Part shown: in pieces, positions 1-49,298 of the stretch | Layout of the letters: each line of letters starts with the position of its first letter | How positions within the stretch are numbered: the first letter of the stretch is position 1 | Virus record (IMG/VR): IMGVR_UViG_3300042460_002232 | Location: 1-49,298 of that record | DNA length: 49,298 bases | From: a virus | Reading direction: 5' to 3' (one strand) | Notes under the pieces: model-generated | Seen by the model: only the letters and a program-made list of their open reading frames with translations | What the model was told of the DNA's origin: nothing | The model's database searches: none | Position numbers and translations under genes: made by a program

Positions 1-1059
1 TCAATCGGTTGCAGGGGTTTTTTGTTGGGCGTTGAGGGCTCTTTTCTTGGCGGCTTCTACATCGTTTTGTAGAACGTTTTCTACAATTCCGGCCACAGGC
101 GCCACCATTTCCCCGCGGCGCTGACGGACGTAGTCCTCGGTCATGGTGATCGACTGGTGCCCGAGCAGCTCCTGTGCTTTCTCCTTTCCAGGTGAGTCGG
201 TCGCCGCCTTGGCCCGCAGGTCGCGGAACTGGTAGTCCTGGCCTGCATCGGCGCAGGCCTTCAGGAAGCGCTCGTGCAGCATCTTGTAGGTCAGCGGCGC
301 CCCGTCGACCTGCACCAGGTAGAGGCTGGTGACGCCCTCGCGCGGCGCCTTGAGGCGCTCGACGACAGAGGCCAGGGGGCCGTTGATGGCAATGCGCTGC
401 TTCTTCCGGGTCTTGCCCTGGGTCACATGCAGGGCGCCGTCGCGGACATTGCCGCGGGTCCACTTCAGGACGTCGGATACGCGCTGGCCGGTGTAGTAGG
501 CGAGATCCATCGCATCCCGCAATTCCTGCGGGGCCTTCGCATACACCGCAGCGAAGGCCTCGTCCTCGACGTAGACCTCCCGGGCGCGCTCGACGTTGCG
601 GCTGACGCCGTAAGCCGGATTCGGCGCATCGGTGTAGCCGCGCTCCCGTGCCCAGTTGAAGAGGTGGCTGAACAGGGCGATCTCGCGGTTGGCGCGGACC
701 TTGGCCTCCCGCATGTCCAGGTACTGCCGGAGGTGCGCCGGCTTGATCTGATCCAGGGGGACCGCCTCGAAGACCGTGAGCAGCTGCTTCAGCTCGCCCT
801 CGTTCTCCTTCTGGGTCCTCGGCGCCTTCAGCGGGATGCACTTCGCCTTGTAGACCTTGGCGACCTCGCCGAAGGTAGGGCCGGTGGGGGCGACGGTGCA
901 CTCGAACTCGGCCCATTTCTTCTTCGCCAGGGCTAAATCCTTGCCCAGCGCGATCCACTTCCTCGGCTTTCCGCTGGTGACGTAGTAGTAGGCGTCGCCT
1001 TTCCGCGACATGTGCGGCGGCAGGCCGTGATCCTTGGTGCGCTTTCTCCCCATGCTCAT
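1..1059 (-). CDS. int: Tyrosine-recombinase integrase
   Basis: Site-specific recombinase that integrates the phage genome at the host attachment site; 352 aa with this start. The C-terminal catalytic domain shows box I (YYTGQRVSDVL, R193), a beta-hairpin lysine (QGKTRKKQ), box II FRDLRAKAATD (R282), LLGHQSITMTEDY with H301 and nucleophile Y310. The first residue of the usual HxxR is Arg, a variant I know from other phage integrases. The N-terminal part is the SAM-like core-binding domain with a basic arm. The ATG at 1059 is chosen over a TTG at 1089 because TTG lacks a ribosome site, while GGAGG lies 13 bases before ATG. It is the last gene of the leftward operon, 4 bases after the DUF4224 gene. 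The stop codon is the first base triplet of the window, so attP/attL would lie just outside. Confidence 0.95.
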   Translation of the reverse strand: MSMGRKRTKDHGLPPHMSRKGDAYYYVTSGKPRKWIALGKDLALAKKKWAEFECTVAPTGPTFGEVAKVYKAKCIPLKAPRTQKENEGELKQLLTVFEAVPLDQIKPAHLRQYLDMREAKVRANREIALFSHLFNWARERGYTDAPNPAYGVSRNVERAREVYVEDEAFAAVYAKAPQELRDAMDLAYYTGQRVSDVLKWTRGNVRDGALHVTQGKTRKKQRIAINGPLASVVERLKAPREGVTSLYLVQVDGAPLTYKMLHERFLKACADAGQDYQFRDLRAKAATDSPGKEKAQELLGHQSITMTEDYVRQRRGEMVAPVAGIVENVLQNDVEAAKKRALNAQQKTPATD

Positions 1060-1063
1060 AGGT

Positions 1064-1288
1064 TTATCCGGTCCTCCGGAGGGCGTCAAAGTTCGGGGTC
1101 ACGATGGTGGCCTGGCCGATGACCGCGGGGCCGCCGCCCAGCCGCTTCTCCGCATAGGCTCTGGACACGACGGGGCGGCCGTTCAGGTTGACGGTATGTG
1201 CCCAGCCGTTCCGCTCCAGCCAGCGCCGCTGGCAGTCCGACCGGTTCCGGCCGGTCAGCTGGACGAGTTCCTCGGCTGTCAGGAACAC
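1064..1288 (-). CDS. DUF4224 excisionase-like protein
   Basis: A 74-aa protein opening with FLTAEELVQLTGRNR and continuing with a WLERNGW and GRPVVSRAY block. This is the pattern of DUF4224 proteins, small helix-turn-helix phage proteins normally encoded next to a tyrosine integrase. The role is inferred: DNA bending or directionality (excisionase-like) at the attachment site. The GTG start has GGAGG seven bases upstream. The stop is 4 bases before the integrase ATG, so the two are translationally linked. No experimental function is known to me for the family. Confidence 0.8.
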   Translation of the reverse strand: MFLTAEELVQLTGRNRSDCQRRWLERNGWAHTVNLNGRPVVSRAYAEKRLGGGPAVIGQATIVTPNFDALRRTG

Positions 1289-1441
1289 TGCGAACCCTCC
1301 GCCGCTGCGTTGCCTTCGCTGACCCGGACCAGCTCTTCGGCGATATCCGGCGCGGGCACGGCCCCCAGCGGAAAAGCCGCGAGAGGATTTCGGCAGGTCG
1401 TGACATCACTATCGGAACCCTCAAAGGAACGAGGGACGGTC

Positions 1442-1648
1442 ATGAAAAAGGCAAAAGCGAACCCGCCAGAGGGAATCCACGGAGCGCCGCGGCATAAAAA
1501 GGGCATCAACCAACAGATGGAGATGCCGATGGAACCCGTAAAAGACCCAATACCCTGGTACAAACAGCCCGCCGCGTGGAACGCGCTTATCAACCTGATA
1601 CGCCTCATCAGAGACGTCAGCAGGGACCCCCCGGGCTGGTTTTTCTGA
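1442..1648 (+). CDS. Small hypothetical protein (68 aa)
   Basis: A short rightward ORF inside the leftward operon. It has a GAGGG ribosome site six bases before ATG, starts with MKKAKANPPEG, is Lys- and Pro-rich, and has a possible amphipathic helix (WNALINLIRLIRDV) near the C-terminus. Base composition is less GC-rich than the neighbours, with AAA, ATA and AGA codons. It runs convergently towards the adenine methyltransferase gene with 7 bases between stops. I recognise no family. It could be a moron-type small gene or a chance ORF. Confidence 0.4.
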   Translation: MKKAKANPPEGIHGAPRHKKGINQQMEMPMEPVKDPIPWYKQPAAWNALINLIRLIRDVSRDPPGWFF

Positions 1649-1655
1649 TCGCAGT

Positions 1656-2471
1656 TCATGCCGCGGATTCCAGTGCGGCCGCCCGGCGCCATCGGCCCGG
1701 CCCAGTGCGGATGTGATGGAGCTGCAGCACCTGGCGAACCTTCTCTTGCCAGTAGCGATTCGTCGTCGGCCGCCGCGGCGCGATGCTGGCGTAGATGGCA
1801 TCGAGGCCGGCTTCGCCATCCAGTTCGCTGAGCACCTGGTCAACGACGGAACGCCAGACCGAGGCGCGGCCGCGCGTCAGGGTCTCCCGAACACCGGCCG
1901 GCATCCGCTCAACATCGTGCGTCTCCTCGAATAGCGCGAAGCCGATCAGCAGGCGTCGCTCGCTTTTTCGGAACAGGGCGAATACCAGCGGTTTCGACAG
2001 GCGGGGAAACAACGTCCGCGGCAGCAACTCGGCCTGCATGCTCCAGCGCGCGGCGTATCGGGCAACGACCGAAGGTGTCTGCAGGACGTAGGCGGGCAGG
2101 ATGAACCCGGCGAGTCCTTCCGGCTGCAGCAGGTCCAGGGATCGCTGCAGCATGCCTTCGATCACTTCGGCCTTGAACGGCGGATTGCCGATGATCGCGC
2201 TGGGACGGTATGGCAGCGGCACCGTGCGGAAGTCGCCGACGACGACGTGCCGGCCTGTTCGTGCTTCAGCCAGTGCTGCGAGATAGGGATCGATCTCCAC
2301 GCCGACCGCCTCGACATCAGCGGGAATGGCCTGCAGGAATGCTCCATCGCCACAGCTGGGCTCGATGACGCAGTCGCTGCGTCCGAGCCCCGGGAAGTGG
2401 CGCTCGATCAGCGCCTCGGCGGCCCAGGCCGGGGTGAACCATTGTCCGAGTCGTTCACGATTAATGCTCAT
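1656..2471 (-). CDS. N6-adenine DNA methyltransferase
   Basis: Class I SAM-dependent methyltransferase of 271 aa. Motif I is IEPSCGDGAF (residues 36-45), an acidic SAM-ribose residue follows in GVEIDPYL, and catalytic motif IV is NPPF (96-99), typical of amino-methyltransferases acting on adenine in DNA. An early GQWFTP segment matches the N-terminus of gamma-type or TaqI-like enzymes. No restriction nuclease is adjacent, so it is an orphan enzyme; the likely job is self-modification against host restriction. The ATG at 2471 overlaps the stop of the upstream gene by four bases (ATGA), which fixes the start; a longer reading would run through the neighbour. Target sequence cannot be read from the protein. 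Confidence 0.88.
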   Translation of the reverse strand: MSINRERLGQWFTPAWAAEALIERHFPGLGRSDCVIEPSCGDGAFLQAIPADVEAVGVEIDPYLAALAEARTGRHVVVGDFRTVPLPYRPSAIIGNPPFKAEVIEGMLQRSLDLLQPEGLAGFILPAYVLQTPSVVARYAARWSMQAELLPRTLFPRLSKPLVFALFRKSERRLLIGFALFEETHDVERMPAGVRETLTRGRASVWRSVVDQVLSELDGEAGLDAIYASIAPRRPTTNRYWQEKVRQVLQLHHIRTGPGRWRRAAALESAA

Positions 2472-2770
2472 GCCGACACCTTCCATCCTTCTTTGCCGAG
2501 CAATTCGGGAAGGCGGTCGCCTTGCAGTCCGTCGAACCACACGGCAATGCCGTCTTCAGGGCTCCAGAAGACCGTCTCGACTGTCATGTAGTCGCCGCTC
2601 CAGCCGACAGCGAGTTCGTCGCCCGTCCGCGGCAGGAACGGCAGCGTCGCGGGCTTCCGCAGCTCCAGGTATTCGCCGTCCTTGCCGGCGCCGATAACCT
2701 CGACGACGAGCACGACCGGGACTTCCTGCTCCCAGCGCTTCGCAACCATGGGAATGCCGCGCGAACTCAC
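2468..2770 (-). CDS. Hypothetical protein between two methyltransferases
   Basis: About 100 aa from a GTG that overlaps the cytosine methyltransferase stop (GTGA) and has GGGAG six bases upstream; an alternative ATG at 2749 would give 93 aa. The protein is rich in beta-prone segments (VPVVLVVEVIGAG, ELAVGWSGDYMTVETVFW, GIAVWFDG) and looks like a small beta-barrel or KOW-like fold. I do not recognise the family. Four-base overlaps on both sides put it in one translational unit with the two methyltransferases, so a role linked to DNA modification is possible but unproven. Confidence 0.7.
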   Translation of the reverse strand: MSSRGIPMVAKRWEQEVPVVLVVEVIGAGKDGEYLELRKPATLPFLPRTGDELAVGWSGDYMTVETVFWSPEDGIAVWFDGLQGDRLPELLGKEGWKVSA

Positions 2771-4659
2771 GGCGCGCTCCCGAACTGCAGCGCCACGACC
2801 AGCGGCGACACCCACACCGGCGCATTGCTGAGGACGAACGTCTCGCCTGAGCCTGCCAGCAGCAGCGCATGCCCGAACACCTCGGCCATCGCCTCCGCCG
2901 CATCCGAAGGGATCGCGTTGCCGATCCATTCCCGGACCTGGCCGTCGCTGCCGCCGCGGAGCGCGAAGTCCTGGTACTCCTCGATGTCGAACAGCGACTG
3001 CAGCGCCGCGCATTCCAGCGTCGTGAACGGGCGATGCCAGGTGCCGTCCTCGGCAATGATCAGGCACTGCAGCTTGTCGTCTGCGGCCGGCAGCCGCGGA
3101 TCGGCGACATTGTTGTGCCCGTTGTCGTGCTGGCCGCTGCCGGTGATCGCGTAGGCCTTGTCGCGCCACGGGACGACGCCGTAATGCCCGCCAGTGATGT
3201 AGCCCTTGCTGCGGTCCATGTTCGGCCGCGGATCGGCCACCGACAGCCAGCCACCCTGAACACCCTTGCCGCCGGCGATGACGGTGTGGGCATGCTCGCT
3301 CCAGCTGCCGACGTGCAGGTTGTTTCGGCGGTTCTCCCACGCCGGTCGGGGATCGGCCACGGCGTAGGCGCCTTGGTCGTCACCGCCGATGACGGTGCCT
3401 GTGCGTCCCTCCCACTTCGATACGGCGTACTTCGAGAAAAGCGGACCCTGTGGCGGTCGCGGATCAGCAACGTTGCCGGCGCCCGAGGTCACGGCCGGCG
3501 CGTGAGCGTCGAAGCGAGCGACCCGGTAGGCGTGATTGAACAGCGGGCGATCGAGCCGCGGGTCTGCCACGCAGTACCCGCCTTGGCCTGGCGACTTCAC
3601 GTTGATGATCGCGCCGGTAGATGCCGCCCACTGGCCGACGCCGTACTGCCGGTAGTCGTTGCTGCCGGCGTCGAAACGAGGATCGGCGACTGCGAAGGTG
3701 CCGCCGGCGGGCCGGCCGTTGCCCGTCATCGTGCCGGCATGCTCAAGCCACGGCTGCACCCCATAGGCGCCGTTGTGGTACGGACGCTCAGGGATAAGGC
3801 CATAGTCGGCCAGCATGCCGTCTTCGACGCGGAGCCGGTTCAGCGACCGCCAATCCGAGCCCGCTTCGACAAAGGCAAGTCGCACCCACGTCTTCCACTG
3901 CAGGCGCGGCAGCCGGTGCAACGGCATGTCGTCACCGGTCGGGCCGGGCACCGGCAGCTTGCCGAGGACATCACCGACAGCACGCAGAGGCTTCTGAGGT
4001 GGCTGATAGAGGAAATTCGGGACCTTCTCCATGTGCCGGCCGACCAGCAGCAGCCGCTTCCTGGACTGCGCCAGGCCGCCGAGCTCGCCGCAGTCGTGCA
4101 CGGTTTCCGCTGTGGCGTAGCCGTAGTGGTGCAGCAGATCGCGGATCCGATCGATGAAGCGGCGACCGCGGGTCATCATCCGCGGCACGTTCTCCAGGCA
4201 GAAGAACGCCGGCGGGTTCTCGGCGAAGGCTTCCAGGCAGAGCCAGACGCCGCGCAACGCGAGCTCGTTCAGCGCTTCGTACTTCGCGGTCTTGCTCTTC
4301 TGCTCGGCGAGCAGGCCGGAGTAGCCCTTGCAGGGCGGCGAGGTCAGGACCATATCCGGAAACTCGCCACCGGCAGCGGCGCGGATTTCGGCTGGCGTGA
4401 TCTCGCGCCAGCCCTCCGGCGGCTTCCGGCCGTGGAACGCCTCGTACTGTTCGGCGCTGAAGAGGTCCAGGCAGGCGATGCGGGCCTGCAGGATGCGCGC
4501 TGCGTTGGCGACGGCGCCTGCATCGTTGTCGATGCCACCGAGGACACGCCACTGGCCGCGCAGGCCGCGGATGTAGGGCTTTGCCTTCTGGAAGCCGCGC
4601 GGAGCGCCGCCGATCCCGATGAAGGGGAAGAAGGCCTTCAAGTCGCGAACGGGCGTCAC
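2767..4659 (-). CDS. C5-cytosine DNA methyltransferase with repeated TRD
   Basis: Methylates cytosine C5 in DNA using SAM. Motif I is near the N-terminus (FFPFIGIGGAPRGF). Motif IV is TSPPCKGYS with catalytic C110, motif VI CLENVP (155-159), motif VIII QSRKR (198-202), and motif X REWIGNAIPSDAAEA near residue 576. At 630 aa it is about twice a typical monospecific enzyme. The extra length is the target-recognition region (about 290-525), which holds six VADPR-containing repeats at residues 324, 364, 397, 434, 474 and 518. Each carries a Y-x-V-x-x-W and A-x-T-(V/I)-I-like core. Start is a GTG overlapping the upstream stop. No cognate nuclease is present; an anti-restriction role is inferred, perhaps with several target sites. 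Confidence 0.92.
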   Translation of the reverse strand: MTPVRDLKAFFPFIGIGGAPRGFQKAKPYIRGLRGQWRVLGGIDNDAGAVANAARILQARIACLDLFSAEQYEAFHGRKPPEGWREITPAEIRAAAGGEFPDMVLTSPPCKGYSGLLAEQKSKTAKYEALNELALRGVWLCLEAFAENPPAFFCLENVPRMMTRGRRFIDRIRDLLHHYGYATAETVHDCGELGGLAQSRKRLLLVGRHMEKVPNFLYQPPQKPLRAVGDVLGKLPVPGPTGDDMPLHRLPRLQWKTWVRLAFVEAGSDWRSLNRLRVEDGMLADYGLIPERPYHNGAYGVQPWLEHAGTMTGNGRPAGGTFAVADPRFDAGSNDYRQYGVGQWAASTGAIINVKSPGQGGYCVADPRLDRPLFNHAYRVARFDAHAPAVTSGAGNVADPRPPQGPLFSKYAVSKWEGRTGTVIGGDDQGAYAVADPRPAWENRRNNLHVGSWSEHAHTVIAGGKGVQGGWLSVADPRPNMDRSKGYITGGHYGVVPWRDKAYAITGSGQHDNGHNNVADPRLPAADDKLQCLIIAEDGTWHRPFTTLECAALQSLFDIEEYQDFALRGGSDGQVREWIGNAIPSDAAEAMAEVFGHALLLAGSGETFVLSNAPVWVSPLVVALQFGSAP

Positions 4660-4817
4660 TGCTCGCGCCCTCCCCTGGTGAGGACCCGCGCGATCTCGCG
4701 ATCGAACTCGTCCCAGCCCCGGGCGTCGTCGTCGCGGTTGATGCTCACCGCGGCCCAGCCGATGAGGCCGACGACTGCCGCAATGGCGACCAGCACGAAC
4801 AGGATCAAGCCGCTCAT
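4656..4817 (-). CDS. Small single-span membrane protein (53 aa)
   Basis: Starts MSGLILFVLVAIAAVVGLIG, one hydrophobic segment of about 20 residues, followed by a charged tail ending RVLTRGGREQ. It overlaps both neighbours by GTGA or ATGA junctions, which supports a real gene despite its size. I do not recognise a family; an N-in or N-out inner-membrane peptide is the most that can be said. Confidence 0.6.
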   Translation of the reverse strand: MSGLILFVLVAIAAVVGLIGWAAVSINRDDDARGWDEFDREIARVLTRGGREQ

Positions 4818-4948
4818 CGGTGGGCCTCCACGATCTCGACGCAGCGGCCGGCGGCGCGGACCTCGCCGTAGCCGACCAGCGTGATGCCCAGCACCACCAG
4901 CAGGATCAACGAGCAGAAGGCGTAGAACAGCTTCTCGGCAGTTTCCAT
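4814..4948 (-). CDS. Small single-span membrane protein (44 aa)
   Basis: METAEKLFYAF leads into one transmembrane stretch (CSLILLVVLGITLVGYG) and a short polar tail with one cysteine. Its stop overlaps the start of the next small membrane protein by four bases (ATGA). The start lies one base before the stop of the ATPase gene, so it sits tightly in the operon. The pair of tiny membrane proteins may act together; function unknown. Confidence 0.55.
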   Translation of the reverse strand: METAEKLFYAFCSLILLVVLGITLVGYGEVRAAGRCVEIVEAHR

Positions 4949-4949
4949 T

Positions 4950-6713
4950 TCAGGTCTCCGTGTCGAATAGGGTGTCGCTGGCGCGGATCTCGCCGCGGCC
5001 TTCGATCAGTTCCAGGGTGCGTAGCCGGGAAAGGGCGTTATTGAACCCACCGCCGCTGGGCTCGTAGCCGGCGTTGGCGGCTAGCTCGGCCTTGTCGAGC
5101 GCGCGCGGGTACGCGTTGGCTAGGGCTTCCAGGCAGGCCCGCTCCGCCTTGCTCAGCTGCCGCAGCCAGTGCTGCAGCAGCGCATCGCCGCTCGGCAGCG
5201 GCTCGTAGGAGCCCAGCGCATCGATGCCGGCAGCAGTGATCTCCATGCGGTCGCCGCCGCCGGTGAGGTAGCCGCGGGAACGGCACGCGCTGAGGGCATT
5301 GTTGAAGCCGCCGCCGGTGCTGGCGTAGCCGGTGAGGATCGCGATCTGCGTCTTCGTGCGGCCCGCCGGGTGCTGCGCCAGGGCGATCAGCACGGCACGC
5401 TCGGCCTTCGTGAGCTTGGCCGTGCCTGCAGCACCTGCGGCACCTGCAGGCCTGTGCTTGACCGGCGCAGCCTGCGGCAACACGACCGGCCTGCTGGCGG
5501 CAGCGGCAGCGGCCTGGCGTGCCGGCACAGCTGGCGCCGGCGTCGGATGGTGGCGCTCCGTCTCGGCCTTGATCATCGCCTCGCGGCGGATTGCACTGAC
5601 GCTGTCCAGCATGCGGTCCGCGAGTTCAGAGGCGTAGAGCGCGCCGTCGCGGATGCCGGCCGAGTATCCGGTGCCCAATGCGGCGGCCTCGATCGCAGAT
5701 ACATCGATCTCTGGTGCGGTCGGCTTCGCCGACAGTTGCCGTTCCAATTCCGCGATGCGTCGTTTCAGTTCCTTGGGATCATCGGCCTTGGCGCGATCGG
5801 CACTGACCTTCATTGCCGCGCCAAGCCGTTCGATATCGACCTGCGCCAGAATCTTCGGCAGAACGCGATGCTCGCCGGCCTTCGGGGTGGCGCCGCTGTC
5901 GAACGTTCGGCGCGCACGGACGGCGACCTTCGCGAAGATGTCCCCGAGGCCGGGCGACCAGACCCAGGCAGTGCCGACCGGCAGCGACGGCAGGCTGTCG
6001 ATCATCGCCTTGGCCTGCTTGGCCTCCGCATGAACCTGGACCCACTCCATCACGGCGCTGATGTCCTTCGGGTGCACGAGGCGCAACGCAATCAGCACCT
6101 CACACTGCGTCAGCACGTTCTTATTCACGACCGCCGGTCGCTGCGTGATCAGCGTGGCACCGATGCCTTTGATCCCACCGCGGCGCACGATGTCTTCCAT
6201 CGCACCAAGCGTGCGGGCCTCGTCGTGCATCGGCTTCTGCGGGGCGTACAGATCGACCTCATCGCAGATCAGGTGCATCGGCCGGCGGTTCAGGCGATAC
6301 AGCGTCGCCAAGAACACACCGAGTAGCCGGTTCGCGGCACCCTTGCGCAGCAGCGACAGATCGATGATCGCGCTAAAGCCGTGCTCTACCAGTGCAGTCG
6401 CGACTTCCTCGCCTCCGTGCTCGTCGAGCGGCAGGTCGGCATGGTCGCCGCCGAACACGACGATGGGGAATCCGGCTTCCTTGCCGTCGGCGGATGAGCG
6501 CATACCCCAGTGCGCGCCCGTCGGATCGATGATGCAGACCTGCTGCCCGGCGCCGAGCAGTTCCTCCGCGATCACCGCCGAGGTGTAGGACTTCCCGACG
6601 CGTCGCTTGGCCAGGATCGCGACGGACTGCGTGATGAGCTCCAGCGGCAGGTTGAACGGTGCGCCATCGACATGGCCGACGTGCAGCGTGACGGCTTCAG
6701 AAGGGGCGACCAT
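4950..6713 (-). CDS. HerA/FtsK-type (DUF87-like) ATPase with winged-helix tail
   Basis: 587 aa. The N-terminal half is a P-loop ATPase of the HerA/FtsK kind: Walker A AKRRVGKS (residues 35-42, Ala in place of the first Gly), followed by VCIIDPTGAHWG, Walker B LICDEVDLYAP and a sensor-like ATLITQRP. A Pro/Ala-rich linker of about 50 residues follows. The C-terminus has two winged-helix repeats, each with GY-x-(S/P)-x-GGGFNNALS. The start is ATG 6713 because GAGGAGG lies six bases upstream; the ATG at 6719 would abut the ribosome site. It overlaps the exonuclease gene by 17 bases. HerA ATPases translocate DNA and often pair with nucleases, so a DNA-processing partner of the upstream DnaQ-like exonuclease is a reasonable inference. 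Confidence 0.82.
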   Translation of the reverse strand: MVAPSEAVTLHVGHVDGAPFNLPLELITQSVAILAKRRVGKSYTSAVIAEELLGAGQQVCIIDPTGAHWGMRSSADGKEAGFPIVVFGGDHADLPLDEHGGEEVATALVEHGFSAIIDLSLLRKGAANRLLGVFLATLYRLNRRPMHLICDEVDLYAPQKPMHDEARTLGAMEDIVRRGGIKGIGATLITQRPAVVNKNVLTQCEVLIALRLVHPKDISAVMEWVQVHAEAKQAKAMIDSLPSLPVGTAWVWSPGLGDIFAKVAVRARRTFDSGATPKAGEHRVLPKILAQVDIERLGAAMKVSADRAKADDPKELKRRIAELERQLSAKPTAPEIDVSAIEAAALGTGYSAGIRDGALYASELADRMLDSVSAIRREAMIKAETERHHPTPAPAVPARQAAAAAASRPVVLPQAAPVKHRPAGAAGAAGTAKLTKAERAVLIALAQHPAGRTKTQIAILTGYASTGGGFNNALSACRSRGYLTGGGDRMEITAAGIDALGSYEPLPSGDALLQHWLRQLSKAERACLEALANAYPRALDKAELAANAGYEPSGGGFNNALSRLRTLELIEGRGEIRASDTLFDTET

Positions 6714-7452
6714 CGTCATCCTCCTCGCTGCTGGTGACAGAGGGACAACGGCGATCGAGTTCCTTCTGCGCGCTATGGACGCAGTCCGGGCCGCCGGCCC
6801 CCCGGGTGATGATCCAATGCAGCAGGCTGGTCTCGGCATCCGCGAACTTCTGGCCGTTGGCCGACTTGAACGGAATCACGATCAGCTCGCAGGGGCTGCT
6901 GACCCGGTCGATCAGATCCTCGACGGTCTGCACCTCCGGCCAACGCGCACGGACCTCACCGATTGCACGGCCGAGCAGCGAGACGGTGACCATCACGTCA
7001 GCCAGCGCGCGATGCGCGGACGTGTGCGCCGGTATGTCCGGCTGCAGGCCGAGCCAGTAGCGCAGCGTCTGCAAGCCGTGGCCCGGCGCCTCCGGCCACA
7101 GATGCTTGGCTAGGCGGTAGGTGCACAGCCATTGGCCGCGCAGCTGCGGCAGGAACTTGCTGTCGAACTCTGCGTTGTGGGCGACGTAGAGCGGTGCGGT
7201 GAGCATCGTCAGCAGGCTGACGATCGGCGGCTTGCCGGCGACCTGGTCGTCGGTGATGTGATGCACCGCGGCAGCGCTTGGCGGAATCGGATGGCCTGGA
7301 TCGACCAACGTTTCGAAGATGGCCAGCACCGTGCCATCGGCGCGCACGTCGGCGAAGGCGACTTCGCAGACAGCGGCTTGCGGGGGTTCAAGGCCAGTAG
7401 TTTCGGTGTCCAGGACCCTGAACACGGTATTCATGCTGGTGAGCGGGATCAT
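6697..7452 (-). CDS. DnaQ-like 3'-5' exonuclease (DEDDh)
   Basis: 251-aa exonuclease of the RNase T/DNA polymerase III epsilon family. Exo I is LDTETTGLEP (D15, E17), Exo II is AHNAEFDSKF (D97), and Exo III is AHRALADV (H147, D152), so all DEDDh metal-binding residues and the catalytic His are present. The C-terminal 70 residues lie outside the nuclease fold and end in a Glu/Asp-rich tail. The ATG overlaps the upstream stop (ATGA). Context with the HerA-like ATPase, SMC-like ATPase and annealing protein suggests DNA end processing or replication fidelity in the early phase. Confidence 0.88.
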   Translation of the reverse strand: MIPLTSMNTVFRVLDTETTGLEPPQAAVCEVAFADVRADGTVLAIFETLVDPGHPIPPSAAAVHHITDDQVAGKPPIVSLLTMLTAPLYVAHNAEFDSKFLPQLRGQWLCTYRLAKHLWPEAPGHGLQTLRYWLGLQPDIPAHTSAHRALADVMVTVSLLGRAIGEVRARWPEVQTVEDLIDRVSSPCELIVIPFKSANGQKFADAETSLLHWIITRGAGGPDCVHSAQKELDRRCPSVTSSEEDDDGRPF

Positions 7453-8030
7453 GGCTGCTCCGGGTAGTCGCGGGAGTCGATGAAGGCGTCGGGGGTGTGA
7501 AAGCCCCAGCGGCTTTGCTTGCGGAACCAGATGACGACGGTCCAGCAGCCACCGGGCGAAACCTCGGTGATCGTGTGGCGGTCGCTGGCGCGGCGGAACG
7601 CGATGCTGCCGGGCTTTCGCAAGGTGTCCGTGTACTCGTGCTCGTCCAGCAGTGCGGGCTGTACCTGGCGATACGGTCGCCGTTCGCGGTACCAGCCCGC
7701 GATCACGATGCTGATGAACGAAGCCGGGTGCGTGTGGTGATGACGCGCGCGATCTTCCCTGGCGATGTGGTGCAGGCGAATGGCGATGAACTGGCCGATC
7801 CAGGCGTCGAGCTCGCCGCGAATCCAGCCGATTTCCTTGCGATCAATCTGAGCGGCCCAGCGATGGAACGGGTCCAGTCCGACGCGGACCGAGCCGCGGT
7901 CGTCGCGGACGGGGTGGCTGCCACCGAGCAGCCACCAGCGACCCATGTAGAGGCTTCCATCGCCGCCGTAGAGGTGGAAGTACGGCCGGCGCTCGCCGAG
8001 CCGCTTCAGGATGCTCAGGATTGCGCTCAA
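7449..8030 (-). CDS. Cupin-fold phage protein
   Basis: About 193 aa. The C-terminal half carries cupin motif 1, HHHTHPASFISIVIAGWY, and a motif 2-like PGSIAFRRASDRHTI, so a metal-binding double-stranded beta-helix is likely. The N-terminal half is Trp- and Arg-rich (GRWWLLGGSHPVRDD). The best start is a TTG at 8030: it overlaps the upstream stop as TTGA and has GGAGA seven bases before it. Cupins of this kind occur in phages, but I know of no established activity; an oxygenase, isomerase or plain binding role cannot be told apart from sequence. Confidence 0.62.
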   Translation of the reverse strand: MSAILSILKRLGERRPYFHLYGGDGSLYMGRWWLLGGSHPVRDDRGSVRVGLDPFHRWAAQIDRKEIGWIRGELDAWIGQFIAIRLHHIAREDRARHHHTHPASFISIVIAGWYRERRPYRQVQPALLDEHEYTDTLRKPGSIAFRRASDRHTITEVSPGGCWTVVIWFRKQSRWGFHTPDAFIDSRDYPEQP

Positions 8031-8260
8031 GAGCTCTTCTCCGGCTTGCGGTTCATGTTCGTCAGGGCTGCCTCGGGCCAGGTCTGGTGATGCACCACGC
8101 ACCAGATCGCGTAGTAGGAGACGCCGAACCGCTTCGCCAGCGCATTGCCGCCGTACTCGCGGCTGCGGCGACGGTAGCTGCTGCGGATTTCGCGGACGGC
8201 CTCCGGGGTCAGTTTCGCGGCACCGTTCTGGCTGCCGATGCGGCGATAGGCGAGGTTCAA
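8027..8260 (-). CDS. Helix-turn-helix protein of HNH-associated type
   Basis: 77 aa from a TTG that overlaps the upstream stop (TTGA) and has GGAGG seven bases before it. The core AAKLTPEAVREIRSSYR followed by GGNALAKRFGVSYYAIWCVV is the DNA-binding module seen at one end of many phage HNH homing endonucleases. No HNH nuclease motif is present. It may be a stand-alone DNA-binding protein or the remnant of a homing nuclease. Confidence 0.62.
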   Translation of the reverse strand: MNLAYRRIGSQNGAAKLTPEAVREIRSSYRRRSREYGGNALAKRFGVSYYAIWCVVHHQTWPEAALTNMNRKPEKSS

Positions 8261-8598
8261 GGCACGGCCTCCATCCACTCCGGACGCTTCCATCCGGTGA
8301 GCTTCTCGACCTGGTCCCAATCGCTTTTCGACTGCGACGGTTCCAGCTTCCGGAGTGACGAAGCGCAGATGACCATAGGCCGCGAGGGATGCCCTTCGAT
8401 CTGGATCGGATAGTTGCGATGGCCTGTCATCGCTTCAGTGGCGCGGATGATTTCGCGGGCGAGATGGCCGAGCGAGTCCATGCTCAACACGCACACGACG
8501 GCGCCGATATGCTTGCTGTCTCTCGGAATGCACTCGGAGGCCACGATCCTGCAGCGATCACCGGGGCCAAGGACCTGGTTGTGATAGTTGGCGGTCAT
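8257..8598 (-). CDS. Hypothetical protein (113 aa)
   Basis: Begins MTANYHNQVLGPGDRCRIVAS, a beta-rich N-terminus that resembles a small barrel, then a helical segment (LGHLAREIIRATEAM) and a basic C-terminus ending RPEWMEAVP. I do not recognise the family. The ATG lies 9 bases after the SMC-like ATPase stop and the gene end overlaps the next start by four bases. It belongs to the recombination and replication part of the operon by position only. Confidence 0.6.
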   Translation of the reverse strand: MTANYHNQVLGPGDRCRIVASECIPRDSKHIGAVVCVLSMDSLGHLAREIIRATEAMTGHRNYPIQIEGHPSRPMVICASSLRKLEPSQSKSDWDQVEKLTGWKRPEWMEAVP

Positions 8599-8607
8599 GG
8601 ATTCCCC

Positions 8608-10284
8608 CTAGGCCGCGACGGCTTGCTGGCCGGAGTCGCCCATCCACAGCAAGCCGATCGTCGTCGGCAGCGTGGGACGCTTGGCGACCGTGCAGCAGAC
8701 GATGGCGGTGCCGAGGCCAAGGCGGGTCAGGCCGGAGAGCAAGGGCGGCCTCAGATCGGGCTCGATGACGTCGAGGCGATCCAGCAGCACCATGCCGAGC
8801 CCGCTGAGCCGCGCGAGCGCAATGGCGATGGCCGTGTCGATTCGCCACCGTTCCGATTCGGAGCAGTACCAGGACTCGCGGCCGGCGTAGCGTGCGGCGC
8901 CATCGGCGTCGATCGAGACAAGGTCGAGGCCGAGTTGGTCACAGACGATCTCGGCGTCCTTGTTCACCGCGCTGATTGCGCCGCCAGCGAGATCTGCAGC
9001 AACACCTTCGGGGCCAAGATCGTCGGCCAGTGCCGTCCAGGCCAGCACGGCCTCGTGCGCGTCGCGCGCCCGGCGGTTCTGGGAGTGCCAGGCCTCGGCA
9101 TCGTGCAGCGCCGCGAGGTCGCGCTGGACCTCTTCACAGGTGCGGCGCGCCGCCGCGGCATCCGCCTCCAGAGCGGCAACATCCACGCCGGAAACTTCCT
9201 TCTCGGCCTGCAAGCGGCGCGCCGCGGCATCCGCCTTCTCCACATCGCAAGCCGCTGCGTTGCGCTCGCCACGATAGGTGACCAGCGATAGCTCGGCATC
9301 GTCGATGAGGCTGCGGAGTTCCTCGGCGCTGCGCCGCACTGCCGGCAAATCGCCGGCGGCCACAATGGCGCCGTTTTCGATGTGCAGGAGGCCGTCGCAA
9401 TGCGGGCAGCTGTGCGTCTCCGGACCATGGCTGCGGAGTTCTGTCTGCAGTGCCGCCAGGCGCTCCTCTGTTTCGCGGACCATCGTGTCTGCCTTCTGCC
9501 GCCGATCCTCTGCGGTGGCGAAACTGGCGGCACGAGCCTTCAGCACAGCCAGATCGTCAGGGTGGGTCGGTTGCGCGCGGGCAAGTTCCCGGTCGATCGC
9601 TGCGCTCTTGTTCTGAGCTGCTTTCAAGTGGGCGCGCAGTTCGTCCTGCCGGGTACGCCAGGGCGTGGAGGCCGGGTGCGCAGGCTCACCCTCGGGCTCC
9701 CAGGTCTCGGCCTGCTTGCTGCCCCAGTTCTGATTCGTGATCGAGCGCCAGACCCCTTTCGCCTCCCGGGCCATGCCGGTGGCCTCGTCGCGCGCGGTGT
9801 CCAGGCTGGAGCGCAGCAGCGGGGCGATGCGATCCAGGAAGCCGGCGGCATGCTTGCGAGCGAGTAGCCGGCGCACGATCTCATCGGCGTCGCCCTCGGT
9901 GCCTACCAGCTCCTTGAGGAGCGCAGCGCGCTCGGACTTCTTGACGGCGGTGATCCGCTGCTTGCCGAGGCAGAGCTCTGCGGATGCGGGAAGGGCGGCG
10001 ACGCCGCTGATCTCACCGGAGGGCAGTGTCAGCTTGATGGGGCCGGTGTCCGTCATCACCGTAACCCGACCGACGCGCGCCCCATCGGTGACGAGTTCCT
10101 GCCAGGACTTCTTCGGGCCGGCACGATCCGACCAGCCAAGCAGCGCCAGGCGCAGCGCCTCGGCGACGCTGGACTTACCCTCGGCGTTTCCGCCAGCGAC
10201 GAGTGCGACACCGGTGGTCGGCAGCTGCAGTGACGCAGCGCGCGCGCCCAGAATGTTTTCGACGGCGAAGGATGTGATCTTCAT
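8608..10284 (-). CDS. SMC/Rad50-like ATPase with CxxC hook
   Basis: 558-aa ATPase of the SMC/RecF/Rad50 superfamily. The N-terminal strand MKITSFAVENILGA leads to Walker A GGNAEGKSS (31-39). The central region (about 210-440) is Ala/Glu/Arg-rich and predicted coiled coil, interrupted by SCPHC (C293, C296), which looks like a Rad50-type zinc hook. Near the C-terminus ARLSGLGMVLLDRLDV resembles signature plus Walker B, but with LDRLD where LDEP is usual, so the catalytic Glu may be missing or shifted. Next to it are a probable annealing protein and a PD-(D/E)XK nuclease, suggesting a phage recombination module. It probably handles DNA ends rather than chromosome structure. Confidence 0.85.
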   Translation of the reverse strand: MKITSFAVENILGARAASLQLPTTGVALVAGGNAEGKSSVAEALRLALLGWSDRAGPKKSWQELVTDGARVGRVTVMTDTGPIKLTLPSGEISGVAALPASAELCLGKQRITAVKKSERAALLKELVGTEGDADEIVRRLLARKHAAGFLDRIAPLLRSSLDTARDEATGMAREAKGVWRSITNQNWGSKQAETWEPEGEPAHPASTPWRTRQDELRAHLKAAQNKSAAIDRELARAQPTHPDDLAVLKARAASFATAEDRRQKADTMVRETEERLAALQTELRSHGPETHSCPHCDGLLHIENGAIVAAGDLPAVRRSAEELRSLIDDAELSLVTYRGERNAAACDVEKADAAARRLQAEKEVSGVDVAALEADAAAARRTCEEVQRDLAALHDAEAWHSQNRRARDAHEAVLAWTALADDLGPEGVAADLAGGAISAVNKDAEIVCDQLGLDLVSIDADGAARYAGRESWYCSESERWRIDTAIAIALARLSGLGMVLLDRLDVIEPDLRPPLLSGLTRLGLGTAIVCCTVAKRPTLPTTIGLLWMGDSGQQAVAA

Positions 10285-10289
10285 GGCGA

Positions 10290-11171
10290 TTAATCCATCG
10301 AGAAGCCGGGTTCCGCCGTGCCGCTGCCGGCCTGGCGCTTGCGGGGCTTCTCCTCCTGCGGCGGCGGCGGAGTCTCGGTCTTGCCGGGCTGATCCAGGGC
10401 AGCCTGCTCGCGCAGGATGCCGGCGGCGTCCGCCGCGGCGCGGAAGGCCTCGATGTTGCCAACGGTGCCGCCGAGGCCGCTGATCTCGGAGAAGGTGAGG
10501 CCCGCCACCGCTTGGCGGTCCAGCGCGATGCCCGCCTTGGTGGCGAAGGCGATGACGCCCTCGCGGTACTGGTCGATGGTCTTCGACTTGTCGCCGATCT
10601 CCAGGCACTTCTTCTCGAAGCGCGCGATCACTTCCTGCGGGATGATGGATAGCACCCCGTTGCGGAAGGCCTTGGACTCGGCGATGACGTCGTAGTGGGG
10701 TCGATCGTAGGCGGAGCCGTCGCGGCGGCGTTCCGTCTTCGTTTCCTTCTTGCGGACCTGGATCGAGTTGCCGGTCTTGACGTCGGTGACCTCGACCACG
10801 CACTCGTAGAAGTCGGGCTCGTCGGCCAGCTGCTGGATGATCTCGGCCTTCACCGCCAGCGGCTCGAAGCTCTTGAACACGAACAAGGCGCCGGTCTTGT
10901 CGACCGAAGCGACGAGACGCGACTTGATGCCGCCGTAGGCCGAGGCCAGCGCGCGGGCGCCAACCACGGAGACGCCGGTGACCTGCGAGCCGGAGATCTT
11001 GAAGTCGTAGACGTACTCGCGGCCGGTGTAGCCATGCAGGACCTGGTCGCGGATCAGCTGATCATCACGCGCTTGCATGGCATGCCAGGTGTCGAGAGAG
11101 AAGGCGCCGGCCTGCTGGGCAAGGGCGATGCCAGGGTTCTGGAGGTCGGTGAGGGGGACGATCTTGGACAT
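10290..11171 (-). CDS. Probable single-strand annealing/recombination protein
   Basis: 293 aa, starting MSKIVPLTDLQNPG. The middle holds conserved-looking blocks YVYDFKISGSQVTGVSVVG, the segment VVEVTDVKTGN and the segment ESKAFRNGVLSIIPQEVIARF, and the tail is Pro/Lys-rich and probably disordered. I cannot assign it firmly to RecT, Erf or Rad52/Sak. The call rests on its place between an SMC-like ATPase and a Cas4/RecB-type nuclease, where phages usually encode an annealing protein, and on its size and disordered tail. An alternative is a phage protein of unknown function in DNA replication. It starts 17 bases after the nuclease stop. Confidence 0.55.
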   Translation of the reverse strand: MSKIVPLTDLQNPGIALAQQAGAFSLDTWHAMQARDDQLIRDQVLHGYTGREYVYDFKISGSQVTGVSVVGARALASAYGGIKSRLVASVDKTGALFVFKSFEPLAVKAEIIQQLADEPDFYECVVEVTDVKTGNSIQVRKKETKTERRRDGSAYDRPHYDVIAESKAFRNGVLSIIPQEVIARFEKKCLEIGDKSKTIDQYREGVIAFATKAGIALDRQAVAGLTFSEISGLGGTVGNIEAFRAAADAAGILREQAALDQPGKTETPPPPQEEKPRKRQAGSGTAEPGFSMD

Positions 11172-11188
11172 GGTTAAGCTCCTCGGGA

Positions 11189-11992
11189 TTAGCGGTGGTA
11201 GGGGCACGAAGCCCAGCGGGCGCAGTACTTCTCGCCGCAGAGCATCGAGTTGGGGTTCGGGTAAAACAGGCCGGTGCGGAACATCTGCGCGGCGAAGGCG
11301 ATCAGGCCGGGCTGTTCGGTGGTGCCGACCATCAGCTGCTTGGCGTTGGCGATCTCGCCGCTGGCGATCTTCGGCTTGCCGCTGGTCTGCATGCCGATGA
11401 TCTCGGCAGTGCCGGTGATCGCGGCGCCGGTGGTGTGCTCGTAGAGCAGCTCGTAGATGCCGACCTGGGCGGCGTGGCCCTTCGTCTTGGCGGCGCCGTT
11501 CTCCACCGCGCGCGCGCCGGACTTGAGGTCGGTGATCCGGGAGCCGTTGTCGCCGGTGACGATGCGGGAGCGATCCAGCGTGCCGGTCAGCTTCACCTTG
11601 ATGCCACCGCCGCACTCCACCACCAGGGGCTCGACCTGCATTTCCACCGCGGCGAACTGGTAGCGCGGCGACCACTCCATGCAGTACTGCGCATGCAGCG
11701 AGAGGCCGATCTTCTCGGCGTCCTTCACGGTGAGTTCGTCGAGGGTCAGGTCGACGTCGTACTCCGGTTGGCGGAGACGATCCACGAACACGCCGGCGGC
11801 GTCATCGGGCTTGATACCCTCGGCGCGCATTCGGCTGCTGTCGTAGGCCGCTGTCGAGGCGTGCAGTGCGGAGCCCAGTGCGGCGCGTAGGCCGGAGGGC
11901 TTACGCATGCCCAGCAGGTTCTCGCCTTCGAAGCGATAGCCGCAGTCGAAGAGCTTGCCCCAGGCAGAGGCGCGGACGGTGGTTTCGGTCAT
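11189..11992 (-). CDS. PD-(D/E)XK nuclease, RecB/Cas4-like
   Basis: 267 aa. The nuclease core reads GSALHAST (H44), KLTGTLDRS (metal-binding Asp), ITDLKSGA (D-x-K) and AAQVGIYELLY (the Q-x-x-x-Y motif), the order seen in RecB, AddB and Cas4 nucleases. Cysteines at 17, 252, 257 and 263 (one near the N-terminus, three at the C-terminus in CGEKYCARWASC) have the arrangement of the AddB/Cas4 iron-sulphur staple, though the C-terminal spacing (x4, x5) is not the standard one. Likely role: 5'-end resection feeding the downstream annealing protein. The stop of the upstream small gene shares one base with this start (TGATG). Confidence 0.85.
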   Translation of the reverse strand: MTETTVRASAWGKLFDCGYRFEGENLLGMRKPSGLRAALGSALHASTAAYDSSRMRAEGIKPDDAAGVFVDRLRQPEYDVDLTLDELTVKDAEKIGLSLHAQYCMEWSPRYQFAAVEMQVEPLVVECGGGIKVKLTGTLDRSRIVTGDNGSRITDLKSGARAVENGAAKTKGHAAQVGIYELLYEHTTGAAITGTAEIIGMQTSGKPKIASGEIANAKQLMVGTTEQPGLIAFAAQMFRTGLFYPNPNSMLCGEKYCARWASCPYHR

Positions 11993-12192
11993 CAGATTCC
12001 TCCACGCGCACGCAGGCGCGAGAGCAGGTCCGGCTCTTCCTTGAGGTCGCGGTCGCACAGGACCCCGTCTCGGCCGGTGGTGAGAGACACGCCGCGGGTG
12101 CGGCGATGGCGGATGCGAGAGACGGCCGCCGCGTGGGCGCTGCAGAGCAGCACGCCGAGGCAGATGCCGGCGAGGAAGGCGAAGAGATTCAC
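11992..12192 (-). CDS. Small membrane protein (66 aa)
   Basis: [24 protein letters not shown] is a single hydrophobic segment or signal anchor, followed by an arginine-rich tail (RIRHRRTRG) and a soluble end. Start is a GTG that overlaps the DUF6745 gene stop by four bases (GTGA). Topology by the positive-inside rule would put the C-terminus in the cytoplasm. Family unknown. Confidence 0.6.
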
Positions 12193-13472
12193 GATTCGGC
12201 CCCCGGGCTGTAGTCCTCGGGGCGCTTGAAGTACAGGGAGTAGTCGGCGCGGCGCCAGGTCGATGCCGCAGCTGCGATGACCTCTCGCGATGCGCGGCCG
12301 TCGTAAGCGTCGGGATCAACCGACAGCGTGTAGCGCTTCACGGAACCATCCGGTTCCGGCGTGCTGTTCAGCACGTCGAGAAGGACGATGCCGATGTTGT
12401 CGTCGCGGAACAGGCGAGCCGTGCGCAGCCCGATGACAGGGTCATTCTCGGGCCGGGAATCGACCAGGATCAGGCCGGCATCATCGAGAAAGCGCTGGTA
12501 GCCGTAGCGCTCGACCATGACGCGGCGGACCTCCGCATTGGTTTCAGCGCGAATCGCTGCAATCGTGATGCTCTCCGGCCGCTCAATAACATCCGCGGGA
12601 ACCGCGACGCCGTGCCAGTAGTGCAGCTGCCAGCCGTCGCGGTAGGCGATGGCGGGGCCGGTCTCACAGTGCAATCGCCCAGCATCATCGCGATGCACTA
12701 CCAGTGGACGATCAGAGATGGCGAGCACATTCTCGTGCCACCAGGTCCAGCCACAGGACGCCGCAAGATCCTCGTAGGGTTCGAACTTCGCGAGGACAGG
12801 ATCCTGCCAGCCCATGACATCGCGAAAAAACGAAACATAGGCGCTGAATCCGGCGCCCCAGAGTTGCCCGCCGAAGTCGTTGTAGACGCCGTCGCGCAGC
12901 GACGGCGACGACCAGACCTGCGACCGGACCTGCGACTCGACCTGCGACCGGACCTGCGACCGGACCTGCGACCGGACCTGCGACTCGACCTGCGACTCGA
13001 CCTGCGACCGGACCTGCGACCAGACCTGCGACCGGACCTGCGACCGGACCTGCGACCGGACCTGCGACTCGACCTGCGACCGGACCTGCGACTCGACCTG
13101 CGACCAGACCTGCGACCGGACCTGCGACCGGACCTGCGACCGGACCTGCGACCGGACCTGCGACTCGACCTGCGACCGGACCTGCGACCAGACCTGCGAC
13201 CGGACCTGCGACCGGACCTGCGACTCGACCTGCCCGAATTCACGCAGCATCGCCCAGGCAATGATTCCGCCCAGTGTCGCGCCGTAGGGGCTGGACATCC
13301 GCAGCACAACCATCGGCTTGTTGAGGTTGGCGAGCTCGTAGCCTTTGAGCGCGGCGGCTGTGGCGCGCTCGAAATCAGCAGGCTCCGTGGAGAGCCCGAT
13401 TTCGATCCACTTCCGGGACCATTCCGCGAAGCGCCCGACTTGCTCGGGCGTGATGCTGTCGATGCGCGCCAT
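12189..13472 (-). CDS. DUF6745-like protein with long QVxS repeat
   Basis: 427 aa in three parts. Residues 1-80 are helical and open with [19 protein letters not shown]. Residues 81-188 are 27 tandem four-residue units QV(R/E/W)S encoded by a 12-bp minisatellite. Residues 189-427 hold a [20 protein letters not shown]...[13 protein letters not shown] block that matches my memory of DUF6745, a domain of unknown function in bacteria and phages. The repeat length is a multiple of three throughout, so changes in copy number keep the frame. The gene starts one base from the stop of the next upstream gene. No enzymatic residues can be pointed to. The repeat could form a beta-helix-like rod or spacer; this is inference. 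Confidence 0.78.
12909..13232 (-). repeat. 12-bp minisatellite, 27 units, inside the DUF6745-like gene
   Basis: Perfectly phased tandem units, on the coding strand CAGGTCxxGTCx in sense, translating to QV(R/E/W)S. Only the third codon of each unit varies (CGG, GAG or TGG). Twenty-seven units span 324 bases without interruption. Order of the variable residue from the N-terminus begins E, R, R, W, R, E, R, R, R, R, W. Confidence 0.95.
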
Positions 13473-13473
13473 C

Positions 13474-13845
13474 TCAGTCGGCGACCTGGCGGACGACCTT
13501 GTCGGCGGTGTGCTCGACCTGGATCGGGAGTTCGTAGAAGCCGGGCGGGATCGCGTGCGGGGTGTGCTCTTCGTGCGTGAGGTTCACGGTCTCCGCGACC
13601 TCCAGGAAGCGGGTGCCATTGCTGGCCTGCAGGAGGCGAGCGCGGCGGCCGGCGAGGCCGATGGCACTTTTCGCGAGACGCTCGGCGTCCTGCCAGTTGG
13701 CGGCGTGATCGGCGATGGCGTGTGCGTGGCCGGTCACTTCGCCGTGCATCAGCACGATGCGGCCGCCTTCGAGCGGGACTTCCTTGCAGTCCTCCGGGAT
13801 TTTCTTGACGGGGACCAGCAGGACATCGCCTTGACGGATGATCAT
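13474..13845 (-). CDS. His-rich hypothetical phage protein
   Basis: 123 aa starting [18 protein letters not shown], a beta-hairpin opening that I have seen in small phage proteins of unknown role. Histidines cluster in [17 protein letters not shown] and in [13 protein letters not shown], which suggests metal binding. AAGGAG lies eight bases before ATG 13845. The frame stays open upstream to a GTG at 13983, which would add 46 residues but has a poor ribosome site. It ends one base before the DUF6745 start, and the two probably work together. Confidence 0.7.
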
Positions 13846-13991
13846 TTCAGAAACTCCTTGCCGCGCTTGGCGGCTCTGTTGTGCGGTGGTTGGTGAAGAC
13901 GGAACGGGAGCGGCAGTGCCGAACTCTCTGGCGAAGTCAGCGCGGAAGCGGGCCATCGGGTCGGCGGCTTTGGAAGGGATCACGGACGCAC

Positions 13992-14372
13992 CTAGGCGAT
14001 CAGTTCGCGCGCGTGGTCGTCAGCCGCGCGGATCGCGGCCATGAGAGAGGTCTGATCCTTTGGCCCGGCATCGGAAAGCACGGTGATGTAGGTCATCAGC
14101 GCTGCAACCAGTTCGTCACGCTGTGCGGTCAAAGCCTTGATCTGGTCGGCCTGCGCGGTGAGGCCCACTTCCCGGTCGAGCAGCTTTTCCTTGAGGTCGT
14201 CGTTCTCCGCATCGACGGTGAGCAGGTCAGCGATCAGGCTGCCCTGCATCCGCTCGGTCGGGACGCCGGCCAGCCAGTTCACGCAGACCCGCGCGTGCTC
14301 ATAGTCCTCGCGGGAAATGATCCCGATGCGGAACGGCGGCCAGGGGCGTGGGGTCACGTTCGGCGCGCTCAC
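13992..14372 (-). CDS. Hypothetical coiled-coil protein (126 aa)
   Basis: The central part (about residues 45-95, with DLLTVDAENDDLKEKLLDRE and ALTAQRDELVAALMTY) has heptad-like spacing and should form a coiled coil. A short Pro-rich N-terminus precedes it. GTG start overlapping the upstream stop (GTGA). Common type of early phage gene; function unknown. Confidence 0.65.
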   Translation of the reverse strand: MSAPNVTPRPWPPFRIGIISREDYEHARVCVNWLAGVPTERMQGSLIADLLTVDAENDDLKEKLLDREVGLTAQADQIKALTAQRDELVAALMTYITVLSDAGPKDQTSLMAAIRAADDHARELIA

Positions 14373-14665
14373 GCTGCACCGCCTTCGGCATCAACAGGTG
14401 CCTTCGCCCAGCCCAGCAGTTCGGCCATGAACTCCAGCGAGACGCTGCGATCGGATTCGTTCCCGTAGAGGCCCCACACCGTGAGCCAGGCAGAGGGATG
14501 GATGTGCGGACGATCCGGCCATGCGATGAGGGTCGCGTAACCCTTGTTGCCGGCGGAGGGGTCGAAGACGGAGAGGGAGGCGGTGGTGACCTCCCCTGCT
14601 GTATTTCGGTAGATCGTGGTCGAGACCTTGAGGCCGGACACGACGTGCTTCTTCGTGTTGGTCAT
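14369..14665 (-). CDS. Hypothetical protein (98 aa)
   Basis: Begins MTNTKKHVVSGLKVSTTIYRN, then alternating polar/hydrophobic strands (GEVTTASLSVFD, YATLIAWPDRPHIHP) suggest a small beta-sheet protein, with a helical C-terminus (LEFMAELLGWAKAPVD). Four-base overlap with the next gene. I do not recognise a family. Confidence 0.62.
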   Translation of the reverse strand: MTNTKKHVVSGLKVSTTIYRNTAGEVTTASLSVFDPSAGNKGYATLIAWPDRPHIHPSAWLTVWGLYGNESDRSVSLEFMAELLGWAKAPVDAEGGAA

Positions 14666-14674
14666 GGCAGCCCC

Positions 14675-14977
14675 TCAGTTGCAGCGCTGGGTGGCTGCCG
14701 CGTTCAGCTGGGCGGCCAGCAGGCGACGGAGACGGCCGGCGATGCCGGCAAGGTCGCCGCGGTAGTCGGGGTGGGAAAGCAGCGCCAGCTCCTCGCAGAG
14801 CGAGTCGCCATCGAGCAGCGGCTGGATCACGCAGTCGAAGAACTCGGCGGGGGTTTCGGCGATGCGGATCGCCTGGGCTTCGATGGCGGCCTCGTCGGCG
14901 TCGCCCTGGGCCTCGTCTGCCTTGCGGTCCCAGTAGGCCTGGGCGGCGGATTCATACGCGTGGTTGCTGCGTTCCAT
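14675..14977 (-). CDS. Hypothetical first gene of the leftward operon
   Basis: 100 aa, acidic in the first half (ADEAQGDADEAAIEAQ) with a more basic C-terminal half (GRLRRLLAAQ); mostly helical by residue pattern. ATG preceded by AAGGGAG at seven bases. It is the promoter-proximal gene of the operon that ends with the integrase, about 40 bases after the predicted PL promoter. Genes in this position often counter host functions, but nothing in the sequence shows that here. Confidence 0.65.
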   Translation of the reverse strand: MERSNHAYESAAQAYWDRKADEAQGDADEAAIEAQAIRIAETPAEFFDCVIQPLLDGDSLCEELALLSHPDYRGDLAGIAGRLRRLLAAQLNAAATQRCN

Positions 14978-15018
14978 CGTCTTACTCCCTTGCCGCTTGG
15001 ATGAGCGGCTTGGGAGTG

Positions 15019-15047
15019 ATATTCACACGGTGTGTAATCTATGTCAA
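15019..15047 (-). promoter_or_regulatory. PL-like promoter for the leftward operon
   Basis: Reading leftward, a perfect TTGACA -35 (15047-15042) is followed after 17 bases by GAATAT (15024-15019). The -35 lies in one operator-like site and the -10 touches another, so repressor binding would block it. It is the only good promoter ahead of the operon that begins at 14977. Confidence 0.65.
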
Positions 15048-15080
15048 CACTGTGTGAATTATGATTTCACACGCCGTTAC
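15022..15080. promoter_or_regulatory. OL operator cluster (three sites)
   Basis: Sites with core CACA-NN-GTGT: 15022-15038 (TTCACACGGTGTGTAAT), 15044-15060 on the other strand (TTCACACAGTGTTGA), and a weaker half-site 15066-15080 (TTCACACGCCGTTAC). Centres are about 22 bases apart. The same pattern recurs in front of the Cro-like gene at 18439-18502, as expected for one repressor acting on two promoters. Confidence 0.65.
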
Positions 15081-15164
15081 TTTTCCGACGAACGGTTAAA
15101 TGCACCGGCGCGTACCAGGCCTCCGCGAAGCGTCAATTCCCAAAAGCGGTTGCCGATCATCGTT

Positions 15165-15187
15165 TTTCAGGGCTTGACGCCCTGAAA
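15165..15187. promoter_or_regulatory. Perfect 9-bp inverted repeat upstream of 15308 gene
   Basis: TTTCAGGGC and GCCCTGAAA flank a TTGAC loop. The repeat is followed by a roughly 120-base GC-rich leader before the ATG at 15308. There is no T-run, so a terminator is unlikely; a protein-binding site or structured leader is more plausible. The TTGACG at 15174 could be a -35, but no convincing -10 follows at 16-18 bases. Confidence 0.45.
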
Positions 15188-15307
15188 TTAGTGGCAGGCT
15201 GATTTATGGGGGTCACGCGTTCTGCTTTCGCTGCCAGCGATCGGGGCATTCGCGCGAGAGGGTCGCGGGCACCGGCAGGCTATCCGCACGTAACACAGGA
15301 GCAAGCA

Positions 15308-15550
15308 ATGCAGAATCAAGCAGTGGTTGTGCGCGTCGAGATCGGGAGTCCGTCGTATCTGGAGATCGCCCGGAGTTCCCTGGTCCAGGTCCCAGAGGAG
15401 ATATTGCGGTTCAGCCTGGACGAGCTGCGCGCGGTCGCGGAAGCTGCTATCGCTACTGGCCAGTTCCCGGACTGGCTGTATCAAGCTGCCTATGCGTGTC
15501 GGCGCGTCGCAGGCCTGCTAGATGCGGCGGATATTAACCGGCTGCGATAA
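15308..15550 (+). CDS. Small hypothetical protein in the immunity region (80 aa)
   Basis: Starts MQNQAVVVRVEIGSPSYLEI with AGGAG six bases upstream; an in-frame start at 15206 is less likely because it lacks a ribosome site and reads through the structured leader. The second half is helical (FSLDELRAVAEAAIATGQFPDW, then YQAAYACRRVAGLLDAA). It is the only rightward gene between the two operator clusters and lies divergent from the leftward operon. I do not recognise a family. Possible roles include an immunity-region regulator like lambda N or Arc/Ant elements, but there is no sequence proof. Confidence 0.6.
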   Translation: MQNQAVVVRVEIGSPSYLEIARSSLVQVPEEILRFSLDELRAVAEAAIATGQFPDWLYQAAYACRRVAGLLDAADINRLR

Positions 15551-15613
15551 TGACGGCGGCTATAAGAAGCTGCACCGGGAAGGCTGCAGTGCTTCGTGTC
15601 ATGCGCGCCATGG

Positions 15614-15952
15614 CTAGTTGCCAGGGGGGCGGCAGGTGTTTTTCCAGTCCTCATCGAAACCTTTTGCCAGCCACTTGTCGGCGTCATCGAGGACGATCTG
15701 CGGCGACATACGCACTTTGTCTTCCTTCACGATGAAGCGGGTGAATCCAACGTAGCCACCCATAGCGTTCTTGGCGTTAACTTCGCCGCACACCGCTTCG
15801 TTCCAGGTAACAAACATTTCGCGAAACTGAGCAGAGGCTGGGTCCTTGAGTCCTTGGCGGACAGCCTCCTTGGCGTTGGGAATCTTCGGATCGACCCTGC
15901 CGCAGCCTAGCGCGGCCAGCAGAAGCGTCAGGATCAGGATGCGTGGTGCCAT
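15614..15952 (-). CDS. Small lipoprotein
   Basis: 112 aa. The N-terminus MAPRILILTLLLAALGCGR is a lipoprotein signal with lipobox LAALGC, so the mature protein should be lipid-anchored at Cys17 or so. The remainder (NAKEAVRQGLKDPASAQF, then CGEVNAKNAMGGY) matches a kind of small lipoprotein found in proteobacterial genomes and prophages. ATG 15952 is chosen because GAGGA lies eight bases upstream; a GTG at 15967 is the alternative. It lies downstream of darG and might be transcribed in the lysogen, which would make it a candidate surface-modifying (superinfection-excluding) protein. The leftward spacing from DarG is 45 bases. Confidence 0.7.
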   Translation of the reverse strand: MAPRILILTLLLAALGCGRVDPKIPNAKEAVRQGLKDPASAQFREMFVTWNEAVCGEVNAKNAMGGYVGFTRFIVKEDKVRMSPQIVLDDADKWLAKGFDEDWKNTCRPPGN

Positions 15953-15997
15953 CAGTGGGGTCCTCACAGTCCGATTCTGTTCCCAGGACTGTGGCGC

Positions 15998-17071
15998 TCA
16001 GAGCAATCGATCGCCAACTTGTGGTTGTCGCAACCACCCATCCTCACGAAGCCGATTCCAAGCGGCTTCGATATGCGACCGCTTCATGATATCGCGCTTC
16101 CGTTCGTTCCAGCTGTGCACCGCCAAAACTGCTTCATCGAGTGTGCTGGCGAGTGTATCGGGATCGTGATTGACCCAATGCACAGTGGCAAGCAATTCCA
16201 TGCCATAGGGCGACTGGAAACCTTCGATCAGGTTGGTAATGCGATCAACCCGCGCATTCAGCTCAATATCGCCTGCTTCCCGAAGGAAGGCTTCAGCTTC
16301 GTCGAGCGCGCCCTTCGTAGGGCTAATCTCCGACTGAACAACCCCATCGCCAACGCCCACGATGTAGTGGCCTTCCATGTGCGATAGAACGTGCTTTAGT
16401 TCCTGCGCGTAAGGGCCAAAGGTGTGCTTGATAAAATTCATCCGCAACTTTTGACCGGCGGACTGCAGGAAGTACGTGAGCTTCTGAACTTCGATCTGCG
16501 ACAGGCCGTAGTCGAGCTCCTTGTAGGCTTCTAGGACCTTGATCATCGCGGCGCGGCCAGGAGTCATCTTGGGCTTAGCTGTCCTTGTTTCCATCTCTGT
16601 TGCCGCAGGGGCACCATTCGGAGGGAATAGCACAATGCGAAGTTCAGGAACGCGAGCGGCCGCTGCCTCGATCAACGGTTTGACATCAGCCCAATCCAAT
16701 CCGCCTGCTCCACAGCCCAGTGGAGGCATGGCAACTGATTTGATGCCCAACTGCTGGGCTACGGCAATAAAATCTTCCAGTCCGGAGCTGATGTACTCCA
16801 GTTTCGAGGGCTGCCGCCAATGCTTCTTTGTCGGGAAGTTTATGACATAGTGCGGCTGCACCATCGCGCCATTATCGAAGGCAAACATCTTTCCGATTTT
16901 AACTTCGCCACGCTTGCATGCTGCTTCGTAAGCGTCGTAATTCTTTGTAAATTTCCGACGGAACTGCAGCGCGATGCCTTTACCCATCACGCCGACACAG
17001 TTCACTGTGTTGACGATGGCATCGACATCGTCCCGCTTCAGCAAGTCTCCGGATGCGATTTCGACTGACAT
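15998..17071 (-). CDS. darG: DarG antitoxin: DNA ADP-ribosylglycohydrolase
   Basis: 357 aa. The N-terminal macrodomain (about 1-155) reads GDLLKRDDVDAIVNTVNCVG with N24, then VMGKGIALQF with K31, and PPLGCGAGGLDW (116-127): the DarG-type active site that removes ADP-ribose from thymidine in DNA. A linker (about 160-175) leads to the C-terminal domain (KLTYFLQSAG, KHTFGPYAQELKHVL, and a YIVGVGDG element), which in known DarG proteins binds and blocks DarT directly. The length and domain order match the family. It starts 10 bases after the darT stop. Base composition is less GC-rich than the flanking operons, consistent with a mobile cassette. Confidence 0.93.
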   Translation of the reverse strand: MSVEIASGDLLKRDDVDAIVNTVNCVGVMGKGIALQFRRKFTKNYDAYEAACKRGEVKIGKMFAFDNGAMVQPHYVINFPTKKHWRQPSKLEYISSGLEDFIAVAQQLGIKSVAMPPLGCGAGGLDWADVKPLIEAAAARVPELRIVLFPPNGAPAATEMETRTAKPKMTPGRAAMIKVLEAYKELDYGLSQIEVQKLTYFLQSAGQKLRMNFIKHTFGPYAQELKHVLSHMEGHYIVGVGDGVVQSEISPTKGALDEAEAFLREAGDIELNARVDRITNLIEGFQSPYGMELLATVHWVNHDPDTLASTLDEAVLAVHSWNERKRDIMKRSHIEAAWNRLREDGWLRQPQVGDRLL

Positions 17072-17081
17072 TTCCTTCGAC

Positions 17082-17750
17082 CTAGTAGTACCAATCCGGG
17101 GTGATTGCGACCTTCATGTTGAGGCCCTCATTCCGGAGCAACTTAGACACCCGTACTTGAGCGGCATTATCGAATACCCCGAGGCAGACGCACAAATCGA
17201 GCGGAACTGATTGATGCACGAGGAGTTCTGCCATCCTTTTCTCCATGCGCTCGCTATAACGGGCGTGGCCGGATACGCTCTTCCAGTACCTGCAATAGCC
17301 ACCAATTGTGGGTTGTTCGTAGAACAGGTCCCAAGCGACGTGGGTGGCGAGCTGATCCATATCGTCGCAGGGAATGCTGTAATCGAGGCTTGCATTGCGG
17401 TCGTAGAAAACGATGCGACGGCCAGCATCTACAATTCGTTGTGCATAAGTCGCGAAATGCACGATGTCTTTTTGTCGGTAGGCACAGCCTGGCACGTTAC
17501 CTTCATTGATAGTGAAGAGCATCGGCGATCGCGGCGCAAAGTAGAAAGGCACGTAATCATGAAGGCTGCCGCCGGGCCCAGCGCTTACCATCTTTGCAGC
17601 TCGACGGTGTTGGATGGTCTGGTAGGCGATGTTTTGATAGCCGAACCCGGCTTCAGATAGGCTGTTCTTCGCGCGTAACTCGCCCATGCCGAAAATCTGA
17701 GCCAGATTGTCGATCGCGGTGATGTGGAATATGGGCGTGGGATTGCGCAT
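17082..17750 (-). CDS. darT: DarT toxin: ssDNA thymidine ADP-ribosyltransferase
   Basis: 222 aa, DUF4433 family. It opens with PIFHITAIDNLAQIFGMGELRAKN (H9 region is the NAD-binding start), followed by DYVPFYFAPRSPMLF and the IVFYDRNAS element. EKRMAELLVHQSVPLD carries E175, the probable catalytic Glu in the ARTT region. Known DarT enzymes ADP-ribosylate thymidine in single-stranded DNA and stop replication, and DarTG pairs act as toxin-antitoxin and abortive-infection systems. All features expected are present and the ORF is intact. It lies 12 bases after the repressor stop and 10 bases before darG. Confidence 0.93.
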   Translation of the reverse strand: MRNPTPIFHITAIDNLAQIFGMGELRAKNSLSEAGFGYQNIAYQTIQHRRAAKMVSAGPGGSLHDYVPFYFAPRSPMLFTINEGNVPGCAYRQKDIVHFATYAQRIVDAGRRIVFYDRNASLDYSIPCDDMDQLATHVAWDLFYEQPTIGGYCRYWKSVSGHARYSERMEKRMAELLVHQSVPLDLCVCLGVFDNAAQVRVSKLLRNEGLNMKVAITPDWYY

Positions 17751-17762
17751 AACTCGCCGGCC

Positions 17763-18428
17763 TTAGTCGTCGTCGCCGCCGTGCCCACGGACGCGTCCGA
17801 TGACGGCGTAGTTCTCTCCCACGATCGGTTCCGGGGGGTATTTGGACTGATCCGGATTGAGGCTGTACATGATCCAGCCCCCTGCTTCAGACCGTCTAAG
17901 CTGCTTGAGCCTTAGCCCATCTTCGCCGATCAGCGCGAAGTTCTTGCCGTGCACTGGCTCGCGTTCGCTCATGTTGATCAGAACCCAGCTGCCGTGCGGG
18001 TACTTCGGATCCATGCTGTCGCCGCGCACGGTCCAGACCTTGCACCGCTCCGCCCGCAATCCCTTCTTCTGCATCCAGTCCAGGCGGAAAGCGTGGGATT
18101 TGTCGATCTGCTCGTGATCCCAGAAGACCTCCCCGTTACCCGCTGAAAGACTGGCGCCGCAGACCTTGTCCACATAGGTGAGCGCATCCGGCGCCGCGTC
18201 TTGCCCCTTCTCTTCGAGAATTCGGTTGGGGTTCATATAGACCAGGAAGGCCTCCGGGAAATTTGCGAGGACTTTTTCGAACCCGTCCTTGGAAACCGCA
18301 CCTCGAGCCTTCCAATTCGCCCAGACGGCGTTGGACACGCCTAGCTCGGTGGCCATATCGGTCTCATTCCACCCGCGATCGCGCTGAACGCCCTGCAGAG
18401 CTGCGAGAAGCTTTTTTCCTAGATCCAT
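17763..18428 (-). CDS. CI-type repressor with S24 self-cleaving domain
   Basis: 221 aa. N-terminal helix-turn-helix (about 20-55: NETDMATELGVSNAVWANWK), then a linker with the Ala-Gly cleavage pair at 97-98 (SLSAGNGE). The C-terminal S24 peptidase domain has TVRGDSMDPKYPHGSWV (S138 nucleophile) and LRLKQLRR (K175 base). This is the LexA/lambda CI design: RecA-stimulated self-cleavage causes induction. It lies divergent from the Cro-like gene with three operator-like sites between them. No ribosome site precedes ATG 18428. DarT and DarG follow in the same direction with 12- and 10-base gaps. Confidence 0.92.
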   Translation of the reverse strand: MDLGKKLLAALQGVQRDRGWNETDMATELGVSNAVWANWKARGAVSKDGFEKVLANFPEAFLVYMNPNRILEEKGQDAAPDALTYVDKVCGASLSAGNGEVFWDHEQIDKSHAFRLDWMQKKGLRAERCKVWTVRGDSMDPKYPHGSWVLINMSEREPVHGKNFALIGEDGLRLKQLRRSEAGGWIMYSLNPDQSKYPPEPIVGENYAVIGRVRGHGGDDD

Positions 18429-18438
18429 GGCCGAACGC

Positions 18439-18502
18439 TAAACAATGTGTTATGCGAGCGCTTCACGCTATGTTGATTTTCATAATTCACATGGTGTTTA
18501 AT
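18439..18502. promoter_or_regulatory. OR operator cluster (three sites)
   Basis: Three sites at 24-base spacing share the CACA-NN-GTGT core: 18439-18452 on the minus strand (TAACACATTGTTTA), 18462-18477 (TTCACGCTATGTTGAT) and 18486-18502 (TTCACATGGTGTTTAAT). They resemble the OL sites at 15022-15080. The last site overlaps the -10 of the rightward promoter. Confidence 0.65.
18473..18502 (+). promoter_or_regulatory. PR-like promoter
   Basis: TTGATT (18473-18478), an 18-base spacer, and TTTAAT (18497-18502), one mismatch from TATAAT. The expected transcription start (about 18509) is at the ATG of the Cro-like gene, which has no ribosome site, so a leaderless message is likely. Confidence 0.6.
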
Positions 18503-18509
18503 GATGATC

Positions 18510-18764
18510 ATGGACGCACTCGACAGAGCAATTCAGAAGGTTGGGGGCTTGGCCGACTTCGCCGAGCGTATCGGCTTGAGGCGATCGCAGATGAGCACGG
18601 TCGCCATGTGGCGGGCGCGCAAGCGCGTCCCGGCCGAGCGGTGCATCGCAATCGAAACTGCTACCGACGGCGCAGTCACCCGCTACGACCTTCGCCCCGA
18701 CGTCTTCGGCCCGCCCCCGGCTGTCAAGGCTGATCCGCAGCCGCAAGCCGAGAGAGCCGCCTGA
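18510..18764 (+). CDS. Cro/YdaS-like repressor
   Basis: About 84 aa from ATG 18510 (other in-frame ATGs at 18501 and 18504). ALDRAIQKVGGLADFAERIGLRR then VAMWRARKRVPAERCIAIE and VTRYDLRPDVF is the pattern of YdaS/Cro-type helix-turn-helix proteins, small dimeric repressors at the head of prophage early operons. It faces the CI-type repressor across the OR cluster. The 3' tail is Pro/Gln-rich and probably disordered. The position and family make it the Cro equivalent. Confidence 0.85.
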   Translation: MDALDRAIQKVGGLADFAERIGLRRSQMSTVAMWRARKRVPAERCIAIETATDGAVTRYDLRPDVFGPPPAVKADPQPQAERAA

Positions 18765-18765
18765 C

Positions 18766-18999
18766 ATGGCGCGCGCCTCAAGAACCAAGCTGACCCCCAA
18801 CCAGCGCAGGCTGGTGGATGAGGCCGTTGCGCACTGGTATCGCGGCGATGGGGCAGGCGTCAGCGACGCCCACGCTTCGGAGATCGAAGCCTCGGCGCTG
18901 CGCGCCGCGCGTTCTATGCGCCGGGCTTTTTCTGCGCTGAACGCTTCGGCCTCGGGTCCCGGTACATGTCGAGCAGTGCGAGGTAAAGGGGCGCGATGA
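18766..18999 (+). CDS. Hypothetical early protein (77 aa)
   Basis: Starts one base after the Cro-like stop. It is basic and helical (TKLTPNQRRLVDEAVAHWY, then ASEIEASALRAARSMRRAF); the last 20 residues are less protein-like. It overlaps the oppositely oriented 64-aa ORF by 86 bases, so at most one of the pair may be real over that stretch. Confidence 0.45.
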   Translation: MARASRTKLTPNQRRLVDEAVAHWYRGDGAGVSDAHASEIEASALRAARSMRRAFSALNASASGPGTCRAVRGKGAR

Positions 19000-19108
19000 A
19001 CTGCTCGACGTCCTCCGGCCTCGGCAGCGTGCTGATCGCATCTGGTTTGATCTTGGCGGTCAGTATCGCGTTCAGCGTTGCAGCCGCAAATTCGTGTGGG
19101 CTGTTCAT
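18914..19108 (-). CDS. Hypothetical protein (64 aa), opposite strand
   Basis: MNSPHEFAAATLNAILTA leads a helical protein with EDVEQFIAPLYLALLDMY and a basic tail. GGAG lies six bases before the ATG. If real, it is a leftward gene inside the rightward operon. It competes with the 77-aa rightward ORF over 86 bases. No family recognised. Confidence 0.45.
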   Translation of the reverse strand: MNSPHEFAAATLNAILTAKIKPDAISTLPRPEDVEQFIAPLYLALLDMYRDPRPKRSAQKKPGA

Positions 19109-19440
19109 GTCGGTCTCCGGCGGGGGTGGGGTGTGAATCCTGGCCCTCGCATTCTGCCCCTGTCGGCAGACCGGCTCCATTCAACCCGGCGTCCCCCTGC
19201 GCCGGACTCAACCGCTGCTGTCCCCCCGCAGCGGCGGGCTGGCGCTGACTCCCCCCGGTCAGGCGTCGCGGTATCAGTACGCCGCACTCTCTCCTCCCGG
19301 CAGGGCCTTCGCCCTGCTCGCACCTTGGGCCTGCGTGAGCGGGCTCCTTCCTATTCGTCGTTTCCATGCGGCGCATCGTCGCGCCCGTTCAGGGGAATTC
19401 ATGGGAACAGCCCTTCCCCTGAATTCCCAGGGAGCCCCTC
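19109..19440. other. Gene-free interval upstream of the CII-like gene
   Basis: No convincing gene on either strand in about 330 bases. Roughly 19140-19310 of the plus strand is C-rich with many CCCC runs and little A, which is the composition of Rho-utilisation (rut) sites; in lambda a Rho-dependent terminator (tR1) sits between cro and cII, the same relative place. The right end holds the nested inverted repeats described separately. Confidence 0.4.
19388..19428. repeat. Two overlapping inverted repeats before the CII-like gene
   Basis: TTCAGGGGAA (19388-19397) pairs with TTCCCCTGAA (19414-19423). GGGAATTCA (19393-19401) pairs with TGAATTCCC (19420-19428). Both are perfect and cannot form together. 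The second ends 13 bases before the ATG at 19441. Confidence 0.6.
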
Positions 19441-19820
19441 ATGCAGCAGATGAGCCTCGCTTTCGAGCCAGGTCTGGCCCAGCGATATCGCCGAGCACGC
19501 GAGTGTCTGGCGACCCAGGTCTATCAGCGAGGCCTCGTCGCCGTCGCCGGGAAGCTGGACATGTCCCCGTCGAAGCTGACCGAGAAGCTGGCCGGCGCGA
19601 GTTCGGACGGCAAGGTCCGCGGCTTCACGCTCGACGAGCTGGAGGACTACATCGAGCAGACAGGCGACGTGTCCGTCGTCCACTACCTCGCGGAGAAGTA
19701 CTGCCGCGACCCGGCGGTGCAGCAAGCCGAAGCTCTAGCACAGCTCGCAGCGATCACGAAACAGCTGCCTGCCTTGCTCAGCTTGGCAGGCCTGCAGCAG
19801 GCGCCGAAGGGGCGCCGCGG

Positions 19821-19824
<4 letters not shown>
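19441..19824 (+). CDS. CII-like phage regulatory protein
   Basis: 127 aa. AFEPGLAQRYRRARECL and QRGLVAVAGKLDMSPSKLTEKLAG form a helix-turn-helix (about 30-51), followed by RGFTLDELEDYIEQTGD. The plan (DNA-binding first half, Leu-rich tail ending QAPKGRRG) resembles the phage CII/Phage_CP76-type regulators encoded between cro and the replication genes. GGGAG lies six bases before the ATG. The stop overlaps the replication gene start (ATGA). Family assignment is by pattern, so CII-like in position is surer than in mechanism. Confidence 0.6.
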
Positions 19825-20949
<1,125 letters not shown>

Positions 20950-20957
<8 letters not shown>

Positions 20958-21684
20958 ACCAACCGCTGCACTCGCCGAAGCACTCGCCGTCACGATCGAG
21001 GCTTGCGGTACCGAATTCAGCGCCGCCGCGGTCCAGATCATGCTGGCCGATCTCGCGGACTATCCCGAGCAGGCCGTTCTGGTCGCGCTGCAGCGGACAC
21101 GCCGCGAGCACAAAGGCCGGCTGGTGCTCGCCGCAATCATCGAGCGCATCGACGATGGTCGCCCCGGCGTTGAAGTCGCCTGGGCGATGACGCCGCGCGA
21201 CGAGCGCGATACCGCCGTGCTGACGACCGAGATCCTCGACGCGCTACGCATCGCACAGCCGTTGCTCACTGAGGGCGACGAAATCGCCGCCCGCATGGCG
21301 TTCAAGGAGGCCTACACGAAGCGGGTCGAGATCGCCCGAGCGAACCGCTTGCCCGTCCGTTGGCATGTCAGTATCGGCTGGGATGCTGCAGGCCGCGTCG
21401 CTCCGCTTGCCGAGGCGGTCCGCCTGGGCCGCATCACTGAAGCCATCGCTGAGAAGCACGTCCACGGCGACAACCTGCGCGACATGCTCGCGCTCGCTGG
21501 CGCTCCCGAACGTCCTGCACTGGCCGCTCCACAGAATCTCGCGCAGCTGACCCAGCGCCTCCCGCCGGTATCTACGCCAGAACCCCAGCCTGCACCTCCG
21601 CGCAAGCGTTGGGGCGACGCCTATACGCAAGGCACCGATCAACCCGCTGCACCCGAATCCGTCCACTTGGAGAACCCCGCATGA
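20950..21684 (+). CDS. Hypothetical replication-region protein (P-like by position)
   Basis: 244 aa from a GTG that overlaps the O-like stop; AGGAGG lies nine bases upstream. The N-terminal half is helical (LAEALAVTIEACGTEFSAAAV, then VALQRTRREHKG) and a segment VEVAWAMTPRDERDTAV follows; the tail is Pro/Gln-rich. It occupies the place of the helicase loader after an initiator, but I see no Walker motif and cannot assign it. An alternative is a conserved DUF protein of the replication block. Confidence 0.6.
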
Positions 21685-22217
21685 AAATCACGCTCAGAGA
21701 AACCACCGTCGCGCACGTCAACGTCCGCCGCGAGAAGGCCGGCGACACCGAGGGCCCCATCGCGATCGACCTGAAGTTCACCGGCGATGCCCGCCCGGAA
21801 GTGCTGAAAACGCTCTTCGCCACCGACGAGGGCTACAACCACGTCCTGGGCAATTTCTTCGGCGACTCCGGCGAGATGGTGTCGCACGATGTCGGCTCGA
21901 TCACGCTGCGCCGCGAAGCGATCGGCCACCGCATGAAGATCACCGCAGGTCTCAGCGAAACCGAGATCGACATCGACAGCTGCAAGGTGGACAAGATCAA
22001 GCTGACGCCGGAAGACGGCCCGCTGGTGGGCTACTCGTTGCGCGTCCAGGTGAAGCCCACCACGGAACTCATCGCGCAGTTGTCCGGCCTGCTCGAGCGG
22101 CAGGTCACCGTCGAGATCGAGCACAAGCAGACCGAACTCGACCTGGAGCAGCCGAAGCGCTCCCGCAAGAAGTCGAAGGAAGAGGCTCAGACCGAACTGG
22201 GCATGAACGTCCACTGA
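21681..22217 (+). CDS. Hypothetical early protein (178 aa)
   Basis: MKITLRETTVAHVNVRREKAG begins a beta-rich protein (MSHDVG, then GSITLRREAIG and MKITAGLSETEIDID) with a helical, basic tail (EQPKRSRKKSKEEAQ). ATGA overlap with the preceding stop fixes the start. The beta-sandwich-like pattern with a charged tail might suggest an ssDNA-binding function, but this is a guess. Precedes RusA. Confidence 0.6.
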   Translation: MKITLRETTVAHVNVRREKAGDTEGPIAIDLKFTGDARPEVLKTLFATDEGYNHVLGNFFGDSGEMVSHDVGSITLRREAIGHRMKITAGLSETEIDIDSCKVDKIKLTPEDGPLVGYSLRVQVKPTTELIAQLSGLLERQVTVEIEHKQTELDLEQPKRSRKKSKEEAQTELGMNVH

Positions 22218-22233
22218 GACCGAGCCTGCTGCG

Positions 22234-22638
22234 ATGAACCTAACCGGCCCCGTCCGCCTCATACTCCCGTGGTCGCCTTCGGTGAACACGTACTGGCGCA
22301 GCGTCCCGCTGCGCGGTCGCGTCCGGGTGCTGATCAGCGAAGAAGGGCAGCGCTATGCCCGCGAGGTGGCCTTGCGCTGCCTGGAGCAGAAAGCGCCGCG
22401 CGATGTCAGCGGACGGCTGGCCGTCAGGCTCTACGTGGAACCGCCCGACACCCGGATTCGCGACATCGACAACCTGCCGAAGGCGATTCTGGACGCGCTG
22501 ACGAAGGCCAAGGTGTGGATGGATGATAGTCAGGTTGACGCGCTCCACGTCGTCCGCGGGCCGAAGTTTCGAGGAGGTCGGATCATCGCGACGATCACGC
22601 CGCCCGGCTTGCCGATTGAGTTGGGGGGGACGGAGTAA
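22234..22638 (+). CDS. rusA: RusA-family Holliday junction resolvase
   Basis: 134 aa with the RusA signature: LPWSPSVNTYW (residues 11-21), PDTRIRDIDNLPKAILDALTKA (D72, D77, D79 metal-binding aspartates and the following Lys), and VWMDDSQVDALHVVRG (D97/D98). Cleaves Holliday junctions symmetrically and resolves recombination intermediates before packaging. Its stop shares one base with the next start (TAATG). Position between replication and terminase genes is typical for lambdoid phages. Confidence 0.92.
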   Translation: MNLTGPVRLILPWSPSVNTYWRSVPLRGRVRVLISEEGQRYAREVALRCLEQKAPRDVSGRLAVRLYVEPPDTRIRDIDNLPKAILDALTKAKVWMDDSQVDALHVVRGPKFRGGRIIATITPPGLPIELGGTE

Positions 22639-23255
22639 TGCAATTCAGCATCCGCAAGGACCCGGTCGAGAGGACGATCATCTTCCGCGGCGAGATCCGC
22701 GAGGGTGACATGCAGGAACTGCACCTCGATCCCTTCGACCTGGCGTTGCTGGAGGACATCAACCAGGGCCCGGGCTTCGCGGCCGACTCACTGCTGGCGC
22801 TGGAGATGCTGTACCGTCGCGCTGAGCAGCGCGAGCGCCGCCTGCCGGTGGAACTCTCTCTGGTGCAGCAGCAGTGCGGCACTAGCTGCGGCATCGCCTG
22901 CGCCGCCATGGTGGCGGGCGTGACCTTCGCCGAGGCCCGGGCGCTGGCGGAACCGCCGCTGGGCAACCGCGAGCTCGACACGCTGCTGAAGAAGCTCGGC
23001 GTCCGTTTCGAACGGCAGCTCTACCCGGAACTGGACGAGTACCGCATCTACATCGTGACGGTGCCGTCGCTGAACGTCGTAGGCGGTCTTCACTTCGTGG
23101 TGCTCCGCACCGGGGCGATCCAGCCGCCTGGCAAGGTCACGATCGACATCTTCGATCCGGTCATGGACGGCAAGAAGGCCTACGGCCGCGATGAGCAGCT
23201 CACGAGTTGGTCCGAGGCGGTGCGGATTCTCGGCAGGTCGAGGCAGCCGGGATGA
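22638..23255 (+). CDS. C39-peptidase-like protein
   Basis: 205 aa. LVQQQCGTSCGIACAAMVAGV has the Q-x5-C arrangement of C39 cysteine peptidases (likely C84). LHFVVLR provides the His and IDIFDPVMDGK the Asp, so all three parts of the site are present. There is no transporter domain, unlike bacteriocin-processing C39 enzymes. The start overlaps the rusA stop. It lies just before the terminase genes and might process a phage or host protein; the substrate is unknown. Confidence 0.65.
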   Translation: MQFSIRKDPVERTIIFRGEIREGDMQELHLDPFDLALLEDINQGPGFAADSLLALEMLYRRAEQRERRLPVELSLVQQQCGTSCGIACAAMVAGVTFAEARALAEPPLGNRELDTLLKKLGVRFERQLYPELDEYRIYIVTVPSLNVVGGLHFVVLRTGAIQPPGKVTIDIFDPVMDGKKAYGRDEQLTSWSEAVRILGRSRQPG

Positions 23256-23563
23256 ATCAGGCCAAGGTTTACCCTCAAATCGTGTGCACCGGCCGCGGCG
23301 AGCCCGGCTACATGCACGTCCCCGGCCACCCGCACCACGGTCGGCTGGTGGAGATCGTGGCGCCGGCGCCGCGGGAAGTGTTTGTGCTACCCAACGGCGC
23401 GCCGCACGCCGCGGCGATGGACGATCACCGTGTCGTGGTCCGGTTCATCGGCCAGCCCGTGACCGTGCCGGGCAAACCTGATCCGTCGCGCTACGGCTGC
23501 TGCAACCGCAGGCTGGTCCGCGATCTTGATGATCCCGAGCGGCCCGAACTGAAGGTGGCGTGA
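23252..23563 (+). CDS. Hypothetical protein (103 aa)
   Basis: Starts MNQAKVYPQIVCTGRGEPG with an ATGA overlap. VEIVAPAPREVFVLPNGAPHA and VVVRFIGQPVTVPGK suggest a small beta-barrel. Cys-Cys pair near the end (GCCNRRLVRDLDD). No family recognised. Confidence 0.6.
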   Translation: MNQAKVYPQIVCTGRGEPGYMHVPGHPHHGRLVEIVAPAPREVFVLPNGAPHAAAMDDHRVVVRFIGQPVTVPGKPDPSRYGCCNRRLVRDLDDPERPELKVA

Positions 23564-23745
23564 TGAGCAAGCCTCGCCCCCGTGTGCGCCCCTGTTCGTC
23601 CTTCGGTGGCCGCAGCCCGCGCACCTTCAAGCCTGTGGGCAAGCGCCACCGCTGGCGCGGACACAGCTGGGGCGTCGGAACCTGCAAGTTCTGCGGACGG
23701 ACGCTCGATGAAGTGCTGGACGCCTATGCTCTGCAAGCCCAATGA
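23563..23745 (+). CDS. Small zinc-finger-like protein (60 aa)
   Basis: Basic protein with GHSWGVGTCKFCGRTLDEV; one CxxC plus nearby His residues (KRHRWRGH) could make a zinc site. ATG 23563 overlaps the preceding TGA by one base. It ends by ATGA overlap with the terminase small subunit. Function unknown; nucleic-acid binding is plausible. Confidence 0.58.
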   Translation: MSKPRPRVRPCSSFGGRSPRTFKPVGKRHRWRGHSWGVGTCKFCGRTLDEVLDAYALQAQ

Positions 23746-24221
23746 AGCGCGGCGACAAGCCCAAGACCTCGCGGACCTCGCGCCGCCACGTCTCTGCTGC
23801 GCAGAAAACCGAAAAGGTCCTCGCGCTGCGCCTGAAGGGGCTCAGCTTCTCGAAGATCGGGAAGGAAGTGGGCATCAGCAAGCAGCGCGCTCATCAAGTC
23901 GTGGACGAATGGCTGCAGGAATCGCTGGAGGAACTCAAGGGGAAGGCCCAGGAGCTGCGGCTGATCGAGCTCGCGAGGCTGGATACCCTGCAGGCTGGAC
24001 TATGGGCCCGCGCAACCAGGGGCGACCCGCGCGCGATCGACACCATGCTGCGGGTCATGGAACGCCGCGCCCGGCTCACCGGCATCGATGCGCCGTTGAA
24101 GATCATCCCCGGCGCGCCGGACGGAAAATTGCATGACATCCCTGACGACGCAGAGCTTGAGGCAATCGTGGAAGCAGTTAACGCCCGCTCAAAGGGCGCG
24201 CTTCCGGGACCTGACAGCTGA
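23742..24221 (+). CDS. terS: Terminase small subunit
   Basis: 159 aa. KGLSFSKIGKEVGISKQRAHQVVDEWL (about 33-59) is a helix-turn-helix, followed by a long helix (EELKGKAQELRLIELARLDTL) and an oligomerisation-type end. The helix-turn-helix plus position directly before terL make this the DNA-recognition subunit that binds the packaging site. ATGA overlap at the start; the 3' end overlaps the large-subunit ORF by 89 bases. Confidence 0.8.
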   Translation: MKRGDKPKTSRTSRRHVSAAQKTEKVLALRLKGLSFSKIGKEVGISKQRAHQVVDEWLQESLEELKGKAQELRLIELARLDTLQAGLWARATRGDPRAIDTMLRVMERRARLTGIDAPLKIIPGAPDGKLHDIPDDAELEAIVEAVNARSKGALPGPDS

Positions 24222-25554
24222 CCCCTTTGGCCATTGGTGCCGCCAGCGCTCGCCGGAAATGACCTGGAACTGGCGGCACCTCGTCCATATCCGGGGCGCG
24301 GTGCGCAGGCTGGTCGAAGGCGAGATTCGATTCCTTATGATCAACTGCCCGCCGCGCCACGGTAAGAGCGAGCAGGTCACGATCCGGCTGCCGCCGTTCC
24401 TGCTGGAGCGCGACCCGACCCAGCGCTTCATCACCGCGGCCTACAACAACGACCTGGCGAAGCTCTTCAGCCTCCGCTCGCAGCGACTGTATTGCGGCGA
24501 TCTCGATCCAGCGATGTCCGGCGCCAACGACTGGCAAACCGCAGAGGGTGGAGGCCTGCGAGCTGCTGGTGTCGGCACCGGCGTCACCGGCCGCGGTGCG
24601 AACGGCATCCTCATCGACGACCCGGTTAAGAACCGGACCGAGGCGATCAGCCCGACGTACCGGGCCACGGTGTGGAACTGGTGGCTGTACGACCTTTCGA
24701 CGCGCCTGGAGCCGAATGGCTTCGTGATCCTGACGATGACGCGCTGGCATCACGACGACCTGGCGGGCCGAATTCTCGCCAGCGCCGACGCGCCGCTGTG
24801 GTACCAGGTGAACCTGCCCGCCCTAGCCGGCGCCAATGACGAGCTCGGCCGGCGCGAAGGTGAAGCGCTGTGCCCACAGCGCTTCGACGAGAACAAGCTG
24901 GCTGTGATCAAGACCCGCCTCGGCGATGGCTTCGACGCCCTCTACCAGGGCAAACCGACGCCGGACGAGGGGAGCATCTTCAAGCGGGAGTGGTTCCGCC
25001 GCTACAACCCGGCGCAGCTGCGCGATGCCATGCGCAAGGGCCGGATCGTGCTGAGCTGGGACTGCGCCAACAAGGCCTCGCAGCTCAACGACTGGACGGT
25101 GTGCACGATCTGGGCGCTGATGCCGAACAACGACCTCTATCTCCTCGGCGTGTACCGGAAGCGGGTCCAGTACCCGGAACTGCGGAAGGTGGCGGAAGAC
25201 CAGGCCAAGCACTGGAACGCCTACGTCACGCTGGTCGAGGACAAGGGCAATGGCACCGCCCTGATCCAAGACCTCAGGACGAACACCCGGCTCACGGTGG
25301 TCGCGATCGAGCCGGAAGGCGACAAGGTTACCCGGGCGAGCAATGAGAGCCTGGCATACAGCGCAGGCCGTGTGTTCCACCCGGAACATTCCCGGGAGAA
25401 CGCTGGCTGGCTGGTGGATTACGAGAGCGAACTGCTCACGTTCCCGTCCGGCAGTTGGGACGATCAGGTGGACTCGACCTCGCAGATCCTGAGGTGGAGT
25501 CGAAAGGACGCTGCCACCGAATACGCGGGCGCCTACAACAGGGCTGCCCGATGA
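24133..25554 (+). CDS. terL: Terminase large subunit
   Basis: 473 aa packaging motor. The N-terminal ATPase has Walker A PPRHGKS (73-79), ITAAYNNDLAK, Walker B GILIDDP (D162, D163) and coupling motif ILTMTRWHHDDL. The C-terminal RNase H-like nuclease has LSWDCANKASQLNDW (D309), VTLVEDKGNGTALI and SWDDQVDSTSQIL. All expected residues are present. The ATG at 24133 has only a weak ribosome site; a TTG at 24157 in the same frame is possible. It drives head filling from the packaging site recognised by the small subunit. Confidence 0.95.
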   Translation: MTSLTTQSLRQSWKQLTPAQRARFRDLTADPFGHWCRQRSPEMTWNWRHLVHIRGAVRRLVEGEIRFLMINCPPRHGKSEQVTIRLPPFLLERDPTQRFITAAYNNDLAKLFSLRSQRLYCGDLDPAMSGANDWQTAEGGGLRAAGVGTGVTGRGANGILIDDPVKNRTEAISPTYRATVWNWWLYDLSTRLEPNGFVILTMTRWHHDDLAGRILASADAPLWYQVNLPALAGANDELGRREGEALCPQRFDENKLAVIKTRLGDGFDALYQGKPTPDEGSIFKREWFRRYNPAQLRDAMRKGRIVLSWDCANKASQLNDWTVCTIWALMPNNDLYLLGVYRKRVQYPELRKVAEDQAKHWNAYVTLVEDKGNGTALIQDLRTNTRLTVVAIEPEGDKVTRASNESLAYSAGRVFHPEHSRENAGWLVDYESELLTFPSGSWDDQVDSTSQILRWSRKDAATEYAGAYNRAAR

Positions 25555-25883
25555 GCGCGGCCGACCTGCAGGACGTAGTCGGCGCCGAACACGCCGCGAC
25601 GCTGGCGGCCTTCGTGCGTGGGCGCCGTCTCTACGTCCCCGAGCAGATCACGCCGGACCACCCGATAGCGCTGCTGATCGGCTACCGCGCCAGCCGGCGA
25701 CTCTGCGAGATCTACGGCGGCGACGTGATTGAGTTCGGGACCGGCGGCCCGGCGGGTCGCAAGCCCAGTCCGGTGGGAGAGCAGGTCAGGGCCGAGCGCG
25801 TGCAGGGGAAGACCGTGCAGGAATTGTCCGAGGCGCATGGCATCAGTATCCGGCAGGTTTACCGGTACTTATCTGCGCGATGA
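25551..25883 (+). CDS. Mor-family late transcription activator
   Basis: 110 aa. The C-terminal half LLIGYRASRRLCEIYGGDVIEF and RAERVQGKTVQELSEAHGISIRQVYRYL (helix-turn-helix at about 85-108) match the Mor/C activator family of phage Mu. Mor and C bind dyad sites at about -55 to -33 and recruit RNA polymerase to middle or late promoters. The gene lies between terL and the lysis genes; its stop codon begins the 21-bp element that recurs at 33953, which is therefore its best candidate target. Confidence 0.75.
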   Translation: MSAADLQDVVGAEHAATLAAFVRGRRLYVPEQITPDHPIALLIGYRASRRLCEIYGGDVIEFGTGGPAGRKPSPVGEQVRAERVQGKTVQELSEAHGISIRQVYRYLSAR

Positions 25884-25901
25884 CGCAAATGTCACCCTGA
25901 C
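25881..25901 (+). promoter_or_regulatory. Late-control element, copy 1
   Basis: TGACGCAAATGTCA (an inverted repeat of TGAC/GTCA) plus CCCTGAC; identical to 33953-33973. It ends 33 bases before the endolysin ATG (spanning -54 to -34) and that gene has no good ribosome site. Confidence 0.6.
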
Positions 25902-25934
25902 GCGGCAAGGGGCGCCCGCCGACCATCGGCGCCC

Positions 25935-26432
25935 ATGAGCATCCAACCGCCAACACCGCCCTGGATCACTGAGGCCCGCCGCCACGTCGGCTTGGCCGAG
26001 ATCCCGGGTCCCCGCCACAACCCCACCATCGTGAAGTGGTTGCAGCGCCTGAAGGCCTGGTGGGCTGAAGACGAAACTCCGTGGTGCGGTGTGTTCGTCG
26101 CACACTGCATCGAGATCGTCGGGCTGCCGCTGCCGAAGCACTGGTACCGCGCCAAGGGCTGGCTGGACTGGGGCGACCGCCTCAGCACGCCGATCCCGGG
26201 CTGCATCGTGGTGCTGGAGCGCGAGGGCGGCGGGCATGTGTTCTTCGCCCTCGGCATCGACAAGGCCGGCCGTATCGTCGGCATCGGCGGCAATCAGGGC
26301 AACAAGGTCTCGATCGCCGCGTTCGATCGGTCGCGCGTCATCGGTTATCGGTGGCCGGCGCGCGTCAACAAACCCATCGGCCCGATGCCTCTGGTCGATT
26401 ACACCGGCAGCAGCTCGGCGGGCGAGGCCTGA
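25935..26432 (+). CDS. Endolysin, CHAP/NlpC-like (TIGR02594 type)
   Basis: 165 aa. ITEARRHVGLAEIPGPRHNP precedes a cysteine-peptidase fold with ETPWCGVFVAHC (C51), GGGHVFFALG (H101) and GIGGNQGNKVS (N120). These are the Cys-His-Asn residues of CHAP-like peptidoglycan amidases/peptidases of TIGR02594. No signal peptide, so it needs a holin. Followed at four bases by Rz. The ATG follows 33 bases after the 21-bp element and lacks a close ribosome site. Confidence 0.85.
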   Translation: MSIQPPTPPWITEARRHVGLAEIPGPRHNPTIVKWLQRLKAWWAEDETPWCGVFVAHCIEIVGLPLPKHWYRAKGWLDWGDRLSTPIPGCIVVLEREGGGHVFFALGIDKAGRIVGIGGNQGNKVSIAAFDRSRVIGYRWPARVNKPIGPMPLVDYTGSSSAGEA

Positions 26433-26435
26433 GCC

Positions 26436-26915
26436 GTGTCGATCATTCCGCCGTGGGCCCGCGCCCTGCTGATTGTGCTGCTGCTCGGCGCGATCTTCTG
26501 GGCCGGTCGGGTCTATGAGCGCCGCATCTGGCAGCGCGACGTCGCGCAGCAGGAAACCCAGCAGGTCAAGCAGGACGCCGCGCGCGAGCTCGCCGGCTTC
26601 GTCACCGCAATGAAGGCGGCCACGGACGGCACGCGCGCACTGGAGAACTACGTTGAACGAACTGAACAGGACCGCCCGGTTGTCGAGCGTGTTGTTACTC
26701 ACGTCCGCAATCTCTGCGTGCGCCAGCCAGCCGCAGGTCATCTACCAATGCCCGAAGGCGCCGGCCTACCTCAAGAAGCCAGCGGCGAAGCTGCGGACAG
26801 TGGAGATCGAGCGTTCGCGGATGCCATCGCCGATGACTTACCAACCTGCGCCGAAGAACTCGTCCGGCTCGACGAAGCCGCACGATACCTCCGGAAGCAG
26901 GACGGAGAAGAGTGA
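26436..26915 (+). CDS. Rz: Inner-membrane spanin (Rz-like)
   Basis: 159 aa from a GTG. RALLIVLLLGAIFWAGRVYE is the single N-terminal membrane anchor, followed by a periplasmic coiled coil (RRIWQRDVAQQETQQVKQD) and an acidic end. This is the i-spanin plan: it bridges to the o-spanin to fuse inner and outer membranes in the last lysis step. The Rz1 gene is contained within it in another frame. Confidence 0.82.
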   Translation: MSIIPPWARALLIVLLLGAIFWAGRVYERRIWQRDVAQQETQQVKQDAARELAGFVTAMKAATDGTRALENYVERTEQDRPVVERVVTHVRNLCVRQPAAGHLPMPEGAGLPQEASGEAADSGDRAFADAIADDLPTCAEELVRLDEAARYLRKQDGEE

Positions 26916-26928
26916 TGACCGGCATTGA
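26653..26928 (+). CDS. Rz1: Outer-membrane lipoprotein spanin (Rz1-like), embedded
   Basis: 91 aa in the +1 frame of Rz. The signal SSVLLLTSAISACASQP carries lipobox AISAC, and the mature chain is Pro- and Lys-rich (KAPAYLKKPAAK). A TTG start has GGAG seven bases upstream. This embedding is standard for Rz/Rz1 pairs. It also overlaps the start of the next gene by 14 bases. Confidence 0.8.
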   Translation: MNELNRTARLSSVLLLTSAISACASQPQVIYQCPKAPAYLKKPAAKLRTVEIERSRMPSPMTYQPAPKNSSGSTKPHDTSGSRTEKSDDRH

Positions 26929-27340
26929 AGCGCAAGGCTACGCAGGGGCGCTCGACGTCATCGTCGGCGTGCTGGAACGCATCTTCAAGAGCGAGCATGC
27001 CCTAATGATCATTCTCGCCCTTGCCGTGATCGCACTGGCGATCTGGGTCTGGCATCTGTCCAAGCACAAGATCAACGACCTCCTGACCCGACTGACCAGC
27101 TGTGAGACCAGGCACGACGCCTGCGAGGGTCGCGAGCGCAAGAACATGATCGCCATCGCGACCCTGCATGGTGTCGTCTGCCAGATGCAGGAAGCGTTGC
27201 CGCAGGGCCATCCGCTGCGCCGCGCCAATGACCAGATCAAGATTCCATCGCTGACCGAACTGCTGAGCGGAGATCCGGCGGTCGCTGCCGCGCATAACCG
27301 CGAGATCGAAACGCCACACGACCTGGTGGAGCAGCGGTAG
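26915..27340 (+). CDS. Small membrane protein of the lysis block (holin candidate)
   Basis: 141 aa. One clear transmembrane helix (HALMIILALAVIALAIWVWHL, about 27-47), preceded by an amphipathic stretch (GALDVIVGVLERIFK) and followed by a soluble coiled region with four cysteines. No signal peptide. Its place after the spanins and before the portal, and the lack of any other holin, make it the best holin candidate, but the long soluble tail is unusual. ATG 26915 has GGAG seven bases upstream. Confidence 0.55.
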   Translation: MTGIEAQGYAGALDVIVGVLERIFKSEHALMIILALAVIALAIWVWHLSKHKINDLLTRLTSCETRHDACEGRERKNMIAIATLHGVVCQMQEALPQGHPLRRANDQIKIPSLTELLSGDPAVAAAHNREIETPHDLVEQR

Positions 27341-27343
27341 CCC

Positions 27344-28933
27344 ATGCCGAAGACCTCACGCATCCGCACCGGTGCTGCCGATCGCTCGGCCGAGGCGGCG
27401 GCCGGCTTCCTCTTCGACGAGTACGCGCTGGATCGCGCCTTTGCCGCGCTGGCGCGCATTCCCGATCCGGACGTCACACTGCGCCAGGCCGGGATCACGC
27501 GCGACAAGCTCCGCGTGCTGGAGGGCGACGACGAGATCAGCGGTGCACTGGAGACGCGGCGCGATGCGCTGATGGCAACGCCGTGGCGTCTCGATCGCTT
27601 CGACACCGAGCAGGAGAAGTGGGTGTGGACGGAGTGCTCGCGCCACATCGACGAAATCCGCCGCGGCGCCTGGGAGGCGGTCCCCTATGGCTACAGCGTG
27701 CTGGAGGCGATCTACGAGCCGCGCAGTGACGGCCGTATCGGCTGCGCCCGCATCGGCGTGAAGCCGCTGGAGTGGTTCGCGCCACAGACCGATGGCAGCG
27801 TGCTGTGGATCGGTCCGGGCGGCATGCCGAACGAAGTGCTGGACCCGCGCAAGTTCCTGCTGACGCGCCGCAACCCCTCGTACCGGCAGCCCTACGGCGA
27901 GGCCCTGCTGTCGCGCCTGTACTGGCCGTGGTTCTTCCGGCACAACGTCTGGCGCTTCCTGATGCAGTACCTGGAGCGATTCGGCACACCGCTGATCCTG
28001 GGGCAGGTCGCGCGACCGAAGGACTTCGTCGATGCCGTGACGAACCTGGGTATCGAAACCGTCATCGGCGTCGGCTCCGAGGAGACTGTCACCGCGGTGA
28101 CGCAGGCAGGCGTCGGAGAGTTCGAGCGGGCCGATCAGGCCCTGTGCCGACGCGTGCAGAAGACGGTGCTCGGTCAGACCATGACCACCGAGAATCACGG
28201 CACCGGTAGCTATGCTGCCGCCAAGGTCGGCAACCAGGTCCGCGACGACAAGCGGATGAGCGATGTCCGCCTGACGACGCCGACGCTGCAGCAGTTCGTG
28301 AATGTCCTCTGGGATCTGAACAAGTTCCCGGCCGAGCCGCCGACGGTCGTGCAGGCCGATGACCGTGGCCTGGAGGTCGAGCGCGCCAAGCGCGACGCCG
28401 ACCTTTCGCGCGCCGGCGTCCGGTTCACGCCGGTGTACATCGAGCGCGCCTACGACTTCGAGCCGGGTGAGATCACGGTCGGCGAGCCGACGGGTAATCA
28501 GCCGCCGCCTAACGATCCCGGCACCGGCAAGCAGGCCGGGGCGAATGCGCCGCGCCTGGCCGCCGCAGACGATCCTGACGGCGACGTATTTACCGACCAG
28601 CAGCAGGAGGTCGAGCGCCTGGCGGATGCTGCATTGGCCGATGGCGGTGATCCGATCCCCGCGGAGTTGATCCGCCGTGCCGTACGCGCCGCGTCGAGCC
28701 CCGAGGATTTGCGCCAGCGCCTCGGCCTATTGCTGGCCGGACAGCCGCGCAAGGTTATCGATGCGGCACTGGCGCGCGGCTTCATTGCCGCCGAGGTCCT
28801 CGGCTACATCCACGCCAGCGAGGAAGCCCCGGCACCGGTCGAGCCGGCGCAGGCCCAGGTCGATCCGTTGCGTGAACGCGAGCTGGCGCTGCAGGAGCGA
28901 GCGATTCAGTTGCTGGAGAGCGGACAGCCGTGA
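27344..28933 (+). CDS. Portal protein, Mu gp29-like (DUF935)
   Basis: 529 aa. DVTLRQAGITRDKLRVLEGDDEI and AVPYGYSVLEAIYEPR, LTRRNPSYRQPYGEALLSRLYWPWFF and YLERFGTPLILGQV are DUF935 hallmarks. Portal subunits form the dodecameric gate at the head vertex. The C-terminal part has a long helical, Gln-rich tail (RERELALQERAIQLLESGQ). The Mu-type portal with Mu-type F, G and gp36-like proteins marks the head module as Mu/B3/D3112-like. Confidence 0.93.
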   Translation: MPKTSRIRTGAADRSAEAAAGFLFDEYALDRAFAALARIPDPDVTLRQAGITRDKLRVLEGDDEISGALETRRDALMATPWRLDRFDTEQEKWVWTECSRHIDEIRRGAWEAVPYGYSVLEAIYEPRSDGRIGCARIGVKPLEWFAPQTDGSVLWIGPGGMPNEVLDPRKFLLTRRNPSYRQPYGEALLSRLYWPWFFRHNVWRFLMQYLERFGTPLILGQVARPKDFVDAVTNLGIETVIGVGSEETVTAVTQAGVGEFERADQALCRRVQKTVLGQTMTTENHGTGSYAAAKVGNQVRDDKRMSDVRLTTPTLQQFVNVLWDLNKFPAEPPTVVQADDRGLEVERAKRDADLSRAGVRFTPVYIERAYDFEPGEITVGEPTGNQPPPNDPGTGKQAGANAPRLAAADDPDGDVFTDQQQEVERLADAALADGGDPIPAELIRRAVRAASSPEDLRQRLGLLLAGQPRKVIDAALARGFIAAEVLGYIHASEEAPAPVEPAQAQVDPLRERELALQERAIQLLESGQP

Positions 28934-29679
28934 GCACCACGCAGACGCTGATCAGCCTTGCGGCCGTGCGCGCCCTCCGCGCCGAGCAGCAGGCCCGCGC
29001 CTCTGGCGACCAGGCGCTCCGCGAGAGCCAGCTGACCCGTGAGGAGCTAGCGACTGCCATCGACGCATCGCTGCAGGCATTGATCGAACGCGACCCGACG
29101 CGCTTCGAGGGGAAGGCCGGCCGCGCACCGACTGCTGCCGAGATCGCCGAGGCGACAGCGGCGTTCCTGGAGCCGCGCCTGGTCGAGCTGCGCGGCGAAG
29201 ACGGCAGCGCACCGACCCGGGCCGAACTGATCGCCCTGATTGAGGCGGTGATCCTCGACAACCCGGAACGTTTCCGCGGGCCCAAGGGTGAGGCCGGCAA
29301 GCCCGGCCGTGGTATCGCTTCCGTTCGGATCGACATGGCCGGCGATCTCATCGTCAGCTACACCGACGGTAGCAGCACGAACGTCGGGCGCGTCGTCGGG
29401 CGCGATGGCGAAGCGGGCAAAGGTGGCGAGCGCCTGGTCGTGCTTGGCGGCGGTGCTTCCGAAGGCACGCCCACCGATCGCGTCGTTTATACCCGGCCGC
29501 TCTCCGGCTTCGTCGTCGTGGTGCCACCTGCCGAGCACGGCATCGCGACCCCTGTTACCGCATCGGTGCGCAACGGCGCCGGCGTCGTCGTGATGCTCTC
29601 GGTAGCGATCGACGCCGACGGCACCGTCACCCTGACATCCCTTCGCCCGCTGGACGGGCACAGCCTGACCCTGGAGTAA
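28930..29679 (+). CDS. Structural protein with collagen-like segment
   Basis: 249 aa from a GTG overlapping the portal stop (GTGA). The N-terminal half is helical; a short collagen-like Gly-X-Y stretch FRGPKGEAGKPGRGI follows, then a beta-rich C-terminal domain (VVYTRPLSGFVVVVPPAEHG and VTLTSLRPLDGHSL). This helix - collagen - globular plan is common in trimeric phage fibre or head-decoration proteins. The position between portal and MuF gene is unusual for a tail fibre, so a head fibre is a good guess. Confidence 0.62.
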   Translation: MSTTQTLISLAAVRALRAEQQARASGDQALRESQLTREELATAIDASLQALIERDPTRFEGKAGRAPTAAEIAEATAAFLEPRLVELRGEDGSAPTRAELIALIEAVILDNPERFRGPKGEAGKPGRGIASVRIDMAGDLIVSYTDGSSTNVGRVVGRDGEAGKGGERLVVLGGGASEGTPTDRVVYTRPLSGFVVVVPPAEHGIATPVTASVRNGAGVVVMLSVAIDADGTVTLTSLRPLDGHSLTLE

Positions 29680-29682
29680 CCC

Positions 29683-30465
29683 ATGAGCTCTATCCCGTTC
29701 TACGCCAATCTCGATCTCGGCAATCTGGCCCAATTACTCGGTGCGCGCCTGCACAACGTCGATAACACGAGCCAGACCACGCTCGCAGGCCTGCTTGGCG
29801 CGGGTAACGCCGGCGTCGTCGTCTACAACACGGAGCTACAGGCGATCCTGATCTGGGATGGCGCCCAGTTTGTACAGCAGGCGATTGAGGTCGCGGGCGA
29901 CATCATCTTCCGCGGCGTCCTGATGGAGGCCGACTACGATGGCGTTGCCGTGGGGCATCCCATCGCGGGCAGCCAGTACGTGATCGGCGAAGCCGGCACC
30001 CTGGATATCGACGGGGTCAGCACCTACGTGCCTACCGCCGAAGTCGAGATCGGCGATCAGATCCTGTTCACAGCGCCGGATACCGTGTATGTGATCCAGC
30101 GCAACGATGTGCAGGCTACCGAGGCCGCGCTGGGCAATGTGCGCATCGCCACCCAGGCCCAAGCGAACGCGGGAGTCGATGACACGGCAGCGCTGACCTC
30201 GCTGAAGCTGGCTACGAAGCTGAAGGCGCAGCAGTACGTGCGCGGCTACAACGCCACGGTCAACCTCGTGGCGCTGACCCCGCTGAACGTCAACCACGGA
30301 TTGAATCTGCCCGACCGTGATGCCTTCACGGTCAACACGATGCGCAACAACCAGCAGGTGAACGTGCGCATCGATAGCGTCGATGCCAACAACATCACCC
30401 TCACCAGCCTGACCGACTTGAACAATGTGAAGGTCACCGTCATGGGCTTCGTCAACCCGGCCTGA
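29683..30465 (+). CDS. Hypothetical virion protein (260 aa)
   Basis: Starts MSSIPFYANLDLGNLAQLLGA. VVVYNTELQAILIWDGAQFV resembles the small DUF blocks seen in fibre-like virion proteins, and the C-terminal part (NVNHGLNLPDRDAFTVNTMRN) is a beta-rich domain. No family named. With its neighbours it forms a run of four small genes between portal and MuF, probably capsid fibres or accessory proteins. Confidence 0.58.
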   Translation: MSSIPFYANLDLGNLAQLLGARLHNVDNTSQTTLAGLLGAGNAGVVVYNTELQAILIWDGAQFVQQAIEVAGDIIFRGVLMEADYDGVAVGHPIAGSQYVIGEAGTLDIDGVSTYVPTAEVEIGDQILFTAPDTVYVIQRNDVQATEAALGNVRIATQAQANAGVDDTAALTSLKLATKLKAQQYVRGYNATVNLVALTPLNVNHGLNLPDRDAFTVNTMRNNQQVNVRIDSVDANNITLTSLTDLNNVKVTVMGFVNPA

Positions 30466-30467
30466 TC

Positions 30468-30941
30468 ATGGGCGATCGCTTCGAGTTCGATATCGAGTTG
30501 CCCGACGTCGTCGCTGACCCGCCGGCGCCGGCGTTGGGCTACCTGCAGTACTACGGGAAGGGCAAGCGGCCCAAGGCGCGCAACAGCGACGGCGTTGTGA
30601 TGGATCTCGTCGGCGCCCCGGTGCACCTGCAGTCGGAGACACCCTCGCTTACGCCTCAGATCGTGACGATGACGGTCCAGACCGCCGCAGATGGCACGCT
30701 GGCGGTGGTGTTCTCCAAAGCGTTCAAGGACGGAACTATCCCGTTCGTGCAGTTGACCCCGTTGAGCACGCTGACGACGCAGCCCACGGTCGCAGAACTG
30801 TCGGCGACGCCGACTGCGACCGGTTGCTCTATCAAGACCTACCGGACAAAGACGCAGGGTGTTCTGCTCGGCGGCACGATCAACCCCACGCAGGTGGAGC
30901 AGGCCTTTGTCATGGTGCATGCAATCGGGGAGGCGCCGTGA
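30468..30941 (+). CDS. Hypothetical virion protein (157 aa)
   Basis: Acidic N-terminus FEFDIELPDVVADPPAPALG, then beta-rich TPQIVTMTVQTAADGTLAV and QVEQAFVMVHAIGEAP. It looks like a small beta-sandwich with Thr/Pro-rich linkers. No recognised family. Confidence 0.58.
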   Translation: MGDRFEFDIELPDVVADPPAPALGYLQYYGKGKRPKARNSDGVVMDLVGAPVHLQSETPSLTPQIVTMTVQTAADGTLAVVFSKAFKDGTIPFVQLTPLSTLTTQPTVAELSATPTATGCSIKTYRTKTQGVLLGGTINPTQVEQAFVMVHAIGEAP

Positions 30942-31159
30942 GTTTCCGTTTCGCCGCCCAGGGTGAGAACCCCAGCCACGTCGCCTATATCCAGTATTCC
31001 CCGGAGCAGGGAGCGCTGCCGATCCTCGTCATCTTCAAGATCATCGGCCTTCATGGCTGCCCTGTGATCCTGAGCGACGCCGACTACCTCACGGTGTTGG
31101 GCCTGTGTCCGACCGGGGAGGTTGGCGGGCATAAGGTCTTCCTCGTCGAAGAGCCCTGA
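30938..31159 (+). CDS. Hypothetical protein (73 aa)
   Basis: GTG overlapping the preceding stop (GTGA). It starts with a Phe/Ala-rich segment and carries LPILVIFKIIGLHGCPVILSD, hydrophobic but probably not a membrane span. It ends 2 bases before the MuF-ART start. Function unknown. Confidence 0.58.
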   Translation: MSFRFAAQGENPSHVAYIQYSPEQGALPILVIFKIIGLHGCPVILSDADYLTVLGLCPTGEVGGHKVFLVEEP

Positions 31160-31161
31160 CG

Positions 31162-32733
31162 GTGTCCGCCCTCTACCGCGACGCACTGGCCTACGCGCGT
31201 TTGCGGCAGGTACTGCTGCCTGATCAGTTCTACGCGCTGCCGGTTGAGGCGCGGCAGTGGGCAGCGACGGTGTCGGGACTCGGCGCGATCGATCAGATCG
31301 ACGGCGTGCTCGGCAGCGTGACAAAGGCGCTGGAGTCAGGGCAGACCTTTGCAGATTGGAGGAAGGCAGCGCTCGCCGACCCCGCGCTCGGAAAACTGTC
31401 CTCGGCGCACCTCGACAACATCTTCCGCACCAACATCCAGAGCGCCTACAACCAGGGACGCGATGCCCAGTTCGAGCGGAACAAGGCGCAGCGGCCGTAT
31501 CTGATGTGGGATGCGGTCAACGACGGCCGTACCCGGCCCGATCACGCTCGCTGGGATGGCTACATCGCTCCCGTTGAGGATCAGAGCTGGCAGGCCTGGC
31601 ACGGCCGCAACAAGTTCCGTTGCCGCTGCAAGCGCATCGCGCTCACCCAGGCCCAGGCCGTAGCGCGCGGGCTGAATACCCAGGGCGCGCCGCCGAACGC
31701 CGGCGCTGACACCGGGGTGACCAGCAGCAGTTGGCGGGATTCGCTCGATCGGGCAGTGCAGAGCCGGGTCGCGAAATGCGCGGTCCGCACTGCGGCGCCC
31801 GGCGTCGTTCCGTCCTGGTGCCTTCCCGGTCCGATCCGCACGGCGCTGGAGGACGTGCAGGCACGCATCGCCGAGAGCCCGGCGGCTGCTCTGGAGCGCG
31901 AGATTCGGTCGGGCCTCCGCGGCGAGCGCTACGAGGACGCCCTGCAGAAGCTGCGTGAACGCGGCGCCCTCAGTGGACCGCTGTCCGAGGTCGAGGCCGT
32001 CGCGCTGCACCTCTGGTCTGGCGACAACGCAGCGCGGCCCCGGCCAGACGGCAACTTCCCCTACCAGGTGATCGGCAGGGCGCTGCGTGCGATGGGGCGG
32101 GGTGAGACCTCGCCGGAGTGGGGCCGGGTCGCCGCCATCGTCGCCGGCGCCACCCAGGCACTGCAGCAACTGCCGGAGCCCCGGGTCTCGCAGCTCTATC
32201 GCGGCTTCCGGGTCGAATCCCTTCCGACCGACATTCGGGACGCCTTCCTGCGTACGCACACGACCGCCGGCGCCACCTTTCAGACCAACAGCTTCACGTC
32301 GTACTCGTCTCGCCTGGATATCGGACGCAAGTTTGCCGGGGCCGATGGCTGGATCATCGTGCTCCGAAACCCTCGTCAGGTCCGGGACATCGGCGTATAT
32401 TCAGCACTACCGAGCGGCGCCGAGTTCCTGGCACCGCTGCAGAGGCAGTACAGGATCATCGACGTGGACCCACAGGCTCGCGAAATCAGCGTGGCAGAAG
32501 TGACGGAGGAAAGCCGGCAGCCGCTGCCGCGCGCCCGGAACTTCTCTGCGCCGTCCCCTGACGATGTCGTCGAAATCGCTCCGGGGCATACGATGCTCCG
32601 CCGCTATGCCGAAGATCCCGATTACATGGCCTGGCGGGCTGAACAATCCCGACTCATCGCCGAGGCGCGCCGCAATCCGGCTCCTCTCGCGGAAGCTGAC
32701 GAGCTGGTCGTTAATCACATGCTCTACGGCTGA
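31162..32733 (+). CDS. MuF head-morphogenesis protein fused to ADP-ribosyltransferase
   Basis: 523 aa. The first 165 residues are a Mu gpF/SPP1 gp7-like minor head domain (QTFADWRKAALADPALG, FRTNIQSAYNQGRDAQF, TRPDHARWDG, WHGRNKFRCRCKRIAL). After a linker, residues about 230-440 match the R-S-E type ADP-ribosyltransferase fold: LYRGFRVES (R347), TFQTNSFTSYSS (377-382) and SGAEFLAPLQRQYRI (E421). The usual first acidic residue of E-x-E is Gly here, so target specificity may differ. MuF proteins sit inside the head near the portal and may be ejected with DNA. An effector role is inferred by analogy with T4 Alt. GTG start. Confidence 0.82.
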   Translation: MSALYRDALAYARLRQVLLPDQFYALPVEARQWAATVSGLGAIDQIDGVLGSVTKALESGQTFADWRKAALADPALGKLSSAHLDNIFRTNIQSAYNQGRDAQFERNKAQRPYLMWDAVNDGRTRPDHARWDGYIAPVEDQSWQAWHGRNKFRCRCKRIALTQAQAVARGLNTQGAPPNAGADTGVTSSSWRDSLDRAVQSRVAKCAVRTAAPGVVPSWCLPGPIRTALEDVQARIAESPAAALEREIRSGLRGERYEDALQKLRERGALSGPLSEVEAVALHLWSGDNAARPRPDGNFPYQVIGRALRAMGRGETSPEWGRVAAIVAGATQALQQLPEPRVSQLYRGFRVESLPTDIRDAFLRTHTTAGATFQTNSFTSYSSRLDIGRKFAGADGWIIVLRNPRQVRDIGVYSALPSGAEFLAPLQRQYRIIDVDPQAREISVAEVTEESRQPLPRARNFSAPSPDDVVEIAPGHTMLRRYAEDPDYMAWRAEQSRLIAEARRNPAPLAEADELVVNHMLYG

Positions 32734-32755
32734 TACCGCCGCTGAAACACCCCGA

Positions 32756-32779
32756 AGCCCGCCTTGAGCGGGCTTTTTT
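32756..32779 (+). terminator. Rho-independent terminator
   Basis: Stem AGCCCGC/GCGGGCT with loop CTTGA, followed by six T. It ends the unit that begins at the endolysin gene. Confidence 0.88.
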
Positions 32780-32794
32780 GTGCCCGCCGTTACA

Positions 32795-32867
32795 GCAAGC
32801 ATACAGTTTGATTCTGTTTTATATGCATGCTTAAATAGCAAGCATATCGGCCTAACGGAGCAAGCAT
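32795..32867 (+). promoter_or_regulatory. Promoter with three GCAAGCAT direct repeats
   Basis: -35 TTGATT (32808-32813), 17 bases, -10 TTAAAT (32831-32836). GCAAGCAT occurs at 32795, 32838 and 32860, and TATGCATGCTT (an inverted copy) at 32822. The interval is AT-rich relative to its surroundings. This looks like an autonomously regulated promoter for the P63C gene. Confidence 0.55.
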
Positions 32868-32871
32868 TCCC

Positions 32872-33888
32872 ATGGATGAGAACGGACAAAAGAAGGGTGG
32901 CCTCGCGCGAGCTAAAGCGCTTTCTCCGGAACAGCGAGCGAACATCGCGCGTAAGGCCGCTGCAGCTCGCTGGGCGGACGACATTCCCAAGGCGGGCCAT
33001 ACCGGTGTGCTTCATATCGGAGATCTCGACATGCCCTGTGCCGTCCTCCCGGATGGCACTCGTGTGCTGTCTCAGCGTGGCGTCGGCCGCGCGCTGGGCC
33101 GAGGCTATGGCGGCAACGACTGGAAACAGGACGATTCTGGTGCTGGAAAATTGCCCTTCTTTCTGGCCGCAAACTCTCTGAAACCCTTTATTTCCGAAGA
33201 CTTACTGCCGCTGGTGAGCCGACCGATCGAGTACCGGCACGACAAAGGGGGCGGCACGGCATTCGGTCTGGAGGCCAGCCTGTTGCCCCAAGTCTGTGAA
33301 GTGTGGCTGAAGGCCAAGGACGCAGGAGCGCTGAATCGGCCACAGTTGGTCGTTGCTCAGAAAGCGGAAATGCTGATGCGAGGCCTAGCGCGGATTGGCG
33401 TTATCGCCCTCGTCGATGAGGCGACCGGCTATCAGGAAGTCCGCGACCGATTGGCACTGCAGTCAATTCTTGATAAGTACCTGCGTAAAGAGCTTGCTGC
33501 ATGGGCGAAGCGGTTCCCCGACGAATTCTATCGCGAGATGTTCCGGCTGAAGGGCTGGCCCATGAATCCCTCGCAGGTGAGGCGCCCAGGCATCGTCGGC
33601 ACTTATACCAACAATATCGTTTACGAAAGGCTGGGACCCGGCATCTTGGAGGAACTGGAAAAGCGCAATCCGAAGGATGAGCGCGGCCATCGCAGGGGCA
33701 AACATCACCAACTGCTGACGGATGAAGTTGGGCATCCCGCTCTGGCTCAACACCTCTACGCTGTGACTGGCCTGATGCGCGCTTCCAACAACTGGGCCAC
33801 CTTTCTCTCGATCTTGGATCGCGCCTTTCCTCGCAAGAACGCGACGATTGCCTTGGATTTCGGTGGTGAGGATCCTGTGCGGGTTTGA
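32872..33888 (+). CDS. P63C-domain protein in its own transcription unit
   Basis: 338 aa. An N-terminal GGLARAKALSPEQRANIARKAAAARW element is followed by LSQRGVGRALGRGYGG, EVRDRLALQSILDKYLRKEL and the P63C-type region (FPDEFYREMFRLKGWP, then VGTYTNNIVYERLGPGILEEL). P63C is a domain of unknown function in phages and bacteria. The gene has its own promoter and is flanked by terminators with identical stems, and its base composition is lower in GC than the head genes. These are moron features: a cargo gene possibly expressed in the lysogen. ATG 32872. Confidence 0.82.
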   Translation: MDENGQKKGGLARAKALSPEQRANIARKAAAARWADDIPKAGHTGVLHIGDLDMPCAVLPDGTRVLSQRGVGRALGRGYGGNDWKQDDSGAGKLPFFLAANSLKPFISEDLLPLVSRPIEYRHDKGGGTAFGLEASLLPQVCEVWLKAKDAGALNRPQLVVAQKAEMLMRGLARIGVIALVDEATGYQEVRDRLALQSILDKYLRKELAAWAKRFPDEFYREMFRLKGWPMNPSQVRRPGIVGTYTNNIVYERLGPGILEELEKRNPKDERGHRRGKHHQLLTDEVGHPALAQHLYAVTGLMRASNNWATFLSILDRAFPRKNATIALDFGGEDPVRV

Positions 33889-33907
33889 TCGACTAGGTAA
33901 TCATGAT

Positions 33908-33935
33908 GCCCGCCTAGCGCGGGCTTCATTTTTTC
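33908..33935 (+). terminator. Rho-independent terminator after the P63C gene
   Basis: Stem GCCCGC/GCGGGC with loop CTAGC, followed by TTCATTTTTTC. The stem is the same as that of the terminator before the P63C gene. Confidence 0.8.
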
Positions 33936-33952
33936 TGCTCCCCTGACATCTG

Positions 33953-33973
33953 TGACGCAAATGTCACCCTGAC
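33953..33973 (+). promoter_or_regulatory. Late-control element, copy 2
   Basis: Identical over 21 bases to 25881-25901. It ends 32 bases before the prohead-protease ATG, directly after the P63C terminator, so it probably starts the head-tail transcription unit. Similarity between the two copies extends through a CGCCGAC block to ATGAGCA. Confidence 0.6.
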
Positions 33974-34005
33974 CAAGCCTTGCGCGCGCCGACACAGTGC
34001 GCGCC

Positions 34006-34917
34006 ATGAGCAAGCCCTCACAGCCGCGATTCTTTACCGCCGATGTCTCCGTCTCCGCAGAGGGGGACGGCGGCAAGTTCGCTGGCGTCGCCTATAGCGG
34101 CGGACGCATACCGCAGTGGAACGCGGTAATCGATCTCTCGACCACCAAGGTCTCCGAAGGCATGCCGCTGCTGCTGGATCACGGCCGCGGTATCGGCGGT
34201 TCCAGCCCCATCGGTGTGCACCGCGAGGCCAACAACGACGGCCGGCAGTTCACGGTGGCCGGCGATCTCTTCGGCGACATCGACGAGCGCGCCGATGCGA
34301 TCCGCGTCAAGTCCAAGCGCGGCATCAAGTACCAGATGAGCGTTGGGCTCTACGACAGCAACGACGAGTACGTCACCGCCGGCAAGACCATCCAGCTCAA
34401 CGGCCAGACTTTCACCGGCCCGCTGCTGGTCCTGCGCAACGGCGTCATTCGCGAAGCCTCGATCGTCACCCTCGGCGCCGATCCCAACACCACCGCGGAC
34501 GTGTTCAGCGCCGCACAACCCCCACGGAGCAACACCATGACCCTGGAAGAGCTGCAGGCGCGCGTTATCGCGCTCGAAGCCGAAAACAAGGACCTCAAGA
34601 CTCGTGCCGACACGGCCGAGGAGGCGCTGGCGACGCAGAAGCGGGAAGCCCGCCTCGCCAGCGTGAAGGCGCTCTTCGCCGACACGAAGCGCGAGTTCAG
34701 CGAGGACAAGGCCAAGCCCTACCTCGCGATGTCCGACGAGGCCTTCGAGGCTATTGCGACCGACCTCCGCGCCGCTGGCGCAACGTCGAACGGCCAGAAC
34801 CGCACGCAGACCGACCCGCACCTGTTCCGCGAGCACGCCCAGGGCGCGCCGGCCGGTGGCGGCGGCAAGTCCCCCCTGTTGGCCGACGCCGAAGCGCGCG
34901 GCTGGACCAAGAAGTAA
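34006..34917 (+). CDS. Prohead protease with C-terminal scaffold
   Basis: 303 aa. The N-terminal domain has VSEGMPLLLDHG (H59) and IKYQMSVGLYDSN (S112), the His and Ser of HK97-type prohead proteases, and the conserved IREASIVTLGADP. Residues about 178-303 are helical (a coiled coil EELQARVIALEAENKDLKTR) and end KSPLLADAEARGWTKK, like Mu I/Z-type scaffolds. ATG 34006 without a strong ribosome site follows the 21-bp element by 32 bases. An in-frame internal start gives the scaffold alone. Confidence 0.85.
   Translation: MSKPSQPRFFTADVSVSAEGDGGKFAGVAYSGGRIPQWNAVIDLSTTKVSEGMPLLLDHGRGIGGSSPIGVHREANNDGRQFTVAGDLFGDIDERADAIRVKSKRGIKYQMSVGLYDSNDEYVTAGKTIQLNGQTFTGPLLVLRNGVIREASIVTLGADPNTTADVFSAAQPPRSNTMTLEELQARVIALEAENKDLKTRADTAEEALATQKREARLASVKALFADTKREFSEDKAKPYLAMSDEAFEAIATDLRAAGATSNGQNRTQTDPHLFREHAQGAPAGGGGKSPLLADAEARGWTKK
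34537..34917 (+). CDS. Nested scaffold protein
   Basis: 126 aa, in frame with the protease. ATG 34537 (codon 178) has GGAG seven bases upstream, right after the Pro-rich hinge (AQPPRSNT). Its sequence is the coiled-coil scaffold domain. Expression of scaffold from an internal start is established for lambda Nu3 and Mu gpZ, so this is likely. Confidence 0.7.
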   Translation: MTLEELQARVIALEAENKDLKTRADTAEEALATQKREARLASVKALFADTKREFSEDKAKPYLAMSDEAFEAIATDLRAAGATSNGQNRTQTDPHLFREHAQGAPAGGGGKSPLLADAEARGWTKK

Positions 34918-34929
34918 TCGGAGATTCCC

Positions 34930-35616
34930 ATGCCCACTTTCAATGAACCGGCCCGCATCGGCGACGTCCTCAAGCGCGAGTTCGACGCCCTCCACAACCG
35001 CGAGATCGTCACCATCGCCGAGGGCCAGAACCTGTTGCTCGGCACCGTGGTGGCGATCACCACGCCGGGCCTGGATGCCGTCAGCGCGGCCAAGGCCGGC
35101 GGCAACACCGGCAACGGCACCCTGACGCTCGACGCGACGACCCCGGTTCTGCCCGGCGCCAAGCAGGGCATCTACACCGCCCGCTGCATCGCGGCGGCGG
35201 CCAACAGCGGTACGTTCCGCATCGAGGATCCGGATGGCGCCGTGATCGGCGATGTCGTCGTCGGGGCCACGTTCAGCGACGACATCAAGTTCGTGATCGC
35301 CGACGGCGCGGCCGACTTCATCGTCGGCGACGGCTTCGACATCACCGTCAGCGAAGGCGACGCCGCGCTGTACGGCGCCTATACCGGCACGCAGCCGGAT
35401 GTCGCCGTGCTGCTGGAGCCCGTCGATGCCACCGAAGAAGACACCCCGGGCTGCATCCTCGCCCGCGGCCCCGCCGTGATCGCGTCCACCGCGCTGGTGT
35501 GGGCTGGTGGCGTCACCGACGGCCAGAAGGCCGCCGCCCTTTCCAAGCTGTCCGCCCTCGGCATCGTCTCGCGCACCGGTATCGGTGGCGCGCCGGTCAC
35601 CCTGGCTGACGCCTAA
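34930..35616 (+). CDS. Head decoration protein, lambda gpD-like
   Basis: 228 aa. FNEPARIGDVLKREFDALHNRE and LLLGTVVAITTPGL open the protein; the end has VAVLLEPVDATEEDTPGCILARGPAV and QKAAALSKLSALGIVSR, a standard HDPD (gpD family) C-terminus. Extra length over lambda gpD (110 aa) is the beta-rich middle with Gly/Asp-rich segments. Stabilises the expanded head by binding its surface. Confidence 0.85.
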   Translation: MPTFNEPARIGDVLKREFDALHNREIVTIAEGQNLLLGTVVAITTPGLDAVSAAKAGGNTGNGTLTLDATTPVLPGAKQGIYTARCIAAAANSGTFRIEDPDGAVIGDVVVGATFSDDIKFVIADGAADFIVGDGFDITVSEGDAALYGAYTGTQPDVAVLLEPVDATEEDTPGCILARGPAVIASTALVWAGGVTDGQKAAALSKLSALGIVSRTGIGGAPVTLADA

Positions 35617-35642
35617 CCACTCGATTCTCACGGAGCACTTCA

Positions 35643-36659
35643 ATGGCGATGGTCAACCCCTTCGACATCTTCTCGGTCACCGAGATCAGCGCGGCCATCA
35701 ACCGCGTCCCCAACAACTACGGCCGCATCGGGCAGATGAATCTGTTCCCGGTGAAGGGCACGACCTCGCGCTCCGTTGCGATCGAGGAGAAGAACGGCAC
35801 CCTGAGCCTGATCCCGATCGAGGGCGGCAACGCGGCTCGCGGCCCTGGCAACGTCGGCGAAGTCGGCAAGCGCAAGCTGCGCACCTTCATCGTCCCGCGC
35901 TTGGTTTACGACGAGTTCTGCGGTCCGGAAGAGGTCCAGGGTGTCCGCGCGTTCGGTGGCGCCGAGCAGGACAACCTGGCTCGCCTGCTGAACGAGAAGC
36001 TGGTGACGGCCCGCTCCAAGCACGACATCACGCTGGAGCACCTCCGCTTCGGCGCGCTGAAAGGCGTTATCTACGATGCAGACGGCAGCGTGTATGAGGA
36101 CCTGTACGACGCCTTCGACATCACACAGAAGTCGGTGGACTTCGTGCTCGGCACGCCAGGCACCGACATCCAGGCGAAATGCCGCGAAGTGCTGCGCCAC
36201 ATCGAGGACAACCTGTTCGGCGAGATCATGAACGGCGTCCGCGTCGAGGTCAGCCCGGAGTTCTTCGATCGGTTCACCTCGCATGCCAAGGTGCGCGAGG
36301 CCTATGCCGGCTACCAGGAGGCCGCGCAGCGGCTCGGCGGCGACAACCGCAGCGGCTTCACCTTCGCCGGCCTGACGCTGACCGAGTACCGCGCCGTGAG
36401 CCGCACGCCGGCAGGCGCCGCGCTGCGCTTCATCGCCGCTGGCGAGGGCCACGCCTATCCGACGGGCACGGCGACCACGTTTGCGACGCACGTCGCGCCG
36501 GCGGACTTCAACGAAACCGTCGGCCAGCTCGGCCAGCTGTACTACGCCAAGACGGTGCCTGCGAAGTTCGACCGCGGCTGGGACATCCACACCCAGTCGA
36601 ACCCGCTGCCGCTGTGCCACCGCCCGGACGTGCTGGTGCGGGTGCATACCAGCAACTGA
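35643..36659 (+). CDS. Major capsid protein, lambda gpE-like
   Basis: 338 aa. NPFDIFSVTEISAAINRVPNNYGRIG, RSVAIEEKNGTLSLIP and RLVYDEFCGPEEVQGVRAFG, ending with GWDIHTQSNPLPLCHRPDVLV, are typical of the phage major capsid protein E family (HK97 fold). GGAG is seven bases before ATG. It pairs with the gpD-like decoration gene immediately upstream. No N-terminal delta domain, since scaffold is separate. Confidence 0.93.
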   Translation: MAMVNPFDIFSVTEISAAINRVPNNYGRIGQMNLFPVKGTTSRSVAIEEKNGTLSLIPIEGGNAARGPGNVGEVGKRKLRTFIVPRLVYDEFCGPEEVQGVRAFGGAEQDNLARLLNEKLVTARSKHDITLEHLRFGALKGVIYDADGSVYEDLYDAFDITQKSVDFVLGTPGTDIQAKCREVLRHIEDNLFGEIMNGVRVEVSPEFFDRFTSHAKVREAYAGYQEAAQRLGGDNRSGFTFAGLTLTEYRAVSRTPAGAALRFIAAGEGHAYPTGTATTFATHVAPADFNETVGQLGQLYYAKTVPAKFDRGWDIHTQSNPLPLCHRPDVLVRVHTSN

Positions 36660-36668
36660 TCGGCCCCC

Positions 36669-37106
36669 GTGAGCTACGCGACGCGCCCCGCCTATGAAAC
36701 CGAATTCGAAGCGTCTGAACTGACGCAACTCGAATCCGGACGGGCGGGCGCGTTTGCGCAGTGCGCGCAGGACGCCGACGGCGAGATCAACAGCTACCTC
36801 GCTACCCGGTATGCAGTCCCTGTGATGCCGGCGCCGAAGCAGCTGATCGCTGTGGCGCTGGACATCACACGCTTCCGCCTCCACGACGAGCGCGCCTCGG
36901 AGTTGGTGGTGAAGCGGTACGAGCGCGCCGTCTCCTGGCTGCGCGACATCAGCGCCGGCAAGGCTGCGCTGATCGGCGACGACGGCACCCCGATCCCTGA
37001 GGCGGAAAGCCCGACGAGCGGGCCTGTCTCTGCGTATGCACCGCAGCGCCAGCTGGTGACGGGCGCGGTTTTCGAGCGCCGCTACGGCCGAGGTTGTGTG
37101 CTGTGA
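36669..37106 (+). CDS. gp36-like head completion protein (DUF1320)
   Basis: 145 aa, GTG start. YATRPAYETEFEASELTQLES, SYLATRYAVPVMPAPKQLIAVALDITRFRLHDERASE and the RYERAVSWLRDISAGKAAL segment are DUF1320 features. In Mu-type phages it is needed for head completion at the portal. Confidence 0.85.
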   Translation: MSYATRPAYETEFEASELTQLESGRAGAFAQCAQDADGEINSYLATRYAVPVMPAPKQLIAVALDITRFRLHDERASELVVKRYERAVSWLRDISAGKAALIGDDGTPIPEAESPTSGPVSAYAPQRQLVTGAVFERRYGRGCVL

Positions 37107-37657
37107 CCGGCATGCGGATCGATGTGGATGATCGCGTCGCCCAGGCCGCGCTGCAGGCGCTGCTCGGCGCCATGCAGGACATGACCCCGTTGATGGAGGA
37201 GATCGGCGAGGACGCCAAGGCCGAGTCCGATCTTGCGTTCCGCGACAGCCGGTCGCCGTTCGGCATCCCCTGGGCACGCCTCTCGCTGGTAACACGCATC
37301 CAGCGCATCCAGCGCGTAGCCAGCAACTTCACCAAGAGCGGCAAGATCAAGAAGAACCCCCGTGGAATCGATGCTACGCCGCTGCGCGACACCGGCCGAC
37401 TGGCCGCGAGCATCAGCGTAGATGCAGGGCCGGACAGCGTGGAGATCGGCTCGAACCTCCCGTATGCGCCGACGCACCAACTCGGCGCCAAGCGAGGCGA
37501 GTTCGGCAGCAATCGCCGCGGCTCCCCGATTCCCTGGGGCGACATCCCGGCGCGTCCGTTCCTGCCGATGCCGGATAGCACCGGCAACCTGCCGCCGAAC
37601 CTGAGCGCGCTGATCACACAACGCTTCCAGGCCTACATCGATGAGGTGCTGGCGTGA
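37103..37657 (+). CDS. Virion morphogenesis protein (Mu gpG-like)
   Basis: 184 aa from a GTG that overlaps the preceding stop (GTGA). DMTPLMEEIGEDAKAESDLAFRD, PWARLSLVTRIQRIQR and PLRDTGRLAASI, YAPTHQLGAKRGEF, WGDIPARPFLPMP match the phage virion-morphogenesis family (tail completion protein). It connects head and tail. Confidence 0.85.
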   Translation: MTGMRIDVDDRVAQAALQALLGAMQDMTPLMEEIGEDAKAESDLAFRDSRSPFGIPWARLSLVTRIQRIQRVASNFTKSGKIKKNPRGIDATPLRDTGRLAASISVDAGPDSVEIGSNLPYAPTHQLGAKRGEFGSNRRGSPIPWGDIPARPFLPMPDSTGNLPPNLSALITQRFQAYIDEVLA

Positions 37658-38094
37658 GCGTGCTGACCTTCCCGGCAGCCGCTCTGATCGCGCGCCTACA
37701 GGGCATCGCGGACCTGGCTGACACCGTCACGCTGGCGCCGGACGCGGACGCGCTGGCGACCCCGCCGAAGAAGTACCCGGCGCTGTCCGTGCTCATTGAG
37801 ACCCGCGGCGGCGCCATTAAGTACAGCGGCCCGCCGGTGCAGCAGGACCGGCAGACCTTCGCGAAGCTCTTCCTGTGGGTGGAGCACCACGGCCAGCAGT
37901 TTGCCGGGACCCGCGCTGCGATGGATGCGCTGCTCGCCAGTGTCGATGCCCGCCTGGCCGGCTGGAGAGCCGGAGACGCCTTCACCTCCCTGCAGTTCGT
38001 CGCCGCGCGTGACGAGTTCTCGCAGGGCGCACACCTCGTTGTTCAAGCCATCTACCGGTGCGACTGGACCTTCAGCGCGCCATTCCAACCCTGA
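37654..38094 (+). CDS. Tail terminator/gp37-like protein
   Basis: 146 aa, GTG start overlapping the preceding stop (GTGA). FPAAALIARLQGIADL, LSVLIETRGGAIKYSGPPVQQ and QTFAKLFLWVEHHG are of the Mu gp37-like kind; the place between the gpG-like protein and the tail tube fits a tail terminator that stops tube polymerisation and joins the head. Confidence 0.65.
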   Translation: MSVLTFPAAALIARLQGIADLADTVTLAPDADALATPPKKYPALSVLIETRGGAIKYSGPPVQQDRQTFAKLFLWVEHHGQQFAGTRAAMDALLASVDARLAGWRAGDAFTSLQFVAARDEFSQGAHLVVQAIYRCDWTFSAPFQP

Positions 38095-38104
38095 GGACTG
38101 ACAC

Positions 38105-39091
38105 ATGGCCCAGCCCGCTCTCGAAAAATTCACCCGCCGCGGCCTCGCCGCTGTCGATCAGCCTGTTGCCGGCACGCCGGTCGCCCCGAACCCGGCGAAC
38201 AACGGCATTCGGTTGTACGACGGCCAGTCCGGCACCGAGTTCGACACCCTGGAGGAGAACCGCGACAAGCCGTTCTTCAGCGGCAACGAGTTCACGACCT
38301 TCAACCACCGCGCCTTCATCGAAGGCTACGTGCACCTGTACCCGCCGGAGGTGCCTGGCGACGCAGCCGACGGCACGCCGGAGTGCGACCTGCTGCTGCG
38401 CATCGCCGGCATGGCGAAGACGCTGGACGACGTCGCCGGCACCACCCGCTACGACCCGATCAGCGACAGCATCCCGATGGCGACCGCCGATTTCTGGCAC
38501 GCAGGCACGCTGCGCCGCATCTATGACGCCCGCGCCAACATCTCGGCGCTGAGCCTGGAGATCGGTAACCGCGCTCGCGCCCAGCTGCGTGTCCAGGGTC
38601 AGTACACCGCGATCAACGAGCAGGCGCTGCCGGCGATCACGGTGTCCGAAACCTTCGGCCCGGTCATCGAGGCGGCGAACTCGATCACCCAGGTGGTGCA
38701 GTACCCGGATGGTGTCGCCGGTGCCGCTCTCAACCTCTGGGGCAAGGCGCTGACGGTGGACTTCGGCTCGCAGCTGACGAGCAAGGAGTACACCGAACAT
38801 GAGGAGACGGCGATCGATGGTCGCCAGCCGACCTTCACGCTGCGCATCGCGCGGCCGGCGAAGGCCGACTTCGACCCCTGGGCGGTCCGCAAGGCCGGCA
38901 CCTACATCACCGCGACGCTGCAGGTCGCCAATGCCGACGGCCGCTACACCCTGCTCGGCATCCGCGGCCTGATCCGCGACATCAACGAAACCGACATCGA
39001 CGGCGACTACGGCCTGGAAATCACCGGTCCCTGCATCGCCACCAGCGCCGGCGGCGACGAGTTCTACATCGAGTTCGGCACGAACCCGTAA
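38105..39091 (+). CDS. Major tail tube protein
   Basis: 328 aa. It polymerises around the tape measure to form the tail tube. Blocks: LEKFTRRGLAAVDQPVAGTP, GTEFDTLEENRDKPFF, ATADFWHAGTLRRIYDARAN, ADGRYTLLGIRGLIRD and IDGDYGLEITGPC. It is a paralogue of the first about 325 residues of the last gene of the window. Tube identity is supported by the position between terminator and tail chaperones. Confidence 0.83.
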   Translation: MAQPALEKFTRRGLAAVDQPVAGTPVAPNPANNGIRLYDGQSGTEFDTLEENRDKPFFSGNEFTTFNHRAFIEGYVHLYPPEVPGDAADGTPECDLLLRIAGMAKTLDDVAGTTRYDPISDSIPMATADFWHAGTLRRIYDARANISALSLEIGNRARAQLRVQGQYTAINEQALPAITVSETFGPVIEAANSITQVVQYPDGVAGAALNLWGKALTVDFGSQLTSKEYTEHEETAIDGRQPTFTLRIARPAKADFDPWAVRKAGTYITATLQVANADGRYTLLGIRGLIRDINETDIDGDYGLEITGPCIATSAGGDEFYIEFGTNP

Positions 39092-39123
39092 CGCCGCTGC
39101 CCATCCACCTCACCGAGAAGACC

Positions 39124-39507
39124 ATGAGCCTGATCCTCAAAGCGGCGAAGACCACCCCGATCCGCATCGACATCGACATCGACACCGATGCCGGCCGCAT
39201 CAAGGGCCACTTCACCGGCCATGCCCACATCCGCAGTAAGGCGCAGCTCAAGGAGTTCGCCGAGCGGCTGGGAAAGCTGGCGGATGACGGCGCCGCCGCC
39301 GATGCAGACGCGACGATCCTGCGCGAGATGTACGAGCGCTTCGACGGCCTCGCCAACGAGAGTGGCCCGCTGTCCGGCGACGCGGCGTTTTCCGAGATCC
39401 TGGAAGGCCCGCTCTCCGTGCACCTCACGCGCTCGGCGCTGAACGCCTACTGGCAGCACCTGTCCGGAGCACGCGAGGGAAACTCGCAGCCTGCGCGCGC
39501 GCGCTGA
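39124..39507 (+). CDS. Tail assembly chaperone (gpG analogue)
   Basis: 127 aa. KAAKTTPIRIDIDIDTDAGRIKG and RSKAQLKEFAERLGKLADDG, TILREMYERFDGLANESGP are characteristic of the first tail chaperone. It binds the tape measure and tube subunits before tube assembly. Near its 3' end it carries the slippery heptamer that yields the longer form. Confidence 0.82.
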   Translation: MSLILKAAKTTPIRIDIDIDTDAGRIKGHFTGHAHIRSKAQLKEFAERLGKLADDGAAADADATILREMYERFDGLANESGPLSGDAAFSEILEGPLSVHLTRSALNAYWQHLSGAREGNSQPARAR

Positions 39508-39848
39508 GCGGCATCCCACCCGCACCGGAGGATTCTGCATGGTTGGCGCGCGAGGAGCCGGACGGCACACCGAGCGCCGAGGATTTCTTCCGGGGCGCCG
39601 ACGGCGGCACGCGCGTGCTGCACGTCTGGCCGGACTTGCTGCCGGCGACGGTGGTGTTTGTGCGCTGCACGCAGGCGGTTGCCGGCGGCATGGGGATGCT
39701 CTGGCTGGGCATCCCTGCCGCCGAGGTCCGCGCCGCCCTGGTGCTGACCGCGGTGCCGAGGCCGGATTGGCGGTCGGTGTCCACCGACGTGACCGCGATG
39801 GGGCGGATCGTTGCGGAGTGGCACAACCGCAGAGCTTCACGGAAGTAG
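39124..39848 (+). CDS. Tail chaperone fusion (gpGT analogue) via -1 frameshift
   Basis: Reading shifts back by one at 39477-39483. The fusion has 120 codons in frame 0 (to Asn at 39481-39483) and 121 codons in the -1 frame, giving 241 aa and ending at 39848. The -1 part starts LAACARALSGIPPAPED and includes AEDFFRGADGGTRVLHVWPDLL; it has no good start of its own. Both lengths and gene order match the lambda G/GT pair. The -1 frame is open from 39483 through 39848. Confidence 0.8.
39477..39483 (+). other. -1 frameshift slippery site GGGAAAC
   Basis: The codons are G-GGA-AAC in phase, matching X-XXY-YYZ; lambda G uses GGGAAAG. It lies 21 bases before the zero-frame stop codon. Confidence 0.82.
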
Positions 39849-39861
39849 CCGGGGCCAGACC

Positions 39862-42800
39862 GTGACCACCCAGACAGTCACGCTGCGCATCGTCGGCGAG
39901 AACGGGCAGCTGGTCAGCGCCATCAAGGGTTCCAGTGCGGAGCTCAAGGGGCTGGGTGCTGCTGGCCGCGATGCAGGCGCCCAGGTGGACCGCGGCGCCG
40001 CCGCAGCGAGCCGGGGAATGGAGAACCTTGCCCGGCAGGTGACGGCAGCGCGCCAGCTTCTCATCGGCTTCTTCACCTTTCGCGAAGCTGGCCGTCTGCT
40101 GTTCGCCCTCGGCCGAACAGCAGACGCATATTCGAACATTCAGGCGCAGCTGCGCTTGGCGACGAGCAGCGAGCTCGAATACCAGCGCGCCCAACGTGAG
40201 ACGTTTGCGATCGCGCAGCGCACCAGTACGCTGCTTGACACGACCTCTGGGCTGTATGCGCGGATCACACGGTCGGTCAGCGAGTATGGGATCTCGCAGG
40301 CTCGCGTTCTCGGCATCACGGAAACGATCAACCAGAGCTTTGCCGTCTCTGGCGCCAGCACAATTGCGCAAGCGAACGCTGTCACGCAGCTGACCCAGGC
40401 CTTTGCTGGCGGAGTGCTGCGGGCCGAGGAGTTCAACAGCATCATCGAAAACAGTCCGAGGCTGGCGCAAGCGCTGGCGGATGGACTTGGCATCGGCATC
40501 GGCGCACTGCGCAAGCAGGTCAACGACGGCAAGGTCGATGTTCAGGCGATGATTTCCGCACTGGAGAGCCAGCGCGCTCGAATCCAGGCGGAATTCGAGA
40601 AGATGCCGCTGACCATCGAACGTGCATGGACGCGCGTGCGCAACGCAGTAATGACCTACGTTGGCGATGCCGACCAGGCGAGCGGCGCCTCCAGAACGCT
40701 GGCAGCTGCAATCGCCGATCTGGCCGACAACCTGGATGTGCTGACCGAAGCAGCGGCCGTGCTCGCTGTTCTGGGTGCCGCGCGCTGGTTGGGGCCGTTC
40801 CTGGCAGCGCAGGGGCTCGCCACTGCCGCGATCATCCGCCAGACATACGCTGCGCAGCAGCAGGTAGCGGTCAGCGTCGCCGTCGATCAGGCGTTTGCGA
40901 AGACCGCCGCCCAGGAAGCGCGGGGAGCTGCCGTCAAGGTCCAGGGTATCGCGGTCAATCAGGCCTTCATTGCATCCGAGCGAGCGTTGGCGGTGGCCGC
41001 CGTTGAGCGCGCGAATGTCCAGCTCGCGGAGGCCAGAGCAACACTGGAGGCCACTCGAGCCACAGGCTCCGCGGCGTATGCCAGCGGCTTGCTGCGCCAG
41101 GCCGAGCAGGCGCTTTCTGTAGCGATGCGCGTGCGTGCCGCCGAGACTGCGGCGCTGACCCGGCTGGACCAGGCCGCCAGCGCAGCCGCGTTGCAGCATG
41201 CCGCAGCGACCCGCGCCCTTGCCGCCGCCAGCACCACCTCGGCTGCTGCACAGACGGTCGCTGCTGCGGCGACTGCGCGCCTGACGCTGGCTGCCCGGGC
41301 CGCGAATGCCGCGCTTGCCCTAGGTCGTGGAGCTCTTGCGCTAGTGGGCGGCTGGGCCGGCGCCGCGGTCATCGGGCTGACCGGCCTGTACTTCTGGCTG
41401 AACCGCAGCAAGACCGCTGCGGATGATCTCGCCAACATCCAGCCGACTGTCCGCTCGCTGCGCGAGCTGGCCGACGAAGCCGATCGCTTCGCAAGTCGAG
41501 GTCCGCTGATCTCGGATGAGGAAAGGGCGTCCATTGAGCAGACGCAGGAAAGAATCCGGGGCTACGCCGGCGCGATTGGGGTTCTCGCTGCAACGAGGGA
41601 TCGCCTTGCTGCGCAAGGAGATGTGCTCGGCGCCAAGGGCCAGCAGGCGGAGATCGGCAAGCTCACCGAACTGATCCGGGAGGCGACCGGCGAGCTGCAA
41701 CGCTTCTACGCGGTCAAGGCGACCGGGGCCGGTACCGAGGCCATCAACCGAGAGATCGAATCGCTGCGGCGACAGATCGATCTGGTGCGCGGCGGGCGCT
41801 CCCCCTCCGATGCCCAGTTCCTGGAGGAGTTCGCCGCGGCCGATGACGCCGGCAAGCAGATACTCGCGCTCAAGAAGAGCTTAGAAGGGCTCGGCGATGC
41901 GCAGCGCCGCGCTGCCGACTCCGCCAAGGCTGCCGCCGATAAGTCCAGACGCGCTGCCGAGGAATACGCTACCAAGCTCAAGGAGATCGCTGCACTCGAA
42001 CGGCAGCTTGCATTGGTCCGAGATGGCGGCCTCTCCCCGGCGGAGGCCGTCTTCACAGTGCAGCGGGATGCCGCTGATGCGCTCGGCAAGAAGCTGATCG
42101 ATCTGCAGCGGCAATGGGAAGGCGTGACGGAGGCCCAACGGGCGGCCGATGAGTACGCCCAGGCTGAAGGGCAGCGGTCTCAGACGCTGCGCGACGAGGC
42201 CCGGGAACTGGAGACGGTCCTCGCGCTGATTCGCGACGGCGTCCCGGCCGCGGAGGCCGCGGCCGAAGCCAGGCGCCTGCTGATGTCGGAGGAGGAGCGG
42301 CATGTCCAGGCCCTGCGCGATGAGGCTGATGCCGCGGTGGCTGCCGCCGAACGCTTGCAAGAGCCGTTTCAGGATCTGAGGGATGTCCTCGTCGCTGCCG
42401 GAGACGACTGGTCGCGATCAGCCGCGACGATCGTTCAGGGCCTCGAAAACATCAACAAGGGGAACAGGGCGGCCGTGCGTGGCTACGCCCAGCTCACGCA
42501 GGGAGCGGCCGGCTTTTTCAAGGAAGGTACCGGTGGCTACAAGCTGCTGCAGGCGGCCTCACAGGCCTTCTACGCGTTCGAGATTGCGCAGCAGGCCGCC
42601 TCGGTGGTCGCGTCCATCGCCGCTTCCGGCAAAAAGGCCGCCGCACACGGCGTAGCTGCGAATGCTGCCGGTGCCGAGGCGGTCGCCACGCAGGCCGCTT
42701 CCGGTCCGATCATCGGGTTTGCGATGGCTGCGGCTATGATCGCCTTCCTCGCGAGCATCGGCGTCAGCCCGCGCGGCAAGGGCGGCAGCGCCGGCGCCCG

Positions 42801-44652
42801 CCCCTCCGCAGTCGCCAGCACAAACCTCGGTGCCGGCACCGGCACCGTACTCGGCGATCCGGAAGGCCGCAGCGAGTCCATCGCCAACAGCCTGGAGGCC
42901 TTGGAGCGATACGCCGAAACCGATATCGGCTACAGCGCTCGGCAGCTGCAGACCCTGCGCTCGATCGAGGCGGGGATCCGCGGTGTCGGCGGCCTGCTGT
43001 TCCGCCAGAACTACACCACCGGCGGCCCGACACCGTTCAACATGGCGGAGACGGTCAGCGGCACCGCGACCGGCGACATCATCACGCAGCTGGCGGGCAT
43101 CAACTTCGGGACGCCGATCCTGAATTCCTCCCTGCTGAACAAGCTGACCTTCGGGATCTCCGGCGCCGTCGGCGGCCTGGTCGATGGGATCATCGGCGGC
43201 ATCGTCGGCGGGCTGTTCGGCTCCACGACGCGCAAGCAGATCGACACCGGCATCATCATCGCCGGCGGCCAGACCCTGGGCGACATCATGGCGAACGGCC
43301 TCGACGCGCTGTACTTCGCGACGATCGAGACGACGAAGAAAAAGGCTTTCGGCCTATCGAAGTCGCGCAGCCGCCGGGATGTGACCTCTGACCTGAGCGA
43401 TGACCTGACGCGCCAGTTCACGGACATCCTGCTCGGACTGGGCGACTCGGTCATCGATGCGGTCGAGGAACTCGGCCTGAATGCGCAGGCAGCGGCGGAC
43501 CTCCTGAACAACCTTCCGCTGGAGATCGGCAAGATCTCGCTGCAGGGACTGACCGCCGAGGAGGTGCAGGAACGCCTCAGTTCGGTCTTCAGCTCGATCG
43601 GCGACACGTTCGCGACCACGGTCGTCCCGGCGATCGCCGAATTCCAGCGGGTGGGTGAGGGCGCCTACGAGACGCTGCTGCGCGTGGCCTCCGAAACCGC
43701 GATCGTGACGCAGGGCCTCGGCAATCTCGGCCTGTCGCTGACGGGGCTGGCCGGACTCGACGCGGCGCGTGCCGCGCAGGACCTGATCGACCTCGTCGGT
43801 GGCATCGAGAACTTCACCGATTCGATCTCGACATTCTTCTCGGAATTCTTCTCCGAGGAGGAGCAGACCGAGCGGCTGCGATCGCAGCTATCCGAGGCGC
43901 TGGGCGACATCGGCTTTGCGCTGCCATCGACGCGACAGGGCTTCCGCGACCTGGTGACCTCGCTGGACCTGACCACGGAATCCGGCCGGGAGGCCTTTGC
44001 CGCGCTGCTGCCGTTGGTGGGAGCCGCCGATCGCTACTACGACACCCTGGACGACAGCGCGGAGAAGTACCGCGACGCTGCCGATCGGCTGCAAGAGTTC
44101 CGGGCGTCTATGCGGGATATCGCGGAGGAGGCCCGCGGCCAGTCACTGGAGGCGGCGCGCCTGCGGTTCGAATCGGTGTCTCGTCGTGCCCGGCTCGGCG
44201 ACCTCGACGCGATCTCTGCGCTGCCTGATGCCGGCGGCGCCTACCAGCAGGCCAGCGCCGCGCTGGCTAGTTCTCGCACCGAGTACCTGCGCGACCTGGC
44301 GCGGATCCAGCTCGCGGCGGCGCAGGCCGAGGAAGTCGCTCGCCGCCTTGGCCAGGAGGATGTCGCGCAGGCGCAGCTGGCCGCCCTGAACAGGCATACC
44401 GAGCTGCTGGAGAGCATCGATACCAGGCTCAGCAGCAGCGGCGCGGCAATCACTGCGGCGCCGACCGTGGCCGCGGGAGCTTCCGGCGGAGCCGCCACCG
44501 ACGCAACCGAGCTGTCGGCCCTGCGCGCCGAGATCGCGGAGCTCAAGGGGTACCTGCACCAGCTCACCGTATATGCCGGCAAGACTGCCGCCTCGACGCG
44601 CCGCCTCGACGACTGGGATGCCGACGGCCTGCCACAGGAGCGCACCGCATGA
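39862..44652 (+). CDS. Tape measure protein
   Basis: 1596 aa from GTG. Near the N-terminus, DAYSNIQAQLRLATSSEL, RITRSVSEYGISQARVLG, AFAGGVLRAEEFNSI and the QVNDGKVDVQAMISAL segment match the tape-measure N-terminal domain (TIGR02675). The middle is Ala/Gln/Arg-rich coiled coil with hydrophobic segments (ALALVGGWAGAAVIGLTGL, then IIGFAMAAAMIAFLASIG) that could enter the membrane during ejection. The C-terminal coiled regions precede a Gly/Ala-rich tail. It sets tail length; at about 0.15 nm per residue the tail could be over 200 nm, so this is a siphovirus. A longer ORF begins at 39811 inside the preceding gene. Confidence 0.95.
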   Translation: MTTQTVTLRIVGENGQLVSAIKGSSAELKGLGAAGRDAGAQVDRGAAAASRGMENLARQVTAARQLLIGFFTFREAGRLLFALGRTADAYSNIQAQLRLATSSELEYQRAQRETFAIAQRTSTLLDTTSGLYARITRSVSEYGISQARVLGITETINQSFAVSGASTIAQANAVTQLTQAFAGGVLRAEEFNSIIENSPRLAQALADGLGIGIGALRKQVNDGKVDVQAMISALESQRARIQAEFEKMPLTIERAWTRVRNAVMTYVGDADQASGASRTLAAAIADLADNLDVLTEAAAVLAVLGAARWLGPFLAAQGLATAAIIRQTYAAQQQVAVSVAVDQAFAKTAAQEARGAAVKVQGIAVNQAFIASERALAVAAVERANVQLAEARATLEATRATGSAAYASGLLRQAEQALSVAMRVRAAETAALTRLDQAASAAALQHAAATRALAAASTTSAAAQTVAAAATARLTLAARAANAALALGRGALALVGGWAGAAVIGLTGLYFWLNRSKTAADDLANIQPTVRSLRELADEADRFASRGPLISDEERASIEQTQERIRGYAGAIGVLAATRDRLAAQGDVLGAKGQQAEIGKLTELIREATGELQRFYAVKATGAGTEAINREIESLRRQIDLVRGGRSPSDAQFLEEFAAADDAGKQILALKKSLEGLGDAQRRAADSAKAAADKSRRAAEEYATKLKEIAALERQLALVRDGGLSPAEAVFTVQRDAADALGKKLIDLQRQWEGVTEAQRAADEYAQAEGQRSQTLRDEARELETVLALIRDGVPAAEAAAEARRLLMSEEERHVQALRDEADAAVAAAERLQEPFQDLRDVLVAAGDDWSRSAATIVQGLENINKGNRAAVRGYAQLTQGAAGFFKEGTGGYKLLQAASQAFYAFEIAQQAASVVASIAASGKKAAAHGVAANAAGAEAVATQAASGPIIGFAMAAAMIAFLASIGVSPRGKGGSAGARPSAVASTNLGAGTGTVLGDPEGRSESIANSLEALERYAETDIGYSARQLQTLRSIEAGIRGVGGLLFRQNYTTGGPTPFNMAETVSGTATGDIITQLAGINFGTPILNSSLLNKLTFGISGAVGGLVDGIIGGIVGGLFGSTTRKQIDTGIIIAGGQTLGDIMANGLDALYFATIETTKKKAFGLSKSRSRRDVTSDLSDDLTRQFTDILLGLGDSVIDAVEELGLNAQAAADLLNNLPLEIGKISLQGLTAEEVQERLSSVFSSIGDTFATTVVPAIAEFQRVGEGAYETLLRVASETAIVTQGLGNLGLSLTGLAGLDAARAAQDLIDLVGGIENFTDSISTFFSEFFSEEEQTERLRSQLSEALGDIGFALPSTRQGFRDLVTSLDLTTESGREAFAALLPLVGAADRYYDTLDDSAEKYRDAADRLQEFRASMRDIAEEARGQSLEAARLRFESVSRRARLGDLDAISALPDAGGAYQQASAALASSRTEYLRDLARIQLAAAQAEEVARRLGQEDVAQAQLAALNRHTELLESIDTRLSSSGAAITAAPTVAAGASGGAATDATELSALRAEIAELKGYLHQLTVYAGKTAASTRRLDDWDADGLPQERTA

Positions 44653-46712
44653 TCCTCGTCCGACCGATCCCTATCGGCCCCTTGCAGCTGGTCAGCACCA
44701 ACATCGAGATCAACGATGCGCTGGCCTGGGATGTCGGCGAGACCTACAGCGACGGCGACCGGGTCATCTTCAACGATCGGGTCTTCGAGTCGATCGCGGA
44801 TGGCAATACCGGCCACGAACCGGATGTCAGCGCCGATCCGCCGTACTGGCTGGACCTCGGGCCGATCAATCGTCTCCGGATGTTCGATGGTGCGCCCTCG
44901 CTGGCGTCGCAGTGGACGGGGCTGATCGACGTGACGATCCAGCCAGGCGCCGAGTTCAATGCGGTGGGGCTGATCAACGTCACCGGCGTGGAGGTCACCG
45001 TGCAGGCCAGCGATTCCTCCGGCATCGTGTATGAGCAGAGCCGGTCCTTGCTGCCTGACTTGCCGACCGACGATCCCTACTACTCGCCGATGGACCGGCG
45101 TACCGACGCGGTGTTCGTAGATCTGCCGTTGCTGCCGGCCGCTGACGGCCAGGTGCGCATCATCGTGAATGCCGGCGATGGCCTGACGGCTCGCTGCGGC
45201 GAAGTGGTCCTCGGCCGGCAGGAGTTCCTGGGCGACACGCAGTTCGGGGCCAGCCTCGGCATCCGGGATTTCAGTCGCAAGGACACCGACGACTTCGGCG
45301 AAACCCGCATCGTGCGCCGCGGCTACTCCCGCACCGGCGACTTCGCTGTGCAGATCGATTCCGACAAGCTCTCGACGGTGCTGCGGCGGCTCGCGCGCGT
45401 TCGCGCGGAGCCAGCGCTGTATGTCGGGACCCGGAACCGGGAGGAGTCGTTCCTGTACGGCTTCTACCGCGGCTTCACGCTGGTGCTCGCTGGTCCGGCC
45501 CGCAGTACGGGCAGCATCGAGATCGAGAGCCTCACCTACGAGGCCGAGGATTCGCTGTTCGTGGGCGGGGTCCTGATTCAGACGCCGCAGATCACCAGCC
45601 CGGCGTACAACACGCTGCTGCATGAGGACCTGACCTTCGTCTCGACGGCATTCGTCACAGCGCCGGTCGAGCAGGATGTCCACGCCAGCACGGACTGGCA
45701 GTTCTCCCCCGATGCGGGATTCGCCACGATCGCGCATGAGTCCCTGGCGGACACCGTCAACCTGACCAGCTACGAGCTCCCGGCGGAGGCGCTGGCCGGC
45801 GGGACCTACTACGTGCGCTGCCGGTATCACGGCACGGAGCACGGTGCGAGCCCCTGGTCGGCCGCGATCAGCATCTATGTCGAGGAAGCCGGCGAGGCGG
45901 TGTTTACGACGCCCGGCCTGCATGAATGGACCGTGCCTGCCGGCGTCACCGAGATCGCCGTGCTGCTCATTGGCCCGGGCGGCTATGGGTCCCATATCAG
46001 CGGTGGCGGCGGCGGCGCGCTCGCTTACGTGCAGTGGCTGCAGGTCGAGCCGGGTCAGACGTACTACATCTACATCGCCATCAACGGAGATATCGGCACC
46101 TTCTTCGGTGCTGGAGAGGAGATCGGTGACGCGCTCTTCTGGGCGGGTTCGGGTCTGAGCTTTTACTCCGAGGTCGGTGGCTACATCCAGGGCGGGCTGC
46201 CCTACGATCAATCCGTGCAGGACCACACGCCAGGCGCGACCTTCGTCGGCTTCCGAGGCGGTGACGGTAGCGGTGGCCTGGGCGGTAGCGACGTGCTCGG
46301 GGGCGGTGGCGGTGCTGCCGGTTACGACGGCGACGGTGGCGACGGTGGAGCGCCTACCGCGGCCGGTAGCGATGGGAATGGCGGCGGCGGTGGTGGCGGT
46401 GGTGGTGGTGGCGACGGGACTCCAGACCTCGGCATCGGCGCCGGCAATGGTGGCGGTGTCGGCCTCTACGGCATCGGCCCGTCCGGCGTGGGCGGCGCCC
46501 CTGCAGAGGGTGGCACGGGCGGCAGCGGCGGTGACGACGCGACGAACAGCGCCGTCGGGCCTGTCCTCGGACATGGCGGCGACTACGGCGGTGGTGGTGG
46601 CGGCGTCTATCTCTTCGGCATCGAGAATGCCCAGGTCGGCGGCGGCGGTGCCGCTCGAATCATCTGGGGCATCGGCATGTCCTTCCCCAACCATGCAGGC
46701 CCGGTGGAGTAA
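44649..46712 (+). CDS. Tail protein with glycine-rich adhesin domain
   Basis: 687 aa. The N-terminal half (ILVRPIPIGPLQLVSTNIEIND, DGDRVIFNDRVFESIADGN carbohydrate-module-like, EVVLGRQEFLGDTQFGASLGIRDF) looks like a tail structural protein. A fibronectin/Ig-like segment follows (TYYVRCRYHGTEHGASPWSAAI). Residues about 425-687 are a Gly-rich region (GGDGSGGLGGSDVLGGGGG, GNGGGGGGGGGGGDG and GGTGGSGGDDA) of the polyglycine-sandwich adhesin kind seen in T-even gp38 and S16-type phages. Role inferred: host recognition. ATGA overlap with the tape measure stop. Confidence 0.72.
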   Translation: MILVRPIPIGPLQLVSTNIEINDALAWDVGETYSDGDRVIFNDRVFESIADGNTGHEPDVSADPPYWLDLGPINRLRMFDGAPSLASQWTGLIDVTIQPGAEFNAVGLINVTGVEVTVQASDSSGIVYEQSRSLLPDLPTDDPYYSPMDRRTDAVFVDLPLLPAADGQVRIIVNAGDGLTARCGEVVLGRQEFLGDTQFGASLGIRDFSRKDTDDFGETRIVRRGYSRTGDFAVQIDSDKLSTVLRRLARVRAEPALYVGTRNREESFLYGFYRGFTLVLAGPARSTGSIEIESLTYEAEDSLFVGGVLIQTPQITSPAYNTLLHEDLTFVSTAFVTAPVEQDVHASTDWQFSPDAGFATIAHESLADTVNLTSYELPAEALAGGTYYVRCRYHGTEHGASPWSAAISIYVEEAGEAVFTTPGLHEWTVPAGVTEIAVLLIGPGGYGSHISGGGGGALAYVQWLQVEPGQTYYIYIAINGDIGTFFGAGEEIGDALFWAGSGLSFYSEVGGYIQGGLPYDQSVQDHTPGATFVGFRGGDGSGGLGGSDVLGGGGGAAGYDGDGGDGGAPTAAGSDGNGGGGGGGGGGGDGTPDLGIGAGNGGGVGLYGIGPSGVGGAPAEGGTGGSGGDDATNSAVGPVLGHGGDYGGGGGGVYLFGIENAQVGGGGAARIIWGIGMSFPNHAGPVE

Positions 46713-46715
46713 CCC

Positions 46716-49298
46716 ATGCCGCAACCCAAGCTCGAAAAGTTCAATCGTCGTGGTCTCGCGCTGAAGCTGCAGGTCACGCCCGGCACACCGGAGGCGCCGA
46801 ACCCTGCCACGGACGGCCTGCGCCTCTACGATGGTCGCAGCGGCACCGAGTTCGATGTCCTGGAAGACAGCCCGGATCGTCGGCACTTCAGCAGCCCGCG
46901 GATCTCGACCTGGAATCATCGGGCATGGATCGAGGGCAGCCTGCGCGTGCAGCCGGGCAGCGGCGCGAACCCGCCGGATGCGGACCCACTGCTGCGCATC
47001 GCCGGCATGCAGCCGGATACCGATGGCCTGCCGGCCGGTTCCGTGCGCTATCTGCCGATCAGCGAGGACATCCCCTGCGCGACGACGGACTTCTGGCACG
47101 CCGGCACCCTCAGGCGCATGCACGATGTTCGCGCCGCGATTAGCGAGCTGTCGATCCAGATCGGGGAGCGCGCTACGGCTCGACTGCGCATGCTGGGGTT
47201 CTACTCGGGGATCGGGCAGCAGGCACTGCCCGCGGTGCCCGTGGCCGAGGAGCTTGGCCCGGTGGTGGAAGCCGAGAACTCGGAAGCGCGCATCATCCAG
47301 TATCCGGACGACGTTGCCGGCGACACCCTTCATGTCTGGGCGAAGTCGCTCAGCATCGACTGCGGCACCCGGCTGACCCCGAAGCACTACACGCAGCACC
47401 GCGAGATCGGCTACGACGACCGGCAGCCCAGCTTCAGCCTGCGTATCGCGCGCACCGACCTCACCGAATTCGATCCCTGGACGCTGCGTGCTGACGGCAC
47501 GCTGATCACTGCAGCGCTGCGCGTGACCGGTGCTGATGGGCGCTACACCGAGATTGGCATCCGCGGTTACATCCGCGATGTGGAGGAGGTCGAGATCGAC
47601 GGCGACTACGGCTGGGAGATCGCCGGGCCTTGCGTGGCGAGCCCTGCGGGCGGCGATGACTTCTACGTCGAGTTCGGGAACCCCGATAACCCCGATGGTG
47701 GAGGCCTGCCGCATGCGATTGGCTCACCGATTCTGAGTCTCGACGACGAGCATGTCTCAGAGGATGGCGGCACGGGCGGCTACGTCGTGACGTTCCCCTG
47801 GCAGCCGGTGGTGCATGACGAGCAGCTGGTGATCGGCCCCGATGTCGTCGGCGCGCCGGGTCCGGATCTGGTGGTGACCATCGACGTTCCCGGGGACAAC
47901 TTCCTCGACGACGATCCTCACACGCTGACGATCGAATTGGCGTCCGATGCCGGTGGCACGGTGCAGCTCAATCTCACCGTGGACGGAGTGCCGTGGCTTG
48001 AGGAGCAAGCGATCGTCGTGCCACCAGGCGGCCAGACGGTGGTGATCACGTTCACGCGGCCGGCGCCGGATCAGCCGTGGGACGTCGTGATTGATCCTCC
48101 GATCGGAGCGCCGGATACTTCGTGTGCAGACCTCGACGATGAACCAACCGAGACAGACTTCACCAACGCCATGCTGCAAGGGCCGCTGGAAGGATCAGGC
48201 GGCGAGGCGACTGGGATTCTGCTCGACTGGGCTTCGGGCGGGCCATTGTTTGTACTAGACACCGATGATCTGGCTGCGCTTTTCGCTGGACAGGGATCGT
48301 CTAATGCCATTCAGGAAACCCCTCCCGAGTCCGGGTTGCTGCGGCTGTACGAAAATCAAGCCGTCTATGTGGTCCACGCGAACGTTCCGCATCATGTTGC
48401 TTGCCGTGAAATCTTCGTCACGCCGGATGTTATTCCCTACGATCCGCTCGATCCGTCGCGAAGCGTGGTGTGGTACAGCGCATCGAACCCTGAGTTCCCG
48501 ACATCGGGCGATGAGATTTTCCCTGGAGGGCAGGACAAGCGTGGCGGGCTCAGGATCCGTTTCACTTCGGACGAAAGCGGAGTTGTGACTGTCTCGAACG
48601 CGGAGATATTCGCCCCGCCGATCAACACCACCTGCGAAGATATCTTGTCCGACAACTTCAACCGTGTAGGCGATCTGGTTGGCACCGCGCCGCAGGTTGG
48701 TCCAGCGTGGGTCGCCGATGTGCTCAATGTCGGTTCCGAGACGCCAACGACCAATGGAACGCACGCGGTGTTCGGTGCTGCGGATGGCGCCGACAACGAA
48801 ACCAAAATCGCCGCACTCAACTTCGGCGGTCCAAAAAGGATCGTTGACATGGTTATCGCAGCATCTGGTGTGTTGAACGCTATTACGCCGGAGGCTGGCG
48901 GCGGCTCAAGCTTTTCGTTCAATATCGGATTGTTTAATGACCCGGACCCGACGGCAGTCGATGCGTACTTGAACGGCGCGGACTTCACCGTTACGCGCGA
49001 CCAAGACACAGGCATCTGTGTGGTCAATTTTGGTGCCTTTAGCGTGAGTGGTGACCCCATTGAGTACAGCCAAGCTATCGGCGTCGGCATCTCCGCCGGA
49101 GACCCTGTGCCCTTTGACCTGCGCGCGGAGGTGCACGGTAGCGAAGTAACGTTCTTCGTGAACGACACAGCTGTGTTTTCAGGTGCTGGCTTTGTATTCG
49201 CTGACCAGGATAGCTACCAGTATGCGCAAGCCATCGGTGCCATTGGCGTTGAGGTCGATAGCGCACACATCGGCGTCTGCCATGTAGTTGAGGTGTAG
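46716..49298 (+). CDS. Second tail-tube-like protein with long C-terminal extension
   Basis: 860 aa ending at the last base of the window. Residues 1-325 parallel the major tail tube protein along their entire length (LEKFNRRGLALKLQ, FWHAGTLRRMHDVRA, and IDGDYGWEIAGPCVAS). Residues about 330-480 are beta-rich linker/Ig-like segments (GGQTVVITFTRPAPDQPW). About 480-640 and 640-860 are two more beta domains; the last begins LSDNFNRVGDLVG and resembles a ConA-like jelly roll. The 3' part (about 48140 onward) is less GC-rich than the tube part. It may decorate the tube or form its distal end. Both roles are inference. Confidence 0.75.
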   Translation: MPQPKLEKFNRRGLALKLQVTPGTPEAPNPATDGLRLYDGRSGTEFDVLEDSPDRRHFSSPRISTWNHRAWIEGSLRVQPGSGANPPDADPLLRIAGMQPDTDGLPAGSVRYLPISEDIPCATTDFWHAGTLRRMHDVRAAISELSIQIGERATARLRMLGFYSGIGQQALPAVPVAEELGPVVEAENSEARIIQYPDDVAGDTLHVWAKSLSIDCGTRLTPKHYTQHREIGYDDRQPSFSLRIARTDLTEFDPWTLRADGTLITAALRVTGADGRYTEIGIRGYIRDVEEVEIDGDYGWEIAGPCVASPAGGDDFYVEFGNPDNPDGGGLPHAIGSPILSLDDEHVSEDGGTGGYVVTFPWQPVVHDEQLVIGPDVVGAPGPDLVVTIDVPGDNFLDDDPHTLTIELASDAGGTVQLNLTVDGVPWLEEQAIVVPPGGQTVVITFTRPAPDQPWDVVIDPPIGAPDTSCADLDDEPTETDFTNAMLQGPLEGSGGEATGILLDWASGGPLFVLDTDDLAALFAGQGSSNAIQETPPESGLLRLYENQAVYVVHANVPHHVACREIFVTPDVIPYDPLDPSRSVVWYSASNPEFPTSGDEIFPGGQDKRGGLRIRFTSDESGVVTVSNAEIFAPPINTTCEDILSDNFNRVGDLVGTAPQVGPAWVADVLNVGSETPTTNGTHAVFGAADGADNETKIAALNFGGPKRIVDMVIAASGVLNAITPEAGGGSSFSFNIGLFNDPDPTAVDAYLNGADFTVTRDQDTGICVVNFGAFSVSGDPIEYSQAIGVGISAGDPVPFDLRAEVHGSEVTFFVNDTAVFSGAGFVFADQDSYQYAQAIGAIGVEVDSAHIGVCHVVEV

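What the first reader, a model, noticed from the sequence alone, without database searches (positions are those of the whole stretch)
15998..18428. Repressor-darT-darG: DarTG as part of the lysogeny operon
An intact DarT (DNA ADP-ribosyltransferase) and DarG (macrodomain antitoxin with the DarT-binding C-terminal domain) follow the CI-type repressor at 12 and 10 bases with no promoter or terminator visible between them. Sequence shows the order, the intact active-site residues and the gaps. DarTG is established as a toxin-antitoxin and anti-phage abortive system. The inference is that the prophage turns on DarTG only when repressed, so the lysogen is defended and the resident phage escapes by shutting the operon off at induction. 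Coupling to repressor autoregulation also links toxin dose to lysogenic state.
Basis: partly seen in the sequence, partly recalled or inferred. Interest (0 to 1): 0.85.

Follow-up and report, generated by a model that had tools for sequence, protein, structure and literature searches.

The report
DarTG carried in a prophage's repressor operon
A dormant bacterial virus appears to carry a DNA-modifying toxin and its antidote right behind its own 'stay dormant' gene, in the slot where phage lambda keeps its exclusion genes, so they should be made only while the virus is dormant and probably protect the host cell; unrelated viruses have reached the same arrangement independently.

Summary
An S24 repressor (17763-18428), an intact DarT2-type darT (17082-17750) and darG (15998-17071) lie on the minus strand, 12 and 10 bases apart. 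A small lipoprotein gene (15614-15952) follows 45 bases later. The phage has an integrase, so it is temperate.

New here: three copies of one operator-like 15-mer lie between repressor and cro (OR, 18439-18500). Three more lie over a promoter-like site ahead of the leftward early genes (OL/pL, 15019-15080). Each set predicts the other in whole-window scans. repressor-darT-darG-lipoprotein therefore fills the interval between OR and OL, the position of rexAB in lambda. darTG is AT-richer than the rest of the phage, so it looks like acquired cargo.

The layout has arisen more than once. Of 185 distinct darT loci screened, an S24 repressor lies directly upstream in three, all phage records (this window, L110, L123). 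L110 also has the second operator cluster. A P2-like record has repressors-int-darT. The four DarTs fall in separate clades.

Expression tied to lysogeny is well supported by anatomy. 'Escape by shutting the operon off' is not: in Tha, switching off the cI promoter is not enough, and darG would stop too. The principle is known (RexAB, BstA, Tha); DarTG in this slot seems unreported.

The parts
17763..18428 (-). CI-type repressor, 221 aa: N-terminal HTH, C-terminal S24 peptidase with S138/K175 dyad and Ala96-Gly cleavage-like site
   Evidence: PF00717 7.2e-14, phrog_4 repressor 4.6e-25; dyad columns invariant in three repressors; residues 1-56 model as helices matching Cro/C1 HTH chains such as 434 Cro
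17082..17750 (-). darT, DarT2-type DNA ADP-ribosyltransferase toxin, 222 aa
   Evidence: NCBIfam toxin_DarT 207.6 bits, cut-off 150; Pfam DarT 1.8e-53; nearest solved structure Thermus DarT 7omv 1.6e-29
15998..17071 (-). darG, macrodomain antitoxin with DarT-binding C-terminal domain, 357 aa
   Evidence: NCBIfam antitoxin_DarG 448.6 bits, cut-off 250; 5m3i macrodomain 1.9e-56 and 7yk3_B C-terminal domain 3.8e-25
15614..15952 (-). small lipoprotein (signal peptide and lipobox by eye), probable last gene of the unit, 45 nt after darG
   Evidence: phrog_2320 3.7e-22 with the longer GTG start; relatives sit as extra genes near tail or lysis genes of other phages
18439..18500 (.). OR: three operator-like 15-mers, OR3 18439-18453, OR2 18462-18476, OR1 18486-18500
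   Evidence: matrix built from the OL sites alone ranks them 6, 7 and 3 in the whole window
15022..15080 (.). OL: three operator-like 15-mers, OL1 15022-15036, OL2 15044-15058, OL3 15066-15080
   Evidence: matrix built from the OR sites alone ranks OL2 3rd and OL1 5th in the whole window; two best scores in the region reached by 0 of 2000 shuffles; OL3 is weaker and found by eye
15019..15047 (-). pL-like promoter TTGACA-17-GAATAT, overlapped by OL1 and OL2, ahead of the leftward early genes starting at 14977
   Evidence: sequence; consensus match only
18501..18764 (+). cro-like divergent regulator (YdaS/Cro family); start may be 18511
   Evidence: PF15943 9.7e-20 and P22_Cro 0.0016; phrog_35 2.4e-19
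1..1089 (-). integrase at the far end of the leftward genes
   Evidence: phrog_1 integrase 3.6e-46; PF00589 2.5e-15

Best explanation
darT and darG are acquired cargo in the lysogeny (cI) transcription unit of a temperate phage with a lambda-like immunity region, in the slot that rexAB occupies in lambda. In a lysogen, one leftward transcript from the repressor's own promoter would make CI, DarT, DarG and a small lipoprotein. DarG binds DarT and removes its DNA marks, so the lysogen is healthy. When another phage replicates, DarT marks its single-stranded DNA and blocks it, so the pair acts as lysogen-expressed exclusion. On induction, CI is cleaved and the unit is switched off; the resident phage is spared mainly because DarG is already present, not because transcription stops. 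Shown by sequence: order, intact proteins, OR and OL, absence of strong internal signals, foreign composition, independent recurrence. Inferred: cotranscription, activation by superinfecting phage, defence, self-protection through DarG.
For: Order and 12/10-nt gaps with intact active sites. The unit lies between two clusters of the same operator motif that predict each other, and the motif has no strong match inside the unit. Integrase makes the phage temperate. darT and darG have 54% GC and GC3 of 62-65%, against 65.6% GC and about 73-87% GC3 in most other genes. Independent repeats: L110 (repressor-20 nt-darT-darG-intrinsic terminator-second operator cluster with TTGACA), L123 (repressor-125 nt-darT-darG), L010 (P2-type repressors-int-darT). 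The four DarTs need four separate changes on the tree, in separately supported clades. Precedents: rexAB and BstA downstream of cI and sharing its promoter (PMC8585504), RexAB-like genes in P. putida (PMC12894663), Tha on the cI transcript (PMC11087260); DarTG blocks phage from its native locus in V. cholerae (PMC11481870).
Against: No transcript or phenotype data; the host is unknown. No promoter was found by consensus scan at the repressor, so an internal promoter cannot be excluded; in L123 the 125-nt gap leaves room for one. Most darT genes lie in chromosomal defence islands, and most phage copies are not behind a repressor. The operators are inferred from sequence only.
Confidence: 0.66

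Rival explanations
1. The pair serves mainly to keep the prophage: cells that lose the prophage lose DarG and are killed or arrested by leftover DarT. Placement behind cI only ensures constant expression in lysogens.
For: In V. cholerae, DarT hinders deletion of the mobile element that carries it, and the authors call the system multifunctional (PMC11481870). Constant expression from the cI promoter suits such a module. Compatible with all anatomy seen here, and not exclusive of defence.
Against: Requires DarG to be lost faster than DarT, unknown here. In P. putida a prophage HicAB pair did not stabilise its prophage (PMC12894663). Cotranscription with cI is not needed for this role.
Confidence: 0.35
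2. darTG is driven by its own weak promoter within the repressor gene, and its position behind cI is a by-product of a tolerant insertion site; its dose does not follow lysogenic state.
For: DarTG units elsewhere stand alone or in defence islands and need other promoters. Consensus scans cannot see weak promoters.
Against: Gaps of 12 and 10 nt and no strong promoter-like site; L110 ends its repressor-darT-darG unit with an intrinsic terminator placed after darG; placement between two operator clusters is repeated.
Confidence: 0.2
3. DarTG here is a sensor wired into the switch: free DarT marks ssDNA, raises the SOS response, RecA filaments trigger self-cleavage of the S24 repressor, and the prophage is induced while the toxin-antitoxin operon is switched off.
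For: DarT induces SOS in E. coli and EPEC (PMC5179494, PMC7003065). The repressor keeps the S24 Ser/Lys dyad and an Ala-Gly site; the dyad is also kept in the repressors of L110 and L123. All are in one operon.
Against: SOS cleavage of this repressor is not shown; any SOS-inducible prophage beside any DarTG would have the same link; the S24 domain is common among phage repressors, so the pairing may carry no selected meaning.
Confidence: 0.2

Closest known systems
lambda rexAB (and RexAB-type genes of P. putida prophage P1, PMC12894663)
   Same: Genes placed behind cI, same strand, between OR and OL in lambda; made in the lysogen; exclusion role.
   Different: Unrelated proteins: here a DNA ADP-ribosyltransferase and its macrodomain antidote instead of a DNA-binding sensor and a membrane protein.
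BstA of prophage BTP1 (PMC8585504)
   Same: [quoted passage not shown] recurs behind many different repressors; acts on replicating phage DNA.
   Different: Single protein with a DNA self-immunity element (aba); here the antidote is a protein encoded next to the toxin. Different protein families.
Tha/Ith of S. aureus phage 80alpha (PMC11087260)
   Same: Defence made from the cI promoter in lysogens and reduced on induction.
   Different: Tha is an RNase inhibited by an antisense-encoded protein after induction; here the inhibitor is in the same operon and would be switched off together with the toxin.
DarTG systems, e.g. Thermus aquaticus (PMC5179494), EPEC (PMC7003065), V. cholerae (PMC11481870)
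   Same: DarT and DarG families, catalytic residues, gene order toxin-antitoxin.
   Different: Those are not described as lying behind a phage repressor.
darTG of Thermus phage phiMa (PMC11437467)
   Same: darTG in a temperate phage, proposed to protect lysogens.
   Different: Inserted between genes transcribed from the other strand, not behind the repressor.

Membership tests
DarTG toxin-antitoxin (DarT2 type) | DarT domain with conserved catalytic Glu and NAD-site Arg | tested here: met
   NCBIfam and Pfam above cut-off; E175 and R50 invariant among homologues
DarTG toxin-antitoxin (DarT2 type) | DarG macrodomain with catalytic Lys (Taq K80) | tested here: met
   K82 in NFPTK motif; 5m3i/5m31 matches
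DarTG toxin-antitoxin (DarT2 type) | DarG C-terminal DarT-binding domain | tested here: met
   match of residues 187-341 to 7yk3_B, 3.8e-25
DarTG toxin-antitoxin (DarT2 type) | ADP-ribosylates thymidine in ssDNA; DarG reverses it | not testable with these tools
   needs enzyme assays
DarTG toxin-antitoxin (DarT2 type) | Blocks phage replication | not testable with these tools
   needs lysogen challenge
cI-operon exclusion cargo (rexAB/BstA/Tha position) | Same strand, directly downstream of the prophage repressor, no strong terminator between | tested here: met
cI-operon exclusion cargo (rexAB/BstA/Tha position) | Lies between the two operator regions OR and OL (lambda case) | tested here: met
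   cross-predicting operator matrices; by sequence only
cI-operon exclusion cargo (rexAB/BstA/Tha position) | Transcribed with cI in lysogens, reduced at induction | not testable with these tools
   needs RNA mapping
RexAB | Homology to RexA/RexB | tested here: not met
   both proteins belong to the DarT and DarG families; no Rex match in Pfam or PADLOC
S24 (SOS-cleavable) phage repressor | HTH domain, S24 domain, Ser/Lys dyad, cleavage site | tested here: met
   HTH Pfam match is below cut-off (0.11) and rests on the model of residues 1-56
S24 (SOS-cleavable) phage repressor | Cleavage upon SOS induction | not testable with these tools
   needs cleavage or induction assay

The most novel reading that the evidence does not exclude
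DarTG and the lysogeny switch regulate each other: the repressor promoter sets toxin and antidote dose, while free DarT, through ssDNA damage and SOS, cleaves the S24 repressor and induces the prophage. Superinfection by another phage would then both trigger defence and prompt the resident phage to leave, and the operon's recurrence in unrelated phages would reflect selection for this loop.
Probability: 0.18. Interest if true: 0.8.

Novelty: new member of a known kind. Interest (0 to 1): 0.55.

Why it matters
It adds a DNA-modifying toxin-antitoxin pair to the short list of defences tied to the prophage repressor promoter. It shows that unrelated phages placed DarTG there separately, which points to selection for expression only in lysogens. 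Because DarT provokes SOS and these repressors have the S24 form that SOS cleaves, it gives a concrete, testable case of a defence system that could feed back on the lysis-lysogeny decision, and a clean test of how a prophage avoids its own toxin when antidote and toxin are switched off together.

Tried and rejected
Close relatives of this phage: repressor and terminase scans of IMG/VR gave none and one short contig, and there is no DNA match in phage records, so the empty-site comparison could not be made. Search for relatives of the repressor in solved structures by sequence: none. A conserved arrangement in chromosomes: rejected; the nearest chromosomal darT genes often lie beside type I restriction genes, and none of the chromosomal loci screened has an S24 repressor in the 1.5 kb upstream. 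Avoidance of DarT target words in the resident phage: none for TNTC words; TCT is depleted, which I attribute to codon use without proof. Antisense inhibitor like Ith over darTG: only ORFs that look like shadows of a GC-rich frame, not pursued. Intrinsic terminator after darG or after the lipoprotein: hairpins without a U tract. First attempt at operator alignment was out of register by one or two bases and was redone. The S24 screen used a sequence motif and would miss repressors of other types; L010 was found by eye.

Full report
What is there. The window is a whole IMG/VR virus record of 49,298 bases. darT and darG both exceed the NCBIfam equivalog cut-offs (207.6 against 150 bits and 448.6 against 250). 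DarT is nearest in the PDB to Thermus DarT (7omv, 1.6e-29), the thymidine-modifying DarT2 type. Its E175 aligns with the E160 position (the solved chain has Ala there, as in the inactive mutant of PMC5179494), and R50 is invariant. DarG K82 matches the catalytic K80 of the Thermus enzyme (PMC5179494). The DarG C-terminal half matches the DarT-bound domain of M. tuberculosis DarG (7yk3_B).

The repressor has an S24 domain (7.2e-14) with S138 and K175 conserved against two other phage repressors. An Ala-Gly pair (A96) in a typical position suggests self-cleavage (inference). The N-terminal helices model as an HTH that resembles 434 Cro and C-proteins; the sequence match to an HTH family is below cut-off. 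A YdaS/Cro-type gene diverges from it at 18501. An integrase at 1-1089 makes the phage temperate.

Downstream of darG, after 45 bases, is a small lipoprotein gene (15614-15952; phrog_2320). The 72-base repressor-cro gap holds three related 15-mers (18439-18453, 18462-18476, 18486-18500). A second group lies at 15022-15080, just ahead of the leftward early genes, over the promoter-like TTGACA-17-GAATAT (15047-15019). A matrix built only from the repressor-cro sites ranks two of the distant sites 3rd and 5th in the whole window. A matrix built only from the distant sites ranks the repressor-cro sites 3rd, 6th and 7th. None of 2000 shuffles of the distant region reaches its score, and there is no strong match inside the unit. 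This is the OR/OL layout of lambda. repressor-darT-darG-lipoprotein fills the interval that holds cI-rexA-rexB in lambda.

Cargo. darT and darG have 54% GC and GC3 of 62-65%, against 65.6% overall and GC3 of about 73-87% in most other genes. In L110 and L123 darTG also has lower GC than its surroundings.

How general. I scanned IMG/VR with DarT and three DarT alignments, and genome collections with DarT models. Among 185 distinct darT genes, a motif screen for an S24 repressor in the 1.5 kb upstream found three: this window, L110 and L123 (a fourth motif hit, in L016, is an unrelated protein). Chromosomal copies often lie beside type I restriction genes. L110 (IMGVR_UViG_2927639592_000001) has a cro-like gene, repressor, 20 nt, darT, darG overlapping by 4 bases, an intrinsic terminator, then a second operator cluster with TTGACA and a RecT-like gene (by eye) further on. 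L123 (IMGVR_UViG_3300031416_000307) has a Cro-like gene, S24 repressor, 125 nt, darT, darG. L010 (IMGVR_UViG_2724679380_000004) has three P2-type repressors, integrase, then a DarT1-like gene at the contig end. Window and L110 repressors share 27% over 106 residues of the S24 part. On a tree of 164 DarTs the four repressor-linked ones need four changes and lie in separate supported clades (FastTree, so approximate). The arrangement is rare but has arisen several times. The cases are few, and the window itself was chosen for this feature.

How it most likely works. Shown: anatomy, intact residues, operator clusters, foreign composition, recurrence. Inferred: one transcript from the repressor promoter in the lysogen; DarG holds DarT in check; a superinfecting phage frees or overwhelms DarT, which marks its ssDNA and stops replication. 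Precedents for this slot are RexAB, BstA and Tha (PMC8585504, PMC12894663, PMC11087260). DarTG is known to block phage and to hinder loss of its element (PMC11481870). A prediction that viral toxin-antitoxin pairs with ADP-ribosyltransferases abort superinfection during lysogeny was made in 2022 (PMC9503650), and darTG in Thermus phiMa-like prophages was proposed to protect lysogens (PMC11437467).

Shutting the operon off at induction does not remove DarT already made, and it also stops DarG. In 80alpha the cI promoter goes off on induction, yet without the inhibitor Ith the defence Tha still ruins the burst (PMC11087260). Self-protection here more likely depends on DarG that persists. The phage does not avoid TNTC words. 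This is untested and is given as the novel case.

Limits. Uncultivated record, host unknown, no transcripts. Consensus promoter scans find nothing even at the repressor, so absence of an internal promoter is not shown. The papers searched are open-access only; I found no description of a repressor-darT-darG operon there, which does not prove that none exists.

Noticed in passing
window 12189-13472 (-): DUF6745 protein (Pfam 2.3e-41) with a long run of tandem four-residue [12 protein letters not shown] repeats near its middle (about 12.7-13.25 kb).
   Followed up: no
window 14990-15012: A GCCGCT/AGCGGC hairpin in the presumed leader of the leftward early transcript, just after pL; position recalls nut-type elements but was not tested.
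   Followed up: no
window 15160-15190: 9-bp inverted repeat TTTCAGGGC/GCCCTGAAA with 5-base loop between the lipoprotein gene and OL, no U tract after it on either strand.
   Followed up: partly
window about 20400-20530: Short tandem repeat inside ORF 19335-20957 that gives a GTGTGT... peptide stretch.
   Followed up: no
window 15614-15952 (-): Lipoprotein family (phrog_2320) appears as an extra gene near tail, tape-measure or lysis genes of Klebsiella, Paracoccus, Acinetobacter and Pseudomonas phages; possibly an envelope-acting exclusion protein.
   Followed up: partly
L163 and genomes G1367, G1417: A shorter DarT-like gene (about 190-200 aa) sits directly upstream of a canonical darT; tandem DarT paralogues.
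   Followed up: no
L010 2055-6287: Three tandem P2-type CI repressor paralogues followed by an integrase and a DarT fused to an HD-like domain.
   Followed up: partly
L123 5779-6309: DNA/RNA non-specific endonuclease gene (PF01223 4.8e-20) directly after darG, at the contig end.
   Followed up: no

Follow-up and report, generated by a model that had tools for sequence, protein, structure and literature searches.

The question raised by this locus is what a tailed virus would gain from a second tail tube gene that lies beyond its tape measure gene and is fused to a long C-terminal extension. The window is the whole 49,298-base IMG/VR record (IMGVR_UViG_3300042460_002232), and the features needed to address the question are as follows.

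38105 to 39091, + strand: P0002, predicted major tail tube protein, 328 amino acids, with no decoration domain
39124 to 39848, + strand: tail-assembly chaperone pair, 39124 to 39507 and its -1 frame to 39848, joined by a putative frameshift
39811 to 44652, + strand: tape measure protein (TMP_3, E 1.7e-59; PHROGs tape measure, 1.4e-108)
44649 to 46712, + strand: P0003, tip/adhesin protein, with 295 N-terminal amino acids matching phrog_6278 and a glycine-rich C terminus matching phrog_4474
46703 to 46709, + strand: Shine-Dalgarno-like GGTGGAG, read directly within the 3' end of P0003, 6 nt upstream of the P0001 ATG
46716 to 49298, + strand: P0001, tube paralogue with C-terminal extension, 860 amino acids, a complete open reading frame with an ATG start
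46716 to 47684, + strand: residues 1-323 of P0001, the tube body, a fusion of two tube domains (58% identity to P0002; AlphaFold2 model)
47721 to 48113, + strand: extension d1, approximately residues 336-466, all-β in the model (pLDDT 61-78 over residues 381-460), no family match
48114 to 48617, + strand: extension d2, approximately residues 467-634, G+C 58%, no family match
48618 to 49295, + strand: extension d3, approximately residues 635-860, G+C 57.5%, starting SDNFNRVGDLVG, no family match

P0001 and P0002 are separate genes lying 7.6 kb apart. Residues 1-323 of P0001 align by BLASTP with the full length of P0002 at 58% identity and 73% positives over 329 columns with 7 gap positions (E 3e-130), exceeding the agreement at roughly half of the positions claimed in a sequence-only reading of the locus, and BLASTP finds no further alignable segment between the two proteins. 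The identity is spread throughout the tube body, with values of 0.50-0.70 per 40-residue block. Identities at codon positions 1, 2 and 3 are 0.705, 0.758 and 0.484, and this bias of the divergence toward the third, mainly synonymous, position indicates that both copies evolved under purifying selection. The sequence-only reading had also placed the duplicate downstream of the tape measure gene and of an adhesin gene and had described its fusion to about 530 residues less rich in GC than the tube part. The position is borne out, the extension beyond the tube body is 537 residues long with at least one β domain included, and its G+C content is 59.7% compared with 67.3% for the tube part.

The assignment of P0002 as the tail tube protein draws on its slot between the tail terminator gene (Pfam E 1.8e-9) and the chaperone and tape measure genes, on relatives annotated "tail tube protein" and on its predicted fold; the family libraries gave no confident model for this tube family. 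The structural module runs in the order terminase (Terminase_6N/6C), Mu-type portal, MuF-like protein, HDPD decoration protein, cap_E capsid protein, gp36- and gpS-like connectors, tail terminator, tube, chaperones, tape measure, P0003 and P0001. The MuF-family head protein (31162 to 32733, + strand) has a C-terminal ADP-ribosyltransferase match (ART, E 1.8e-5) and is a possible virion-delivered enzyme. The chaperone gene contains a canonical slippery G_GGA_AAC (39477-39483), and its -1 frame is open as far as 39848; it is a G/GT-type frameshift candidate. The start codon of the tape measure gene is uncertain, with the GTG at 39862 as the alternative.

P0001 was modelled by AlphaFold2 with 35 family sequences, giving pLDDT values of approximately 80-98 over most of residues 11-320 and lower values at Loop1. 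The tube-body model superposes onto the P74-26 tail tube (PDB code 8ed0) with a VIA-align Z of 21.8 over 298 residues, the T5 tail tube (PDB code 9iny) with a Z of 21.7 over 304 residues, the SH-Ab15497 major tail protein with a Z of 21.0 and the T5 tail-tip chain 9ioz_A (approximately 293 residues, taken here as p140) with a Z of 17.1. The tube body is thus predicted with high confidence to share the double-domain tube fold of T5 pb6 and P74-26, with the two domains in one chain; the T5 and P74-26 tubes are built of double-domain proteins forming trimeric rings (PMC10038345, PMC10034513). The main-tube slot, ahead of the chaperones and tape measure, is occupied by P0002 and not by P0001, and since P0001 lies outside this slot it is classed as sharing the fold rather than as the main tube protein.

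The extension is taken to be modular and β-rich, and its composition to be foreign. The G+C content falls from 67.3% in the tube part to 64.9% in d1, 58.2% in d2 and 57.5% in d3, and GC3 is 0.84 in the tube part and 0.67 over the whole extension, falling to approximately 0.65, with a coding-type codon-position composition that persists across the junction into the extension. The view of P0001 as a tube joined to β domains stands in the structure prediction for the tube body, at high confidence, and for d1, at moderate confidence, and not for d2 and d3, where no usable model was obtained. The sequence-only reading had named a ConA-like end, an assignment that is not supported: the motif SDNFNRVGDLVG opening d3, common at the start of ConA-like domains, serves as a lead, and Pfam, PHROGs and NCBIfam returned no match to a ConA-like or any other domain in the extension. 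AlphaFold2 modelling of d3 alone gave a pLDDT of 33, and because this model is unusable the missing ConA-like folds in the structure searches carry no weight. No credible relatives of the extension were found in viral contigs (pattern search and tblastn), in 50,697 phage records (tblastn up to E 10) or by phmmer against all retrieved related loci, and the best match in 398 Pseudomonadota genomes (E 0.013) is at chance level.

The gene neighbourhood places P0001 within a tail-tip block. The tape measure gene and P0003 overlap by 4 nt, the gap between P0003 and P0001 is 3 nt, and together with the GGTGGAG upstream of the P0001 ATG this spacing indicates coupling between P0001 and the tip genes. 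The record closes on the last base of the P0001 stop codon and opens with an integrase gene; the record is probably a provirus, apparently trimmed at gene boundaries. The left arm of the record also holds, on the - strand, a cluster of HerA-like helicase, exonuclease, AAA_23/SbcC-like and PD-(D/E)XK genes (2767 to 13472), a possible defence or recombination cluster that includes a DNA methylase gene at 2767-4659. At 15998 to 18428 (- strand) a macro-domain (DarG-like) gene adjoins genes for DarT (E 1.8e-53) and for an S24-type repressor, giving a DarTG-like toxin-antitoxin pair.

In related loci the gene after the tape measure encodes a large tip/adhesin protein (831-1426 amino acids); it is followed in some by a small gene, and in the two cases read further downstream (records L065 and L067) by conserved genes for proteins of 660 amino acids (phrog_8917) and 260 amino acids. 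As equivalents of these two genes are absent from the present record, the tip block probably extends past the record end, the stretch covered stopping at P0001, short of any Dit or hub gene; a search of viral contigs with an exact 24-mer from d3 gave no continuation. Products of the post-tape-measure genes match He_PIG (1.8e-8) and Laminin_G_3 (1.4e-5, just under its cut-off) in L039, SPRY (5e-8) in L082 and He_PIG (5e-20) in L084, and by these matches adhesin-type β domains are usual in this slot among the relatives. The L049 tip protein (16481-19810, 1109 amino acids) has an end that by eye seems Hint/intein-like, with no Pfam match at E 1. The N-terminal family of P0003 (phrog_6278) follows the tape measure gene in Salicola phage CGphi29, where it stands alone; full-length relatives of P0003 were not found in viral contigs, and its N terminus alone was matched after the tape measure gene in other phages. 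Beyond the P0003-like gene of CGphi29 lie genes for proteins of 562 and 270 amino acids (L061, 13901-16405) that are mutual paralogues (E 1e-14), one with a large insertion. This pair was considered as a parallel to P0001 and set aside, no relation to P0001 or to tubes being shown.

Viral contigs, genomes of the Xanthomonadaceae/Lysobacteraceae (Vulcaniibacterium, Pseudoxanthomonas, Luteimonas) and two named cyanophages yielded related tubes. Among 395 genomes from a single bacterial family 7 gave one match each, as did 7 among 369 genomes of the class, and a genome-contig scan with a two-sequence alignment gave no match. A single tube gene is present in each of the 27 related records or genomes searched with P0001, many of the viral ones being fragments, and in each of three closer records searched as retrieved DNA; the same gene pair, for which the sequence-only reading had proposed a search in related phages, was found in none of them. 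P0001 and P0002 are sisters in trees of 35 sequences (support 98/90) and 23 sequences (96/89), showing the duplication to be lineage-specific, and the pair is in turn sister to the L039 tube with support of 100/100. The branch lengths of P0001 and P0002 are 0.61 and 0.28 (35 sequences) or 0.54 and 0.28 (23 sequences), from which P0001 is estimated to have evolved about twice as fast as P0002. In L039, in L081/L082 (which appear to be one phage) and in L084 the tube protein has 413-417 amino acids and ends in a He_PIG Ig domain (E 8e-11, 7e-11 and 4e-12, respectively), and each of these decorated tubes is single-copy in the retrieved DNA. The data do not reject a tree in which the decorated tubes, whose branches are long, group with the window pair (p-AU 0.57). 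On these domain matches, decoration of the tail is normal among the nearest relatives, and moving the decoration onto a second gene is not. One economical reading is an ancestor with a decorated tube from which the window lineage split the job between a bare P0002 and a decorated P0001; as He_PIG has no match in the P0001 extension, the decoration would on this reading have been replaced.

P0001 is a lineage-specific, structurally intact duplicate of a double-domain tube protein that has moved into the tip block. The sequence-only reading had proposed sparse decoration of the tube, a ring at the tip or adhesion as its role, and there is precedent for each. It is probable that P0001 is anchored in the tube and presents an outward-facing, β-rich arm, a core claim common to a ring at the tip and to mixing along the tube. 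The leading explanation, given close to an even chance, is a tube-anchored adhesin, most likely assembled in low copy number as a ring at the distal tube end, like T5 p140. The P0001 tube body would form a trimeric (pseudo-hexameric) ring stacked on the last P0002 ring, and the extension would point outward as an adhesin or a receptor/carbohydrate-binding arm, three per ring. One such low-copy ring with its own decoration would lie between the P0002 stack and the remaining tip. The T5 tube continues below the pb6 rings with a trimeric ring of p140, which the authors trace to duplication of the tube gene and place in the baseplate in part because of gene position (PMC10038345). In DT57C the equivalent TTMP ring is touched at its top by the two long tube loops and sends its own loops tailward, to Dit (PMC10713586).

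A paralogue in the last ring would be expected to keep the face receiving the P0002 loops and to change the loop face. Loop1, Loop2 and the inter-domain linker, located by strand order in the model rather than by superposition, have the same lengths in P0001 as in P0002. Identity to P0002 is 75% at the N terminus, 65% in the linker and 52% in Loop2; it is lowest in Loop1 (31%) and in the neighbouring β3-α loop (17%), the latter with a 5-residue deletion of the family-conserved PPxxPG. In the model this pattern fits, and does not prove, an encounter of one face with a new partner. For regions fixed beforehand the divergence is not significant, either for Loop1 compared with the rest (p = 0.13-0.21) or for the loops compared with the socket wall and N terminus (p = 0.35-0.47), and a p of 1e-4 is obtained only for a region chosen after inspection of the data. 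Interface divergence was accordingly set aside as a means of telling a ring from mixing, being not significant for the pre-fixed regions.

The best of the other explanations, although unlikely, is random co-polymerisation of the two proteins throughout the tube, the SPP1 gp17.1/gp17.1* scheme spread over two genes, in which extensions scattered along the tail would help reversible binding to the host surface. The 58% identity of the tube bodies and their equal loop and linker lengths are compatible with such mixing, mixed tubes work in SPP1 (PMC8718954), and the single Ig-decorated tubes of L039, L081/L082 and L084, with the tree uniting them with the window pair, fit a P0002 that lost its decoration and a P0001 that retained or replaced it. 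However, the P0001 gene lies in the tip block and not beside P0002, it evolves approximately twice as fast, and it has lost a family-conserved loop, which random mixing would not favour. Gene position and, by analogy, the T5 precedent favour the ring at the tip over random mixing.

A clearly less probable explanation treats the tube body as a mere anchor captured by recombination, with P0001 docking on the tip or on P0003 as an often-swapped host-range adhesin that forms no ring. The adjoining adhesin-like P0003, the foreign composition of the extension, its want of detectable relatives, as in fast-exchanged receptor-binding domains, and the adhesin domains filling the same slot in relatives agree with this explanation, whereas purifying selection acting on a whole 323-amino acid double-domain body goes beyond what a simple anchor would need. 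Least probable is that P0001 has no dedicated role yet, as a recent or decaying duplication, a tail-exchange gene or a record artefact (mis-assembly or a wrongly trimmed provirus end), since the record's start with an integrase and its end exactly at the P0001 stop, as in trimmed proviruses, and the restriction of the pair to this one record among those searched are countered by an open in-frame reading frame, coding-type composition across the junction, a Shine-Dalgarno sequence and strongly conserved residues.

Duplication of tube genes and C-terminal decoration of tubes are each already known. Duplicated tube proteins are the presumed ancestors of the tail-tip proteins Dit, hub and p140, and to our knowledge the known tube-to-tip duplications are so diverged that structure alone reveals them. 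The same arrangement was not recognised in selected open-access papers on paralogous or duplicated tube genes. Tentatively, and at somewhat less than an even chance, the split of a decorated tube into a bare main tube and a faster-evolving paralogue with a large exchangeable adhesin may represent an early, independent and, at 58% identity, still recognisable stage of the process by which p140 is proposed to have arisen in T5. If this is true, the decoration of the tail or a ring at the tip could evolve independently of the tube. A pair this similar, in which one member has an outward extension, would allow a direct test of the origin of tip rings through the co-assembly, location and binding target of the new tube copy, and P0001 suggests a tube-anchored display of exchangeable adhesins.

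Comparison with known systems places P0001 closest to T5 p140 and DT57C TTMP, which are likewise tube-fold proteins and are presumed to come from tube-gene duplication (PMC10038345, PMC10713586). They share the double-domain fold class, a gene among the tail-tip genes and a second type of ring beside the main tube, the P0001 ring being proposed. In contrast, p140 retains 9% identity to its tube protein, and it has no decoration domain, which the authors explain by the surrounding collar (PMC10038345), whereas P0001 retains 58% identity to P0002 and has 537 residues more than a tube body; owing to this extension P0001 is not classed as a p140/TTMP protein. SPP1 resembles the window phage in the coexistence of a bare tube form with a C-terminally extended one, but gp17.1 and gp17.1* come from one gene by frameshift, the extension is an FN3 domain and the ratio is approximately 3:1, or about one extended subunit in four (PMC8718954). 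P0001 and P0002 are two diverged genes, and the extension is much longer. T5 pb6 and the Ig-decorated tubes of L039, L082 and L084 have the same fold and an extension at the same C-terminal end of the body; unlike P0001 they are encoded by single-copy genes in the tube slot and bear one Ig domain (He_PIG in L039, L082 and L084), and in the window phage it is the paralogue that is decorated and the main tube that is bare. Rhodobacter phage RcTitan gp17 (737 amino acids; BFVD structure match) also joins a tube-like fold to a long extension, but it lies in the tube slot as apparently the sole tube gene, suggesting that in this fold class what looks like the main tube protein can itself carry a long extension.
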